From Conus ventricosus (lineage: Eukaryota > Mollusca > Gastropoda > Neogastropoda > Conidae), in the NCBI GenBank assembly GCA_018398815.1, contig CM031595.1:134419346-134483345 (forward strand): a stretch of DNA of 64,000 bases, in the 5' to 3' direction. Under the pieces are notes generated by a model that saw only the letters and a program-made list of their open reading frames with translations, did not search any database and was not told the origin of the DNA. How positions within the stretch are numbered: position 1 is the first letter of the stretch; each line of letters begins with the position of its first letter. This document shows positions 1-64,000 of this stretch, one piece after another. A program made the position numbers and the translations under genes.

Positions 1-917
1 GCCAAAACCCCCCTTGTGCTCTAACCTCTATGGCAAGGACTTAGCCGGAAAGCCCTTTTCTTCTTAACCTCTTGGCAAGGCATTAGCCCGGAAGCCCTTT
101 TTCCTCTGCTCTAACCTCTATGGCAAGGACATTAGCCCGGAAGCCCTATTTCCTCTGCTCTAACCTCTATGGCAAAGACATTACCCCGGGAAGCCCTATT
201 TCCTGTGCTCTAACCTTATGGAAAGGCATAGCCGAAGCCCTATTCTGTGCTCTAACCTCTAGGCAAGAATTACCCCGGGAAACCCCTATTTCCTCTGCTC
301 TAACCTCTATGGCAAGGACATTAGCCCGGAACCCCTATTTCCTCTGCGCTAACCTCTATGGCAAGGACATTAGCCCGGGAAAGGGGCCCTATTTCCTCTG
401 CTCTACCTCTATGGCAAGGACATTAGCCCGGAAGCCCTATTTCCTCTGCTCAAACCCTCTAGGGCAAAGACATTAGCCCGGAAGCCCTATTTCCTCTGCT
501 CTAACCTCTATGGCAAAGACATTAGCCGGGAAGCCCTATTTCCTCTGCTCTAACCTCTATGGCAAAGACATTAGCTGGAAGCCCTATTTCCTCTGCTCTA
601 ACCTCTATGGCAAAGACATTAGCCCGAAGCCCTATTTCCTCTGCTCTAACCTCTATGGCAAAGACATTAGCCCGGAAGCCCTATTTCCTGTGCTCTAACC
701 TCTATGCAAAGACATTAGCCCGGAAGCCTATTTCCTCTGCTCTAACCTCTATGGCAAAGACATTAGCCCGGAAGCCCTATTTCCTCTGCTCTAACCTCTA
801 TGGCAAAGACATTAGCCCGGAAGCCCTATTTCCTCTGCTCTAACCTCTATGGCAAGGACATTAGCCCGGAAGCCCTATTTCCTCTGCTCTAACCTCTATG
901 GCAAGGACATTAGCCCA
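1..917. repeat. 49-bp minisatellite, left segment
   Basis: About 18-19 head-to-tail copies of a 49-bp unit, recognisable by the core CTCTAACCTCTATGGCAAGG followed by ACATTAGCCCGGAAGCCC. Units differ by small indels and by an AAGG/AAAG variant. The same unit forms arrays at 22335-22925 and 29215-29812. The array stops inside the motif ATTAGCCC exactly where the LTR at 918 begins, and the arrays on the far side of the two 5' LTR copies resume with GCCCG. This segment and the later ones are therefore best read as one array split by a retroelement. Open frames across it repeat a peptide containing LCSNLYGKD. This is a by-product of a repeat with few stops, and I do not call it coding. Confidence 0.95.
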
Positions 918-2247
918 TGTCCAGGACGGGGGAAATCGTGATGGTATTGCTTAAGTGCACTAAGTTGATGTATTATTAGTCAGGCTTAACACACCAGGTT
1001 ATCTTTGCACTCATACACGCATACGCACACTCATGCGCACACCAAACATTCACCTCTCTCTGGGAATGGGATGTCACGCATTCGTTTCTCTCCTAACACA
1101 ACTGAGAACAAGAAATACAATTTCTATGCTACTTATAATTAATCATGTACAATCAAATCACACACAATGAAATATCAAAACATAAAAGATCATACATCCT
1201 AATCCGGGTTATAATAAAATGACTTCTTACCTGGCCAGGTTTTCACACACACAACCACGCTTTCACACACACCACAGTTCTTGAAAAAAAGTCTCTTCAC
1301 GTCTTCTTCAGCACTGCTTGATGGTGATGCCTTGGTTGACTGGCTCCAGGCTTCAGGACTGGGTCTTCGTGGTCGTCTCTGGGATCTCGACGTCGAACTC
1401 TTCTTCTTCGTCTTCTTCACCCACCTCTGGGTTCAATTCAGTTTGTCTGTCTTCACCACCTCTGGGCTTCACTTAGTTTCCTTCTCTTCCAGCTTGTCTT
1501 TAACTCTAAGACCTTGCTGTCTCTTTCTATCTCCAGACCACGTTTCTTCGACCCTTTCTCTGTCCTGCTCACTCCTCTCCTCTCTCTCTCTCTGTGCCTT
1601 CTCTCTCTCTCTCTCTGGTGTTGTTCTCCTGACACGTTGTTCTCCCTCAGTTTATATAGGGAGGGAGACAAAGGATCCCCCTTCGGGCATGCCTTTGTCC
1701 CTGCTGCTTCTCAAACCCTAGTTCACAAGTACCCTGAATTCTCCACTCGCTACATTCCACACACATCAGCATTTACACACACCCCTACCTAATTGATTAG
1801 CAAACACACACTTTAGCCCAGATGGACATCGAACATTCCCGCCGACTTCGGTGGTTACTTAACACAGTAATTATCTTAAGGAGGGCTGCTACAACTCCAC
1901 ACGCATTCAACCAGCCTGACAATAGAACCAACACAGTGACCCACGGCAATACCATCCAAACAAATCCAAGACTCCTGCTCTTCACTGACTGTTTACACAA
2001 GAACCTCAGCTGACCGAGCATTTAGCGCTCACTTGGGGCCCCGAGGTCGTAGTGGTTACAACCCTTCCCCCTTTCGCCACAGGCAGGTCCGAACTCTCTC
2101 TAGGTGTTGTTTGTCATCTGACCACTTCGGCCGTGTGCGGTGGGTAAGGTACCCTGTTAATTGGTCAATTACCTATTTGTATACCACGTACAATGTCCCT
2201 TTGTCTCCAAGCGTCTAATGCCTTTGAGAGGTTTCACGCTCCTGACA
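918..2247 (-). mobile_element. 3' LTR of minus-strand Ty3/Gypsy-type element
   Basis: A 1.33-kb block starting TGTCC and ending TGACA (TG...CA), repeated at 21049-22334 and 27887-29214. Copies 1 and 3 are close to identical. Orientation is minus: TATATAAA on the minus strand (about 1650-1658) is a plausible promoter, a purine-rich tract lies just outside at 2248-2260, and the other two copies have a tRNA-like primer site and gag on their left. Read in that orientation, this copy is the 3' LTR. The flanking 5 bases at 913-917 (GCCCA) resemble GCCCG at 29215-29219, so a 5-bp target duplication with one change is likely. The transcribed part is rich in GA repeats and Arg/Glu/Ser codons. It ends in a strong splice-donor-like AGGTAAGAA on the minus strand near 1225-1232. 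Confidence 0.8.
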
Positions 2248-2260
2248 AATTCCCCCCACT
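2248..2260 (-). other. polypurine tract beside 3' LTR
   Basis: Read on the minus strand this is GAGTGGGGGGAATT followed directly by the LTR start TGTCA. It is a purine-rich run in the position expected for priming plus-strand DNA synthesis of an LTR retroelement. It supports the assignment of the 918-2247 copy as the 3' LTR and the minus orientation. Confidence 0.6.
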
Positions 2261-3439
2261 CGAGACAATGCCCTGCATTGGCTAAAACTTAACATTCAAG
2301 GAGATGAAACTCATAATTTTCCCATTTAAACCAGTGCTAATATCGGCCTCTCATAAGCCTACTGACACCAGAGAACGCACGCAAGATTTGTCTTGCAACA
2401 AAATTTTATAGAGAAAATAAAGCAAATATCAACATAAATCTGAAATCTCCACCAGCTCAAAGTCGTGTGGCCATATAACCATTATGTTTCTACGGAAATT
2501 CTCTCCCCTTCTCTTCATACACGTGGCCGCAACTTGCAACGTCACACATACGCGACACTGCAAAAGACAGGCACCACTACTTGACTTCTCGACCGACCAT
2601 GTTATTTTGGGCCTACGGTTCCCGTCCATCTTTTCTTCACTCTCTAACCTCGTTGTCGACGAGCGACCGAGACATGTGTTGCAATGCGCACTGAAACGCA
2701 TGATTTTCACAAAGGATACCGGGCCAGTAGTATTCTTGCGTCACGGCCTTTTGTGAGGCCTGCTTGTACAGAGAGGCCGAGGCTGGACGTCACATGTTTT
2801 TCTGAATCACCGCCTTTCTGAGCTTATAGGGCACAACAATCTGATTTTTTGTCTTCCCGAACTTCAAGTGAGTGAAAGTTCGGTACAATACCATCTTTAT
2901 CTCAAACCCGATGGTTGCCCTCCTTCACCCTTTCTTCTGGTCCTGTGTGAGCGAGCCTAAACAGTTTTCTAAGCGAGTAATCGCCCTTTTGTCTGCTCGT
3001 AAGTGAGGGGGGGTTAGTCTCACCGGTCACGCTCCATTGCGTTCTGAAGTGTTTGATGCTGGGGCCTTTTCCTCACGTGATTTCTTTTCCTGATTCAACT
3101 GTGAAGTCACGGGTTTGGGTTTTCGTTTCCACGTGCTCCTGAATGTTCCAATTTACAGATCATACGGTTCAGGCTTTGGAACAGCCCAAAGCTGTACAAC
3201 TTCTAACTATTAAATGTTTGTTAGCAATAAACACCTGGGCCGTTTGAATTCTGTACTGTTCCATCTATTTGTCTACCACTCTGTTGTTTTACTGTGAATT
3301 GTCCCTTCTCACCAGGGGACTCCTTCACCATGACACCAGTGCAACCCAGAGTCTCTAATGACTTTAACCAACATTGTCACTACTCTGCCTTTGTGCCACA
3401 TCCAAGTTATCGCCTGAATCTGTGAACACACAGCACAAT

Positions 3440-3600
3440 CCAGACAATAACACTGTAGAGAACAGGAAAACAACCGATTCAGGGACTCACTTGCTACTCC
3501 ACCACGTTTTTTTGGGCGATAGTGCCATAAAAGCCGCCTATTCTGTTCTCTGACCAAGAACCAAACATAACGACCTACACAAAACATATGTGCCGGGATA
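3440..3600 (+). repeat. Inverted fragment of the gag-distal segment
   Basis: The plus strand here reads GAGAACAGGAAAAC, then ACTCACTTGCTACTCCACCA, then AAAAGCCGCCTATTC. The same segment occurs in the opposite orientation at about 19255-19355 and 26095-26200, just downstream of gag in the two tandem block copies. Similarity is confined to roughly 120-150 bp. It shows either a local inversion inside the retroelement or an independent fragment of a related element. Confidence 0.7.
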
Positions 3601-6409
3601 TCCTTTTTAATACTTAATTTACTAAACTTGCAGATTTCAGTTGTTGTTAATCCATGTTCTTTTCCCGGGTCATTTTCAATTACATCATTTCGCGCAAACA
3701 TTTCTTCAAATGAGTCTCTGTCTTTCATGTGAAATATAAACTACAGTCTTTACTGTTCTCTAAAGTCTTTAAACGGAGTTATATTTCTGCATAAAAAATC
3801 ACAACTTATCCCAGCCTGTCTTCCGCTGAAAGTAGTTTCGACAAAGTGTTTTCTTTTTAACTATGTCTCTTTCTGCCGAAAACAGTCATCTATAATCATA
3901 GTGTTTGCGTTCTTCAAACAGTCTATAAAACTGTTCTAAAACACTCTCTCAGTTTATTGCTAGGATTAACTAAAATATATGTTCATCTGTCCATATAAAC
4001 CTTCATCATGTATGCTTTGTTATTTAAGAGTTGTGACAGAAACCTACAATATGATTAAAATTATAGCGATAAACTGTTTGTTATTAGGTCTAGGACAAAT
4101 ATTGTTTTTCCACAACCAGTCTGCCACAAATCAACGAGCAATGAGGAGTTTTTTGTCATAAAGTTTAACTGCTCCATAGTTTTATAGAAAAATTTAATCT
4201 AATCCAGTTTGTATTTTTTTCATACTCTCTGTCAAACTTGTTCAGTATAATAAAAACTATTAGGCCTAAATGTGTAAGATTAATCCAATTCAGTTCTGTA
4301 AGATTGTTTCTCTTTAAGTCAACATGGATTTTGTGCTTGTTTTTATGATCTAATATCCTCGCCATTGTGAAGAACGAGACAACAACGTTAAGAGTTGTAT
4401 CGTTCTAAGTTTGCCAGCTAATCATTAATTCCTTTTTATAAGATCCAATAACGCCCACCAACCCATCCGCTCCACATCTTTAAAACAGAAATTTCCATAT
4501 AATCATTTTGTGAACGTGGTCCGAATTTCTGCTTGGAAAGAACTGTAATTATTGTAGAAGCTTTTTTTACAAACTGTTTCTTTTCTGTTGTCGGATGTAC
4601 TGTTTTTTCCCATACCGGCGTTATTTCCTTTTCTTTTCGGCTATGTCGTCGGCATAAGACTTCCATTTGTAAAGGGCCTGAGTTGGAATGGCTTTCTGAA
4701 CTTTTTGTCGGCCTAAATATGTAATGGGGCTTATGAATTCAAATTTTATTTCCCATTTCTAATATGGCTAAGTGGCCATTTGAGGTCAGGTTTTCGAACT
4801 ATTTTTATATGCATAACTGGCCAACATTATTTGCTTCTAGATGCGCAGCTGTTCTAGGTTTAGGAAAACTTTTGTTGGTCGCCAACACTGGCGTTTATAA
4901 TCACACATCTTTAGTGTACTCAAAACCATACAAAGCGCCTATCTAACCATTCTGTTCAAGGCCGCAACGTCTGCAAGGTCTTTTAATTCTAAAGTTGATA
5001 ACACCTAACAGGCGCTATGTAACTCCGGTTCTTCTGGCCCCCACGCGACACTATTTTTTAGTATGCATTATAATTATTTCCCAAAACAATGTGCAAGGTT
5101 ATCACATTTACGAACTTTCCCCGTTTTGTCTTTGTCTTTATATTAATTGATCCAACCCTCCCACAAACTAATCTTTAAACTGTAATTTAGGGAATTGTAT
5201 TATTATCTTAATCGCAATTATGCAGACTTTTCGGACGGAAGAGCTCGTGTATACAGTTGTTGGGCATTCCGTCTTATAAGTGGTCAGCTGTGCGCAGCTA
5301 ATACATAGGGTTCATGTGCAGTTATGTAATGTACATGCCATATGACTCGTGCGCGGGTACCGGGGACAAACGAATGTTTTGGTAGGGTTGCTGGGGAGGG
5401 GTCTAAGCAGTTTCAGACAGTGTAGGGGGCCGTGCATACTAGGTGGGGGCTGGACTGAGGGGGGTTCTTTTTGCCGTTTCTCGGAGGTGCGTGGCAGGGA
5501 GCTTTTAGTGGTAAGCAGGATGCGTATGGCGGGTTTGCGGTGTATATTGCTGGTCGTTTAGTAGTTGCCTTTTGTGAACGTGTGGTGTTGTTGAGGCTTA
5601 GGGGTCGTAGTGCGTCACTTTTCTTCTTAGTGAGGCCAAATTACACCCGGTTGTACCTGTAGGTCATGGGGAATACGCGCCGTTCGGGCGGGCCAGCGGG
5701 AAGGGGGCTAACCTGTTAGACACGTTTTATTCGCCGTGGCTGACGCGGATTATTTTCCAGACGACTGGGTAGACTTATGTCATGGTTGTTAACATCGCCG
5801 CCTCTGGACCATGGGGGCCCAACCCACCGAAGGGGGAGCTTGGAAGCCCAAGGGGCGTATAACGCACACATTCCACAATTCACACTCATATAGAGGCTGG
5901 GAGCGTCGGGTGGGGTGTGGGGGTAAATCTGGGTGTGTGAACGATTAGTAATAAGCGTGGGGGCTGGCTATGAGTAGGTGGTCTTTTGTAGGCGGGTGGG
6001 GAAAACTCGACTTGCAGGTTGGGAACAATATAGTGCAAAGGTGATATGGTCCTTTGCTGTTGTCCCTGACTGCCCTCTTTTCTATTAAAAGGTGCAGTAC
6101 TGCATACTCCATGGAAGAGCTAATCCCTTAACCCCCCTATGAAAACGAGCACATCCTAGCCGAGATTGCCGTGGTGGAGGCTTCCGTTGCCATGGTTCGT
6201 TAAGAACCACGGTTAAACTTTGCTGTAGTTTCTTTTGTCGCTCCGCCTTATCGCGGGATGTGAGATATACTCCTCTGCTGGCGTAGCGCCGCCTTCTTTT
6301 ATTTCACCTGGAGACCGGGTGGGAAGTGGGATAGAGGGGGTATGGAGGGTGGGAGTTTAACACTTCTGACGTATTTTGAAACTGGAATGCGAGACCATTA
6401 CAAATGACA

Positions 6410-6505
6410 AACCTCCCCCCCCCTCTCTACAACCCCCCCACCCCCCCCCCCCCCACCCCCCCCTCCCCCCCGCCCCCCCCCGCCACCCCACACCCACCCC
6501 ACCCA
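6410..6505. repeat. C-rich low-complexity tract
   Basis: Nearly pure C with scattered A and T over about 90 bp. Open frames through it encode only Pro- or Gly-rich low-complexity peptide. It lies close to the left side of the Polinton-like region, but I could not show that it marks an end. Confidence 0.9.
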
Positions 6506-6639
6506 CATAGACATGAATGGCTTTTGATAGGATCTGTAACGAATTCAATATTAACTTCAAGACAGGCTTTAGAACAAAAGTGGGATCATAATCATGGGCC
6601 TAGGCGAACCTTTATTGTCGGGGCACGCACAGTGAAAGT

Positions 6640-7320
6640 ATAATATGACTGGCATCCTCCTTCCAAAACTTTCTTTTCAGGCCCAACTTGTTGATCCCGG
6701 GGTCCTTTCAGCAAGAGCTAAATACAGCATGGACAACATTATCTTAGACACTTCTAAGGGCCTAATAGGCGGGATAGAACGAATAAACGACTCTATTCGC
6801 ACTTAGTTTTTGTGTTTGCTGGTTCACACGCACAGGCAAGATCACGATAACTGATCCTCTACTGGTTGACGGCAAAAACAATACTTAGCAAATTTAGAGG
6901 GACGCCATTAATTCTACAGTTGATTTACCTTCAAGTATTAAAAGATCCCCCCCAAATGTTGTACATACGCAAGATCGAAAGTAGACTTTGCTGTTGGCAC
7001 TGGTTTTACCTGATGCCTTTGACTCAGACTCCAGAAGGTATAATAATAAACTATAATAATGAAAATTCTTATAGCAGGAATGAACAGAAGGTTGGGAAAA
7101 AACGGACAAAATTCTGAGCCAGTAATATTAAAACTATAAAAGAAGCCCAAGATAAAGTCATTAATCCGAGGTCCAAACCCCAAAGCCATGAAGACTCAGC
7201 AAAGCTCGCAGACTCTGTCGCGACACGACATGCATATGATATAGACAGCGCTTGTTCTGGATTACTGGCCTCCAGGATTATTGGTCTTTTTCTTACTAAA
7301 TATTAACAACTATTAAGAGG
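6640..7320 (+). pseudogene. Unrecognised remnant ORF of the Polinton-like block
   Basis: A string of plus-strand open segments, the longest at 6866-7117, with stops between them. One readable piece near 6700-6800 contains RAKYSMDNIILDTS and then GLIGGIERINDS. It ends near 7200 with Ser/His-containing sequence. I do not recognise a family. Its place in the block suggests a structural or accessory gene of the element, but that is inference. The minus-strand frames over the same bases (6894-7189) look like shadows. Confidence 0.3.
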
Positions 7321-7499
7321 ATACTAATGTCCATAAGTTGCTCGGCCATAAAGCAACTACTTAGCTTGCGTAGACAAAAGCCAGCTGACCTATACCCCCT
7401 AAGTATACCCGTAAAGGTCTATAGCTTTATGGGCTAATTTTTTTTATAAACTCGCCGATGATCAAGCTGTTTTTTTACCATGCTTTATCGGGGGGGGCG

Positions 7500-8482
7500 A
7501 TGGCGGCGGAGGCCACTGAATTTGGCCACCGCCGCCTGTAATAGCCAACACCAATGTTACTTATTGCAAATCCTAAGGCAGCTATAACGCTTGCTAATGT
7601 GACCTTGCTCTCTTAACAGTGTTTCTTATTCGTTCTAGCTAGTGTCGTGTCTTATTTATAAAATTTTTTCGATAGTTTTTCTTAATTCTGTTCACCTGAG
7701 TTCGTAATTTGGTCCCGGTTAGTAGTCGTCACTTCTAGTCTTGCTGATCTTTCTTGTTCAAGATTTTTTAGTCTTTGTCTTATTCTTTCTTTAATATTAT
7801 GCCCTTAGTTGGCGTTTTCAGCCTCTACGAGTTTTTTCTTTTCTATTTTTTTCTATGCTCAGCTAGTTCAACTAGTTTTGCTAATTGTTTGTTAATTCGC
7901 CTCTAATCTTCACAAAGATGATCAAGGGCTTCTATTTCTCGCTTCGGTAGGGTGAGTCGTGTATAGTCTTTAACGCTGTTTTTCTGAAAATGGATTCTGC
8001 TTCTATTACATTTATTAATTACACTAGCTGAGTGATTTTATCTTTAAGTTCTGTTTTGCATTTGGTTATTGTGGGAGTTCTTGCCAGTGTTGTTTTGATG
8101 TTTAGCAACTGCATCCCTATTAATTTGTCTAACAGACAAGGCGATTTGAATCTTTTACACTAAGTCTTGGTATAATTGTACTCTTTGGGCTAAAAATTTG
8201 ATGGGTTGGTTTAGTTGTAAGCCGAACAGTTTCCTTGATCGCTCTTTACAACAAATGAACCATCTTCTAATTCTAAATTATTTGGGTCTATAAAATTCGG
8301 GAGGTTCTGCCTAAATTTTGTAAATGCTCGACCGTACTTTCTGTTAATTCAGTCGCGCATTGAGAGCGCTGAGCGATGCCGTGTCAAAGGATCATGTAAT
8401 CATGTTGTCTCCAGGATCAAAACATCATAATCTTCTTCGCCTTCAATTCCTGCATGTTTTTAAATAATAAACTTTTTATTTT
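7500..8482 (-). pseudogene. Coiled-coil protein remnant with hydrophobic tail
   Basis: Read on the minus strand from about 8480 leftward, the sequence is rich in Lys, Glu, Gln and Asn codons, as in a charged coiled-coil protein. Near 7580 comes a short hydrophobic stretch, AALGFAISNIGVGYY, followed by basic residues and an Ala/Pro-rich end. Numerous stops break it. It diverges head-to-head from the plus-strand remnant at 8493. I cannot name the family. A membrane-associated or minor virion protein of the Polinton-like element would fit, but this is unproven. Confidence 0.35.
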
Positions 8483-8492
8483 TGTTATAAAA

Positions 8493-8700
8493 AAATGTCA
8501 CAAGATATGGATCGATTCTTGGCCCGTTTAGAAGCTGAAAGAACCTTTGCGTGCGGGGAAATAAACGGAATATTACTGTTCCAAATAATCCATCTACTAT
8601 TGATGCAGATCAAATTCTTATGTTGATTTCCAGACTAGGAGCGGTGATTTGATCGTTGCGGACTCTGCGGCTTACTTTTAAAATAGACACTCGCTTCAAC
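8493..8700 (+). pseudogene. Short remnant beginning MSQDMDRFLARLEAER
   Basis: A plus-strand ATG opens MSQDMDRFLARLEAER and stays readable for about 45 codons before stops. It is AT-rich like the rest of the block and starts only about 10 bp from the divergent minus-strand remnant. The family is not recognised. It is probably the 5' end of a broken gene of the Polinton-like element. Confidence 0.35.
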
Positions 8701-10560
8701 AAAAACCAAACCGAACAGTTTGTCAGAATTTGGGGGGCAATCGTTAAGAAATTTCTGTAAAAACTTGAGGGGCAAGAGTATTTTCTTTAAAATGCAGAAA
8801 TATTTTTAAACTAATTCTGATCTATGGCTAACCGCGAATGAAGGGAAGGGGGGGGAATATTTTTTTTCTTTGCGTTTCAAGGAATCGCAATGAGGACAGC
8901 AAACCAATTAGAATAGGCGCCCGAACTTGCCTCAGGTGCTAAAAGCAGCAAAAAGGCTTTAGCTGTAGGTTATGCGTTATTGGTAATCGCTTTTCCATTC
9001 CCCTAGCTTTTTGAGTTGTTAAAGCGCATGCCCCATACTTTCAAGGAGCATTAAAGGACAGAGTGTATATGAACTAATTTTATTGCATACAAACGTGTTA
9101 TTCAAATCAACAGTCACCGAAGCAAAGTACAGCCATTTCTGACATCTGTTAGGTTGACGTTGTAGCAACCTGATTTAGCAGAGCTTGATTGCGAACAATC
9201 TAAGTCCCAACATATTATATTACGGAAAACGTGCGTCTTCATACAACATATCCTGAAGCAGGGCAGAACTATATGGGCATTTTAGTTTTAGCGTCTCTGC
9301 AAGATCGGCTTTAAAGGTATTTTATTGCTGGTGAAGATGAAGAACCATTCAAAAGCGGACGAGAAAAGTTTTTTAATCCAAAAAATAACGAAAGTACAAT
9401 GGTGCGATTGAGCGCAGTCTAACAAATCTATGCTAGGGACTTACTAGACCCTTATCATCAATTTTGACGAAATAAGAAAATTGTTTGGGGGGGGAGGGGT
9501 TAGAAGTCCAACAGCAGCCTTGCGGCGAAAGATCTACACCTTCACAGTGTAAGACTGATGATTATTTAACAACAAATTCGTTTTATGGATTGACCTAAAG
9601 GTTCAACGGAGGATAATCATTAATGGAAGGGGAGGTGGGAGACCTGTGAGAGACGTAAAAAACATTCAAATTGATAAAGAGATGAAGCGATAAACCGCTT
9701 TTCTTAATGTACATTGTTTTAAAATTCTGAAGCGAAAGAATGACTATTGAAGGTAGCAGATTAAAGATATACAATAACTATATTATTTTTATTTTTAAAA
9801 AGGCATCTGTCTGTTCAGGTTTATCAAATGTGCCTACAGTCGCCCACTGAAGAGATAGCAAGGCAATTTGTGCGGTATAGAAACCCCTGAAGTAAAAAAC
9901 TTCAAGATTAACAAATTACACAAATGCAACACAAAATGAGCAGGACCTTTCAAAATACAGCAACCCCAAACGAAGGGTATTCTGCCTGCCTTTAATGCCG
10001 TTACATATGTTAATACTGGAACATCGACTATAAGGTCTATCAGCAGGAACGAGTGTAGGCTTTTGCAACAGGCATAGGTGCAACCGCAGCTTTACCTCTA
10101 GGCGGGTTGTCTTTAGCTCTCGGTCTGTGTTCATTGTGTAAGTGCTGCTAGCAAACATAAAAACTCAAACTCCAAAAGCACCAGCTATGGTTAAACTAAT
10201 AACGGCTAAACTTAGCTCGTTCAACTGACAATAAATAGAAGCGCTAAGCTGACTCAACCATCACGGATGACGAATTAATCGTTTACAGGCCGATTTTGAT
10301 GATCCAAAGACAACGTTTTGATCTTCAAAGAAAGGCGAGGGCAAGTTTTTCTCAAAGCCAGACGCCGAGCAGATAAAAAAGGAATGGCTTAAAAAAAGTA
10401 AACGAAACATTTAAAACTCTGTTCTAAACAGCTCACATTAACTATGCAAAGGGCGTTTATTACTTTAGTTTATGTGTCAAGCGCAAAAAGACGTGATATT
10501 AGGTTTCTGATTAAGTATTTTTTTTTAATATTTAAATAAAATATTTGGTTTAGAAAGAGA
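8701..10560. other. Unassigned part of the Polinton-like block
   Basis: AT-rich with many stops in all frames. The longest open stretch is 80 codons on the minus strand (9916-10158), unrecognised. Plus-strand fragments near 8890-9000 and 10320-10420 look like eroded coding sequence (Ala/Lys-rich), but I cannot assign them. G-runs occur at about 9487-9497 and 8851-8858. Confidence 0.4.
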
Positions 10561-10566
10561 GTCAAC

Positions 10567-13500
10567 ATGGCTAAGATCTATGAAGTCAAGACGAATTTTT
10601 TTGAAGCAATGCAAAGACAATTTGTCCCCCCCCCACACCAACGCACTGAATGATATTGATTAGAATGTCATTGATCCAGCAAGCGTACGGGCAAGTGTTG
10701 GTCATGCTACTTCTCAAGTTCCAAGTAAATAACAATAGACCGCCAGTTAAAGTATGTTAGCTGTTTTAATTGGATATGTAACATTAATGAAGAAAATCTA
10801 GAAGTCCTGGGTCTCAACTAATACAGCAGGACTATTCTTTCTCTAAATGATTAAACGCCTGGTTGGGCAGACGAAATGCTTGCACAGTTTGACGCTGCTG
10901 CTGAAGGAAGCCAAAATGAGAGGCTCTGGTTGGTCAGAGCGCGAAAGTCCTAGAGATCAGATTAAAACAGTTAAGTATTGCACGTTGTTGGCAGTCTCAC
11001 ATTCACTACCTCCTGCATTAGTTCGCAAAAAAGCAGAGTTCGTAACTTAATGAATATACAGGGACAACAAATGTTTTATGTGGTGTGTTCTTGAAGCTGC
11101 ATTACGCCCTCAAAACGCGAAGAGAGTGTTCTAACTATCGCCCTACATCAATGATCTTTACTTGAGTGAATATCCTTTCCGTTAGCTTGGATTCCATGAA
11201 CTGTTTGAAGAACAAACAACCACATAACTGTTAATGTCTCACATGGGATGAGGAAACAGATTTGGTGCCGATTTAAAAGTGTCCAAGAACAGCCCCAACA
11301 ATAGGTAATCCAGACCAAAAGCCTGTTGACTTACTGCTGATGCTTTACAGAGGGCTGGTTTCCGCATTAAACTTGATACGCCCAATGAGTAGATTATTGG
11401 CCCATACTTCAAAAATTGGGCATATAAACAGAATTTGCAGAAAATGTTTAACAGAATGCCATCTGTTAAAGGCCGCGAGCGAACTAAGAAACATTGGATC
11501 GCCCAGTGACTGGAATACAGAAACTAATTACGCCCCACGGGATCTAAAGTTAGTTTTAAGAACTGGAAACGGCTGCAACATTTCTCCATAGTTGGTTTAC
11601 GCTGACTTCGAATCACTATTGTCCTTATGAGGGGCCAGCGCCACAAAAACTTCGAAAAACAGTCTTAATGAGTAAATCATCGATTTGTTCATTTGCTTCA
11701 TTTATTGTCAGGGCGGATGGCGCTCATTCAGCACCAGAATTATTTAGAGGACAGATGCTGCAGAAGTAACATTCTTTAAAACGCATGCAGCAAGTGCGTA
11801 ATGATGTTCTAATAATCTGAATTTAGCTGAAATCTAATGATCTCTAAAGGGACCAACAACAGTATGACGCAGCAGCATTGTTGGATTGCGGTTTAGAGCT
11901 AAAACGTCCAAGAGTGTAACCCAACTGTAAGAGACCATTGATCACATTAGTGGGAAGTTTAGAGGAAGCGGCGTTAACAAATTCAATCTTCACCTAAGTT
12001 GAACCACGACCTGGAAGATGCCCACTCTTCTTTCCTAATTGGAGGGTTACGACTTCATCTTATATTGCAAGCAGTAAACCAGCGCCTTCAGGGATTCATG
12101 CATTGCACAAGTCTCAGAAAAAGTACATGTGCTTTATCTAATAACATGTCTTTTTATGACTCTTGCGCTCATGATGGGATCATTAGAGTCACTGGCTATG
12201 TCCTTAAAGTCCTGCCAATAACGGGAAGAATATTTTGACCAACTTTGTTAGCAAGGGGCGTTTACCTTATGAGTACATGAACAGTTGGGAAAGGTTTGAC
12301 GATGCTACACTTCGCCTAAAAGGCGCGTTCTTTTCTAGTCTTAGAGGGAAGGCATTAGCGACTCCGATTCCCGGCATGCTCAAATGCTTGGCAAAAGTTA
12401 GATTGTAAAACGAATGGGAGACTATCATGGACTCTATTGATGGCAGTTGTTATGTGTGTGGCGGAACGGATCTTTGAAAATTATAGGAAGACCTGCATGA
12501 AACATTACAGTTTGGATCGCGCATTAACATTTTGCCGCGGGATGAGCAGGTGAACGCTTTCTTAAAGTTTCTGGAGTACAGATTGAGTTATTGTCAGATT
12601 TACAATGATTCTGATTGATTGAAAACGGATTGCGTGGAGGAATTAGTATGGCGTCGCGTCAATTACTGTAAGCAAACAACAATACTTGGACGCCTATGAT
12701 CCGAGTAAAAGGTCTAACTATCTTATGTATTAGATGCAAACAATTGTATGGATTTGGGCAATGGCCGCAATCACTTCCATTACGGCAACTTTAAAAGTAC
12801 ACAGGTACAAATTAATATTCAAAAAGCTTAAAGTGGTTTGGAGTGTTTAAACGCCTGATCAGCAGCATGGTTTCCTTCTAGAAGTTGATTAGAATATCCT
12901 CATGAACTCATGACCTGATTAACGCTATCCTTAGCGCAAGAAAGTCTAACGATGGATCCAAGAGAGCGCCTAACTTGTGCTAATTTTCGAGGCAAAAAAA
13001 ATTATGTCTGCCATACAGACTTCTACAATTTATTTAAGACATGGTTTTGAAGTTGGACAGCTGTCCATCGCATAATTGTTTTGATCAAGAACAGTTTCAT
13101 GAAACCATAATCATGAAGAACACTGATCTTTAAACTAAATCCACCGATGGCTCGAAAAAGACTTTTCAAGTGATGAACAACAGGCTGTTTTGAAAGTGAC
13201 TATGGAGAAATCGCACAAGCGCAACGATGTCAGATTCGACACAGGGGAGAATCCCGAATTAAGCTGACTTCAAAACCTAATTATCAGGACTTCAGAAGAT
13301 TTCTGATCACTTGTTTGGCATATGATGAAACATGACAGGCATATTGACAAGCGTTTTTATTGGGTTTCCTGTTTTTGATATTCAAAGCTTTTGATGTTAG
13401 AGTTTCTTTATGGACTACTTTAAGCCTCGTATATTGAGTCCAGAGTGCTTTACACAGATACAGTAGTTGTGTTTTAGATATCTACTGAAGACATCTATAA

Positions 13501-13945
13501 AGACATGGAAACCGAAGTGGCTAAAGGCATGCGGGTTGGTTGATAATTGATTATCCTAATGATTCGCATTTGCATTCAATTACTAACAAGAAGGTTTTAG
13601 GAAAGATGAAGGATGACTTATCTGGTATGGTGATTAAGGAGTATAACGTTGTTTAAGGTCAAAATGTCCGTATTTCGAGCCAGGAGAATTCATTAAGAAA
13701 CAAAGGGAATATCTCGCAGCGTTGTGCTGTCCAAACATATACATGGACAACTACAAAGAATAAAAAAATGGGCGGTTATGTTTGGCAATAAGACTTTTCA
13801 TCATGACAACGTAAAACTTCGATCTCAATTACATGAGATCAAACACACAGTTGTAACAAAGAAGTCATTAGATAGAACAAAACAAAGGTCGTGTTTGTTA
13901 ATCCAATAGTTTTCATATGCATCGGGCACTGGGAGGGCGCATAAT
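10567..13945 (+). pseudogene. DNA polymerase B of Polinton/adintovirus type, decayed
   Basis: A remnant of a family-B, protein-primed DNA polymerase, the replication enzyme of Polintons/adintoviruses. The first readable piece is MAKIYEVKTNFFEA at 10567. Near 11594-11620 the frame reads VYADFESLL, which fits the Exo I motif (D-x-E) of the 3'-5' proofreading domain. Near 12265 it reads PYEYMNSWERFDD, typical of the middle of these enzymes. Around 12720-12750 comes polymerase motif A (LDANN), with an apparent base missing just before it. Near 13170 there is a motif-B-like MNN segment. YTDT at about 13450-13461 is motif C, with its catalytic Asp preserved. The C-terminal part is the best preserved, as an open frame at 13724-13909. 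Length (about 3.4 kb) suits an intact gene, but stops and frameshifts occur throughout, so it is non-functional. Assignment rests on motif order and not on a database search. Confidence 0.8.
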
Positions 13946-13984
13946 ACAGGGGGTTTATATTTTTCATCAACTTTTATTATAAGA

Positions 13985-15900
13985 TAATCATAGCTTCATC
14001 CAATTCTTTTTTAAATCTTTTTCATGTTTGCTTGACGAGTTTCGAATTTTTTTTCTTATTTCAGAGATATTCTTTTTCCCATGTTGGGGGTTTGAGTTGT
14101 AGGTTGATCTGGGCTGATTTAGCCTGCATTGATTAAATCCTCGAACATGTTTCCTTCAATAGCATACACGCTGAAATGATTCCGTATCATTTTCAAGGGT
14201 CTCTACCTTTTACATTTCTTGTTTCGTTCTGCGCTTCTTTCTGATGCTTCCATTTTAAAACTCAAATATATTTACGTAAATTTATTAAAGGGGAACAGTG
14301 TCTGGTGGGATTATCTGCGTTCTTCTTTCACACAAGATCTTTGAGGAGCTGGTTGTTTTGTTGGTCAGTTTCTCGTAAATAATTACACGGGCGGATTATG
14401 TTCTTTACAATTCTTTTTATTTATAGGGTCAACCTCCCCACAACTGGATCGGTTGCCTGATGCGAGTGTCCCTTCTGCATCCCGGTAAGAAAGGTACCAT
14501 ACTTTCAAACCAAACGGTAATAGTTTGCGGATGAAGCTCTCGTACCACATTTATTGTTTTTCTTTTGATTGCATGTACTGGTTTTTACCTTTAAATTCTT
14601 CATTTTTATTCATTGCGCGCAAACTGAGGGCAGTCTTCTAAACCATTCAGGTTGCGAGAATTAGTCAATAAGCTCTCTGTGATACTGGTAGGAGAAGTAT
14701 TTCGGCTAACTGTTGTTAAAGTTTTCAACTAAAGCCTGTGTCTGGACCCCGGAATGCCTCTTCTTATAGTAACTCTGTGTTATTAACAATAATTGATTCA
14801 CTTGGCCTTTAAATTCTTTTCCCATCATCGACTTGAATCATGCGAGGATAAGTTAAAGGGCCTCTTTGATTATTTCAGTTGTTGCAACTGCATACAGCAG
14901 AAGCCACTCTTTTGTGTTAATGTTCTGCATCTTTGTACCTTGAAAGGCCAGGTCAATAGGACTGTGAGTGCGTACTTAAATCTTTTTCGTCTAATCCTCA
15001 GTGGGTAAATTAAAAAGGGATCCATTTGATGGGTGTCGTGTGGAGTTGTTTTCACAAAGACACCACACACTGCGGTTCTGTATGCGTCTAGGGGCAGGTA
15101 AATAATTTGCCAAATTGCTTGTTTAGATAACCCATTCCCCTTCGTGTTTGTTCACTGACCCTGCGCTGGGCTTAGCTTTTGTATTGCTGCGATACCCTTC
15201 CAATATACGTTGGGTGAATAATAGCTTTTGTTCATTTTTATTCAGCCAATTATTATGAGCAACAAATACAGACGGTATACAACGACAATTCCCGCGATTT
15301 TTGCATCTTTTGTTTTTGAATGGTTGATAGAAAGTCACTGAATATTTGGTGGGGCAATGTCTGGACGGTTTGCTGATACTAGATAATATTCTTTTATTGC
15401 TTGATCATCATTTTATATGTGTATGCTTGCATGGCCCCTGTTCTTTCAGTGTGTCTTTAATAAAATCTAATGCACAAGTCTTGCTTTTATAGGGCCTTGT
15501 GCAGCTGCTAGTTGCTCCATAGCTTTGTTATGTCTTTTTCTTCGCTGTCATCCCGCAGTTTAACTAAATGCGAAATACTTCCGTAAAAGCAAGGCTTTCA
15601 CCACAGCGCGCTATCATATTGCGAGGTGGATGCATTTTTTATAAGGTATTTTTTTCTTACATATTTATATTGTCTGGTCATTATTCCTTGACTTAACTAG
15701 AATCTTTTGTGGCAACCGAAAGCTTGCCATGATAGAATCAGCTTTGCTGAATCCTCAAAGTTAGTTTGCCAAGATCAAAATGGTTAATTCTAACAAGCTT
15801 TTACCAAGCATTGAGTATCCACACTTAGGCCTCAATAACAGCAGATAGGTATAACGGTTAGCAACAGAATTTTATACTGGTGCTCATTTTTAGAAAAATA
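13985..15900 (-). pseudogene. Candidate retroviral-type integrase, decayed
   Basis: Convergent to the polymerase. The minus strand holds the only longer open pieces (15123-15338 and 14870-15070, 66-71 codons), with coding-like composition continuing to about 14000. Readable bits include RRKRFKYALTV, which resembles the start of an integrase catalytic core (basic stretch, aromatic, then the first beta strand), but the Asp expected soon after it is not in frame. Polintons carry a retroviral-like DDE integrase, often on the strand opposite other genes, which makes this the best guess. No complete D,D-35-E set is visible. An alternative is a capsid or accessory gene of the element. Confidence 0.3.
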
Positions 15901-16860
15901 AACTAAATATAAATTTCCTTACAACAAATTGAACAGTGTGATCTCCTACAGCTCAAAGGCAGCCTAAACCTTCCTGCCCGAACTTATGAATGGCCAAGTT
16001 AATGATCAAGCTATTATGCCCAAAAAGGAGAGGCTGTATTCTTTGGGCAGAAGTGGAAAACAAAACAGTTCTCGGAACTGAATTCAGCATTGAACAATGC
16101 ACACAGATGTGCGCAGACATTTTAACAGTATCATAACGGTATGAAGCGCAGTGGGGTCGAGAATGGAAAAAGTGGGGGAACGGGCTTTAGTTTGTTACAT
16201 AATAGTCAGTAGATTTGCTCCATTGATTCGAACAAAGATCTTACGTATGATTAACGCAAGATCCAGTTTTAAACAAAGACATTAGAGTCTCTAGGATATG
16301 TGATCTATATACAGATTTGGAACATGTTATCGACCTTAATCGTGGGATTAATTACTTTTAATTATATAGATTTTGTTTCCCTCAAAATGAACGAGCGGTA
16401 AAATATCAGAAACCAAGAATAGGTGTTGAGAAGTAACCAGCCGGAAAATCAGCAGAACATGAACAGGTGGGGACCAGTGATAAAGAATCCTATCCTGGGC
16501 GTGTTAAAGCAGGAAAAAAATAGCTGAGTGGAAACAGACAAAAAAATTAAATGTTACTGAATATGACTTCCTCATTGAAAACATAACGCCGCCAGGCAGA
16601 ACAGTTGGTTCAATGACGGCTATAAAAACTCTGCGATCAAGACCTACAGCACCAAAGTCTTTCATTGGAATATTGAACTTAAAACTGTTGCCATTTTTGG
16701 CGCAATTGTGCTGTTGGGGCAGTTATTGCGGCTATAAATATTACGATGGACAGATACAAAGCACATCAAAAAAAATCTGAGCCTACATGAGAAAAAGACA
16801 CCAGCACGCAAAACCGCCAATAACAAAGCATTATTTTGAATCATTTGGAAATGTAATAAT
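15900..16860 (+). pseudogene. Unrecognised remnant ORF at right side of Polinton-like block
   Basis: Plus-strand sequence with A-rich, coding-like composition. A readable stretch of roughly 100 codons around 16550-16830 includes EYDFLIENITPPGR and SMTAIKTLRSRPTAPKS. Upstream fragments in other frames (about 15985-16130) may belong to the same broken gene. The family is not recognised. It could be a capsid, protease or accessory protein of the element. Confidence 0.3.
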
Positions 16861-17149
16861 ATTTTAAGAACTTAATTTTTAAATTTTTTAAAATAAAAAA
16901 TAGATCATGGGCGTATTATAAATGATGAAGTCAATAAATAAAGACATGAGTCTATAAAAGGACATTTCACTAGACCGAATTGTAATCAATCGGTTGGTTG
17001 GCAGTAAACCTCCTTAAAGATTTATGCAGAGAACGCTGAGCAAGACATCCTAACGAGACACGTTTTTTTGAGGGTTGTGCATACTCTCTTAGACATTTAC
17101 TATTTAGATTAAAACATTAGCTTGTATTTTTTTGATAATTATAGTTTAA

Positions 17150-17320
17150 CTTAATAAGAATTAGTTGAACTTAAAGATGATCTTAATCAAGAACTTATCA
17201 AGAACTTATAAGAACTTCTTAAGAACTTGCTCAAGAAAATTATTAAGAACTTATTAAAACTTGGGATAACTGAGAATGATTAAGGACATTGAAGTAAATT
17301 AAGGTAAGAACTTGAGAATT
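17150..17320. repeat. Short AAGAACTTA-type repeats
   Basis: About eight imperfect occurrences of AAGAACTT(A/G) in 170 bp, AT-rich, at the right limit of the AT-rich block. GT-rich, C-poor sequence follows (17345-17520). This may be close to an end of the Polinton-like element, but I could not match it to an inverted counterpart on the left. Confidence 0.6.
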
Positions 17321-17587
17321 AACTTGTTAAAAAATTCGAAGGAACTGTGGTGTAGTGCATGCGTGGGTGGGGGGTGAGGGCAGGTGGGGGAGGGGGGTGT
17401 GCATTGCGTGGGGGGACAGGACAAACAAACAACAACAACAAACCACAATAGACGGTTACGGGGTGGTGGGTGGGGACGTGCGTGCGTGGGGTAGGACAAA
17501 AACAACAACATACAAAAAAGTAGAAACTCTAGGCCACTTCTTGCTTTGTGACTAATGGCTCTGTGTCTCTCGCGAACCTCAATCAAC

Positions 17588-17790
17588 CCAAGCGATCACA
17601 TAGGGTGTTTGGCTAGTTTGCGCTGAGCTTTGCGGATGCTGCTGCGCGCTTTGCAGTCAAAGCGTTAATAGGTCGTTTGACCTAGTTTGCCACCGAGCTT
17701 TGAAGCGTGCTGACGTTCATTGGCGGCAAAGCGATCACATAGGGTTTGTTTGGCCTAGTTTGCTGTTGCTCTCTTTTTCTAACCAGGCTT
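17588..17790. repeat. About 72-bp tandem repeat, three copies
   Basis: Three imperfect head-to-tail copies sharing CAAAGCG, then ATAGGG, GGCCTAGTTTGC and GAGCTTTG, starting near 17590, 17660 and 17733. No coding frame is evident. Confidence 0.7.
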
Positions 17791-19200
17791 GCAACTAGCT
17801 TTGGCAGGTTACAGCAATTACTGCTGTGGCCAAGCTTTTATGGGGTCTAATCGCCAGTAGTAGTACATCCGTCTTGTATTTGGAGCATTTTATATGAAGA
17901 TAGTGTGGCCCACACTACTCCTTCTCCATATGGTAGGATGTTACTAAGGTATGCCTAACCCGATCTAGTTTGTTTGCCAGAACATTCGAAATCGCCATTC
18001 AGTTGCATTTAAGGGCACAATTTTAAGGCAGAGATAAATGGGTTAAGAATTAGAAAAGTAGGGAAAAAAGTATACACATCTTAATACACAATCGCTTTGC
18101 CCATAAACACTGAAATTGTAGTTAACAATTCAATCAAGTCTAATACAAACTGAGAAATTTTTACTTGGAGGACAGCAAAACTGTTTCAAATACGAATCAG
18201 CCATGTTTACCTCCGCCTTAAAGAAATGAACGGCCATGTTTATTAAACATGGTTTAGCTGTCCCAAATAACGGTGATGGTTTGTATTTTTTTGTTCGGCC
18301 AACTTCGAACTCCCCCCGATATCAAACAGTATTAAAACAAGTGTATCTTTGTCAAACTTCATTGTCCTTCCCACACGCCAACAAATTTAGGATACAGACT
18401 TCTGTTTTCAGTAAAACGGTTATTAAAATAACACACCCACCGAACAAGTAAACCGTCTGCTGTGACTGTCCACGAAAAGAATGTGTGGGTTACTTGTCAT
18501 GTGAGCGGCGATGCTACGCTTAACTCGGTGATTGGTCGGCCAGAACAGCGGACAACGCGCGGGGTGGGGGCAGACGTGGGGCAGAAACGTTCTAGAAATT
18601 GATGGAATGTAGGCATGGAGGTAGGGTGTGAAGAGGAGGAGGGTATGAGGAGGTGCGGCAGTATTGATTTTTTGGCATGTGTGTGTGTGTGTATGTATGC
18701 CATGTCTTGTCTCTGTGTGTGTGGGCCTCTGTGTGTGTGAGGGCCTCTGTGTGTGTGTGTGTGTGTGTATGTGGTGTGTGTGTGTAGTGTATGTGTCTGT
18801 GTATGCATGTGTAGGAGGGTTTGTGTTGTGTGGTGGTGTGTGTGTGTGTGTTGTGTGTGGTTATATATAAAGTTGTAGCTGTTTCCATGTCTTCCACACA
18901 CTTTATCTATAAAGCTTGTGTTGAAAAGTTATTTGCGATTCAAAAACTTTTTCGAATTTAGAAATCCCAGGGAGAAGTACACACCCCAAGTGCTGGTCAG
19001 GTTAGGCGGCACTCGCATAAAGCTTACCTGCCACCTGCAGAGCATGGGGTGTTGACCCCGCCTGAAAGAAAGCGTGGGAACCAGGACCCCCGTTTGGTTA
19101 TGAAGGCGTTCAGTCACGGCCGCTTTTCCTACGTTACTCTATGGGGGCGTGTTCAGTTTTGGTCTACTTTCTCCTACGCTCTCTTGAACACCCTTAGTAC
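17791..19200. other. Unassigned DNA with a TG microsatellite
   Basis: No recognisable gene. It contains a TG/GT microsatellite (18680-18865). By position it could be part of the minus-strand LTR element's interior, but I see no pol motif. Confidence 0.4.
18680..18865. repeat. Interrupted (TG)n microsatellite
   Basis: Runs of TG/GT with GGCCTC and GTA interruptions over about 185 bp. The long open frames on both strands here (68-134 codons) are the repetitive His/Thr or Cys/Val reading of the microsatellite and are not genes. Confidence 0.95.
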
Positions 19201-19254
19201 CTTCGTATTAAAAAACGGATAACCCTGACAGTTGTTTGTTTGACGGGTCGTTAT

Positions 19255-21000
19255 TTTTTGGTTACTTGTTCAGAGAACAGGAAGCGCGGCTTTTAGGGCA
19301 CTTTCGCCAAAAAACCGTGGTGGAGTAGCAAAGTGAGTCTGAATCGGTGTTTTCCTGTTCTTACTGTATCTTGCTCATCTTTTTCTAGCTGCCCCCTCTC
19401 TCTTGGCTGATTTTCCTCATTGCTTCAGTTTCTGTGACTTAAATTACAATCCCTAAGCAAGTGCCCTGTCTTATTGCAAACAAGATACAGGTACGCTCAT
19501 TCCTAGCCCACGTGGCTAGTGGTTTTCTCCCTGTCTTGCTCACGTGACGCGTGGGCCTACGAGGTGCTGTGTACTACTGACTCGTCGTGTGAGTCATGTG
19601 TGGCCTACCGTCCGCTGGTGGATATGCCTCCAGCCCTCTTCTTGTTGAGGGCAATGTGCGCCTCGCTTCCGGTAATCTCTGCCTGCTTCATGTACTTCAG
19701 CCTATTGTACGACCCTCTTTGAGGTGTATTGTGAGGCCCGGCCACAACGTTAAGTATCTGTTCTTTCTTACCAGTTGTTTGAGGCCTTCAAAAATCACAG
19801 TCACTTCACTCAGTTCTATCCATTGTTACAGTATATGATTAGTCTAACTCTAACTGTGTGTATGTCTCACCCTGTTCGATTCTCGCCTCGCGAAACTTTC
19901 GCCTTAAAAAACCTTTCTTCAGTCAAATCATATGCCTTTAGTATGCTTGTTTCACTTGTCAAAATCTCTCTGATCACCTTTGGGTAAGGTGGAAACTTTG
20001 TGTAAACGCACGAACTGTACAAGGCAGGACAGGTTTATTGCCAGTCATCTCGGGCCAGCCTCGTGCTCGGCAAACTATTCAAACCGATGATATAGGCATC
20101 GATCGAAATCAAGTTTCTTCTCTGACCAGTGGGAGTTTAGGTCTAGTGTGCGCATTTTAGTCTGCGGCCTACTGATCAGAACTGGTGTTTCGATTTCACT
20201 ACGATTTTCAGATTTTATTCTTTTCCTACTCAATTTGTTTGGCTAGGAATCTCTGATTCGTTCTGCCTTGCCCTTTGCAGCCGCACTCTCTGCATCTGCT
20301 CTAGCTTTGGCAGCTGCACTCTTGCCATCTGCTCTAGCTCTGTCAGCTGCACTCTCTGATTGCTCTCGCTTTAACAGCTTCATTGATTGCCCGTTAGCCT
20401 TCGACGCAAGCAGTTTCAGTTACGTCTCTCGGCTCGGGTTGCTGACTTATCTGTTTGAAGTCGAAGTTACTCATGGCCTCGCACCTTGAGTTTCTTTTAT
20501 ACAGCCTCGTAGTGTTCCTTTTCACAACTTCTTCTTTCGGCCTTTAATCTCTCTCCGTCTTTGCAGGTTTCAATGAATCTTACGCAATTATCTCCTGTAA
20601 GCCTAGTTTCTCCCTAAATAATCAGTTTCTCAATGGGAGTAAATACTTTCTTCAGCATCTTCTTTTTCTGGATGTTTTAGCTAACATAGAACAGTTACGC
20701 TTATAACCCCGGAGAAAGTCAGTTAAAGTTTACTAACACGTTAACGAGTACACTAACAGTCGGTAGTGTTCTAACACCACGGAGCCTTAATCTTAAACAC
20801 AGCTTTGTTGAGAGTTAAGCTAGAAAACCTCGTTATTCGTTTCTCTGAACGACCTTTGATTAATACAAAACACCCTAGACTCAAGTCAATACTCAACACT
20901 CAAAGCATAAATGGAAATAATTAGAAGAGCTAATTAAATTGCCTTTTGTTGGACGCTTCGCCCAGTACTACTCTAGTACTCACGTTGTTTCCCACTGAAA
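19255..21000 (-). pseudogene. gag of minus-strand Gypsy element, copy A
   Basis: The same gag region as at 26230-27411, more damaged. The zinc-knuckle region (about 19440-19500) is present but shifted out of frame by extra bases. The capsid-like segment near 19560-19800 and the Glu/Lys/Ala-rich coiled-coil segment near 20270-20500 are recognisable only by alignment to copy B. It lies just inside the 5' LTR at 21049-22334, as gag should. Confidence 0.6.
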
Positions 21001-21048
21001 AACTAATTTGGGGGGCATGCAATCTTTTTTTCCTGGCAGGTCGCACTT

Positions 21049-22334
21049 TGGTCCGGCGGGGGAAATCGTGAGGTATTGCTTTAAGTGCACTAAGTTTGAT
21101 GTATATTAGTCAGGGCTTAACACACAAGGTTATCTTTGCACTCATACACGCATATGCACACTCATGCGCACACCCCCCAAACATTCACTCTCTCTGGGAA
21201 TGGGATGTCAGCATTCGTTTCTCTCCTAACACAACTGAGAACAAGAATTTTACAAAGTCTAGGTACTTATAATTAATCATGTACATTAAATCACCACACA
21301 ATGAAATATCAAAACATAAAAGTCACTACATCCTCATCCGGGTTATAAATAAAATGACTTCTTACCTGGACCAGGTTTTCACACACACAACCACGTCTTT
21401 ACACACACCACAGTTCTTGAAAAAAAGTCTCTTACGTCTTATTCGCACTGCTTGTTGGTGATGCCCGTGTTTGACAGCTCCAGGGCAGGGACGGGGTCTT
21501 CGTGGTCGTCTTGGGTATCTGACGTCGACTCTTCTTCTGACGTTTCTTCACCACCTTGGGTTCAAATTCAGTTTGTCTGTCTTCACCACTCTGGGCTTCA
21601 ACTTTGTTTCCTTCTCGTTCAGCTTGTCTTTATTCTCTATGACCTTGCTGTCTCTTCTATCTCCAGACACGTTTCCTCGACCATTTCTCTGTCCTGCTCA
21701 CTCCTATCCTCTCTCTTCTCTGTTGCTTCTCTCTCTCTTTCTGGTGTGTTCTATGATCATGTTCTCCTCAGTTGTATATAGGGAGGGAGACAAAGGGCAT
21801 CCCCTTCGGCCATGCCTTTGTCCGCTGTTCTCAAACCCTAGTTCACAGTACCATGAATTTCCACTCGCAATTCACACATCAGCATTTCACACTCCCTACC
21901 TAATGATTAGCAAACACCACTTAGCCCAGATGGACATCGGAACATTCCGCCGACTTCAGGTGGTTACTTAACAGTCTTATCTTAAGGGGTGGTGTACAAC
22001 TTCACAGCATTCAACCAGCCTGACAATAGAACCAACACAGTGGACCACGCAATACCATCCAAACAAATCAAGACTCTGCTATTCACTGATGTTTAACAAG
22101 AACCTCAGCTGACCGTGATTTAGCGCTCACTTGGGGCCGAGGTCGTAGTGGTTCAACCTTCCCTTTAGCACCAAGCAGGTCGAAACTCTCTCCTAGGTGT
22201 TGTTTGTATCGGACACGTCGGCGTGTGCGTGGGTTAACGGTACCTGGTTTAACTGGTCAATTACCTATTGTATACCAGTACAATGTCCTTTGTCTCAAGC
22301 GTCTACTGCTTTTGAGCGGTTTCCGCTCCTTTGA
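21049..22334 (-). mobile_element. 5' LTR of minus-strand Gypsy-type element (copy A)
   Basis: The same LTR as at 918-2247 and 27887-29214, with many small deletions, and the terminal TG...CA is blurred by indels. On the left lies a degraded primer-binding-like stretch and then gag. On the right the 49-bp array starts with AAGCCCGG. It is contiguous with the 918 LTR through the intervening interior, so 918-22334 is the most economical full span of the element (interior about 18.8 kb, much of it the inserted Polinton). Confidence 0.75.
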
Positions 22335-22925
22335 AGCCCGGAAGCCTATTTCCTGTCGCTTACCTATATGGCATGGACTTAGCCCGGGAAGCCTATTTCC
22401 TTGCTCTAACCTCTATGGCCAAGGACATAAGCCGGAGCCTATTTCCTGTGCTCTAACCTCTTATGGCAAGGACATTGCCCGAGCCCCTTGTTCTGTTGCT
22501 CATAACCTCTATGGCAAGGACTTAGCGGAAGCCTATTTTCCTGTGCTCTAACCTTATGGCAAGGAAATTAGCCGGAAGCCTATTTCCTGTGCTCTAACCT
22601 ACTATGGCAAGGACATTAGCCCGGAAAGCCTATTTCTGTGCTCTAACCTCTATGGCAAGGACATTAGCCGAAGCCCTTCATTTCCTGTGCTCTACCTCTA
22701 TGCAAGACATTAGCCGGAAGCCTATAACTCTGCTTAACTCTATGGGCAAGGACATTAGCCCCGGAAGCCTATTTCCTCTGCTCTAACTCTATGGCAAGGG
22801 ACCATTAGCCCAGAAGCCCTATTTCCTTATGCTCTAAACTCTATGGACGGACATTAGCCTGGAAGCCCTATTTCCTCTAACTCTAACCTCTATGGCAAGG
22901 GACATTAGCCCGGAAGCATATTCCC
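22335..22925. repeat. 49-bp minisatellite, copy A right segment
   Basis: About 12 units of the same 49-bp repeat as at 1-917, with frequent one-base deletions. It begins at the outer edge of the LTR and ends at a degenerate unit before GCTGGCCACACGGGC. Confidence 0.9.
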
Positions 22926-23973
22926 AATCTGCTGGCCACACGGGCATTACTTCAAAGTCTTGTAGATGTGCGCTTGCTCATTTGATTCATATGAACGAGT
23001 GACTCGATCGTGAACCTGTTCTGATGACGTTAGTGGAGTACAATGTCCGGTACAATGATAACCTTACGGACGATCTTTGGATCGGCTTTTCCTGTTGCGG
23101 AAGGTCCGTGGTACCGTTCCTTGTCATCCACTTCATCGTAATAACCCTGCTGGCATGCTTTGATGTCACAGCGGTGGTTCCTGGCATGGTTTCTGGACTG
23201 TCGGTAGAAGTCGTTGTTGAGGCCTTTTGGAAGCGTTGTGTTTCCTTGTCTCGTGTATACCTTCTCTTGGTTAGGTGCTGCTTTGATGAATCGGGACTGT
23301 TCTTCTCTTTGTTGACCCCTGACAGCGCGACTCGCAGGGTCGTACTGGTCTCCCCCACTCGCCGCTTTGAAGTCGAGGGGTGGACGGTCATATGTCGATT
23401 TAAGGATGAAGCGATCCTACCAATGTGCCCACTGCTATGTGTCTTCCCGTGAAGACTTTTCGGAGTGCGGTTTTTTTTTGTACTGCAGTAGGTTTTGTTT
23501 CAGTACTTTTTCTTTCTGCAGGGACGTACAGGCTTTGTGATATCTATGGTCTGAACTTCAGCCATGATGAAGCAACAATCTACATAAACTGTTTTTTGGT
23601 TTTTCGTATGTTTCCACGTTTTGTCTTTGGTGGAAGGACCGTTTACGTTATTGACAGTATTAACTTAGAGATTATCCCGACTCCTATACAAATGGGAAAA
23701 TCTCCATTTGCCCGCGATATACTACAAGGGACCTTGAAATTTCGATAGCTTGATGACGGTATCGTTTATACTCAATAAGTTATTTTTCTTAGATGGGAAT
23801 TTAATGTTTTGCATTAGTGCGCTGTCTGTTATGACTCATTTACTATAGTTCATTTGTTCTGTTGCTACTGCCACTTCGATGTTCCTAGAAATATTGGTAG
23901 TGGTTTCAGTTTCGGTGTGTGATAAGAAGCATATATGTATGGATTAGTCATATTACACTTATCACTTGTGGTA
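22926..23973. other. Spacer between 49-bp array and mariner (copy A)
   Basis: About 1 kb of unique sequence shared with 29813-30889. Two opposed open frames of 134-142 codons (22987-23391 minus, 23024-23452 plus) are open only in this copy and broken in the other, and neither is recognised. I regard it as ordinary host DNA or an unrecognised element into which the mariner inserted. Confidence 0.5.
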
Positions 23974-25302
23974 CGGGGCCATCCCATAAGTTCTCGGATG
24001 CAGAAAACACGGACGTCATTATTTCAATTTATATCATCATCACAGCGATTTATTATTGCTATGACACAAAAAAATGATAAAAATCGTCAGAGCCAAATTT
24101 GTTTCTAGACAGCAAAATGGATGGCAGGGGGGGTTTTCAAAGTGAGCAGAGAGCTGTTTGGGGAGATTTCGTGCCATGATTTATTATGATATCTTCCGAG
24201 GGAAGCTTTCAAGGACAGTTTTATAAGTTTGACAAACTGTTTTGGCGACAAGGCTCCATCATTATCCACAGTCAATAGGTGGTTCAAAAGAATTTTCAGT
24301 TGGTACACTGTCGTTGGAAGATTGACCGTTGTGGGGACATCCAGTTTCAGTTCCTACCGATGGGACGTGAGCACATGTGAAGGCACTGATTACAGAAACA
24401 AAAAATCCTCGAATCACTGAGGATGAACTCAAGGATACTCTAACTTTCATCAGGACGCTTTAGACCGACCGCACCATTCTTCGGCCCCCCAAAACAATAA
24501 TTTTTTTCCCTCTCTGTACGGAAAGCGTTTGCGCCCGTTGGGTGCCCACCAGCTGTCTGGGGAGCAGATGAGGGCTAGAGTTGAATGGTGCAGTTTAAGC
24601 TGCAACACTTGACGGAGGAAGATCCGATAGGGTTATCCAATACGTTCACATGTGACCGGAAACCTATGTTACCAGTATGCCCCCGAAACAAAGCAGCAGT
24701 CGGTTCAGTTTGGCTGTTTCCGGGGAAACCCCCATGTGAACATTTTAGAGATCAAAAGCTGCACAAAGAAATGATGCAGTTTTCTTCGCACGATCCGGCT
24801 TTGACTTCTGTACCGCTTCTGGAAAGAAAGACAGTAAACGCCGAATGGTACATCAACACCTGCTTGCCAAAAGTGTTTGAGGCTTGGAGTGCACGGCGAC
24901 CACGGACCGGTATCGCCACCTACTCCTCACCACGACAACGCCAGCGCCCACACGGCAGGCTGCAATTTAGACTTTTGCAATGAGACCAGCAGTCAGCTCG
25001 TCATCATCCTCCGTATTCTCCCCCGACTTAGCCCCTTTTGACTTTTTTTGATCTCGTTTGAAAAAAACAGCTGAAGAGAAGAACTCGTTTGGAGCCCTGA
25101 AGATGCCGAGCGTTTTGCCGAAGGCTTGATTTCTGTATACTAAGTCGGAGTGGGCCGGGTGTGATGGATTCGTGGTTTAGTGAAGGATGGAAAAGTGCAT
25201 ACTCGCTGATGGAGGATACTTTGATGAATCACAACTGGGCTAGGTAGAAATGCCAGTGTACTTCCATCTTTAACCATCGGAGAACTTTGGGAGGTGGCAT
25301 CG
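23974..25302 (+). mobile_element. mariner element, copy A
   Basis: A 1.33-kb element bounded by TA dinucleotides (23972-23973 and 25303-25304) and by inverted ends: the left end contains GGCCATCCCATAAGTTCTCG and the right end is its imperfect complement. The transposase region (about 24170-25240) is the same as in copy B but with more frameshifts. Recognisable pieces are SLSTVNRWFK near 24260, the segment around WLFPGKPP near 24710-24740, and TVNAEWYINTCLPKVFEAWS near 24830. It is not functional as assembled. Confidence 0.85.
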
Positions 25303-26035
25303 TATGTGTAAGGTACCACAGTCACAGGGTTACAGTGTGTAAATGGATGTAATGGGGGTGGCCATCGTATGTTGTAAGGTCACAGTCACAGGGTTTACAG
25401 TTGAGTAATGTGGAATGGGGTGGCCATCGTATGTGTAAGGTCACAGGTAACAGGGTTACTGGTTGAGGTAATTGAGTAATGGGGTGGCTATCGTAGGGGT
25501 AGGTCACAGTCACGGGTTACAGTTGGTAAAATGAGTATGGGGTTGGCCTTCGTATGTGGTAAGGGTCCACAGTCACAGGGTTACAGTTGAGGTAAATGAG
25601 TAATGGGGGTGGACATCGTATGTGGAGTAAGGTCACAGTCACGGGTACAGTTGAGTAATGAGTAGGGGGTGGCATGTATGTGTAGGTCCAGTCACCGGGT
25701 TACAGTGAGTCAAATGAGTAATGGAGTGGCCATCGTAGGTGGTAAGGTCACGTAAGGGTTACCGTAGGGAGTAAATGAGTAATGGGGTGGCCATCGTATG
25801 TGGTAGGTCACAGGTCACAGGGGTTTCGTTGAGTTAAATGTAGTATGGGGGTGGCCTTCGTAGTGGTAAGGTCACAGTCACAGGGTCTTCAGTTGAGTAA
25901 ATGAGTAATGGGGTGGCCATTCTTTGTGGAAGGTCACAGTCCGGGTTAGTGAGTTAAAGAGTAATGGGGTGGCCATCGTATGTGGTAAGGTCACAGTCAC
26001 AGGGGTTACAGTTGAGTAAATGAGTAATGGGGTGG
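25303..26035. repeat. 62-bp minisatellite, copy A
   Basis: About 12 units, heavily indel-marked, of the repeat GGGGTGGCCATCGTATGTGG-TAAGGTCACAGTCACAGGG-TTACAGTTGAGTAAATGAG-TAAT. It starts directly at the mariner right end, whose terminal bases form part of the unit. It breaks off where duplication copy B begins. Confidence 0.95.
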
Positions 26036-26094
26036 CCAGTATTTAAAAAGGGATTAACCCTGCACAGTAGTTTTTTTGTAGGGTCGTTATTTTT

Positions 26095-27864
26095 TGGTTA
26101 CTTGTCAGAGAACGGGAATAGGCGGCTTTTAGGGCACTTCGCCCAAAAACGTGGTGGAGTAGCAAGTGAGTCTGAATCGGGGGTTTTCCTGTTCTCTTAC
26201 TGTCATCTTGCTCATCTTTTTTAATCTGCCTCTCCTTGGCCGGGATCCCTCATTGCTGCAGCTTTCTGTGACTTAAATATACAATCCCTAGCCAAGTGCC
26301 CTGTCTTATTGCACAGAAAACAGGTACGCTCATTCCTAGCCACGTGCTATTGGTTTTCACCCTTGTTTGCTCACGTGACCCGTGGGCCTACGGGTGTGTA
26401 CTACTGACTCGTCGTGTGAGTCATGTGCTGGCCTACCGTCCTCTGGATTGCCTCCAGGCCTCTTCTTGTTGGGGCAAGTCGCGCCTCGCTTCACGGTAAA
26501 TCTCTGCTGCTTCAAGTACTTCAGCTATTGTAACGACACCCCTCTCCTTGAGGTGTATTGTGAGGCCCGGCCCACAACCGTCAAGTATCTGTTCTTTCAT
26601 TACCAGTGTCTTGAGGCCTTCAAAATCACAGTCCCACTTCACTCAGTTCTATCCACTTGTTAAAGTAATGATCTAGTCTAACTCCGAACTGTGTGTATTT
26701 TCTCACCCTGTTCGATTCTCGCCTCGCGAAACTTACGCCTAAAACCTTCTTCAGTCAAATCATATGCCTTAGTACTGCTTGTTTACCTTGTCAAAATCTC
26801 TCTGATCACCTTTTGGGTAAGGTGGAAACTGTGTGTAACGCACGACCTGTCAACAAGGCAGACAGGTTTATTCCCCAGTCATCTTCGGGCCAGCCCTGTG
26901 CTCGGCAAACGATTCAAACCGACTGATATAGGCACGATCGAATCAGTTTCTTCTCTGAACAGGGGGAGTTTAGGTCTAGGTGCGCAATTTAGTCTGCGGC
27001 CACTGACTCAGAACTGGTTTCGATTTCACTACGATTTCAGATTTTATTCTTTCCCAACTAAATTTTGTTTGCTAGAATCTCTGATTCCGCTTCTGCTCTT
27101 CCCCTTGCAGCCGCACTCTCTGCATCTGCTCTAGCTTTGGAAAGCTGCACTCTCTGCATCTGCTCTAGCTCTGGCAGCTGCACTCTCTGCATCTGCTCTC
27201 GTTTTAACAGCTATACACTCTGCATCTGCTTTAGCCTTCGACGCAGCAGTTTCAAGTCTAAGTCCTCGGCCTCGGCGTTTGCTGATTCTGTTTGAAGTCG
27301 AAGTTTCTCAGCCTCGCCCTCTGAGTTTCTTTTAACAGCATCGAGCTGTTCCTTTTCAAACTTCCTTCTTTGGGCCCCTTTCATCTCTCTCAGTCTTCTG
27401 CTGAGTTTCAATGAATCTACGAAATTTCATCTCCTGTATAGCCTAGTTTCTCCCCTAAACTAATCAGTTTCTTCATGGGAGAAAAAACTTTCTTCAGCCA
27501 TCTTCTTTTCTGATATGTTTTGCAACACTAAAACAGTTACGCTTATAAACCCCGGGAAAGAAAGTCAGTTAACGTTTACTAAACTTTACGAGTACACTAA
27601 CCAGGGGTTTGTGTTCCTAACACCAAGGAGCCTTTAAATTTTAAAACCCACAGCTTCTTTTGAGAGTTAAGACTAGAACTCGTTCTTCGTTTCTTGAACG
27701 ACCTTTGATTAATACAAACACCCTACACACAAGTCAAAACTCAACACTCAAAGAACTAAAGGAAATATTAGAAGAGCTAATTAAAATTGCCTTTAGTGGA
27801 CCGCTTCGCCCCAGACTACTCTAGTACTCACTTTGTTTCCCTCCTGAAACAATTTGGGCCATGC
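26095..27864 (-). pseudogene. gag polyprotein of Gypsy element, copy B
   Basis: Gag, the structural protein that packages LTR-element RNA, on the minus strand just inside the 5' LTR. Order from the N-terminal side: (1) a charged coiled-coil stretch at 27411-27211, with REMKGAQRRKFEKEQLDA; (2) a capsid C-terminal/SCAN-like helical region at 26642-26433, with LVMKEQILDGCGPGLTIHLK followed by ERGVVTIAEVLEAAEIYREA; (3) a CCHC zinc knuckle near 26320-26275, CFLCNKTGHLARDC (C-x2-C-x4-H-x4-C). A SCAN-like capsid followed by a zinc knuckle is typical of Gmr1-like Ty3/Gypsy Gag, the family linked to the origin of vertebrate SCAN domains. Frames are broken between the three pieces, so it is a pseudogene or a poorly sequenced gene. 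The pol part does not follow, because the block ends at 26041. Confidence 0.75.
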
Positions 27865-27865
27865 A

Positions 27866-27883
27866 ATCCTGGCAGGCTCGCCA
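27866..27883 (-). other. tRNA primer-binding site of the Gypsy element
   Basis: On the plus strand, ATCCTGGCAGGCTCGCCA looks exactly like the 3' end of a tRNA (end of the T arm, acceptor strand, CCA). Its complement therefore lies on the minus strand immediately (3 nt) inside the LTR, as a primer-binding site does. The acceptor sequence is tRNA-Arg-like, but I cannot fix the isoacceptor without the host tRNAs. The copy A counterpart (about 21021-21047) is degraded. Confidence 0.65.
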
Positions 27884-27886
27884 CTT

Positions 27887-29214
27887 TGTCCCGGACGGGG
27901 AAATCGTGATGGTATTGCTTAAGTGCACTAAGTTGATGTATTATTAGTCAGGCTTAACACACAAGGTTATCTTGCACTCATACACGCATATGCACACTCA
28001 TGCGCACACCAAACATTCACCTCTCTCTGGGAATGGGATGTCCGCATTCGTTTCTCTCCTAACACAATGAGAACAAGAAATACAATTTCTATGCTACTTA
28101 TAATTAATCATGTACAATCAAATCACACACAATGAAATATCAAAACATAAAAAATCAATACATCCTAATCCCCGGGGTTTTAATAAAATGACTTCTTACC
28201 TGGCCCGGTTTTCACACACACAACCACGCTTTCACACCACACCACAGTTCTTGAAAAAAAGTCTCTTCACGTCTTCTTCAGCAGGGTTTATGGTGATGCC
28301 CTTGGTTGACTGGGTCCAGTTCAGGACTGGGTCTTCGTGGTCGTCTCTGGGATCTCGACGTCGAACTCTTCTTCTTCGCTTCTTCACCCACCTCTGGTTC
28401 AAATTCAGTTTGTCTGTCTTCACCCACCTCTGGGCTTCAACTTAGTTTCCTTCTCTTCCAGCTTGTCTTTAACTCTAAGACCTTGCTGTCTTTCATCTCC
28501 AGACCACTTTCTCTCGACCCTTTCTCTGTCCTGCTCACTCCTCTCCTCTTCTCCTCCCCTGTGCCTTCTCCTCTCTCTCTCCTGGGTTGTTCTCCTGACA
28601 CGTTTGTTCTCCCCCAGTTTATATAGGGAGGGAGACAAAGGATCCCCTTCGGGCCATGCCTTTGTCCCTGCTGCTTCTTTAAACCCCTAGTTCACAAGTT
28701 ACCCTGAATTCTCCACTCGCTACATTCCACACACATCAGCATTTACACACACCCCTACCTAATTGATTGCAAAAAACACACTTAGCCCCAGATGGACATC
28801 GAACATTCCGCCGACTTCGGTTTTTACTTAACACAGTAATTATCTTAAGGGGGGCTGCTACAACCTCCACACGCATTCAACCAGCTGACAATAGAACCAA
28901 CACAGTGACCCCGGCAATACCCTCCAAACAAATCCAAGACTCCTGCTCTTCACTGACTTTACACAAGAACCTCACTACCGAGCATTTAGCGCTCACTTGG
29001 GGCCCCGAGGTGTAGTGGTTACAACCCTTTCCCCCCCTTTGCCCCCAGGCAGGTCCGAACTCTTTTCCCCAGGTGTTGTTTGTATCTGACCACTTCGGCC
29101 GTGTGCGTGGGTAAGGTACCTGGTTAATTGGCAATTACCTATTTGTATACCACGTACAATGTCCCTTGTCTCCAAGCGTCTAATGCCTTTTGAGAGGTTT
29201 CACGCTCCTTGACA
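27887..29214 (-). mobile_element. 5' LTR of minus-strand Gypsy-type element (copy B)
   Basis: A 1.33-kb LTR with TG...CA ends, nearly identical to 918-2247. The minus strand carries TATATAAA near 28617-28625 and the same downstream GA-rich leader and AGGTAAGAAG donor-like site (near 28194-28203). The primer-binding site and gag lie on the left, and the 49-bp minisatellite resumes on the right with GCCCG, matching the probable target duplication at 913-917. Confidence 0.8.
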
Positions 29215-29812
29215 GCCCGAAGCCCTATTTCCTGTGCTCTAACCTCTATTGGCAAGGACATTAGCCGGAAGCCCTATTTCCTCTGCTCTAACCTCTATGG
29301 CAAGGACATTAGCCCGGAAGCCCTATTTCTGTGCTCTAACCTCTATGGCAAGGACATTAGCCCGGAAGCCCTATTTCCTGTGCTCTAACCTCTAGGCAAG
29401 GACATTACCCGGAAGCCCTATTTCCTGTGCTCTAACCTCTATGGCAAGGACATTAGCCCGAAGCCCTATTTCCTGTGCTCTAACCTCTATGGCAAGGACA
29501 TTAGCCCGAAGCCCTATTTCCTGTGCTCTAACCTCTATGGCAAGGACATTAGCCCGGAAGCCCTATTTCCTGTGCTCTAACCTCTATGGCAAGGACATTA
29601 GCCCGGAAGCCCTATTTCCTCTGCTCTAACCTCTATGGCAAGGACATTAGCCCGGAAGCCCTATTTCCTCTGCTCTAACCTCTATGGCAAGGACATTTAG
29701 CCCAAAGCCCTATTTCCTCTGCTCTAACCTCATGGCAAGGACATTAGCCTGGAAGCCCTATTTCCTCTACTCTAACCTCTATGGCAAGGACATTAGCCCG
29801 GAAGCCATATTC
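29215..29812. repeat. 49-bp minisatellite, copy B right segment
   Basis: About 12 units of the same 49-bp repeat as at 1-917, more regular than copy A. The first unit is truncated at its GCCCG, at the LTR edge. Confidence 0.95.
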
Positions 29813-30889
29813 CCTCAATCTGCTGGCCACACGGGCATACTTCTCAGTCTTGTAGATGTGAGCTTGCTCCATTCTGATTTCATATGACACGAGTGACTTC
29901 GATCAGAATGAACTGTTCTGATGAACGTTAGTGGAGTACAATGTCCGGTACAATGCTACCCTTCCGGACGATCTTTGGATGGTTTTCCTGTTGCGGAAGG
30001 TCCGTGGTACGTTCCTTGTCATCCACTTCATCCGATAAACCCTGCTTGCATGCTCTTGATGTCACAGCGGTTCCAGGCCATGGTTTCTGGCCTCCTGTCG
30101 CGTAGAACGTCGATGTTGAGGCTTTTGGGAAGCGTAGTGTTTCCTCTCGTCTCCGTGTATAACCTTCTCTTGGTTAGTGCTGCTTTGCATGAAACTCGGG
30201 ACATGTTCTTCTCTTTGTTGACCCTGACAGCGCAGACTCGCAGGGTCGTCTGGTCTCCCCACTTCGCCAGCTTTGAAGTCGAGGGGTGGAGGTCATATGT
30301 AGATTTAAGGATGAAGCCGATCCTAACAATGTGCCACTGCTATGTGTCCTTCCCGTGAAGACTTCTTCGGAGTGCGGTTTTTTTGTACGTGAAGGTAGGT
30401 TTTGTTTCAGCTACTTTTTCTTTCTGCAGGGACAGTACAGGCCTTTGTGATATCTTTGGTCTGAACGTCAGCCATGATGAAGCAACATCTTACATAACTG
30501 TTTTGGTTTTTCGTATGTTTCACGTTTGTCTTTGGTGGAAAGGACCGTTACGTTATCTGACAGTATTAACTTAGAGATTATCCCGCTCCTTACACATGGA
30601 AAATCTCCATTGCACCGCCGATATACTACAAGGGACCTTGAAATTTCGATAGCTCGATGACGGTATCGTTTATAACTCTATACGTTATTTTTCTCTTAGA
30701 TGGGATATTTAAATGTTTTGCATTAGTTCGCAGTCTGTTCATGACCCCATTTACTATAGTATCATTTGTTTCTGTTGCTACTGCCACTTCTGATGTTCCT
30801 AGAACTATTGGTAGTGGTTTCAGTTTCGGTGTGATAAGAAGCATCACTATGTATGGATTAGTCCATATACACTGTATCACTTGTTGGTA
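29813..30889. other. Spacer between 49-bp array and mariner (copy B)
   Basis: Counterpart of 22926-23973. A 121-codon minus-strand frame (30626-30991) overlaps the mariner end and is not conserved in copy A, and nothing is recognised. Confidence 0.5.
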
Positions 30890-32194
30890 CGAGGGCCATC
30901 CCATAAGTTCTCGGATGCCAGAAACCACTGACGTCATTATTTCAATTTTTATATCATCATCACAAGCGATCTTATAATAGCTATGACACAAAAATGATAA
31001 AAATCGTCAGAGCCAAATTTGTTCTAGACAGCAAAATGGATGGCAAGGGGGACGGTTTTCAAAGTGACGCAGAGAGCCTGTCTTGGGAGATTTTCGTGCC
31101 ATGATTTATTATGACTATCTTCGAAGGAAGTCTTTCAAGAAAGTTTTATAAGTTTTGACAAACTGTTTTGGCGACAAGGCTCCATCATTATCCACAGTCC
31201 ATAGGTGGTTCAAAGAATTTCAGTTTGGTACAATGTCGTTGGAAGATCGTGACCGTTGTGGACATCCAGTTTCAGTTACTACCGATGGGAACGTGAGCAC
31301 AGTGAAGGCAATGATTACAGAAAATCCTCGAATCACTGAGGATGAACTCAAGGATACTCTAAACCTTTCATCAGAAGCTTAGACCGACCGCATTCTTCGC
31401 ACAATCTCTCTGTACGGAAGCGTTGCGCCCGTTGGGTGCCCCACCAGCTGACTGGGGAGCAGATGAGGGCTAGAGTTGAATGGTGCCAGTTTATGCTGCA
31501 AACACTTGACGGAGGAAGATCAATAGGGTCTCCAATATCGTCACAGGTGACGAAACCTATGTTTACCAGTATGACCCCGAAACAAAGCAGCAGTCGTCAG
31601 TTTGGCTGTTTCCAGGGGAAACCCCACATGTGAAATTTTAGAGATCAAAAAGCTGCACAAAGCAAATGATTGCAGTTTTCTTCGCAAGATCCGGCCATGT
31701 GACTACTGTACCGCTTCTGGAAAGAAAGACAGTAAACGCCGAATGGTACATCAACACCTGCCTGCCAAAAGTGTTTGAGGCTTGGAGTGCACGGCGACCA
31801 CGGACCGGTATCCGCCACCTACTCCTTCACCACGACAACGCCAGCGCCCACACGGCAGCTGCAACTTTAGACTTCTTGCAAGAGAACAGCGTGCAGCTCG
31901 TCACTCATCCTCCGTATTCTCCCGACTTAGCCCCTTTTGACTTCTTTTTGTTTCCTCGTTTGAAAAAACAGCTGAAAGGAAAGCCGTTTGAGAGCCCTGA
32001 AGATGCCCGAGCGTTTGCCGAAGGCTTGATTTCTGGTATACCTAAGTCGGAGTGGGCCGGGTGATGGATTCGTGGTTTAGAAGGATGGAAAAGTGCATAC
32101 ACGCTGATGGAGGATACTTTGAAAAGATGGGCTAGGTAAGAAATGCCAGTGTACTTCCATCTTTACCCATCGGAGAACTTATGGGTGGCCATCG
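30890..32194 (+). mobile_element. mariner element, copy B
   Basis: A 1305-bp element, the normal mariner size. It is flanked by TA at 30888-30889 and 32195-32196. The terminal inverted repeats are about 27 bp: left CGAGGGCCATCCCATAAG then TTCTCGGATG, right its complement with three or four differences. It encodes a DD34D transposase (next entry). Its right end runs straight into the 62-bp minisatellite, which shares the outer 17 or so bases of the right terminal repeat. Confidence 0.92.
31101..32136 (+). pseudogene. mariner transposase (DD34D), frameshifted
   Basis: The cut-and-paste transposase of a mariner element. The N-terminal DNA-binding part has a helix-turn-helix readable as SLSTVHRWFKEFQFGT at about 31188-31235, then a second HTH region (ITEDELKDTLNLSSEA) ending near 31380. 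The catalytic Asp residues are all visible: TGDETY (31549-31551), HHDN (31834-31836) and PFDFF (31939-31941). The last two are separated by 34 residues, as in true mariners. The C-terminus ends GGYFEKMG near 32136. An in-frame stop near 31149 and frameshifts near 31380-31440, 31515, 31635 and 32060 break it. Length (about 345 codons overall) is normal. The catalytic triad is intact, so the damage is either recent decay or sequencing error. Confidence 0.9.
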
Positions 32195-33553
32195 TATGTG
32201 GTAAGGTCACAGTCACAGGTTACAGTTGAGTAAATGAGTAATGGGGTGGCCATCGTATGTGTAAGGTCACAGTCACAGGGTTACAGTTGAGTAAATGAGT
32301 AAGGGCCTCGATGTGGTAAGGTCACAGTCCGGTTCAGTTGTAATGGTAATGGGGCTATCGTAGAAGGTCACACACAGGGTTACAGTTGAGTAAATGAGTA
32401 ATGGGGTGGCCATCGTATTGGTAAGGTCACAGTCACAGGTTACAGTTGAGAAATGAGTAATGGGGTGGCCATCGTATGTGGTAAGGTCACAGTCACAGGG
32501 TTACAGTTGAGTAAATGAGTAATGGGGTGGCCATCGTATGTGGTAAGGTCACAGCCCAAAAGGTTACAGTTGAGTAAATGAGTAATGGGGTGGCCATCGT
32601 ATGTGGTAAGGTCACAGTCACAGGGTTACAGTTGAGTAAATGAGTAATGGGGTGGCCATCGTATGTGGTAAGGTCACAGTCACAGGGTTACAGTTGAGTA
32701 AATGAGTAATGGGGTGGCCATCGTATGTGGTAAGGTCACAGTCACAGGGTTACAGTTGAGTAAATGAGTAATGGGGTGGCCATCGTATGTGGTAAGGTCA
32801 CAGTCACGGGTTACAGTTGAGTAAATGAGTAATGGGTGGCCATCGTATGTGGTAAGGTCACAGTCACAGGGTTACAGTGAGTAAATGAGTAATGGGGTGG
32901 CCATCGTATGTGGTAAGGTCACAGTCACAGGGTTACAGTTGAGTAAATGAGTAATGGGGTGGCCATCGTATGTGGTAAGGTCACAGTCACAGGGTTACAG
33001 TTGAGTAAATGAGTAATGGGGTGGCCATCGTATGTGGTAAGGTCACAGTCACAAGGGTTACAGTTGAGTAAATGAGTAATGGGGTGGCCATCGTATGTGG
33101 TAAGGTCACAGTCACGGGGTTACAGTTGAGTAAATGAGTAATGGGGTGGCCATCGTATGTGGTAAGGTCACAGTCACAGGGTTACAGTTGAGTAAATGAG
33201 TAATGGGGTGGCCATCGTATGTGGTAAGGTCACAGTCACAGGGTTACAGTTGAGTAAATGAGTAATGGGGTGGCCTCGTATGTGGTAAGGTCACAGTCAC
33301 AGGGTACAGTTGAGTAAATGAGTAATGGGGTGGCCATCGTAGTGGTAAGGTCACAGTCACAGGGTACAGTTGAGTAAATGAGTAATGGGGTGGCCATCGT
33401 ATGTGGTAAGGTCACAGTCACAGGGTTACAGTTGAGTAAATGAGTAAGGGGTGGCATCGTATGTGGTAAGGTCACAGTCACGGTTACAGTTGAGTAAATG
33501 AGTAATGAGGTGGCCATCTATGTGGTAAGTCAAGTCACAGGGTACAGTTGACT
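32195..33553. repeat. 62-bp minisatellite, copy B
   Basis: About 22 regular units with the same 62-bp consensus as at 25303-26035. The first unit is the flank of the mariner right end. The array passes into the 38-bp satellite at a shared ATGAGT. Confidence 0.95.
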
Positions 33554-36500
33554 AATGAGTTTTCAGTAAAGTGTGGGTACAGAGCTACTAGATGAGTCTT
33601 CAGTAAAGTGCTGGGTACAGAGCTACTACATGAGTCTTCAGTAAAGTGCTGTACAGAGCTACTAATGAGTCTTCAGTAAAGTGCGGGGTACAGAGCTACT
33701 AGATGAGTCTTCAGTAAAGTGCTGGGTACAGAGCTACTAGATGAGTCTTCAGTAAAGTGCTGGGTACAGAGCTACTATGAGTCTTCAGTAAAGTGCTGGG
33801 TACAGAGCTACTAGATGAGTCTTCAGTAAAGTGCGGGGTACAGAGCTACTAGATGAGTCTTCAGTAAAGTGCTGGGTACAGAGCTACTACATGAGTCTTC
33901 GTAAAGTGCTGGGTCAGAGCTACTAGATGAGTCTTCAGTAAAGTGCGGGGTACAGAGCTACTACATGAGTCTTCAGTAAAGTGCTGGGTACAGAGCTACT
34001 ACATGAGTCTTCATAAAGTGCTGGGTACAGAGCTACTACATGAGTCTTCAGTAAAGTGCTGGGTTACAGAGCTACTACATGAGTCTTCAGTAAAGTGCTG
34101 GGTACAGAGCTACTACATGAGTCTTCAGAAAAGTGCTGGGTACAGAGCTACTACATGAGTCTTCAGTAAAGTGTGGTACAGAGCCTACTACATGAGTCTT
34201 CAGTAAAGTGCTGGGTACAGAGCTACTACATGAGTCTTCAGTAAAGTGCGGGGTACAGAGCTACTACATGAGTCTTCAGTAAAGTGCTGGGTACAGAGCT
34301 ACTACATGATCTTCAGTAAAGTGCTGGGTACAGAGCTACTACATGAGTCTTCAGTAAAGTGCTGGGTACAGAGCTACTACATGAGTCTTCAGTAAAGTGC
34401 TGGGTACAGAGCTACTACATGAGTCTTCAGTAAAGTGCTGGGTACAGAGCTACTACATGAGTCTTCATTTAAAGTGCTGGGTACAGAGCTACTAACATGA
34501 GTCTTCAGTAAAGTGCTGGGTACAGAGCTACTAGATGAGTCTTCAGTAAAGTGCTGGGTACAGAGCTACTAGATGAGTCTTCAGTAAAGTGCTGGGTACA
34601 GAGCTACTACATGAGTCTTCAGTAAAGTGCTGGGTACAGAGCTACTACATGAGTCTTCAGTAAAGTGCTGGGTACAGAGCTACTACATGATCTTCAGTAA
34701 AGTGCTGGGTACAGAGCTACTACATGAGTCTTCAGTAAAGTGCTGGTACAGAGCTACTACATGAGTCTTCAGTAAAGTGCTGGGTACAGAGCTACTACAT
34801 GAGTCTTCAGTAAAGTGCTGGGTACAGAGCTACTACATGAGTCTTCAGTAAAGTGCTGGGTACAGAGCTACTACATGAGTCTTCAGTAAAGTGCTGGGTA
34901 CAGAGCTACTACATGAGTCTTCAGTAAAGTGCTGGGTACAGAGCTACTACATGAGTCTTCAGTAAAGTGCTGGGTACAGAGCTACTACATGAGTCTTCAG
35001 TAAGTGCTGGGTACAGAGCTACTAATGAGTCTTCAGTAAAGTGCGGGGTACAGAGCTACTACATGAGTCTTCAGTAAAGTGCGGGGTACAGAGCTACTAC
35101 ATGAGTCTTCAGTAAAGTGCTGGGTACAGAGCTACTACATGAGTCTTCAGTAAGTGCTGGGTACAGAGCTACTACATGAGTCTTCAGTAAAGTGCTGGGT
35201 ACAGAGCTACTACATGAGTCTTCAGTAAAGTGCTGGGTACAGAGCTACTACATGAGTCTTCATAAAGTGCTGGGTACAGAGCTACTAGATGAGTCTTCAG
35301 TAAAGTGCTGGGTACAGAGCTACTAGATGAGCCCTTCAGTAAAGTGCTGGGTACAGAGCTATAATGAGTCTTCAGTAAAGTGCTGGGTACAGAGCTACTA
35401 CATGAGTCTTCAGTAAAGTGCTGGGTACAGAGCTACTACATGAGTCTTCAGTAAAGTGCTGGGTACAGAGCTATACATGAGTCTTCAGTAAAGTGCTGGG
35501 TAAAAGAGCTACTACATGAGTCTTCAGTAAAGTGCTGGGTACAGAGCTACTACATGAGTCTTCAGTAAAGTGCTGGGTACAGAGCTACTACATGAGTCTT
35601 CAGTAAAGTGCTGGGTACAGAGCTACTACATGAGTCTTCAGTAAAGTGCTGGGTACAGAGCTACTACATGAGTCTTCAGTAAAGTGCTGGGTACAGAGCT
35701 ACTACATGAGTCTTCAGTAAAGTGCTGGGTACAGAGCTACTACATGAGTCTTCAGTAAAGTGCTGGGTAAGAGCTACTACATGAGTCTTCAGTAAAGTGC
35801 TGGGTACAGAGCTACTACATGAGTCTTCAGTAAAGTGCTGGGTACAGAGCTACTACATGAGTCTTCAGTAAAGTGCTGGGTACAGAGCTACTACATGAGT
35901 CTTCAGTAAAGTGCTGGTACAGAGCTACTACGAGAGTCTTCATAAAGTGCTGGTACAGAGCTACTACATGAGTCTTCGTAAAGTGCTGGGTACAGAGCTA
36001 CTACATGAGTCTTCTTGATAAAGTGCGGGGTACAGAGCTACTACATGAGTCTTCAGTTTTTAAAGTGCTGGGTACAGAGCTACTACATGAGTCTTCAGTA
36101 AAGTGCGGGGTACAGAGCTACTACAATGAGTCTTCAGTAAAGTGCTGGGTACAGAGCTACTACATGAGTCTTCAGTAAAGTGCGGGGTACAGAGCTACTA
36201 CATGAGTCTTCAGTAAAGTGCTGGGTACAGAGCTACTACATGAGTCTTCAGTAAAGTGCTGGGTACAGAGCTACTACATGAGTCTTCAGTAAAGTGCGGG
36301 GTACAGAGCTACTACATGAGTCTTCAGTAAAGTGCTGGGTACAGAGCTACTACATGAGTCTTCAGTAAAGTGCTGGTACAGAGCTACTACATGAGTCTTC
36401 AGTAAAGTTGCTGGTACAGAGCTACTACATGAGTCTTCAGAAAAAGTGCTGGGTACAGAGCTACTACATGAGTCTTCAGTAAAGTGCTGGGTACAGAGCT

Positions 36501-39500
36501 ACTACATGAGTCTTCAGTAAAGTGCTGGGTACAGAGCTACTAGATGAGTCTTCAGTAAAGTGCTGGGTACAGAGCTACTAGATGAGTCTTCAGTAAAGTG
36601 CTGGGTACAGAGCTACTACATGAGTCTTCAGTAAAGTGCTGGGTACAGAGCTACTACATGAGTCTTCAGTAAAGTGCTGGGTACAGAGCTACAATGAGTC
36701 TTCAGTAAAGTGCTGGGTACAGAGCTACTAGATGAGTCTTCAGTAAAGTGCTGGGTACAGAGCTACTACATGAGTCTTCAGTAAAGTGCTGGGTACAGAG
36801 CTACTACATGAGTCTTCAGTAAAGTGCTGGGTACAGAGCTACTACATGAGTCTTCAGTAAAGTGCTGGTACAGAGCTACTACATGAGTCTTCAGTAAAGT
36901 GCTGGTACAGAGCTACTACATGAGTCTTCAGTAAAGTGCTGGGTACAGAGCTACTACATGAGTCTCAGTAAAGTGCTGGGTACAGAGCTACTACATGAGT
37001 CTTCAGTAAAGTGCTGGTACAGAGCACTACATGAGTCTTCAGTAAAGTGCTGGGTACAGAGCTACTACATGAGTCTTCAGTAAGTGCTGGGTACAGAGCT
37101 ACTACATGAGTCTTCAGTAAAGTGCTGGTACCGAGCTACTACATGAGTCTTCAGTAAAGTGCTGGGTACAGAGCTACTACATGAGTCTTCAGTAAAGTGC
37201 TGGTACAGAGCTACTACATGAGTCTCAGTAAAGTGCTGGGTACAGAGTACTACATGAGTCTTCAGTAAAGTGCTGGGTACAGAGCTACTACATGAGTCTT
37301 CAGTAAAGTGCTGGTACAGAGCTACTACATGAGTCTTCAGTAAAGTGCTGGGTACAGAGCTACTACATGAGTCTTCAGTAAAGTGCTGGGTACAGAGCTA
37401 CTACATGATGTCTTCAGTAAAGTGCTGGGTACAGAGCTACTACATGAGTCTTCAGTAAAGTGCTGGGTACAGAGCTACTACATGAGTTTTCAGTAAAGTG
37501 CGGGGTACAGAGCTACTACATGAGTCTTCAGTAAAGTGCTGGGTACAGACTACTACATGAGTCTTCAGTAAAGTGCTGGGTACAGAGCTACTACATGAGT
37601 CTTCAGTAAAGTGCTGGTACAGAGCTACTACATAGTCTTCAGTAAAGTGCTGGGTACAGAGCTACTACATGAGTCTTCAGTAAAGTGCTGGGTACGAGCT
37701 ACTACATGAGTCTTCAGTAAAGTGCTGGGTACAGATACTACATGAGTCTTCAGTAAAGTGCTGGGTACAGAGCTACTACATGAGTCTTCAGTAAAGTGCT
37801 GGGTACAGAGCTACTACATGAGTCTTCAGTAAAGTGCTGGGTACAGAGCTACTACATGAGTCTTCAGTAAAGTGCTGGGTACAGAGCTACTACATGAGTC
37901 TTCAGTAAAGGCTGGGTACAGAGCTACTACATGAGTCTTCAGTAAAGTGCGGGGTTTACAGAGCTACTACATGAGTCTTCAGTAAAGTGCTGGGTACAGA
38001 GTACTACATGAGTCTTCAGTAAAGTGCTGGGTACAGAGCTACTACATGAGTTTCAGTAAAGTGCTGTCAGAGTACTACATGAGTCTCAGTAAGTGCTGGT
38101 ACAGAGCTCTACAAGTCTTCAGTAAAGTGCTGGGTACAGAGCTACTACATGAGTCTTCAGTAAAGTGCTGGGTACAGAGCTACTACATGAGTCTTCAGTA
38201 AAGTGCTGGGTACAGAGCTACTACATGAGTCTTCAGTAAAGTGCTGGGTACAGAGCTACTACATGAGTCTTCAGTAAAGTGCTGGTACAAGAGCTACTAC
38301 ATGAGTCTTCAGTAAAGTGCTGGTACAGAGCTACTACATGAGTCTTCAGTAAAGTGCTGGGTACAGAGCTACTACATGAGTCTTCAGTAAAGTGCTGGTA
38401 CAGAGCTACTACATGAGTCTTCAGTAAAGTGCTGGGTACAGAGCTACTACATGATCTTCAGTAAAGTGCTGGTACAGAGCTACTAGATGAGTCTTCAGTA
38501 AAGTGCTGGGTACAGAGCTACTACATGATCTTCAGTAAAGTACGGGGTACAGAGCTACTACATGGGTCTTCAGTAAAGTGCTGGGTACAGAGCTACTACA
38601 TGAGTCTTCAGTAAAGTGCTGGGTACAGAGCTACTACATGAGTCTTCAGTAAAGTGCGGGTACAGAGCTACTAGATGAGTCTTCAGTAAAGTGCTGGGTA
38701 CAGAGCTACTACATGAGTCTTCAGTAAAGTGCTGGGTACAGAGCTACTACATGAGTCTTCAGTATTGATCTAAAGTGCGGGGTTTACAGAGCTACTACAT
38801 GAGTCTTCAGTAATGCTCTAAAGTGCTGGTACAGAGCTTCTATGAGTGCTTCAGTATTGATCTAAAGTGCTGGTACAGAGCTACTACATGAGTCTTCAGT
38901 ATTGATCTAAAGTGCTGGGTACAGAGCTACTACATGAGTCTTCAGTATTGATCTAAAGTGCTGGGTACAGAGCTACTAGATGAGTCTTCAGTAAAGTGCT
39001 GGTACAGAGCTACTAGAATGAGTCTTCAGTAAAGTGCTGGGTACAGAGCTACTAGATGAGTCTTCAGTAAAGTGCTGGGTACAGAGCTACTAGATGAGTC
39101 TTCAGTAAAGTGCTGGTACAGAGCTACTACATGAGTCTTCAGTAAAGTGCTGGTACAGAGCTACTAGATGAGTCTTCAGTAAAGTGCTGGTACAGAGCTA
39201 CTACATGAGTCTTCAGTAAATGCTGGAACAGAGCTACTACATGAGTCTTCAGTAAAGTGCTGGGTACAGAGCTACTACATGAGTCTTCAGTAAAGTGCTG
39301 GGTACAGAGCTACTACAGAGTCTTCAGTAAAGTGCTGGGTACAAGAGCTACTACATGAGTCTTCAGTAAAGTGCTGGGTACAGAGCTACTACATGAGTCT
39401 TCAGTAAAGTGCTGGGTACAGAGCTACTACATGAGTCTTCAGTAAAGTGCTGGGTACAGAGCTACTACATGAGTCTTCAGTAAAGTGCTGGGTACAGAGC

Positions 39501-42500
39501 TACTACATGAGTCTTCAGTAAAGTGCTGGGTACAGAGCTACTACATGAGTCTTCAGTAAAGTGCTGGGTACAGAGCTACACATGATCTTCATAAAGTGCT
39601 GGGTACAGAGCTACTACAAGTCTTCAGTAAAGTGCTGGGTACAGAGCTACTACATGAGTCTTCAGTAAAGTGCTGGTACAGAGCTACTAACATGAGTCTT
39701 CAGTAAAGTGCTGGGTAAGAGCTACTACATGAGTCTTCAGTAAAGTGCTGGTACAGAGCTACTACATGAGTCTCAGTAAGTGCTGGGTACAGAGCTACAA
39801 CAGAGTCTTCAGTAAAGTGCTGGTACAGAGCTACTACATGAGTCTTCAGTAAAGTGCTGGTACAGAGCTACTACATGAGTCTTCAGTAAAGTGCTGGTAC
39901 AGAGCTACTACATGAGTCTTCAGTAAAGTGCTGGGTACAGAGCTACTACATGAGTCTTCAGTAAAGTGCTGGGTACAGAGCTACTACATGAGTCTTCAGT
40001 AAAGTGCTGGGTACAGAGCTACTACATGAGTCTTCAGTAAAGTGCTGGGTACAGAGCTACTACATGAGTCTTCAGTAAAGTGCTGGTACAGAGCTACTAC
40101 ATGAGTCTTCAGTAAAGTGCTGGGTACAGAGCTACTACATGAGTCTTCAGTAAAGTGCTGGGTACAGAGCTACTACATGAGTCTTCAGTAAAGTGCTGGG
40201 TACAGAGCTACTACATGAGTCTTCAGTAAAGTGCTGGGTACAGAGCTACTACATGAGTCTTCAGTAAAGTGCTGGGTACAGAGCTACTACATGAGTCTTC
40301 AGTAAAGTGCTGGGTACAGAGCTACTAGATGAGTCTTCAGTAAGTGCTGGGTACAGAGCTACTACATGAGTCTTCAGTAAAGTGCTGGGTACAGAGCTAC
40401 TACATGGGTCTTCAGTAAAGTGCTGGGTACAGAGCTACTACATGAGTCTTCAGTAAAGTGCTGGGTACAGAGCTACTACATGAGTCTTCAGTAAAGTGCT
40501 GGGTACAGAGCTACTAGATGAGTCTTCAGTAAAGTGCTGGGTACAGAGCTACTACATGAGTCTTCAGTAAAGTGCTGGGTACAGAGCTACTACATGAGTC
40601 TTCAGTATTGATCTAAAGTGCTGGTACAGAGCTACTACATGAGTCTTCAGTATTGATCTAAAGTGCTGGGTACAGAGCTACTACATGAGTCTTCAGTATT
40701 GATCTAAAGTGCTGGTACAGAGCTACTACATGAGTCTTCAGTATTGATCTAAAGTGCTGGGTACAGAGCTACTACATGAGTCTTCAGTATTGATCTAAAG
40801 TGCTGGGTACAGAGCTACTAGATGAGTCTTCAGTAAAGTGCTGGTACAGAGCTACTAGATGAGTCTTCAGTAAAGTGCTGGGTACAGAGCTACTAGATGA
40901 GTCTCAGTAAAGTGCTGGGTACAGAGCTACTAGATGAGTCTTCAGTAAAGTGCTGGGTACAGAGCTACTACATGAGTCTTCAGTAAAGTGCTGGGTACAG
41001 AGCTACTAGATGAGTCTTCAGTAAAGTGCTGGGTACAGAGCTACTACATGAGTCTCAGTAAAGTGCTGGGTACAGAGCTACTACATGAGTCTTCAGTAAA
41101 GTGCTGGGTACAGAGCTACTACATGAGTCTTCAGTAAAGTGCTGGTAACAGAGCTACTACATGAGTCTTCAGTAAAGTGCTGGGTACAGAGCTACTACAT
41201 GAGTCTTCAGTAAAGTGCTGGGTACAGAGCTACTACATGAGTCTTCAGTAAAGTGCTGGGTACAGAGCTACTACATGAGTCTTCAGTAAAGTGCTGGGTA
41301 CAGAGCTACTACATGAGTCTTCAGTAAAGTGCTGGGTACAGAGCTACTAGATGAGTCTTCAGTAAAGTGCTGGGTACAGAGCTACTACATGAGTCTTCAG
41401 TAAAGTGCTGGGTACAGAGCTACTACATGAGTCTTCAGTAAAGTGCTGGTACAGAGCTACTACATGAGTCTTCAGTAAAGTGCTGGGTACAGAGCTACTA
41501 CATGAGTCTTCAGTATTGATCTAAAGTGCTGGGTACAGAGCTACTAGATGAGTCTTCAGTAAAGTGCTGGGTACAGAGCTACTAGATGAGTCTTCAGTAA
41601 AGTGCTGGGTACAGAGCTACTACATGAGTCTTCAGTAAAGTGCTGGGTACAGAGCTACTACATGAGTCTTCAGTAAAGTGCTGGGTACAGAGCTACTACA
41701 TGAGTCTTCAGTAAAGTGCTGGGTACAGAGCACTACATGAGTCTTCAGTATTGATCTAAAGTGCTGGGTACAGAGCTACTAGATGAGTCTTCAGTAAAGT
41801 GCTGGGTACAGAGCTACTACATGAGTCTTCAGTAAAGTGCTGGGTACAGAGCTACTACATGAGTCTTCAGTATTGATCTAAAGTGCTGGGTACAGAGCTA
41901 CTACATGAGTCTTCAGTATTGATCTAAAGTGCTGGTACAGAGCTACTACATGAGTCTTCAGTATTGATCTAAAGTGCTGGGTACAGAGCTACTACATGAG
42001 TCTTCAGTATTGATCTAAAGTGCTGGGTACAGAGCTACTACATGAGTCTTCAGTATTGATCTAAAGTGCTGGGTACAGAGCTACTACATGAGTCTTCAGT
42101 ATTGATCTAAAGTGCTGGGTACAGAGCTACTACATGAGTCTTCAGTATGATCTAAAGTGCTGGGTACAGAGCTACTACATGAGTCTTCAGTATTGATCTA
42201 AAGTGCTGGGTACAGAGCTACTACATGATCTCAGTATTGATCTAAAGTGCTGGGTACAGAGCTACTACATGAGTCTTCAGTATTGATCTAAAGTGCTGGG
42301 TACAGAGCTACTACATGAGTCTTCAGTAAAGTGCTGGGTACAGAGCTACTAGATGAGTCTTCAGTAAAGTGCTGGGTACAGAGCTACTAGATGATCTTCA
42401 GTAAAGTGCTGGGTACAGAGCTACTAGATGAGTCTTCAGTAAAGTGCTGGGTACAGAGCTACTAGATGAGTCTTCAGTAAAGTGCTGGGTACAGAGCTAC

Positions 42501-42604
42501 TAGATGAGTCTTCAGTAAAGTGCTGGGTACAGAGCTACTAGATGAGTCTTCAGTAAAGTGCTGGGTACAGAGCTACTAGATGAGTCTTCAGTATTGATCT
42601 AAAG
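33554..42604. repeat. 38-bp satellite with 46-bp variant, 9 kb
   Basis: Roughly 230 head-to-tail copies of GAGTCTTCAGTAAAGTGCTG-GGTACAGAGCTACTACAT (38 bp). Two variable characters recur: the unit end is TACAT or TAGAT, and a long form (46 bp) carries an extra TTGATCTA after CAGTA. Long units cluster at 38753-38960, 40596-40800, 41510, 41745 and 41865-42290. The patterns starting at 38753 and 40596 match unit by unit over at least 11 units, which implies a higher-order duplication of about 1.84 kb. No coding potential is claimed. Confidence 0.97.
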
Positions 42605-42660
42605 CGTTGGTCAAACCGTGTGTGCTCTGCTAACATGGTCTGCACCACAGCTACACTGTG

Positions 42661-42835
42661 CTGTGTGTGTGTGAGTGTGTGTGTGTGTGTGTGATTGTGT
42701 ATTTGTGCGTGCGTGCGCGCGCGCACGCGCGTGTGTCTGTGTGTGTGGATGTGTGTACGTGTGCGTGCGTGCGTGCGAGAAAGCGTGCGTCTGAGAGAGC
42801 GTGTGTGCATGCGTGAGCGCGCGGGCGCGCGCGTT

Positions 42836-42884
<49 letters not shown>

Positions 42885-42890
42885 ACGGGT
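42661..42890. repeat. (TG)n / (CG,TG) microsatellite
   Basis: TG repeats with GCGC-rich interruptions, ending in an uninterrupted run of about 20 TG at 42839-42882. The frames of 86-135 codons on both strands are repeat artefacts. A second short TG/CG run sits at 43355-43390. Confidence 0.95.
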
Positions 42891-43440
42891 GCGTTACTAT
42901 GTGGGGACACGTGCAGGCTTGTGTGAACATCTGCATGTTGTTACTGTGGGGCCGTATGTGCATGAACACTATCTCAGTGGAATGGCAGTTCAGGCGATGT
43001 TCTACACACATGTTGAAGAAAAGAAAGTCGGGGAAAAATTCCACTCGAACAGGCGCACAATCCGTGTTCACCCCGTTCTGTACAAGGACACGCACGCGCT
43101 GACACAGACGTACCTCACGACCCACTCGTTCACATACGCAATCATCACGCACAAGTGCCTGGAAAGGGACGGATTGACACAGTAGTTGCAATAATGTAGG
43201 CGTAGTAGTAGTACTGGTAAGACAGCCTCGAGCCAAATTATCGCCAAACTCATCATTGCAGCATAGGCCTGCAGTGAAATTGAAATCTCTGTCACCTTGT
43301 TGTACTCCCGGTCTTAAAGAACAGGGAGTACTTTAGAATGGGATCGAAGAAATGCTGTGGGTGCGTGCGCGCGCGCGCGTGTGTGTGTATGTGTCCGTCC
43401 GTGGTCAAAATGTGTTCCCCTCGCTCCAGACAAAACTACT
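42891..43440. other. Unassigned DNA between two satellites
   Basis: About 550 bp of mixed sequence with open frames on both strands (42841-43185 plus, 43068-43295 minus). None is recognised and they overlap each other, so I do not call a gene. It contains a short GC/TG run near 43355-43390. Confidence 0.4.
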
Positions 43441-44500
43441 GTGCCGATCTTTCTGAAAATTTGTAGATATGTTTATTATGGGTCACGGATGATGCCCGAT
43501 GTTTTAGTTTACCATTATAGCCGTTACTAACGGCTGTAACAGCCTGTAACGGTTTTTCTTATTTATGGAGTATCTCAGAAAGTAACTGGCCGATCTTTCT
43601 GACAATTAGCAGTTATGTTTATTATGGGTCACGGATGATGCCCGATGTTTTAGTTTACCGTTATACCCCTTACTAACGGCTGTAACGGCCTGTAACGGTT
43701 TTTCGTCTTTATGGAATATCTCAGAAAGTACTTGGCGGATCTTTGTGAAAAATCGCAGGTATGTTCACTATGGGTTACGGATGTTGCCCGATGTTTTGTT
43801 TGCTGTTATAGCCGTTACTAACGGCTGTAACGGTCTGTAACGGTTTTTCTTCTTTATGGAATATCTCAGACAGTACTTGGCGGACTTTGTGAAAAATCGC
43901 AGGTATGTTCACTATGGGTTACGAATGATGCCCGATGTTTTAGTTTACCGTTATAACCGTTACTAACGGCTATAACGGCCCATAACGGTTTTTCTTCTTT
44001 ACGGAATCTTTCAGAAAGCACGTTGTCGATATTTCTGAAAATTTGTAGGTATGTTTATAATGTGTCACGGATGATGCCCGATGTTTTAGTTTACCATTAT
44101 AGCCGTTACTAACGGCTATAACGGCCCATAACGGTTTTTCTTCTTTATGGAATATCTCAGAAAGTACGTGGCCGATCTTTTGTGAAAATTTGTAGGTATG
44201 TTCATTATGGGTCACGGATGATGCCCCATGATTTAGTTTACCACTATAGCCGTTACTAACGGCTATAACGGCCACTAACGGTGTTTCTTCTTTATGGAAT
44301 ATCTCAGAAAGTACTTGGCTGACCTTTCTGAAAATTTGTAGGTATGTTCATTGTGGGTCAGGGATGATGCCCGATGTTTTAGTCTACCGTTATAGCCTTT
44401 ACTAACGGCTATAACAGCCCATAAAGGTTCTTCTTTTTATGGAATATCTTAGAAAATATGTGGCCGAAAATTTCTGAAAATTTGTAGTATGTTCATTAGG
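43441..44500. repeat. About 146-bp satellite, left part
   Basis: Seven and a fraction units; successive ACGGATGATG-type starts fall at 43484, 43631, 43777, 43921, 44067, 44214 and 44360 (144-147 bp). Each unit contains a near-perfect palindrome, AGCCGTTACTAACGGCT, and further TAACGG motifs. The next unit is interrupted after TTCATTA by the LTR at 44501 and resumes after 52690. Because 147 bp is 49 codons, the minus strand stays open over two units (43970-44275). I regard that as a repeat artefact. Confidence 0.93.
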
Positions 44501-46731
44501 GGTCACGAGTTTGTCACGAGGCCTACCGACGTTCGACCCACCTGGGGTGGGGGAATTACTTATTTGTTTATTGTCGTTGCTGTTTTTCGTGTTTTCCGCC
44601 CCTTAGTGTGGCTATGGTGCGTGCACCTTGGTGTAGTTCAGCTCAACTTCGGTTTGCTTTCTCTCTCTCTCTCTCTAATTCCACCGCCCGTGCAAATTCA
44701 TCCTGCAGGTTCACGGTGGTCGGTACCTTTCTCTCGAACTTTCTGTCTGTGGGCCTCTCGCCTGTCTTTTTACCTGTCGCACGTGCTTCATTTCTTTTAG
44801 TTTGAAGTATGCTCACTCTGTGACGTAGGGGGGGCATGTTGGCCGCCATTGGCTGAGGGAGTTAGCTCTTCACTCGAGGGGAAGTTTGTCTCTGGAGCGC
44901 CTGCCCATCTTGGTTCTTCACCGTATCATCGAAAGTACAGCCTGTACTTTCAATTCCTGCAGTCGGCCTGTAGGAGAGGGACATCACTTCTTTTTTCCCC
45001 GCATCTTCGCCTCTGTCCTCTCAGACTGGACAGAGGGTAGAGAGAGTCGTTTGACCCGCCTCTTCGGGTCACCCACGGTAGCTGGTAAGCACAGTTTCGT
45101 GGTTTGTTTGTTTTGGTTTTTGTTGTTAGTCGGCTTAGTCTCCTCTTTTGCGCAATTTTCTTTTTTTTTTCGAAATTGTAAGAGAAATATTGTTTGAGAC
45201 CTTTTCTCTGGTTAATTCATTTTTAACCCGGGCCCATTCTAAATTATTTCCAAAATTCTTTCTCCTGTTTATGCATCGGGTGATGCGGTATCGGGGGGGA
45301 TGGAGAAAAACTTGGTGATTCGGGGTTGGAACTTGCTTGGTCTCGCTCGTCCGCCCCTGTCACTTTCGCCGGACTTTTACCCTTTTCGGCCACCGTCTGT
45401 TTGTGTGTGCAAGGAGAACGAGTTTTATGTTCGCGAGCGTGCGTACGCATGATTTGTCGTTCGGATGCGTGTTGGAGATTTGTGTTATTTTGAAAGGTGG
45501 CTATAAATGTGACAATTATGCCATTGAATTATTATTTGCAAATGTGGGGGCAGTATAAGCGATGGTCGCTGTGTTGGTGATTTCCTAAAAAAGGGTGAAT
45601 GTTAAAATGGGGTGAGAAAAAGGATGAAAAATAATTCATATTTGTTTTATAACCTGTTGATTTAATGCAGTCTTTTACCTGCACGTGTGAGAAGACCCTA
45701 GTGAATATCCCTGATTCGAGGGGTTTACTGTGTTATGCTCAGGTCTGTGTTGAGCTGGATTGTGGGTGCATTTAATAGACTTCCCCTCGCCCATCATGCG
45801 AGTGGCTGTTAAGATTGACAGCATGGGTCAGACTGTACTGACGGGGGGGTTTCCCAGTACCCTTCTTCCTTCTTCCCTTTCCTCCTTCCTTCTTCCTTCC
45901 CTCCCTTTCTTCTCTCCTCCCAGCTACGTTTTCCCTTCCCCCCCTCCCGGGGGCTTCACCTGGAGTCTGGACTGGATGGTCCCACGTGCGGGTTTGAGGC
46001 CACACTCTGGCTGAGACCAGGACTGGTTTGGTGCCACGTGCTGGTTGAGGCCACACTCTGGCGGACCGCGGACTGGATGGTGCCAACGCGCTGGTCGGGC
46101 CACGCCCTGGTCGGCCCCGGACTGGTAGGGGAGCCCGCCGTCTTGAACTGGCCCGGGCCCTGACCCCCGTCCAGGACCTCCAGTAACAGCGCCATTTTCC
46201 CCCCCCCCCCCCCCTCCGGGACGCGCTCTTCACTGCCTGCTTGTGAGTCGGGGGCGTGGGCTTGAGCGACTCCCTGCGAGAACCGACCCGGCTCGGAGCA
46301 CCTAGTGCGACAGGGGCTCCCAGTGGACTTGACAAGGGGCAGGGTGTGGACGCACTCCATGGTGTTAGAAGGGATCGAGCTGGAAGTGTTTCTTTATAAT
46401 TGTGTATATGTTATATGTGCGGGAATGCTGTAATTGTGATTGTGTACGTCGAAAGGGTGAAATGTTATTATAATTGTGCATGTTTGGTGTTGTTGGATGC
46501 TTGATTGTGATTTTTGCAATGTTGTGTGCTTTTGGAATGCTTAAATCGTGATTGTGCAGGGGTGTTTTGTTGGAATGCTTATTTATGACTGAGTGTGTGG
46601 TGAATAAATGGGGTGTTGTATCGTAATCTTTTTTTGTGTGGGCTCTTGCGAGGCGTGTGAGGTCAGTTCATTTCCCTTCACTCCCACCTAGACCGATCCT
46701 GTCAGGCAGACCTCCAGGGTCGGTCGTGACA
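44501..46731 (+). repeat. Left LTR (2.23 kb)
   Basis: Begins (T/G)GTCACGAG, duplicated as TTTGTCACGAGG, and ends TCGTGACA, a perfect short inverted end with TGTCACGA. Unusually long for an LTR. It contains a CCTT-rich pyrimidine tract (45855-45950), a 51-bp tandem repeat (45967-46130), a C-run (46200-46215), TGTG/TGGAATGCTT repeats (46400-46570) and AATAAA at 46603-46608 as a candidate polyadenylation signal. Confidence 0.85.
45967..46130 (+). repeat. 51-bp minisatellite inside left LTR
   Basis: About three copies of a unit containing GACTGGATGGTGCCACG, GGTTGAGGCCAC and CTCTGGCTG. The right LTR has the same array at about 51928-52095. 51 bp equals 17 codons, which explains the open frames with a repeated W-H-x-L-V-E-A peptide. 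Not considered coding. Confidence 0.85.
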
Positions 46732-46733
46732 AT

Positions 46734-46752
46734 TGGGGGGCTCGTCCGGGAT
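46734..46752 (+). other. tRNA-Pro-type primer-binding site
   Basis: Two bases after the LTR end, the sequence TGGGGGGCTCGTCCGGGAT matches the classic 18-nt site complementary to the 3' end of tRNA-Pro, with one extra G in the G-run. This is where minus-strand DNA synthesis would be primed, and it fixes the plus orientation of the element. Confidence 0.85.
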
Positions 46753-47430
46753 GTGAGGGGCTCTGACTGTCTCTCTCTTTTTCGCGGAGTACCTGTTTAG
46801 TTTTTTTCTGTTTTGTATATGTTTAGTCATTTGTCGTGTTTGTTCGTGAGTGGTTGGCTGGGTACTCTAGCGTGAAGGGAGTCTTTTTGGCCGGAGGGAA
46901 CATCCGGTGTGACTGGGGAGTCGAGGTGAGACCGAGGGAGTCAAACCCGTCCAGACCTCCTTCCGCCGGGTACCTCACGCAGGTACGGCCCGTAAGTCTT
47001 GCCTTTCTGTTGCCGCTCAGTCTTCCATTCTTGTATTTAGCCATTTTCGTGTTTTTTTTTTTTTTCTCTCTACGGTTGTTGATTTACAGGGTTGTATCGG
47101 ACGCTAGTGTTGTTTTTTTTTCCTATCTCCGGGTTCCGTCTGCCAGTTTTTTTGTTTTTTTTTCGGCCAGCCCCACCGCACTGTTGCTCGTGCTGTGGAG
47201 CGCGGGGTTGCCAGAGTGGGGGCAGCCGGACATAGTTTTTTTTTTTTTTTTTTTTCGGTGACCCCACCGCACTGTTGCTCGTGTGTAGAGCGCGGTGTTG
47301 CCAGAGTGGGAGCAGCCGGAACTTGTCCGCACACACGCACACACACACATACACACAGTACACACGCCCCTAAAATATTTGTTTTTTTTTTTTTCTAGTG
47401 AATTGTCTTTCCCCGTATTTGAAAAACCCT
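46753..47430 (+). other. Leader of the Gmr1-like element with duplicated 100-bp segment
   Basis: Untranslated leader. A segment containing CCCCACCGCACTGTTGCTCG and GCCAGAGTGGG occurs twice (47165-47232 and 47258-47325), each bounded by T-runs of 9-23 bases. A short CA run lies near 47332-47362. No gene. Confidence 0.7.
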
Positions 47431-47468
47431 AGGTATTGTGTCAGGCGAACGTCCCCGGGGCTGGTTGT

Positions 47469-48720
47469 ATGGGGACGCGTGCGTCGAAGAAGAAGGGTAT
47501 TCAAAATGTTACTGTAGTCCCTACTATTAGTACCAGTACTTCGACTACGGGAACTTCTGCTTATTCCAGTGCTGTAGCGGGTGGTCCAGTGGGGTACTTT
47601 ACTGCCCTTCGCTGGGGGTCTCCCGTCGAGACCCCGACTGGCACTTCCGCTCGAAGCGTCAGAGTTTTAGCGAAGCAAATGTGGGCTTCTGTTGAGTCCC
47701 CAGAGGGCCGAAACCTTCTCCTCTCCAGGCTTCCCCTCGTAAGGAGTATGCCCCCGGGGGACTTTCCTCATGGGAAAGTCGAGACCCAAGGACGGGGCAG
47801 AAGGGTCATCCTCCCGTGTCGGGAGTGGTGAAACCCCGCTCAGGATATCACCTCTGTCCTTATGTTTTGGAGCGGCAGCGTAGGGAAGAGCGCGAGAGGA
47901 GGTGGTCCAGGCAGGAAGCCCTGCATAGGGAGAGGCAAGGCTCCGTAGGGAAGAGCTGATAGGATGGAGGCTCTGCGCCGAGAGGAGAACTGAAAAGACA
48001 GGAGATTCGCATAGGGAGAGGCTATTTTTCGTAGGGAAGAGGCTTTCCAGGCAGGAAGCCCTCCGTAGGAAGAACTAGACAGGGTGAGGCTCTGCATAGG
48101 AGGAGATGGAACAACTTCTTTTGCGGTCTCCCGCATCTGTAAGTCAGGGGTTTAAACACCAGGCAGGTGATAGAGTTAGAGGCCCAAAGTTAAAGCTTCC
48201 AGAGTTCGACCTATGAGGACATTGATAAGTTCCTAGAGCATTTTGACAAGGTTGCTAGTTCATACCAAATGTCCCGAGGAACAAAAGGCTATGCCACCTT
48301 TTTCCTGGATTATCTGGTGCTGCAAGGGAGTGTGTGCCACTCTAAATGAAGGTGCGTCTTATGCAGACATGCAGTTGGCTCTGCGTAAGCGTTTTCACCT
48401 TACCCCAAGACGTACAGGCGAAAGTTTAGGTCCATGAAGAAGAATAACGACGAACCTTCGTGCAGTTTGGTGATAGGCTGCGCAAAACGCTAGGGTACTG
48501 GCCCTCAGTTTGGCTAAGTTGGAGCTGGGGGATCGATCCTCATTGAACAGCTCACAACACTGTGTCCCAGAGTTGAGGATCCGGATAGGCGAGACAGCAC
48601 CTCAGGGTTTCGCGGCTGCGATTCACCCCGCTGAGGTTTTGCTGAAGCTCGCAGGGCTTATGGGCATCGCCCAGATACGGAGAGGAAGCCCTCCACAGGA
48701 TTTTGTAGCAATAAGCGGCC
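47469..48720 (+). pseudogene. gag of the Gmr1-like element
   Basis: The start at 47469 gives MGTRASKKKG, with Gly at position 2 and Ser at position 6, a plausible N-myristoylation signal for membrane targeting of a Gag matrix. The frame runs to a stop at 47831. In shifted frames there follows a highly charged Arg/Glu coiled coil (RQRREERERRWSRQEALHRE, from about 47870) and then a capsid-like segment (about 48185-48480) reading KLPEFDYEDIDKFLEHFDKV and later FVQFGDRLRKTLGY. This is the layout expected for the SCAN-like capsid of Gmr1-type elements. I do not see a CCHC zinc knuckle. Several frameshifts break it. Confidence 0.6.
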
Positions 48721-48939
48721 GACAACTGCTAGTGGGGTGAACAAGGCAAGGCAGTTCTTCGGGGATTTCAGCGCCCCGACTGTGTTTTCCTTTGTGGTCG
48801 CCTGGCCACAAGGGAAAAATTGTCCTAAAGCCGCCCGGTAGTCGTGGGCTGGTCCTTTCCCACATCCTCGTGCCTCGGCTAACGTGGGTTTCCATCCCAC
48901 TTCTGGTGATTCAGATGCCCAGTGTTTTTCTCCGTTGTT

Positions 48940-49265
48940 GGTTCCTCCTTTGGGCGACACCATCAGGGGTTCGGGAGCATCAACGATCTTTGTGGATAAG
49001 AATTTGGTTTTTCCCCCCCGAGGCCCGGCGGGGGCTAGTTATGATGTTGCGGGTTGGAGGCTGGTTTTACCTCCACCCGTCCTTCTGGGACTTATTCCTA
49101 TCTCCACCCCCTACTTCTGTGGCGAAGTATGGCCATCGCGGTGGAGCGACCTCTGTATTCCCTTATCATAGGGAATACTATCACCTTCGCAGACGGACGC
49201 AGTCAGTCCGTGTCTACGGATTTGCCCGTACAGGCGTGTTTTGGGAGTCACCACACGCGCCAAAG
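48940..49265 (+). pseudogene. Retropepsin-like protease domain, active-site change
   Basis: The frame at 48884-49171 reads TIRGSGASTIFVDKNLV, which aligns with the aspartic protease active site (D-S/T-G-A), but the position of the catalytic Asp is Gly (GGT at 48968-48970). Further on, in a shifted frame, come TPYFCGEVW and then RPLYSLIIGN (about 49147-49176), the second conserved part of Gmr1-like proteases. GVTTRAKAKS follows at about 49241, the usual protease/integrase linker of this group. A single A-to-G change would explain the loss, so this could be mutation or a base error. Confidence 0.55.
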
Positions 49266-49499
49266 CTAAAAGCAGGAACAGGAATTTGCGTCCCCTTCTT
49301 CAGCCGATCTCTAACGAGGTTCTGGCAAGGGGCCCATCCTGCTCCATGGTCCGTCTTCAGGGCCCGGGACTTGGGGTGTCCAACGCCTCGACAACTGGGA
49401 GCGTCCTGCTCAGTCTGCCCGACACGCCAAGGTGAGCTTCAAGCTCCACAAGGGATCCTTTTTAGGGTTTTCACTCAGGCAGATCGTGTGGCCAAGCAG

Positions 49500-49925
49500 C
49501 TTGTTGTTCCCCAAAGCTTGAGAGAGTCCTGTTCTCCGGCAGGCCCACGATTCCCCCATGGCAGGTCATATGGCTCCAACGGACTCTCAACGAGTAAGAC
49601 AAGACTTCTTTTGGCCAGGGATGAACTCGCAGGTTAGGGAGTACTGCCGCAGTTGCGATGTCTGCCAACGGACAACGCCTAAGGGTCGCTTGAAGCGTGG
49701 TCCCCTAGGTCAGTGCCACGGGTTGGGGAGGCATCAGCAAGGTTGGGGTCGACCCGGTGGGACCCATTAATCCTCCATCCGATCGCGGTCACCGCTACAC
49801 TTCGTAAGTGGTAGAAAACTGCGAGTCGGTACCCAAGGCTGCCCCGCTTAGGACTATCGATACCCCTACTATTGCTGAGGGTCTCCGGCAGATTTGGACA
49901 CGCACTGGCGTGCCCAAGAAGAAGT
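49500..49925 (+). pseudogene. Integrase: H2C2 zinc finger and start of core
   Basis: The zinc-binding domain of a Ty3/Gypsy integrase is clear: His codons at 49546 and 49567 and Cys codons at 49654 and 49663, with the typical RQDFFWPGMNSQVREYC and CDVCQRTTPKGR between and after them. The beginning of the catalytic core follows in two frames (about 49745-49925), with AAPLRTIDTPTIAEGLRQIW and GVPKK. The sequence then jumps to RNase H, so the rest of the core, including the later acidic residues, is absent. It would insert the cDNA into the genome if intact, but this copy cannot. Confidence 0.75.
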
Positions 49926-50094
49926 ACGGCCGGAAGTTTGCGATCATCATCCCTCCAGTGCTTGGACCGGATCCGGCCATCAGTCGTCGACTCATGGGTT
50001 GGGCAGTGGAGCTGCAGAGTCATGCGTTCCCTTCCGTCATATCAAAAGGGGTTTCCCGTAATACGGGTGCTGACTATCTTAGCCGAGTTCCGTA
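49926..50094 (+). pseudogene. C-terminal end of RNase H (reverse transcriptase missing)
   Basis: After the integrase break the frame reads KFAIII, then AISRRLMGWAVELQSHAF and RNTGADYLSRVP, and stops at 50094. The last part is the conserved end of the Ty3/Gypsy RNase H domain (ADYLSR). Its position downstream of integrase, at the 3' end of pol, shows the integrase-RT-RNase H order of Gmr1-like elements, with RT and most of RNase H deleted at about 49925-49950. Confidence 0.7.
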
Positions 50095-50440
50095 GTCCCC
50101 GCGCATTGGAAAAACGGTCAGAGGACACTTCCCCTCAACCAGGGTTATATCCCCCTTTTGGGCTTTGTATCAGGGGTACTGACAGTTTTTTACTTCAGTG
50201 ATGTTAACGGTAGTGAATCACCAGTGGTTCGGATTGTTTTCTTTTATGGTTGGAAGGTTCGCTTATTGTTTGATAAATGTAGTATTATGTATTTCCGGTG
50301 TGATTCTATCGTAGAATGTTTGTATTGGATTCCTCGTACTCTGTCGAGCACAGAGAGTTGGGTTCGGTCCCATTGTTGTGAAATTTGCACATGCGTCAAG
50401 GGTTTAAAGGAGCACTGTATCTCAGAGAAACAGATGCTTT

Positions 50441-50450
50441 TAGAAGGGGG
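50441..50450 (+). other. Polypurine tract before right LTR
   Basis: TAGAAGGGGG, followed after TT by the right LTR start TGTCACGAG. It is a normal plus-strand primer position and composition. Confidence 0.65.
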
Positions 50451-50452
50451 TT

Positions 50453-52690
50453 TGTCACGAGTTTGTCACGAGGCCTACGACGTTCGACCCACCTAGGGTG
50501 GCGGGAATTACTTATTTGTTTATTGTCGTTGCTGTTGTCGTGTATCCGTCCCTTAGTGTGGCTTATTGGTGCGGTTGCACCTTGGTGTAGTTCAGCTCAA
50601 CTTCGGTTTGCTTTCTCTCTCTCTCCTCTAATTCCACCGCCCGTGCTATTCATCCTGCAGGTTCACGGGTGGTCGGTACCTTTCTCTCGAACTTTCTGTC
50701 TGTCGGCCTCTCGCCTGTCTTTTTACCTGTCGCACGTGCTTCATTTCTTTTAGTTTGAAGTATGCTCACTCTGTGACGTAGGGTGGCATGTTGGCCGCCA
50801 TTGCTGAGGGAGGTTAGCTCTTCACTCGAGCGGAAGATGTCTCTGGGAGCGCCTGCTCCAGTCTTGGTTCTTCACCGTATCATCGAAAGTACAGCCTGTA
50901 CTTTCAATTCCTGCAGTCGGCCTGTAGGAGAGGGACATCACTTCTGTTTCCGCATCTTCGCCTCTGTCCTCTCGACTGGACAGAGGGTAGAGAGAGTCGT
51001 TTGACCCGCCTCTTCGGGGTCACCCACGGGTAGCTGGTAAGCATCAGTTTCGTGGTTTGTTTGTTTTGGTTTGTTGTTGTTAGTCGGCTTAGTCTCTCTT
51101 TTGCGCAATTTTCTTTTGTTTTCGAAATTGTAAGAGAAAATATTGTTTGAGACCTTTTCTCTGGTTAATTCAATCTTTAACCTGGCCATTCTAAATTATT
51201 TCCAAAATTCTTTCTCCTGTTTATGCATCTGGTGATGCGGTAGTCGGTGGGGATGGGAGAGAACCTGGTGATTCAGGTTGGAACTTGCTTGGTCTCGCTC
51301 GTCCGCCCCTGTCACATTCGCCGGACTTTTATCCTTCGGCCACCGTCTGTTTGTGTGTGCAAGGAGAACGAGTTTTATGTTCGCGAGCGTGCGTACGCAT
51401 GATTGTCGTTCGGATGCGTGGTGGAGATTTGTGTTATTTTGAAATGTGGCTATAAAATGTGACAATTATGCATTGAATTATTATTTGCAAATGTGGTGGC
51501 AGGTATAAAGCGATGGTCGCTGTGTTGGTGATTTCCTAAGAAAGGTGAATGTTAAATGTGAGTGAGAGAAGGATGAAGATAATTCATATTTGTTTTATAA
51601 CCTGTTGATTTAATGCAGTCTTTTACCTGCATCGTGTGAGAAGACCCTAGTGAATATCCCTGATTCGATGGGTTTACTGTGTTATGCTCAGGTCTGTGTT
51701 GAGCTGGGATTGTGGGTGCATTTAATAGACTTCCCCTCGCCCATCATGCGAGTGGCTGTTAAGATTTGACAGCATGGGTCAGACTGTACTGACGGCGGGT
51801 TTCCAGTACCCTTCTTCCTTCTTCCCTTCCTCCTTCCTTCCTCCTTCCTTCTTCCTTCCCTCCCTTTCTTCTCTCCTCCCAGCTACGTTTCCCTTCCCCC
51901 CTCCCGGGGCTTCACCTGGAGTCTGGACTGGATGGTGCCACGTGCTGGTTGAGGCCACGCTCTGGCTGAGACCACGGACTGGATGGTGCCACGTGCTGGT
52001 TGAGGCCACACTCTGGCTGGGACCGCGGACTGGATGGTGCCACGCGCTGGTCGAGGCCACGCCCTGGTCGGGACCGCGGACTGGTAGAGGAGCCCGCCGT
52101 CTTGACTGGCCGGCCCTGACCCCCGTCCAGGACCTCCAGTAACAGCGCCACTTCCCCCCCCCCCCCCCCCCTCCGGGACGCGCTCTTCACTGCCTGCTTG
52201 TGAGTCGAGGGCGTCGGCTTTGAGCGACTCCCTGCGAGAACCGACCCGGCTCGGAGCACCTAGTGCGACAGGGTGCTCCCAGTGGACTTGACAGGGGCAG
52301 GGGTGTGGACGCACTCCATGGTGTTAGAAGGGATCGATGCTGGAAGTGTTTCTTTATAATTGTGTATATGTTATATGTGCTGGAATGCTGTAATTGTGAT
52401 TGTGTACGTCGTAAGGTGAAATGTTTATTTATAATTGTGCATGTTGTGTGTGTTGGAGTGCTTGATTGTGATTGTGCATGTTGTGTGCGTTGGAATGCTT
52501 GATCGTGATTGTGCATGTTGTGTGTGTTGGAATGCTTATTTATGACTGAGTGTGTTGGTGTGAATAAATGGGGTGTTGTATCGTAATCTTTCTTGTGTGG
52601 GCTCTTGCGAGGCGTGTGAGGTCAGTCACTCCCTTCACTCCCACCTAGACCGATCCTGTCAGGGCAGACCTCCAGGGGTCGGTCGTGACA
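50453..52690 (+). repeat. Right LTR (2.24 kb)
   Basis: Same sequence as 44501-46731, with TGTCACGAG at the start and TCGTGACA at the end, followed by ATGGG and the continuation of the 146-bp satellite. AATAAA is at 52563-52568. The 51-bp repeat, pyrimidine tract and C-run are at corresponding positions. Differences from the left LTR are mostly single-base indels. Confidence 0.88.
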
Positions 52691-52930
52691 ATGGGTCACG
52701 GATGATGCTCAATTACTTAGTTTACCATTATAGCCGTTACTAATGGCCCATAATGGTTTTCTTCTTATGGAAAATCTCAAAAAGTACTTGGCCGATCTTT
52801 CTGAAAATTTGTAAATATGTTCATTATAGGTCACAGATGATGGCCGATGTTTACTAGAATAGCCATTACTAACGGTTACACCAGCTCATGACGGTTTTTC
52901 CTCTTTATGGAAAATCTCACGCGTATTCTG
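52691..52930. repeat. About 146-bp satellite, right part
   Basis: Continuation of the satellite at 43441-44500 beyond the LTR element, starting ATGGGTCACGGATGATG. About 1.6 more diverged units (e.g. GCCGTTACTAATGGC, with a damaged palindrome) run until the repeat fades near 52930. Confidence 0.88.
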
Positions 52931-53054
52931 GATAAACTGGGAGTACGTATATATGCTTCGCATCTTGTGTATTGTTTCTGTTGGCAATTTCTTGTTGTTG
53001 CCGATGGATTAAAAAAAAGCATCGGAAAAGGGAGGTAAATGCAATATATATATT

Positions 53055-53333
53055 TTGGGGGGGGGGGGGGGGGGGAGAGCAGACCTCAGCGCTCATGTCA
53101 ACGTTTTAGGGGTGTCTTTTCCCGTGTTGGTGACGAAGGGAAAGCAAGTGAAGAATCTCCGTGGTGTTAAAGCAGTTGATAATAATATTGTTATTAATGA
53201 AGACCCGTTGAACAGGAACGTTGCAAGACTGATTAAGACACTTAAAAGGGCTGGTAGAACGATTTTCGACCGACTGCGTCGACGGAACGATACAACTCAG
53301 GATGTAGTCCCCTTATCTAAAATTAAAATCTAG
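53055..53333 (+). CDS. Hypothetical 92-codon frame, no ATG
   Basis: An open frame with no in-frame ATG (it opens at TTG in the G-run), ending at 53333. The readable product has VLGVSFPVLVTKGKQVKNL and then a strongly basic segment with RLIKTLKRAGRTIFDRLRRR. The same region lies inverted at about 63660-63955, where the frame is broken. It could be the 3' exon of a host or element gene (an AG acceptor-like site is present at about 53108). I do not recognise a family, and a small basic DNA- or virion-associated protein is only a guess. Confidence 0.3.
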   Translation: MGGGGGGRADLSAHVNVLGVSFPVLVTKGKQVKNLRGVKAVDNNIVINEDPLNRNVARLIKTLKRAGRTIFDRLRRRNDTTQDVVPLSKIKI

Positions 53334-53889
53334 TGACCAAACTGTTTGTACACTTTCTTTGGCTTGTCGCGGATCGCTTGAGAGACATAACTCGTAAGTT
53401 AAACACTGTGACTGGTTTGAATTCATTATCAATTTAAGGAGGACTGTGCAGGGTTTTTGAAGGGACTGTTAACAAAAAGAGATTGTAATCAGAGAAGTGA
53501 ACAGAACGCTCGGTGAAAAATGGTGGTGGGCATGAGCAGTATGGACTGCATAATTATCAAAATATGCAGTTCAATGATGACATATCGATTAATTTCAAGA
53601 CCACTAATAGATGACGGAAGTCTTTTGAAACGAGGCGACTGGAATGCATAGGTGTAGCTTACTGTGTAATCCACGGGTGTGTGTCAAGGGGAAATGTCAC
53701 ATTTGACATCAGCCGTACTGTGTAGCGATGTGTTTCATACTTGGCATGAGTCATGTTGTCTTCGTGGAAGGAACAGTTAGCTCAAAGAAAAGTATGTAGA
53801 TGCTACAATACCACCCCTACCTACCTGTTCAACGACTATTTTCTGCGAGACGATGTATTCTTTTTTTTTCCACGGGGACAACATCACCA

Positions 53890-54150
53890 TTGAAGCATCG
53901 TGAACCCTAACAGTGGCAGCAACTGCAGTCCATTCCGATCTTGCCGTGGTCAGCACAGTTAACCGATCTGGGTCCGGTTGAAAATGTCCGGGCAGTGTTG
54001 ATAAAACAACGCTTGCAGATTTGAAGAATGAACTCAAAATGCCATAAAATATGGTGCTCGTTTGGTGCCAATCTTCCAAAAACTCTTTTACTCGTCACCA
54101 TGCGTGTCCGGCTTGTTCTGAGTCAGAAGGGTCATCTGACGTGGTATTGA
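53890..54150 (+). pseudogene. Tc1-like transposase C-terminal relic
   Basis: The frame reads LPWSAQLTDLGPVENVRAVL around 53940-54000, matching the W-P-x-x-S-P-D-L-N-P-I-E-N region that holds the last catalytic acidic residue of Tc1-type transposases. A shifted frame then reads LVTMRVRLVLSQKGHLTWY and a stop, like the end of such proteins. The N-terminal part is missing. Another copy lies in the inverted right arm (about 62850-63070). Confidence 0.5.
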
Positions 54151-54689
54151 AACATCAGAACGTCACGCAAGGTAAGACAAAACCGTTATTTTTCGTAGCT
54201 AGTAATCCTCAACGATGCCGCTATTTTGAAAGTTGACAACGATTGTAGTAGTGGTAGCTCTAGCAGTAATAGTAATGTTAATACTAATTCTGGCAGTCAC
54301 GTAGGTGCAGTTGCTGCCCCTGTTGCTATATTGCTACTGTACCCCTACAAAAGTTCAAGAGGAGAACGATTCCAGAGTTCCACGGAAGAGGACGATAACC
54401 TCAACATTCAACTGTGACTGCGGACGAAAGATACATGCACTGGGAAAAAAGTGTTTGAGGGTGGGACACAAACTTTTTGTGATAAGGCCATCCCCTGCAC
54501 CAAGGGAAGGGTGGCTTAGTGGTTGGCACTGCATAAAACAAGACAACACATCACTATTTGATAAAGAATAGTATACAATACCAAGCAACACTTTACAATT
54601 GAACTGTACAATTCAATGCTCTATGATAAAAGAATACTACACAATGCTTGACAATAAAACATTACAACACACCACTCTGTATAACTGGA

Positions 54690-55203
54690 TGGATATATTT
54701 TCATTGCAGAAAGGTGACCCTACAAGCAGCCCTGTATAATTTGATGAAGATTATTTTCATTGCAGAAAGGTGACCTGCAAACAGCCCTGTATAATTGGAT
54801 GAAGATATTTTCATTGCAGAAAGGTGACCCTACAAGCAGCCCAGTATAATTGGATGAAGATATTTTCATTGCAGAAAGTGCAGAAAGGTGACCCTACAAA
54901 CAGCCCTGTATAATTGGATGAAGATATTTTAATTGCAGAAAGGTGACCCTACAAGCATCCCAGTATAATTGGATGAAGATATTTTAATTGCAGAAAGGTG
55001 ACCCTACAAGCAGCCCTGTATAATTGGATGAAGATATTTTAATTGCAGAAAGGTGACCCTACAAGCAGCCCAGTATAACTGGATGAAGATATTTTAATTG
55101 CAGAAAGGTGACCCTACAAGCAGCCCAGTTAATGATGAATTTATTCAGGTACATGACAGATATTTATATCATTGCAGAAAGGGCCATATACAAGCACCCA
55201 TTG
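54690..55203. repeat. 55-bp minisatellite next to the gap
   Basis: About eight to nine units of a 55-bp repeat built from ATAATTGGATGAAGATATTTT, then ATTGCAGAAAGGTGACCCTA, then CAAGCAGCC. The last unit before the gap is degenerate. The same repeat, inverted and corrupted, is at 61690-62240. Confidence 0.93.
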
Positions 55204-56203
55204 NNNNNNNNNNNNNNNNNNNNNNNNNNNNNNNNNNNNNNNNNNNNNNNNNNNNNNNNNNNNNNNNNNNNNNNNNNNNNNNNNNNNNNNNNNNNNNNNN
55301 NNNNNNNNNNNNNNNNNNNNNNNNNNNNNNNNNNNNNNNNNNNNNNNNNNNNNNNNNNNNNNNNNNNNNNNNNNNNNNNNNNNNNNNNNNNNNNNNNNNN
55401 NNNNNNNNNNNNNNNNNNNNNNNNNNNNNNNNNNNNNNNNNNNNNNNNNNNNNNNNNNNNNNNNNNNNNNNNNNNNNNNNNNNNNNNNNNNNNNNNNNNN
55501 NNNNNNNNNNNNNNNNNNNNNNNNNNNNNNNNNNNNNNNNNNNNNNNNNNNNNNNNNNNNNNNNNNNNNNNNNNNNNNNNNNNNNNNNNNNNNNNNNNNN
55601 NNNNNNNNNNNNNNNNNNNNNNNNNNNNNNNNNNNNNNNNNNNNNNNNNNNNNNNNNNNNNNNNNNNNNNNNNNNNNNNNNNNNNNNNNNNNNNNNNNNN
55701 NNNNNNNNNNNNNNNNNNNNNNNNNNNNNNNNNNNNNNNNNNNNNNNNNNNNNNNNNNNNNNNNNNNNNNNNNNNNNNNNNNNNNNNNNNNNNNNNNNNN
55801 NNNNNNNNNNNNNNNNNNNNNNNNNNNNNNNNNNNNNNNNNNNNNNNNNNNNNNNNNNNNNNNNNNNNNNNNNNNNNNNNNNNNNNNNNNNNNNNNNNNN
55901 NNNNNNNNNNNNNNNNNNNNNNNNNNNNNNNNNNNNNNNNNNNNNNNNNNNNNNNNNNNNNNNNNNNNNNNNNNNNNNNNNNNNNNNNNNNNNNNNNNNN
56001 NNNNNNNNNNNNNNNNNNNNNNNNNNNNNNNNNNNNNNNNNNNNNNNNNNNNNNNNNNNNNNNNNNNNNNNNNNNNNNNNNNNNNNNNNNNNNNNNNNNN
56101 NNNNNNNNNNNNNNNNNNNNNNNNNNNNNNNNNNNNNNNNNNNNNNNNNNNNNNNNNNNNNNNNNNNNNNNNNNNNNNNNNNNNNNNNNNNNNNNNNNNN
56201 NNN
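55204..56203. other. Assembly gap, 1000 N
   Basis: Exactly 1000 unknown bases, so a placeholder scaffold gap of unknown true size. Open frames running through it have no meaning. It falls inside or next to the 55-bp minisatellite of the inverted repeat, which is a natural reason for assembly failure. Confidence 1.
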
Positions 56204-56365
56204 AGCCATTGACTGTCTCTTCGACAGGACTGAGATGGACAGACTTTAAATGTTGAGAGATCATTCACTCAAGGCATTAATCAGATCTGGAGATGCTCCT
56301 CTCAAGACTGCTTAACAACCGAAGGCTTGGCGCCGCACAGCAGGTAATTTTTTCTGATGCGCACT
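56204..56365 (-). pseudogene. Small basic ORF downstream of ATPase, cut by gap
   Basis: Immediately after the ATPase on the minus strand, the sequence starting near 56365 is broken by stops but readable as KKLPAVRRQAFGC and, in a shifted frame, GASPDLINALSE followed by SLNI. A small Lys/Arg-rich protein of this kind often follows the packaging ATPase in adintovirus-type elements and is thought to be a core or virion protein. This is a family-level inference. The copy is incomplete because of the gap. Confidence 0.35.
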
Positions 56366-56394
56366 GACATGGTACTTATTTTCAGACGTAGACC

Positions 56395-57011
56395 TCTTGC
56401 TGTTCTGATGGGAAAATACTCGTTCTGAGCCGCATGTGATCCGGTGTCTCCTGGCGGAGGCCAAACACCAAATAACATGAGGACGTGAGGTGACGTGTTT
56501 AAATGCTTCCTGAGCGTACTTCAGCTTTCCAGGATACGCCTGTTTGGCTAAGTGGGTGATCTGAGAGCGCTCTCCCGGATTTTTAAACACCACCAGATGA
56601 TGACTGTTCAAACTGATGGTGCGCTGCTCTTTGTTCGTCCCAAACAAGTTCTGAACGATATACATGACACTCATATCGTGATGACGACTGCCCTTTGTGA
56701 ACAACTTGGTCACTCGGTCATCTGCCTCATTCATCAGGTCATCCAAAATCACAAGACGCCGTTTGTGTCCATCCAGTTTGTCTAAGTTTGGTTATCCTTC
56801 AACAAAAGTCACTCCCCGTAACTGATGATACTAGGTTGCCATTCACCATAACACCAGACATCCTCTCAGGGGGTGGAGTCATCGTATCTGTTACAGAGTT
56901 CAAAAACTGAGTGACCCACACTGTCTTACCACTCCCTGCAGGACCAGCAATCACACCGTAAAAGGATGTTTCCACCTTGGATCCATTCTGCCAACTAATC
57001 GTCTTTGACAT
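56395..57011 (-). pseudogene. Viral-type DNA packaging ATPase (FtsK/HerA fold)
   Basis: Starts at ATG 57011 (MSKTISWQNG). Walker A, AGPAGSGKT, is at about 56955-56931. Walker B, LVILDDLMNEADD, is at about 56755-56720 with the two Asp, followed by NLF (56650 region) and an LNSHHLVVFKNPGERSQI segment resembling the sensor region. This is the pattern of the A32-like ATPases that pump genome DNA into capsids in Polintons/adintoviruses and related viruses. The N- and C-terminal halves are in different frames: one shift falls near 56800-56830, another near 56480. At roughly 205 codons it is close to full size. Whether it is an endogenised relic or a nearly intact gene with base errors cannot be told here. 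Upstream lie AT-rich spacer and repeats, and downstream the gap. Confidence 0.75.
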
Positions 57012-57119
57012 CGACCCACCTCTTAAAAAACAAATAGGAAATAGATAAAAACAAGAGAAAAAAAATCCCCTCCCCGTTTTAAACCGTCTCACCAGAACCT
57101 ACTTACCTCTTCTCATCAC

Positions 57120-57420
57120 ATGACGTCTTCAAACGACCCCAACAACCAATCAGTGCCTTTCCCGCTCATTTTAAATCCTCTCACCCTGACCTACTAACCC
57201 CAGTCTAGTTACCCCAATCTTTAAAAAAAAACAACAACAACGAACCAATCAATACGCTTCCCACCTATTTCAAATCCTCTCACCCTGACCTACTGACCCC
57301 ATCAGGTGACCTAGGGTGGGGTGGTGTGACCTGTGACCTATTTTCACACCATCTCACCCTCTCACCCTTTCACCAGGGTATAAATTCGACATCCCCCTAC
57401 TACTATCATGAAAGGTAGAG
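57120..57420. repeat. About 99-bp duplicated segment upstream of the ATPase
   Basis: CCAATCA...TCCTCTCACCCTGACCTACT...ACCCC occurs at about 57146 and again at 57245, followed by partial copies (TGTGACCTGTGACCTA, CACCATCTCACCCTCTCACC). A TATAAAT at about 57379 faces the plus strand. I infer no transcript from it. Confidence 0.6.
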
Positions 57421-58092
57421 GGAGGCGCAGAGGGAATTATTAATGTAAATATGTCAATATATAAAACAAAACAAAAAAAAGGGGGGGGGGCACATTGGCA
57501 CGTGATATGTAAAAGAAAAAGAAGAGAAGATGACAATTATCTCATCCTACAATGTCCATTCTCTCTCTCTGATTGGCTGCTTTGGGCACGTGTAATATAC
57601 ATGGTTTTAAATGCAGATAGCACGCTCAAACTACCACAAAGTATTTCGAGTTATAACGCTCTGAAAAGCCCACCCAAATCAGTGAATGAATAAAAGAAAT
57701 AAAGTGAATTAAACACACAGAAGAAAAAAAACAATAACTTACGAAGAAAGATTTAATTTAATTCCATATTGATCTAATACAGCACCTATATGGAAGACAC
57801 AAATTAAAGAAAGGAAACAATAAATATGAACGAAAATAAGGCGACTCAATCTCTGATGAACATGCTGAAATGTTCACAATTGGCTCCAAGCGCCTGTGGG
57901 CGGAATTCACTGAAAGTTCAGAAAGTGACGCACAACGCAGGCTACCTTAAAAGTGTCTGCCCCTCTGTTTTCCGCTCAGATGCGACACACGCACAACGTT
58001 CACAGCACTGTGACTCCGCCACTGCAGCGACTGTGCAGCCGTTTGGTTGAGAAGAACATTTTGCTGATAACGCAGCAAGAAAAGCAACAGAA
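57421..58092. other. Upstream region of the lengsin-like exon
   Basis: AT-rich sequence with a G-run at 57481-57490 and A-runs near 57725. No coding frame is recognised. The last 200 bp (from about 57880) are less AT-rich and probably include the 5' untranslated region of the gene starting at 58093. Its exact start is unknown, and no clear TATA box is seen close to the ATG. Confidence 0.45.
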
Positions 58093-58246
58093 ATGGCGGA
58101 AGGGGTGAAGCAGATGGAAGAAGAGCTGAAGCAGTTTGACTTTGTCCAGTTCGCTATATGTGACCTGCACGGCATTCCCAAGGGAAGGCTGGTACCTCGT
58201 CACATGCTGAGCCAGGCGTGTCGTGACGGTGTGGGCATTTTCTCAG
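58093..58246 (+). CDS. Lengsin/glutamine-synthetase-like protein, first coding exon
   Basis: The ATG at 58093 (within one base) opens MAEGVKQMEEELKQFDFVQF, AICDLHGIPKGRLVPRHMLS, QACRDGVGIFSG, and the exon ends at CAG followed by GTGAGT, a consensus splice donor, in phase 1. The N-terminal motif with D-x-H/S-G-I-P-K/R-G-R-L-V-P and G-V-G-I is the beta-grasp start of glutamine-synthetase-fold proteins. The D-L-H-G form points to the lengsin branch, a GS-like family without proven glutamine synthetase activity. The open frame beyond 58246 is intron (microsatellite). I did not find the next exon in the low-quality sequence that follows. It could alternatively be another GS class I-type member. 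Confidence 0.75.
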
Positions 58247-58340
58247 GTGAGTCTAAGACTAAGGACTTGAAGTTAGAGTTAGTCTTGTACGCGTTTTTGT
58301 GCCAGTGGTCACACTGTTTCTGCAGAGTGCATGAGCCATT

Positions 58341-58341
58341 T

Positions 58342-58388
<47 letters not shown>

Positions 58389-58391
58389 ACA

Positions 58392-58462
<71 letters not shown>

Positions 58463-58515
58463 GCACGCACGCACGCACACACACACACACCCCCACACAC
58501 CCACACACACACTTT
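58341..58515. repeat. (CA)n(CGCA)n microsatellite in the intron
   Basis: About 22 CA, then about 17 GCAC/CGCA units, then CA/CCCA. It produces Thr/His/Ala and Cys/Val/Arg-rich frames on both strands, which are not genes. Confidence 0.97.
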
Positions 58516-58559
58516 GTTTCTTATTTATTTTAGGGCTACCCAGCAGTACTGCGTTAGTC

Positions 58560-59521
58560 TTTAAAGGAGTTATTGAGAAAGTAAAAAGGGAAAACGACGG
58601 GGCCCCGTAGCCCCACCCTGAATGGGGCCCCTTTTAATATTATAATGGCAATCCCAAACTGTTTATAATTTTTTTTAAAAGTACTTTTTGTGAATTCCCT
58701 TTACCCTCTAAATGGGTTTTTTAAAGGGTTTTAAAAACTTCGCATGGTAAAGGGAAACCCTAAATTTTAAAAAATTTGGTTTATAGCACAAAAAAAAAAG
58801 AAAAAAAAGAATAAATGAATGAATGAATGAATGAAGGGAAAAAAAGGAAGGGAATGAATAAATGAATAAAATAAAAAAGGGGGGGAAAAATACTCGACAA
58901 AACTTGCCTAATGTGTCTCCCGCAGCCCTTTCCCTTTGCACATACAGACTTTTATATTGGGTTTTTAAAGGGGGCCCGCGACGCAATGCATAGGCAAAAC
59001 CACATAACCCCGGGGGGTTTTCTTTTGTTGGTTTTGTGTTGTGGGTGGGTGTGTGTGTGTGTTTTGTGTGGTGTTTTTGTGGTGTGTGTGTGTGTGATTG
59101 ACAGTGTGTAAATCCGAGTATCACGACCCAAAAATCGAATGGTTCATTGCAAGGGGTTTGGGAAGGGCGGGGAATAAAAAGGGGGCGGGGATAAGCGCCA
59201 ACAGGGGGCCCACCCGGGGGGGAGATTTGTGTGTGGGTGTGTTGTGTTTGTGTGTGTGTGTTGTGTTTTGTTTTGTTTGTGTGGTTTTGTGGTGTGTGTG
59301 TGTTTTGTTTTGTGTTTGGTGTGTTGTGTGTGTGTGTGGGCGGGGGGGGGGGGTTAACCCGGGGGAAAAAGCAGGTTTTGCATTTGGAACCCCGTTAGGG
59401 AGGGGGTGGGCGTGAGGTGGAAGGGGAGCGAGGCAAAAAACCCTACACAAAACCAACCCCCAAAAGCGCGCCCCACAGAAACAATATGGAGGGGGGTTCT
59501 GGATGAGGTGCTTTCGACCCC

Positions 59522-59552
<31 letters not shown>

Positions 59553-60290
59553 CCTTTTTTTGTTTTGCCCAAACCCCTCTACGCCCCCTCAGACCCCGTG
59601 CCCCACCCCGCCCATTCCGACACCCGTCCCCCAGCCAAAAGCCCGGTGGGCCCCCCGCGCCCCGGGCCCCGGGCCCCAACCCAAGGGGGAAAAGTAAAAT
59701 GTCAAGTTTTTCAAGGGGCAACCTACGAGGGGGGCCACTGCACTGCTCCCCGAGTCATTGGGGTCGTTTTCCCGTGGCCCCCTGTTCTGTTTAAACACGC
59801 GGGACACCCCCTTTACTACGCCCCCTTTACGGGACGAAATAATTGCTTGTCGCGGACCCGGGGCGTGAGTGAGCTCCCCCTCCGAAGGGCGCCACCCCCG
59901 TCCGCCCAAACCGACACCCCCCCCCCCCCCCCCCCCCCCCAATGGACTAGCCGTTTACCGGGGGACTCCGAGGGAAACCCAAAACCCAAGGCCCTTGGGA
60001 CGTAGAGGGGGACATCGAAATTGGGGCACCATAAAGGGGCAGGGCATGAAGGGCCACGGGAATTTTGAGACTTTTTTATGCTGACCCGATGGAATGAGGA
60101 TGATTAGATGATGCTCGGTTTTCCCAAATTTCGGTCTGAAAACTCTTTGGCAGGGCTGTACTTTTTGCTTCCTTTCTTAATATATCCCGGGGGTAAACCC
60201 GGCCCCGAGAGTTACGGCACCTGCAGTTTTTGGCATAAAAAATTGACCCAAACCACTTCAGAAAGCACCCCATTAAGTGGATGAAACTCG
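58560..60290. other. Low-quality sequence with no assignable gene
   Basis: The sequence is marked by improbable runs of G, C, T and A and by GGGCCC/TTTAAA-like blocks. It includes an (AATG)n patch at 58812-58835, GT-rich runs at 59040-59100 and 59225-59350, a T-run of about 28 at 59525-59552 and a C-run at 59918-59940. Open frames are long only because of low complexity. Any further exon of the lengsin-like gene would lie here or beyond, but I cannot read one. Confidence 0.6.
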
Positions 60291-60460
60291 ACTTTTGGGG
60301 CCCCCCACTTTCCCAACTGAGTCCGCGGGCAAATGAACTCTGGGTAGGACCCGGGGTGGGCAAAAAAACCCCACTGCCCTTGATGGGTTTCAAACCCCAC
60401 GACCTCCCAGCCGGGAGCCCGCGACGCTAACCCTTTCCCCCCGGCCCGGTAGTTCGACCA
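60290..60460 (-). mobile_element. tRNA-derived SINE (probable)
   Basis: The minus strand from about 60445 reads GGTTAGCGTCGCGGGCTCCC, then GGCTGGGAGGTCGTGGGGTT, then TGAAACCC. This resembles a tRNA-derived promoter: an A-box-like GTTAGCG and a B-box-like GGTTTGAAACC (consensus GGTTCGANNCC). A GC-containing body follows to about 60290. Homopolymer corruption blurs the boxes. No target duplication was identified. Confidence 0.5.
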
Positions 60461-60477
60461 CAATATTTGACGATTGA

Positions 60478-60880
60478 GGAGAGGGGTTTGGGGAAATTGG
60501 GAGAGCGGTGGGGTTTTTGGGGGGAGCGGTGGGGAAATTTTTTGGGGGAAAAGCGGTGAGGTTTTAAAGGGGAGCGGTGAGGATATGAGGAGAGCGGTGA
60601 GGATTTGAGGAGAGCGGTGGGGTTTTGGGGGAGGGGGGAGGATGAACTTTCTGGGCTTGTGGATTCCTTTTCCCGTTGTCGCGGGTTTTTTTTTGAATTT
60701 TTAAATGACGTGGTCGTTTGTTTTTGTTTGAATGTTTAAATGACGTGGTCGCTGTTTTTGTTTGAATGTTTAAATGACGTTGTCGCTTTTTTTTGTTTGA
60801 ATTTTTAAATGACGGGGTTTCGTTTTTTTGTTTGAATGTTTAAAGGGACGTGGTCGCTGTTTTGTTTAAAAGTTTAAAGG
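60478..60880. repeat. Two short tandem repeats (GAGAGCGGTGAGG-type; 34-bp)
   Basis: 60478-60640 holds seven or so copies of a roughly 20-bp unit, GGAGAGCGGTGAGGATTTGA. 60690-60880 holds five or so copies of a roughly 34-bp unit, TTTGAATGTTTAAATGACG followed by TGGTCGCTGTTTTTG. Both are smeared by extra homopolymer bases. Confidence 0.8.
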
Positions 60881-61684
60881 GGAGGGGCCCGTGGAGGGGG
60901 AAAGAGGGGCGGGAGAGGGCCCTCGGCGAATAAAAGTTTGGATTTAAGTCGGTTTTTTGGGACCCCCTTTTTTAAACCTTTCCTATCCCTTCTTTCCTAA
61001 ACCCCCCCCCCCCCTTCCCCCCCCCTCCCCCCAACATCAGAAAACCCCTGGCTTGAGGTCTTTAGAGATACAAAAAAAACGACAGGTCCACCAAGAAAGA
61101 AAGAAACCTGGACTGCCCGAAAACCCCCTTTTCCAAACCCTCGAGGGTGTCAAAAACCCCCAGTGTGTTTTTCTTTTTGCAGGGGGGGCCTTTTTTTCGA
61201 TCCGGTCTCCCTGTCTTTAAATTTTACCTGCCCAGCTTTTCAGCCCCGCCCATTTATCTACGATTTGTCTGTCTTTGGGGGGCTGGAAACGCACTGTACG
61301 AGGCTTTTTTAGGGGGGTTAACTTTAAAAGGTGTCCGATCTTTACCTCATTATACTTTTCTATCCGCGGGGTTTAGTATGAAAAACCCAGGATCCGACAT
61401 TCCCCCCTTTTGTACGGGGGGCCCTTTTTGTGAAGTCAGTTATTACATGAAAAAGACCCGTATCTATAAAGGGATAGGGATTTTCCCCCTTTTTAAAACA
61501 GGGCGTTCGTGGGTTTGTATTTCCCCACTGAAACGGCTTTTTTTGGGGGTTAGTGTCTGGCCAAGGTGTTTGTACAGTCAGTTGTTTTACAGGGATCAGA
61601 TCTAACTCACTGTACAAGGTGTTTAAGGGTTGATTTGCCGAGGAATCAGTCTTCACCCCTTTTTAAGGGCGGCTTGTGGGGGCA
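60881..61684. other. Unassigned low-quality sequence
   Basis: Overlapping frames of 98-152 codons on both strands (60957-61605 plus, 61360-61656 minus) arise in sequence full of artificial runs. I recognise no protein in them. It may correspond to DNA missing in the gap on the opposite arm. Confidence 0.4.
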
Positions 61685-64000
61685 CCTTTCTGAAATTTGA
61701 AAATTTTCTTCTTTCCAATTATACTGGGCTGTTGTAGGTCCCTTTCTGAAAATTTAAAAAATATCTTCACCCAAAATTATATGGGTCCCTTTTTGGGTCC
61801 CCTTTTTGCAATTAAAAATCTTACCCAAAGTTATACGGGGCTGTTTGTGGGGCCCCCTTTTTCGAAATTTAAAATACCCTTCACCCAAATTTATACAGGG
61901 CCTGTTTGGTAGGGTCACCTTTCTGCTTTTTAAAATATCTTAAATTCCAAAATTTACGGGGATGTTGTAGGGTCCCCTTTCTGCAAAAAAAATATCTTCA
62001 TCCAATTATACAGGGCTTTTTTTTGGTGGGGTTTCCCTTTTCTGCACTTTCTGCAATGAAAATATCTTACCCAATTATACTGGGCTGCTTGTAGGGTAAA
62101 CCTTTCTGAAAAATGAAAAAAATTTACCCAATTATACAGGGCTGTTTGCGGGCCCACCTTTCTGAAATAAAAATTATCTTCATAAAATTTTTACGGGGTT
62201 TTGCTTTTTGGGGCACCTTTCGGCAATAAAAAATTTATACCCATCCATTTTAAAAAAAGGGGTTTGTGTTGTAATTTTTTATTGTAAAGGGCTTTGGTGT
62301 AGTATTCTTTTATCATAGAGCATTGAATTTTTCATTTTAAATTGTAAATTGTTGTTTGGGTTTTGTATACTATTTTTTAATAAAATAGTGATGTGTTGTC
62401 TTTTTTTTAAGCAGTCCCAACCCACTGGGGGCCCCCCTTTCCCCTTGGGGTCAGGGGAGGCCTTATCCCAAAAGTTTGTGTCCCCCCCTAAAACATTTTT
62501 TTCCCCAGTGCATGTTTTTTCGTCCGCAGTCACAGTTGAATGTTGAGGTTATGTCCTCTTCCGTGGCCTTGGGAAACCGTTTCCTCTTTAAAACCTTTTG
62601 TGGGTTTTTTACAGTAGAAATTTATGCAACAGGGGCCCAGCAAACTGCCCCTACGTGACGGCCAGAATTAGTATTAACATTACTATTACTGCTAGAGCTA
62701 CCCTATACAATCGTTGTAAACTTTAAAAATGCGGCATCTTTTGAGGATTATAGCCCCGAAAATAAGGGTTTTTTTGCCCTTACCTTGCGTGACGTTCTGA
62801 TGTTTCAATACCAGTCAATAAACCCTTCTGATCAAAAACAACCCGGACACGCCATGGTGACGAGAAAAAAGAGTTTTTGGAAGTTTGGGCCCCCCCCCAA
62901 ACGACCCCCTTTTTTATGGATTTTGATTTCTTTTAAAAATCTGCAAGCGTTGTTTTATCAACACTCCCCGGAAAAATTTTTCCCCGGACCCAGATGGGGT
63001 TTAACTGTGTGCCCACGGCGCCGGAAGGGAAACCTGCAGTTGCTGCCGGGGGTTGGGGTTTCACGATGTTTCCCAAGGGTTTGTGTTGTCCCCGTGGAAA
63101 AAAAAAAGAATACTTTCGTCTCGAAAGAAAATAGTCTTTTAAAAAGGGAAAGGTGGGGGTTGGTATTGTGCATCTACATACTTTTCTTTGAGCAAAAACT
63201 GTTCCTTCCCGGGGCCAACTTTGATCATGCCAATTAAAAAACCCACAAGCTACACAGAAAGGCCCTGATGTCAAATGGGGACTTTTTCCCCTTGACACAC
63301 ACCGGGATTACACGGGTAAGCTACCCCTATGCTTTCCCCGTCCCCTTTCGTTTCAAAGGACTTCCGCATTATTAGTGGTCTTGAAATTAATCGTATGTAA
63401 AATTTTGGGAACTGCTTATTTTGAAAAATTTGCAGCCTTACTGCTCATGCCCCCCAATTTTTTTCACCGGGGGGTCCCTTTTTGTTCATTCTCTGATTAC
63501 AATCTCTTTTTTTTAAAACAGCCCCTTCAAAAAACCCTGCCAGCCCTTCCTTTTAAATTGAAAATGAATTAAAACCGTACAGTGTTTAACTTAGAGTTAG
63601 GTTCTCAAGCGTCCGCCACAACCCAAAAAAAAGTGTAAAAAAACATTTGGGCCCATTAGTTTTTAAAAATTTTGAAAAGGGGGGACTACATCCTGGTTGA
63701 TGGGTTCCCGTCGCCGCAGTCGGTCAAAAAAATTCGTTCTACCACCCCTTTTTAAAAGGGAAAAATTCAGTTTTTCCCAAACCGTTCCTGTTCAAAGGGT
63801 CTTTTTAAAAACCCAATATTATTATCAAATGCTTTAAACCAGGGAGATTCTTCACTTGTTTTCCCCTTGTCCCCAAACAGGGGGAAAAAACACCCCAAAA
63901 ACCCGTTAAACATGGAGCGCTGAGGTCTGCTCTCCCCCCCCCCCCCCCCCCCCAAAATTTTAAAATAAAATTGCTTTTAAACCCCCCTTTTTTCCGATGC
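61685..64000. repeat. Large inverted repeat, right arm
   Basis: Reverse complement of 53020-55203, with many substitutions of mixed bases by homopolymer runs. It contains the inverted 55-bp array (61690-62240), the segment ATTAGTATTAACATTAC (about 62667), the Tc1-like relic (about 62850-63070) and the broken counterpart of the 92-codon frame (63660-63955). It continues past the window end. Confidence 0.85.
61690..62240. repeat. 55-bp minisatellite, inverted copy
   Basis: About ten units of the repeat at 54690-55203 on the other strand (for example CCCAATTATACTGGGCTGCT followed by TGTAGGG), heavily altered by homopolymer-type errors. Confidence 0.85.

Follow-up and report, generated by a model that had tools for sequence, protein, structure and literature searches.

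The mariner element, the adjoining 62-bp array and their second copy

The window, meaning the whole stretch of 64,000 bp that was analysed, contains a mariner-like element whose right end opens into a minisatellite with a 62-bp unit, followed by a 9-kb minisatellite with a 38-bp unit. The following features were delineated at the locus:

30888..32196, plus strand: mariner-like element bounded by TA, with a DD34D transposase broken over three frames (alignment of the terminal inverted repeats, Pfam, match to Mos1)
30888..30917, plus strand: left terminal inverted repeat with its TA, which aligns to the right end on the opposite strand at 90% identity over 30 columns
32168..32196, minus strand: right terminal inverted repeat including TA, whose outer end and TA open the 62-bp unit (alignment)
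32181..33560, plus strand: 62-bp minisatellite of 23 units, counting the mariner end as number 1 (wrap-around alignment, TRF)
33551..42593, plus strand: 38-bp minisatellite of 235.5 copies (TRF), adjoining the 62-bp array at a common ATGAGT
19205..26038, plus strand: 6.8-kb segment abutting its own second copy (26039-32903) and containing the mariner and the array (self-BLAST)
23972..25302, plus strand: second, noisy mariner copy
25290..26038, plus strand: second, noisy 62-bp array of about 12 units, cut at the duplication boundary (wrap-around alignment, TRF)

The left end of the mariner reads TACGAGGGCCATCCCATAAGTTCTCGGATG (at 30888) and the right end, as reverse complement, TACGATGGCCA-CCCATAAGTTCTCCGATGG (finishing at 32196); the outer part of the right end reads ATGGGGTGGCCATCG. 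The termini are inverted repeats of about 30 bp that start with TACGA and have TA on both sides, TA being the sequence that mariners use as insertion site. The catalytic part matched Mos1 (phmmer, E = 1.1e-16), and transposase pieces scored above the Pfam cut-offs for DDE_3 (33.2 bits, cut-off 28.6) and Transposase_1 (24.7 bits, cut-off 24). A 73-residue piece is a candidate for the N-terminal HTH domain, with scores below the cut-offs for both families: 23.6 bits for HTH_32 against 33.7, and 17.3 bits for HTH_48 against 24.1. In frame 31003 the second and third catalytic D were found by eye to be 34 residues apart (HDNASAHT...YSPDLAPFD), and this spacing and the YSPDLAP motif are the rule in the mariner DD34D family. 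Stops are present in all three forward frames, and the frequent indels of the assembly cloud any reading of the element's intactness. In a protein search that returned 1674 proteins at E up to 0.001, the closest among the 120 listed was 76% identical across the whole read-through query. Searches with the catalytic piece gave 11 pattern matches in viral contigs and 33 in bacterial and archaeal contigs with none confirmed in either set, both of which have little bearing on eukaryotes, and BLAST found no further mariner copies in the 64-kb window beyond the two at the duplicated locus.

The 62-bp unit consists of ATGGGGTGGCCATCGTA, which is the outer 15 nt of the mariner right end followed by the target TA, and the 45-bp flank TGTGGTAAGGTCACAGTCACAGGGTTACAGTTGAGTAAATGAGTA. 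The first-pass annotation had described the period as the outer end of the terminal repeat plus about 46 bp of flank; this composition was right and the flank is 45 bp. Its statements that the right end lies inside every unit of the adjoining array, and that each unit therefore holds a partial terminal end beside TA, were borne out by the wrap-around alignment and by shuffles that were never as good, and its count of about 22 units agrees with the 22 later junctions that remain when the mariner end is included as the first of 23 units. When the 23 rows were aligned to the consensus there were 1371 matched columns, 7 substitutions, 2 inserted bases and 47 deleted bases. None of the 7 substitutions was recurrent among the units of the main array, while the noisy array has two recurrent substitutions, each shared by two units and possibly due to read errors. 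TRF reported the main array with period 62 from 32364 and as a 432-bp multiple from 32183. The G run of the mariner end (ATGGGTGG) is one base shorter than that of the unit (ATGGGGTGG), which is probably a reading error given the many indels of the assembly. The 45-bp flank had a single 11-bp match in the 64-kb window outside the two arrays, and 25 nt of the unit gave no matches in a set of viral contigs only, which has little bearing on eukaryotes.

Self-BLAST showed 19205-26038 and 26039-32903 to be direct copies of one another with no gap between them. Across four non-array pieces of this duplication there are 169 substitutions and 452 indel events, and differences so dominated by indels are as in uncorrected long reads. 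This part of the assembly is probably unpolished or duplicated. Given the abutting duplication and the indel-dominated differences, the second copy was rejected as an independent locus; whether real or an assembly fault, it is the same insertion copied and provides no independent evidence. A 160-bp repeat is present at 3455-3614 (reversed), 19205-19364 and 26038-26197, and its end falls at the boundary of the 6.8-kb duplication.

The shared end sequence and the junctions of the units

The longest exact match between the right end and the unit was 14 nt, compared with a maximum of 12 nt in 20,000 dinucleotide shuffles of the unit, and 17 nt were matched if one base in the G run was allowed. The outer 17-mer of the left end (reversed) matched the unit with 2 mismatches, and the best of 20,000 shuffles had 3. 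Within the window ATGGGRTGGCCNTCGTA was found at 25 sites with at most 2 mismatches (0.03 expected). The main array accounts for 17 of them, the noisy array for 7 and the left mariner end for 1; the right end of the mariner itself was missed owing to its shorter G run. Given that both mariner ends carry the 17 nt, these belong to the mariner and were not borrowed from the array. Two of the 17 nt are not the same in the two ends (A/C and G/A). At the A/C site the unit agrees with the right, adjacent end, and at the G/A site the unit is without the A of the left end, a reading clouded by the indel in the G run. One could suppose that the mariner simply landed beside an unrelated array with a unit resembling its end, since mariners insert at TA and the region is rich in arrays. 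However, none of the 20,000 shuffles equalled the match for either end and the match is in register with the TA, and a chance resemblance was therefore rejected as extremely unlikely.

Only at 32173 is the motif ATGGG(G)TGGCC preceded by GAGAACTT, the inner part of the terminal repeat, and the later units are without it. Among the 22 later junctions, 18 could be read by pattern and at all 18 the 8 nt before this motif were AATGAGTA; in the noisy array the same 8 nt were found at 3 of the 5 junctions readable by pattern. This single shared junction points to a single founding duplication. It had been suggested that an ATGGG microhomology started the slippage, but that argument turned out to be circular in that it compares the terminal repeat with its own copy. 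The true border lies between AATGAGTA and GAGAACTT before ATGGGG, which have little in common, and direct repeats of 5-10 bp are not visible there. The flank as it was before the duplication is no longer present because the 62-bp array passes into the 38-bp array at ATGAGT.

The array is found on only one side of the mariner. An unfiltered search of the window with the 200-bp left flank gave, beyond the flank itself and its second copy, only 14- and 17-bp matches outside the arrays, and alignments of the left flank to the unit were no better than those of shuffled sequences (865, 670, 893 and 458 of 1000 shuffles, by stretch and strand). A relation between the left flank and the unit was therefore rejected.

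Order of events and alternative explanations

Since the unit joins a mariner end, a TA and a flank, the array was amplified after a mariner end lay there, and from this composition together with the one-sidedness of the array we strongly infer that amplification followed the mariner insertion. The complete history that we find very probable, and the simplest, is a mariner insertion, a single tandem duplication across the junction and then expansion of the array. The mariner would have inserted at a TA situated 45 bp from the present border with the 38-bp minisatellite, and the site before insertion would read ...TTGG-TA-TGTGGTAAGG... with the flank in single copy. A single tandem duplication of the stretch that covers the last 15 nt of the right end, the TA and the next 45 bp would then have produced two 62-bp copies. 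Unequal exchange, gene conversion or replication slippage acting on these long identical copies might have brought their number to 23. The first step was presumably a replication or repair slip that occurred once. The basis for this history is the composition of the unit, its position at the mariner end, the one-sidedness, the shared junction and the near-identity of the units, the last of which can reflect homogenisation as well as youth. The match between mariner and unit is no longer than 17 bp, a single locus with a non-independent second copy has to carry the order of events, and indel errors are numerous in the assembly that contains both 62-bp arrays.

Tandem arrays with a period of at least 30 bp (19 TRF ranges) occupy 16,497 of the 64,000 bases (15,690 by a shorter list), or 7,464 bases (6,657 by the shorter list) without the 9-kb 38-bp array, with both copies of the duplicated arrays included in this coverage. 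Because BLAST placed the mariner at no other site in the window, the majority of these arrays arose without it. The first-pass annotation had seen in the locus a possible route by which a transposon creates a minisatellite. The part of this proposal that stands is that the unit contains a mariner end and flank that were later amplified. As regards the cause of growth, the mariner may simply happen to lie in a stretch prone to minisatellites; because the window has many minisatellites with no visible mariner end, we credit the mariner with supplying sequence and not with causing growth. There is no sign of the transposase taking part.

The array might instead be older than the present mariner, having been seeded by the end of an earlier mariner or MITE, with the present element reaching its edge through recombination between its own right end and a unit, or else by inserting as a second event. 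An array that starts exactly at the mariner end would be expected from recombination in the shared 17 bp as well, but two mariner events are then required, the left flank carries no trace of an array and, at the one clear differing site, the unit agrees with the adjacent right end, so that we consider this order unlikely. An active role of the transposase, in which cuts at the terminal repeat and TA of the right end were followed by gap repair that looped on a 62-bp template and added units, would fit with the presence in every unit of the outer terminal repeat and the TA where such a cut would fall. However, the units are without the inner half of the terminal repeat, which according to work on Mos1 is reportedly required for binding, the transposase frame is broken here (in a noisy assembly) and the other minisatellites of the window grew with no visible mariner end. 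Repair of breaks at transposon ends is named as a source of tandem copies in a review (PMC9659126), and with this included we still regard addition of units by the transposase as highly unlikely. The wider proposal, that mariner cutting at its own right end drove the expansion and that such arrays recur beside other copies of the family, seems to us very doubtful; if true, it would mean that a cut-and-paste element leaves behind a growing array carrying the outer part of its end.

A further possibility is that the 62-bp array was cut from the 38-bp minisatellite next to it and that an old 38-bp unit received the mariner end. By eye a kinship of the two units was promising, given that the arrays meet at the common ATGAGT and that GTAA.GT and TGAGT occur in both. 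The similarity, however, was not above that of shuffled sequences: dinucleotide shuffles were as similar in 820 of 3000 cases and mononucleotide shuffles in 263 of 3000, the corresponding figures for a 46-bp variant of the 38-bp unit being 1169 and 649 of 3000. Under a different scoring, 903 of 2000 shuffles were as similar for the whole unit and 710 of 2000 for the flank part. No significant similarity between the 38-bp unit and the flank of the 62-bp unit was found by shuffle comparison. The kinship was thus rejected and there is very little chance that the array had this origin. The 46-bp variant contains an extra 8 bp (TATTGATC) and is found near 42000-42300 and at the far edge of the 38-bp array.

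Related minisatellites and other elements in the window

The locus fits a known kind, the minisatellites derived from transposable elements, in that the unit contains the element's own sequence. In the human genome, 136 such minisatellites were reported in which partial Alu sequence lies next to a complete or almost complete Alu (Ahmed and Liang 2012, PMC3389668); in that study short direct repeats together with the other established mechanism accounted for only 6% of the starts, most of which were left without an explanation. The human Alu arrays (PMC3389668) are alike in that part of a transposable element was turned into a tandem array, whereas here the unit spans the end of a DNA transposon and 45 bp of flank. 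In the Haber-Louis model a short single-copy stretch is duplicated by slippage or unequal exchange and then expands through longer homology (PMC3389668, PMC6947457). The course of duplication followed by expansion is the same as that proposed here, but the model requires border repeats of 5-10 bp and, with the pre-duplication flank lost, none are demonstrable at this locus.

Minisatellites and satellites from terminal inverted repeats, from other non-coding parts and from mariners are listed in reviews (PMC9659126, PMC12628747). In Xenopus laevis the terminal repeat of the Xmix MITE is given as source of the Xstir satellite (Table 1, PMC9659126). There, too, a satellite unit goes back to a DNA transposon's terminal inverted repeat, whereas here only the outer 15 nt were used and most of the unit is flank. 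Mboumar, a mariner listed inside satellite DNA of Messor ants (Table 1, PMC9659126), is alike in that a mariner is physically joined to a tandem repeat; there the mariner lies within the satellite and here the array is built from the mariner end. No exact parallel to an array whose unit combines 15 nt from a mariner end with TA and a 45-bp flank was found in what was mainly open literature. The locus is a readable single case in which the junction between mariner and flank dates the birth of a minisatellite and reveals its founding unit. Should other copies of the family bear arrays as well, it would become possible to test whether tandem repeats start from mariner ends, for which one locus is insufficient.

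Several other elements were noted in the window. The LTRs of an LTR retrotransposon lie on the minus strand within a 49-bp minisatellite at 918-2247 and 27887-29214 (and 21051-22330). By eye, a purine tract (GTGGGGGGAATT) is found before one LTR and a primer-site-like stretch (TGGCGAGCC) after the other, a gag-type zinc knuckle is located at 26203-26400, and a GCCCG/GCCCA pair in the flanks resembles a 5-bp target duplication. Arrays of 55-58 bp are present on opposite strands at 54677-55133 and 61717-62021, and their consensus units look by eye like one family. On the minus strand at 56312-56791 lies a fragment of an A32-like packaging ATPase, a type that occurs in Polinton/Maverick elements, which has no Pfam match of its own while many of its listed relatives carry PF04665. 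Among the 120 relatives listed of 617, a Littorina saxatilis protein was 73% identical to this fragment over 66% of its length. An open frame at 58051-58240 had no Pfam match, and from its appearance by eye we take its start to resemble a glutamine-synthetase-like (lengsin) protein.
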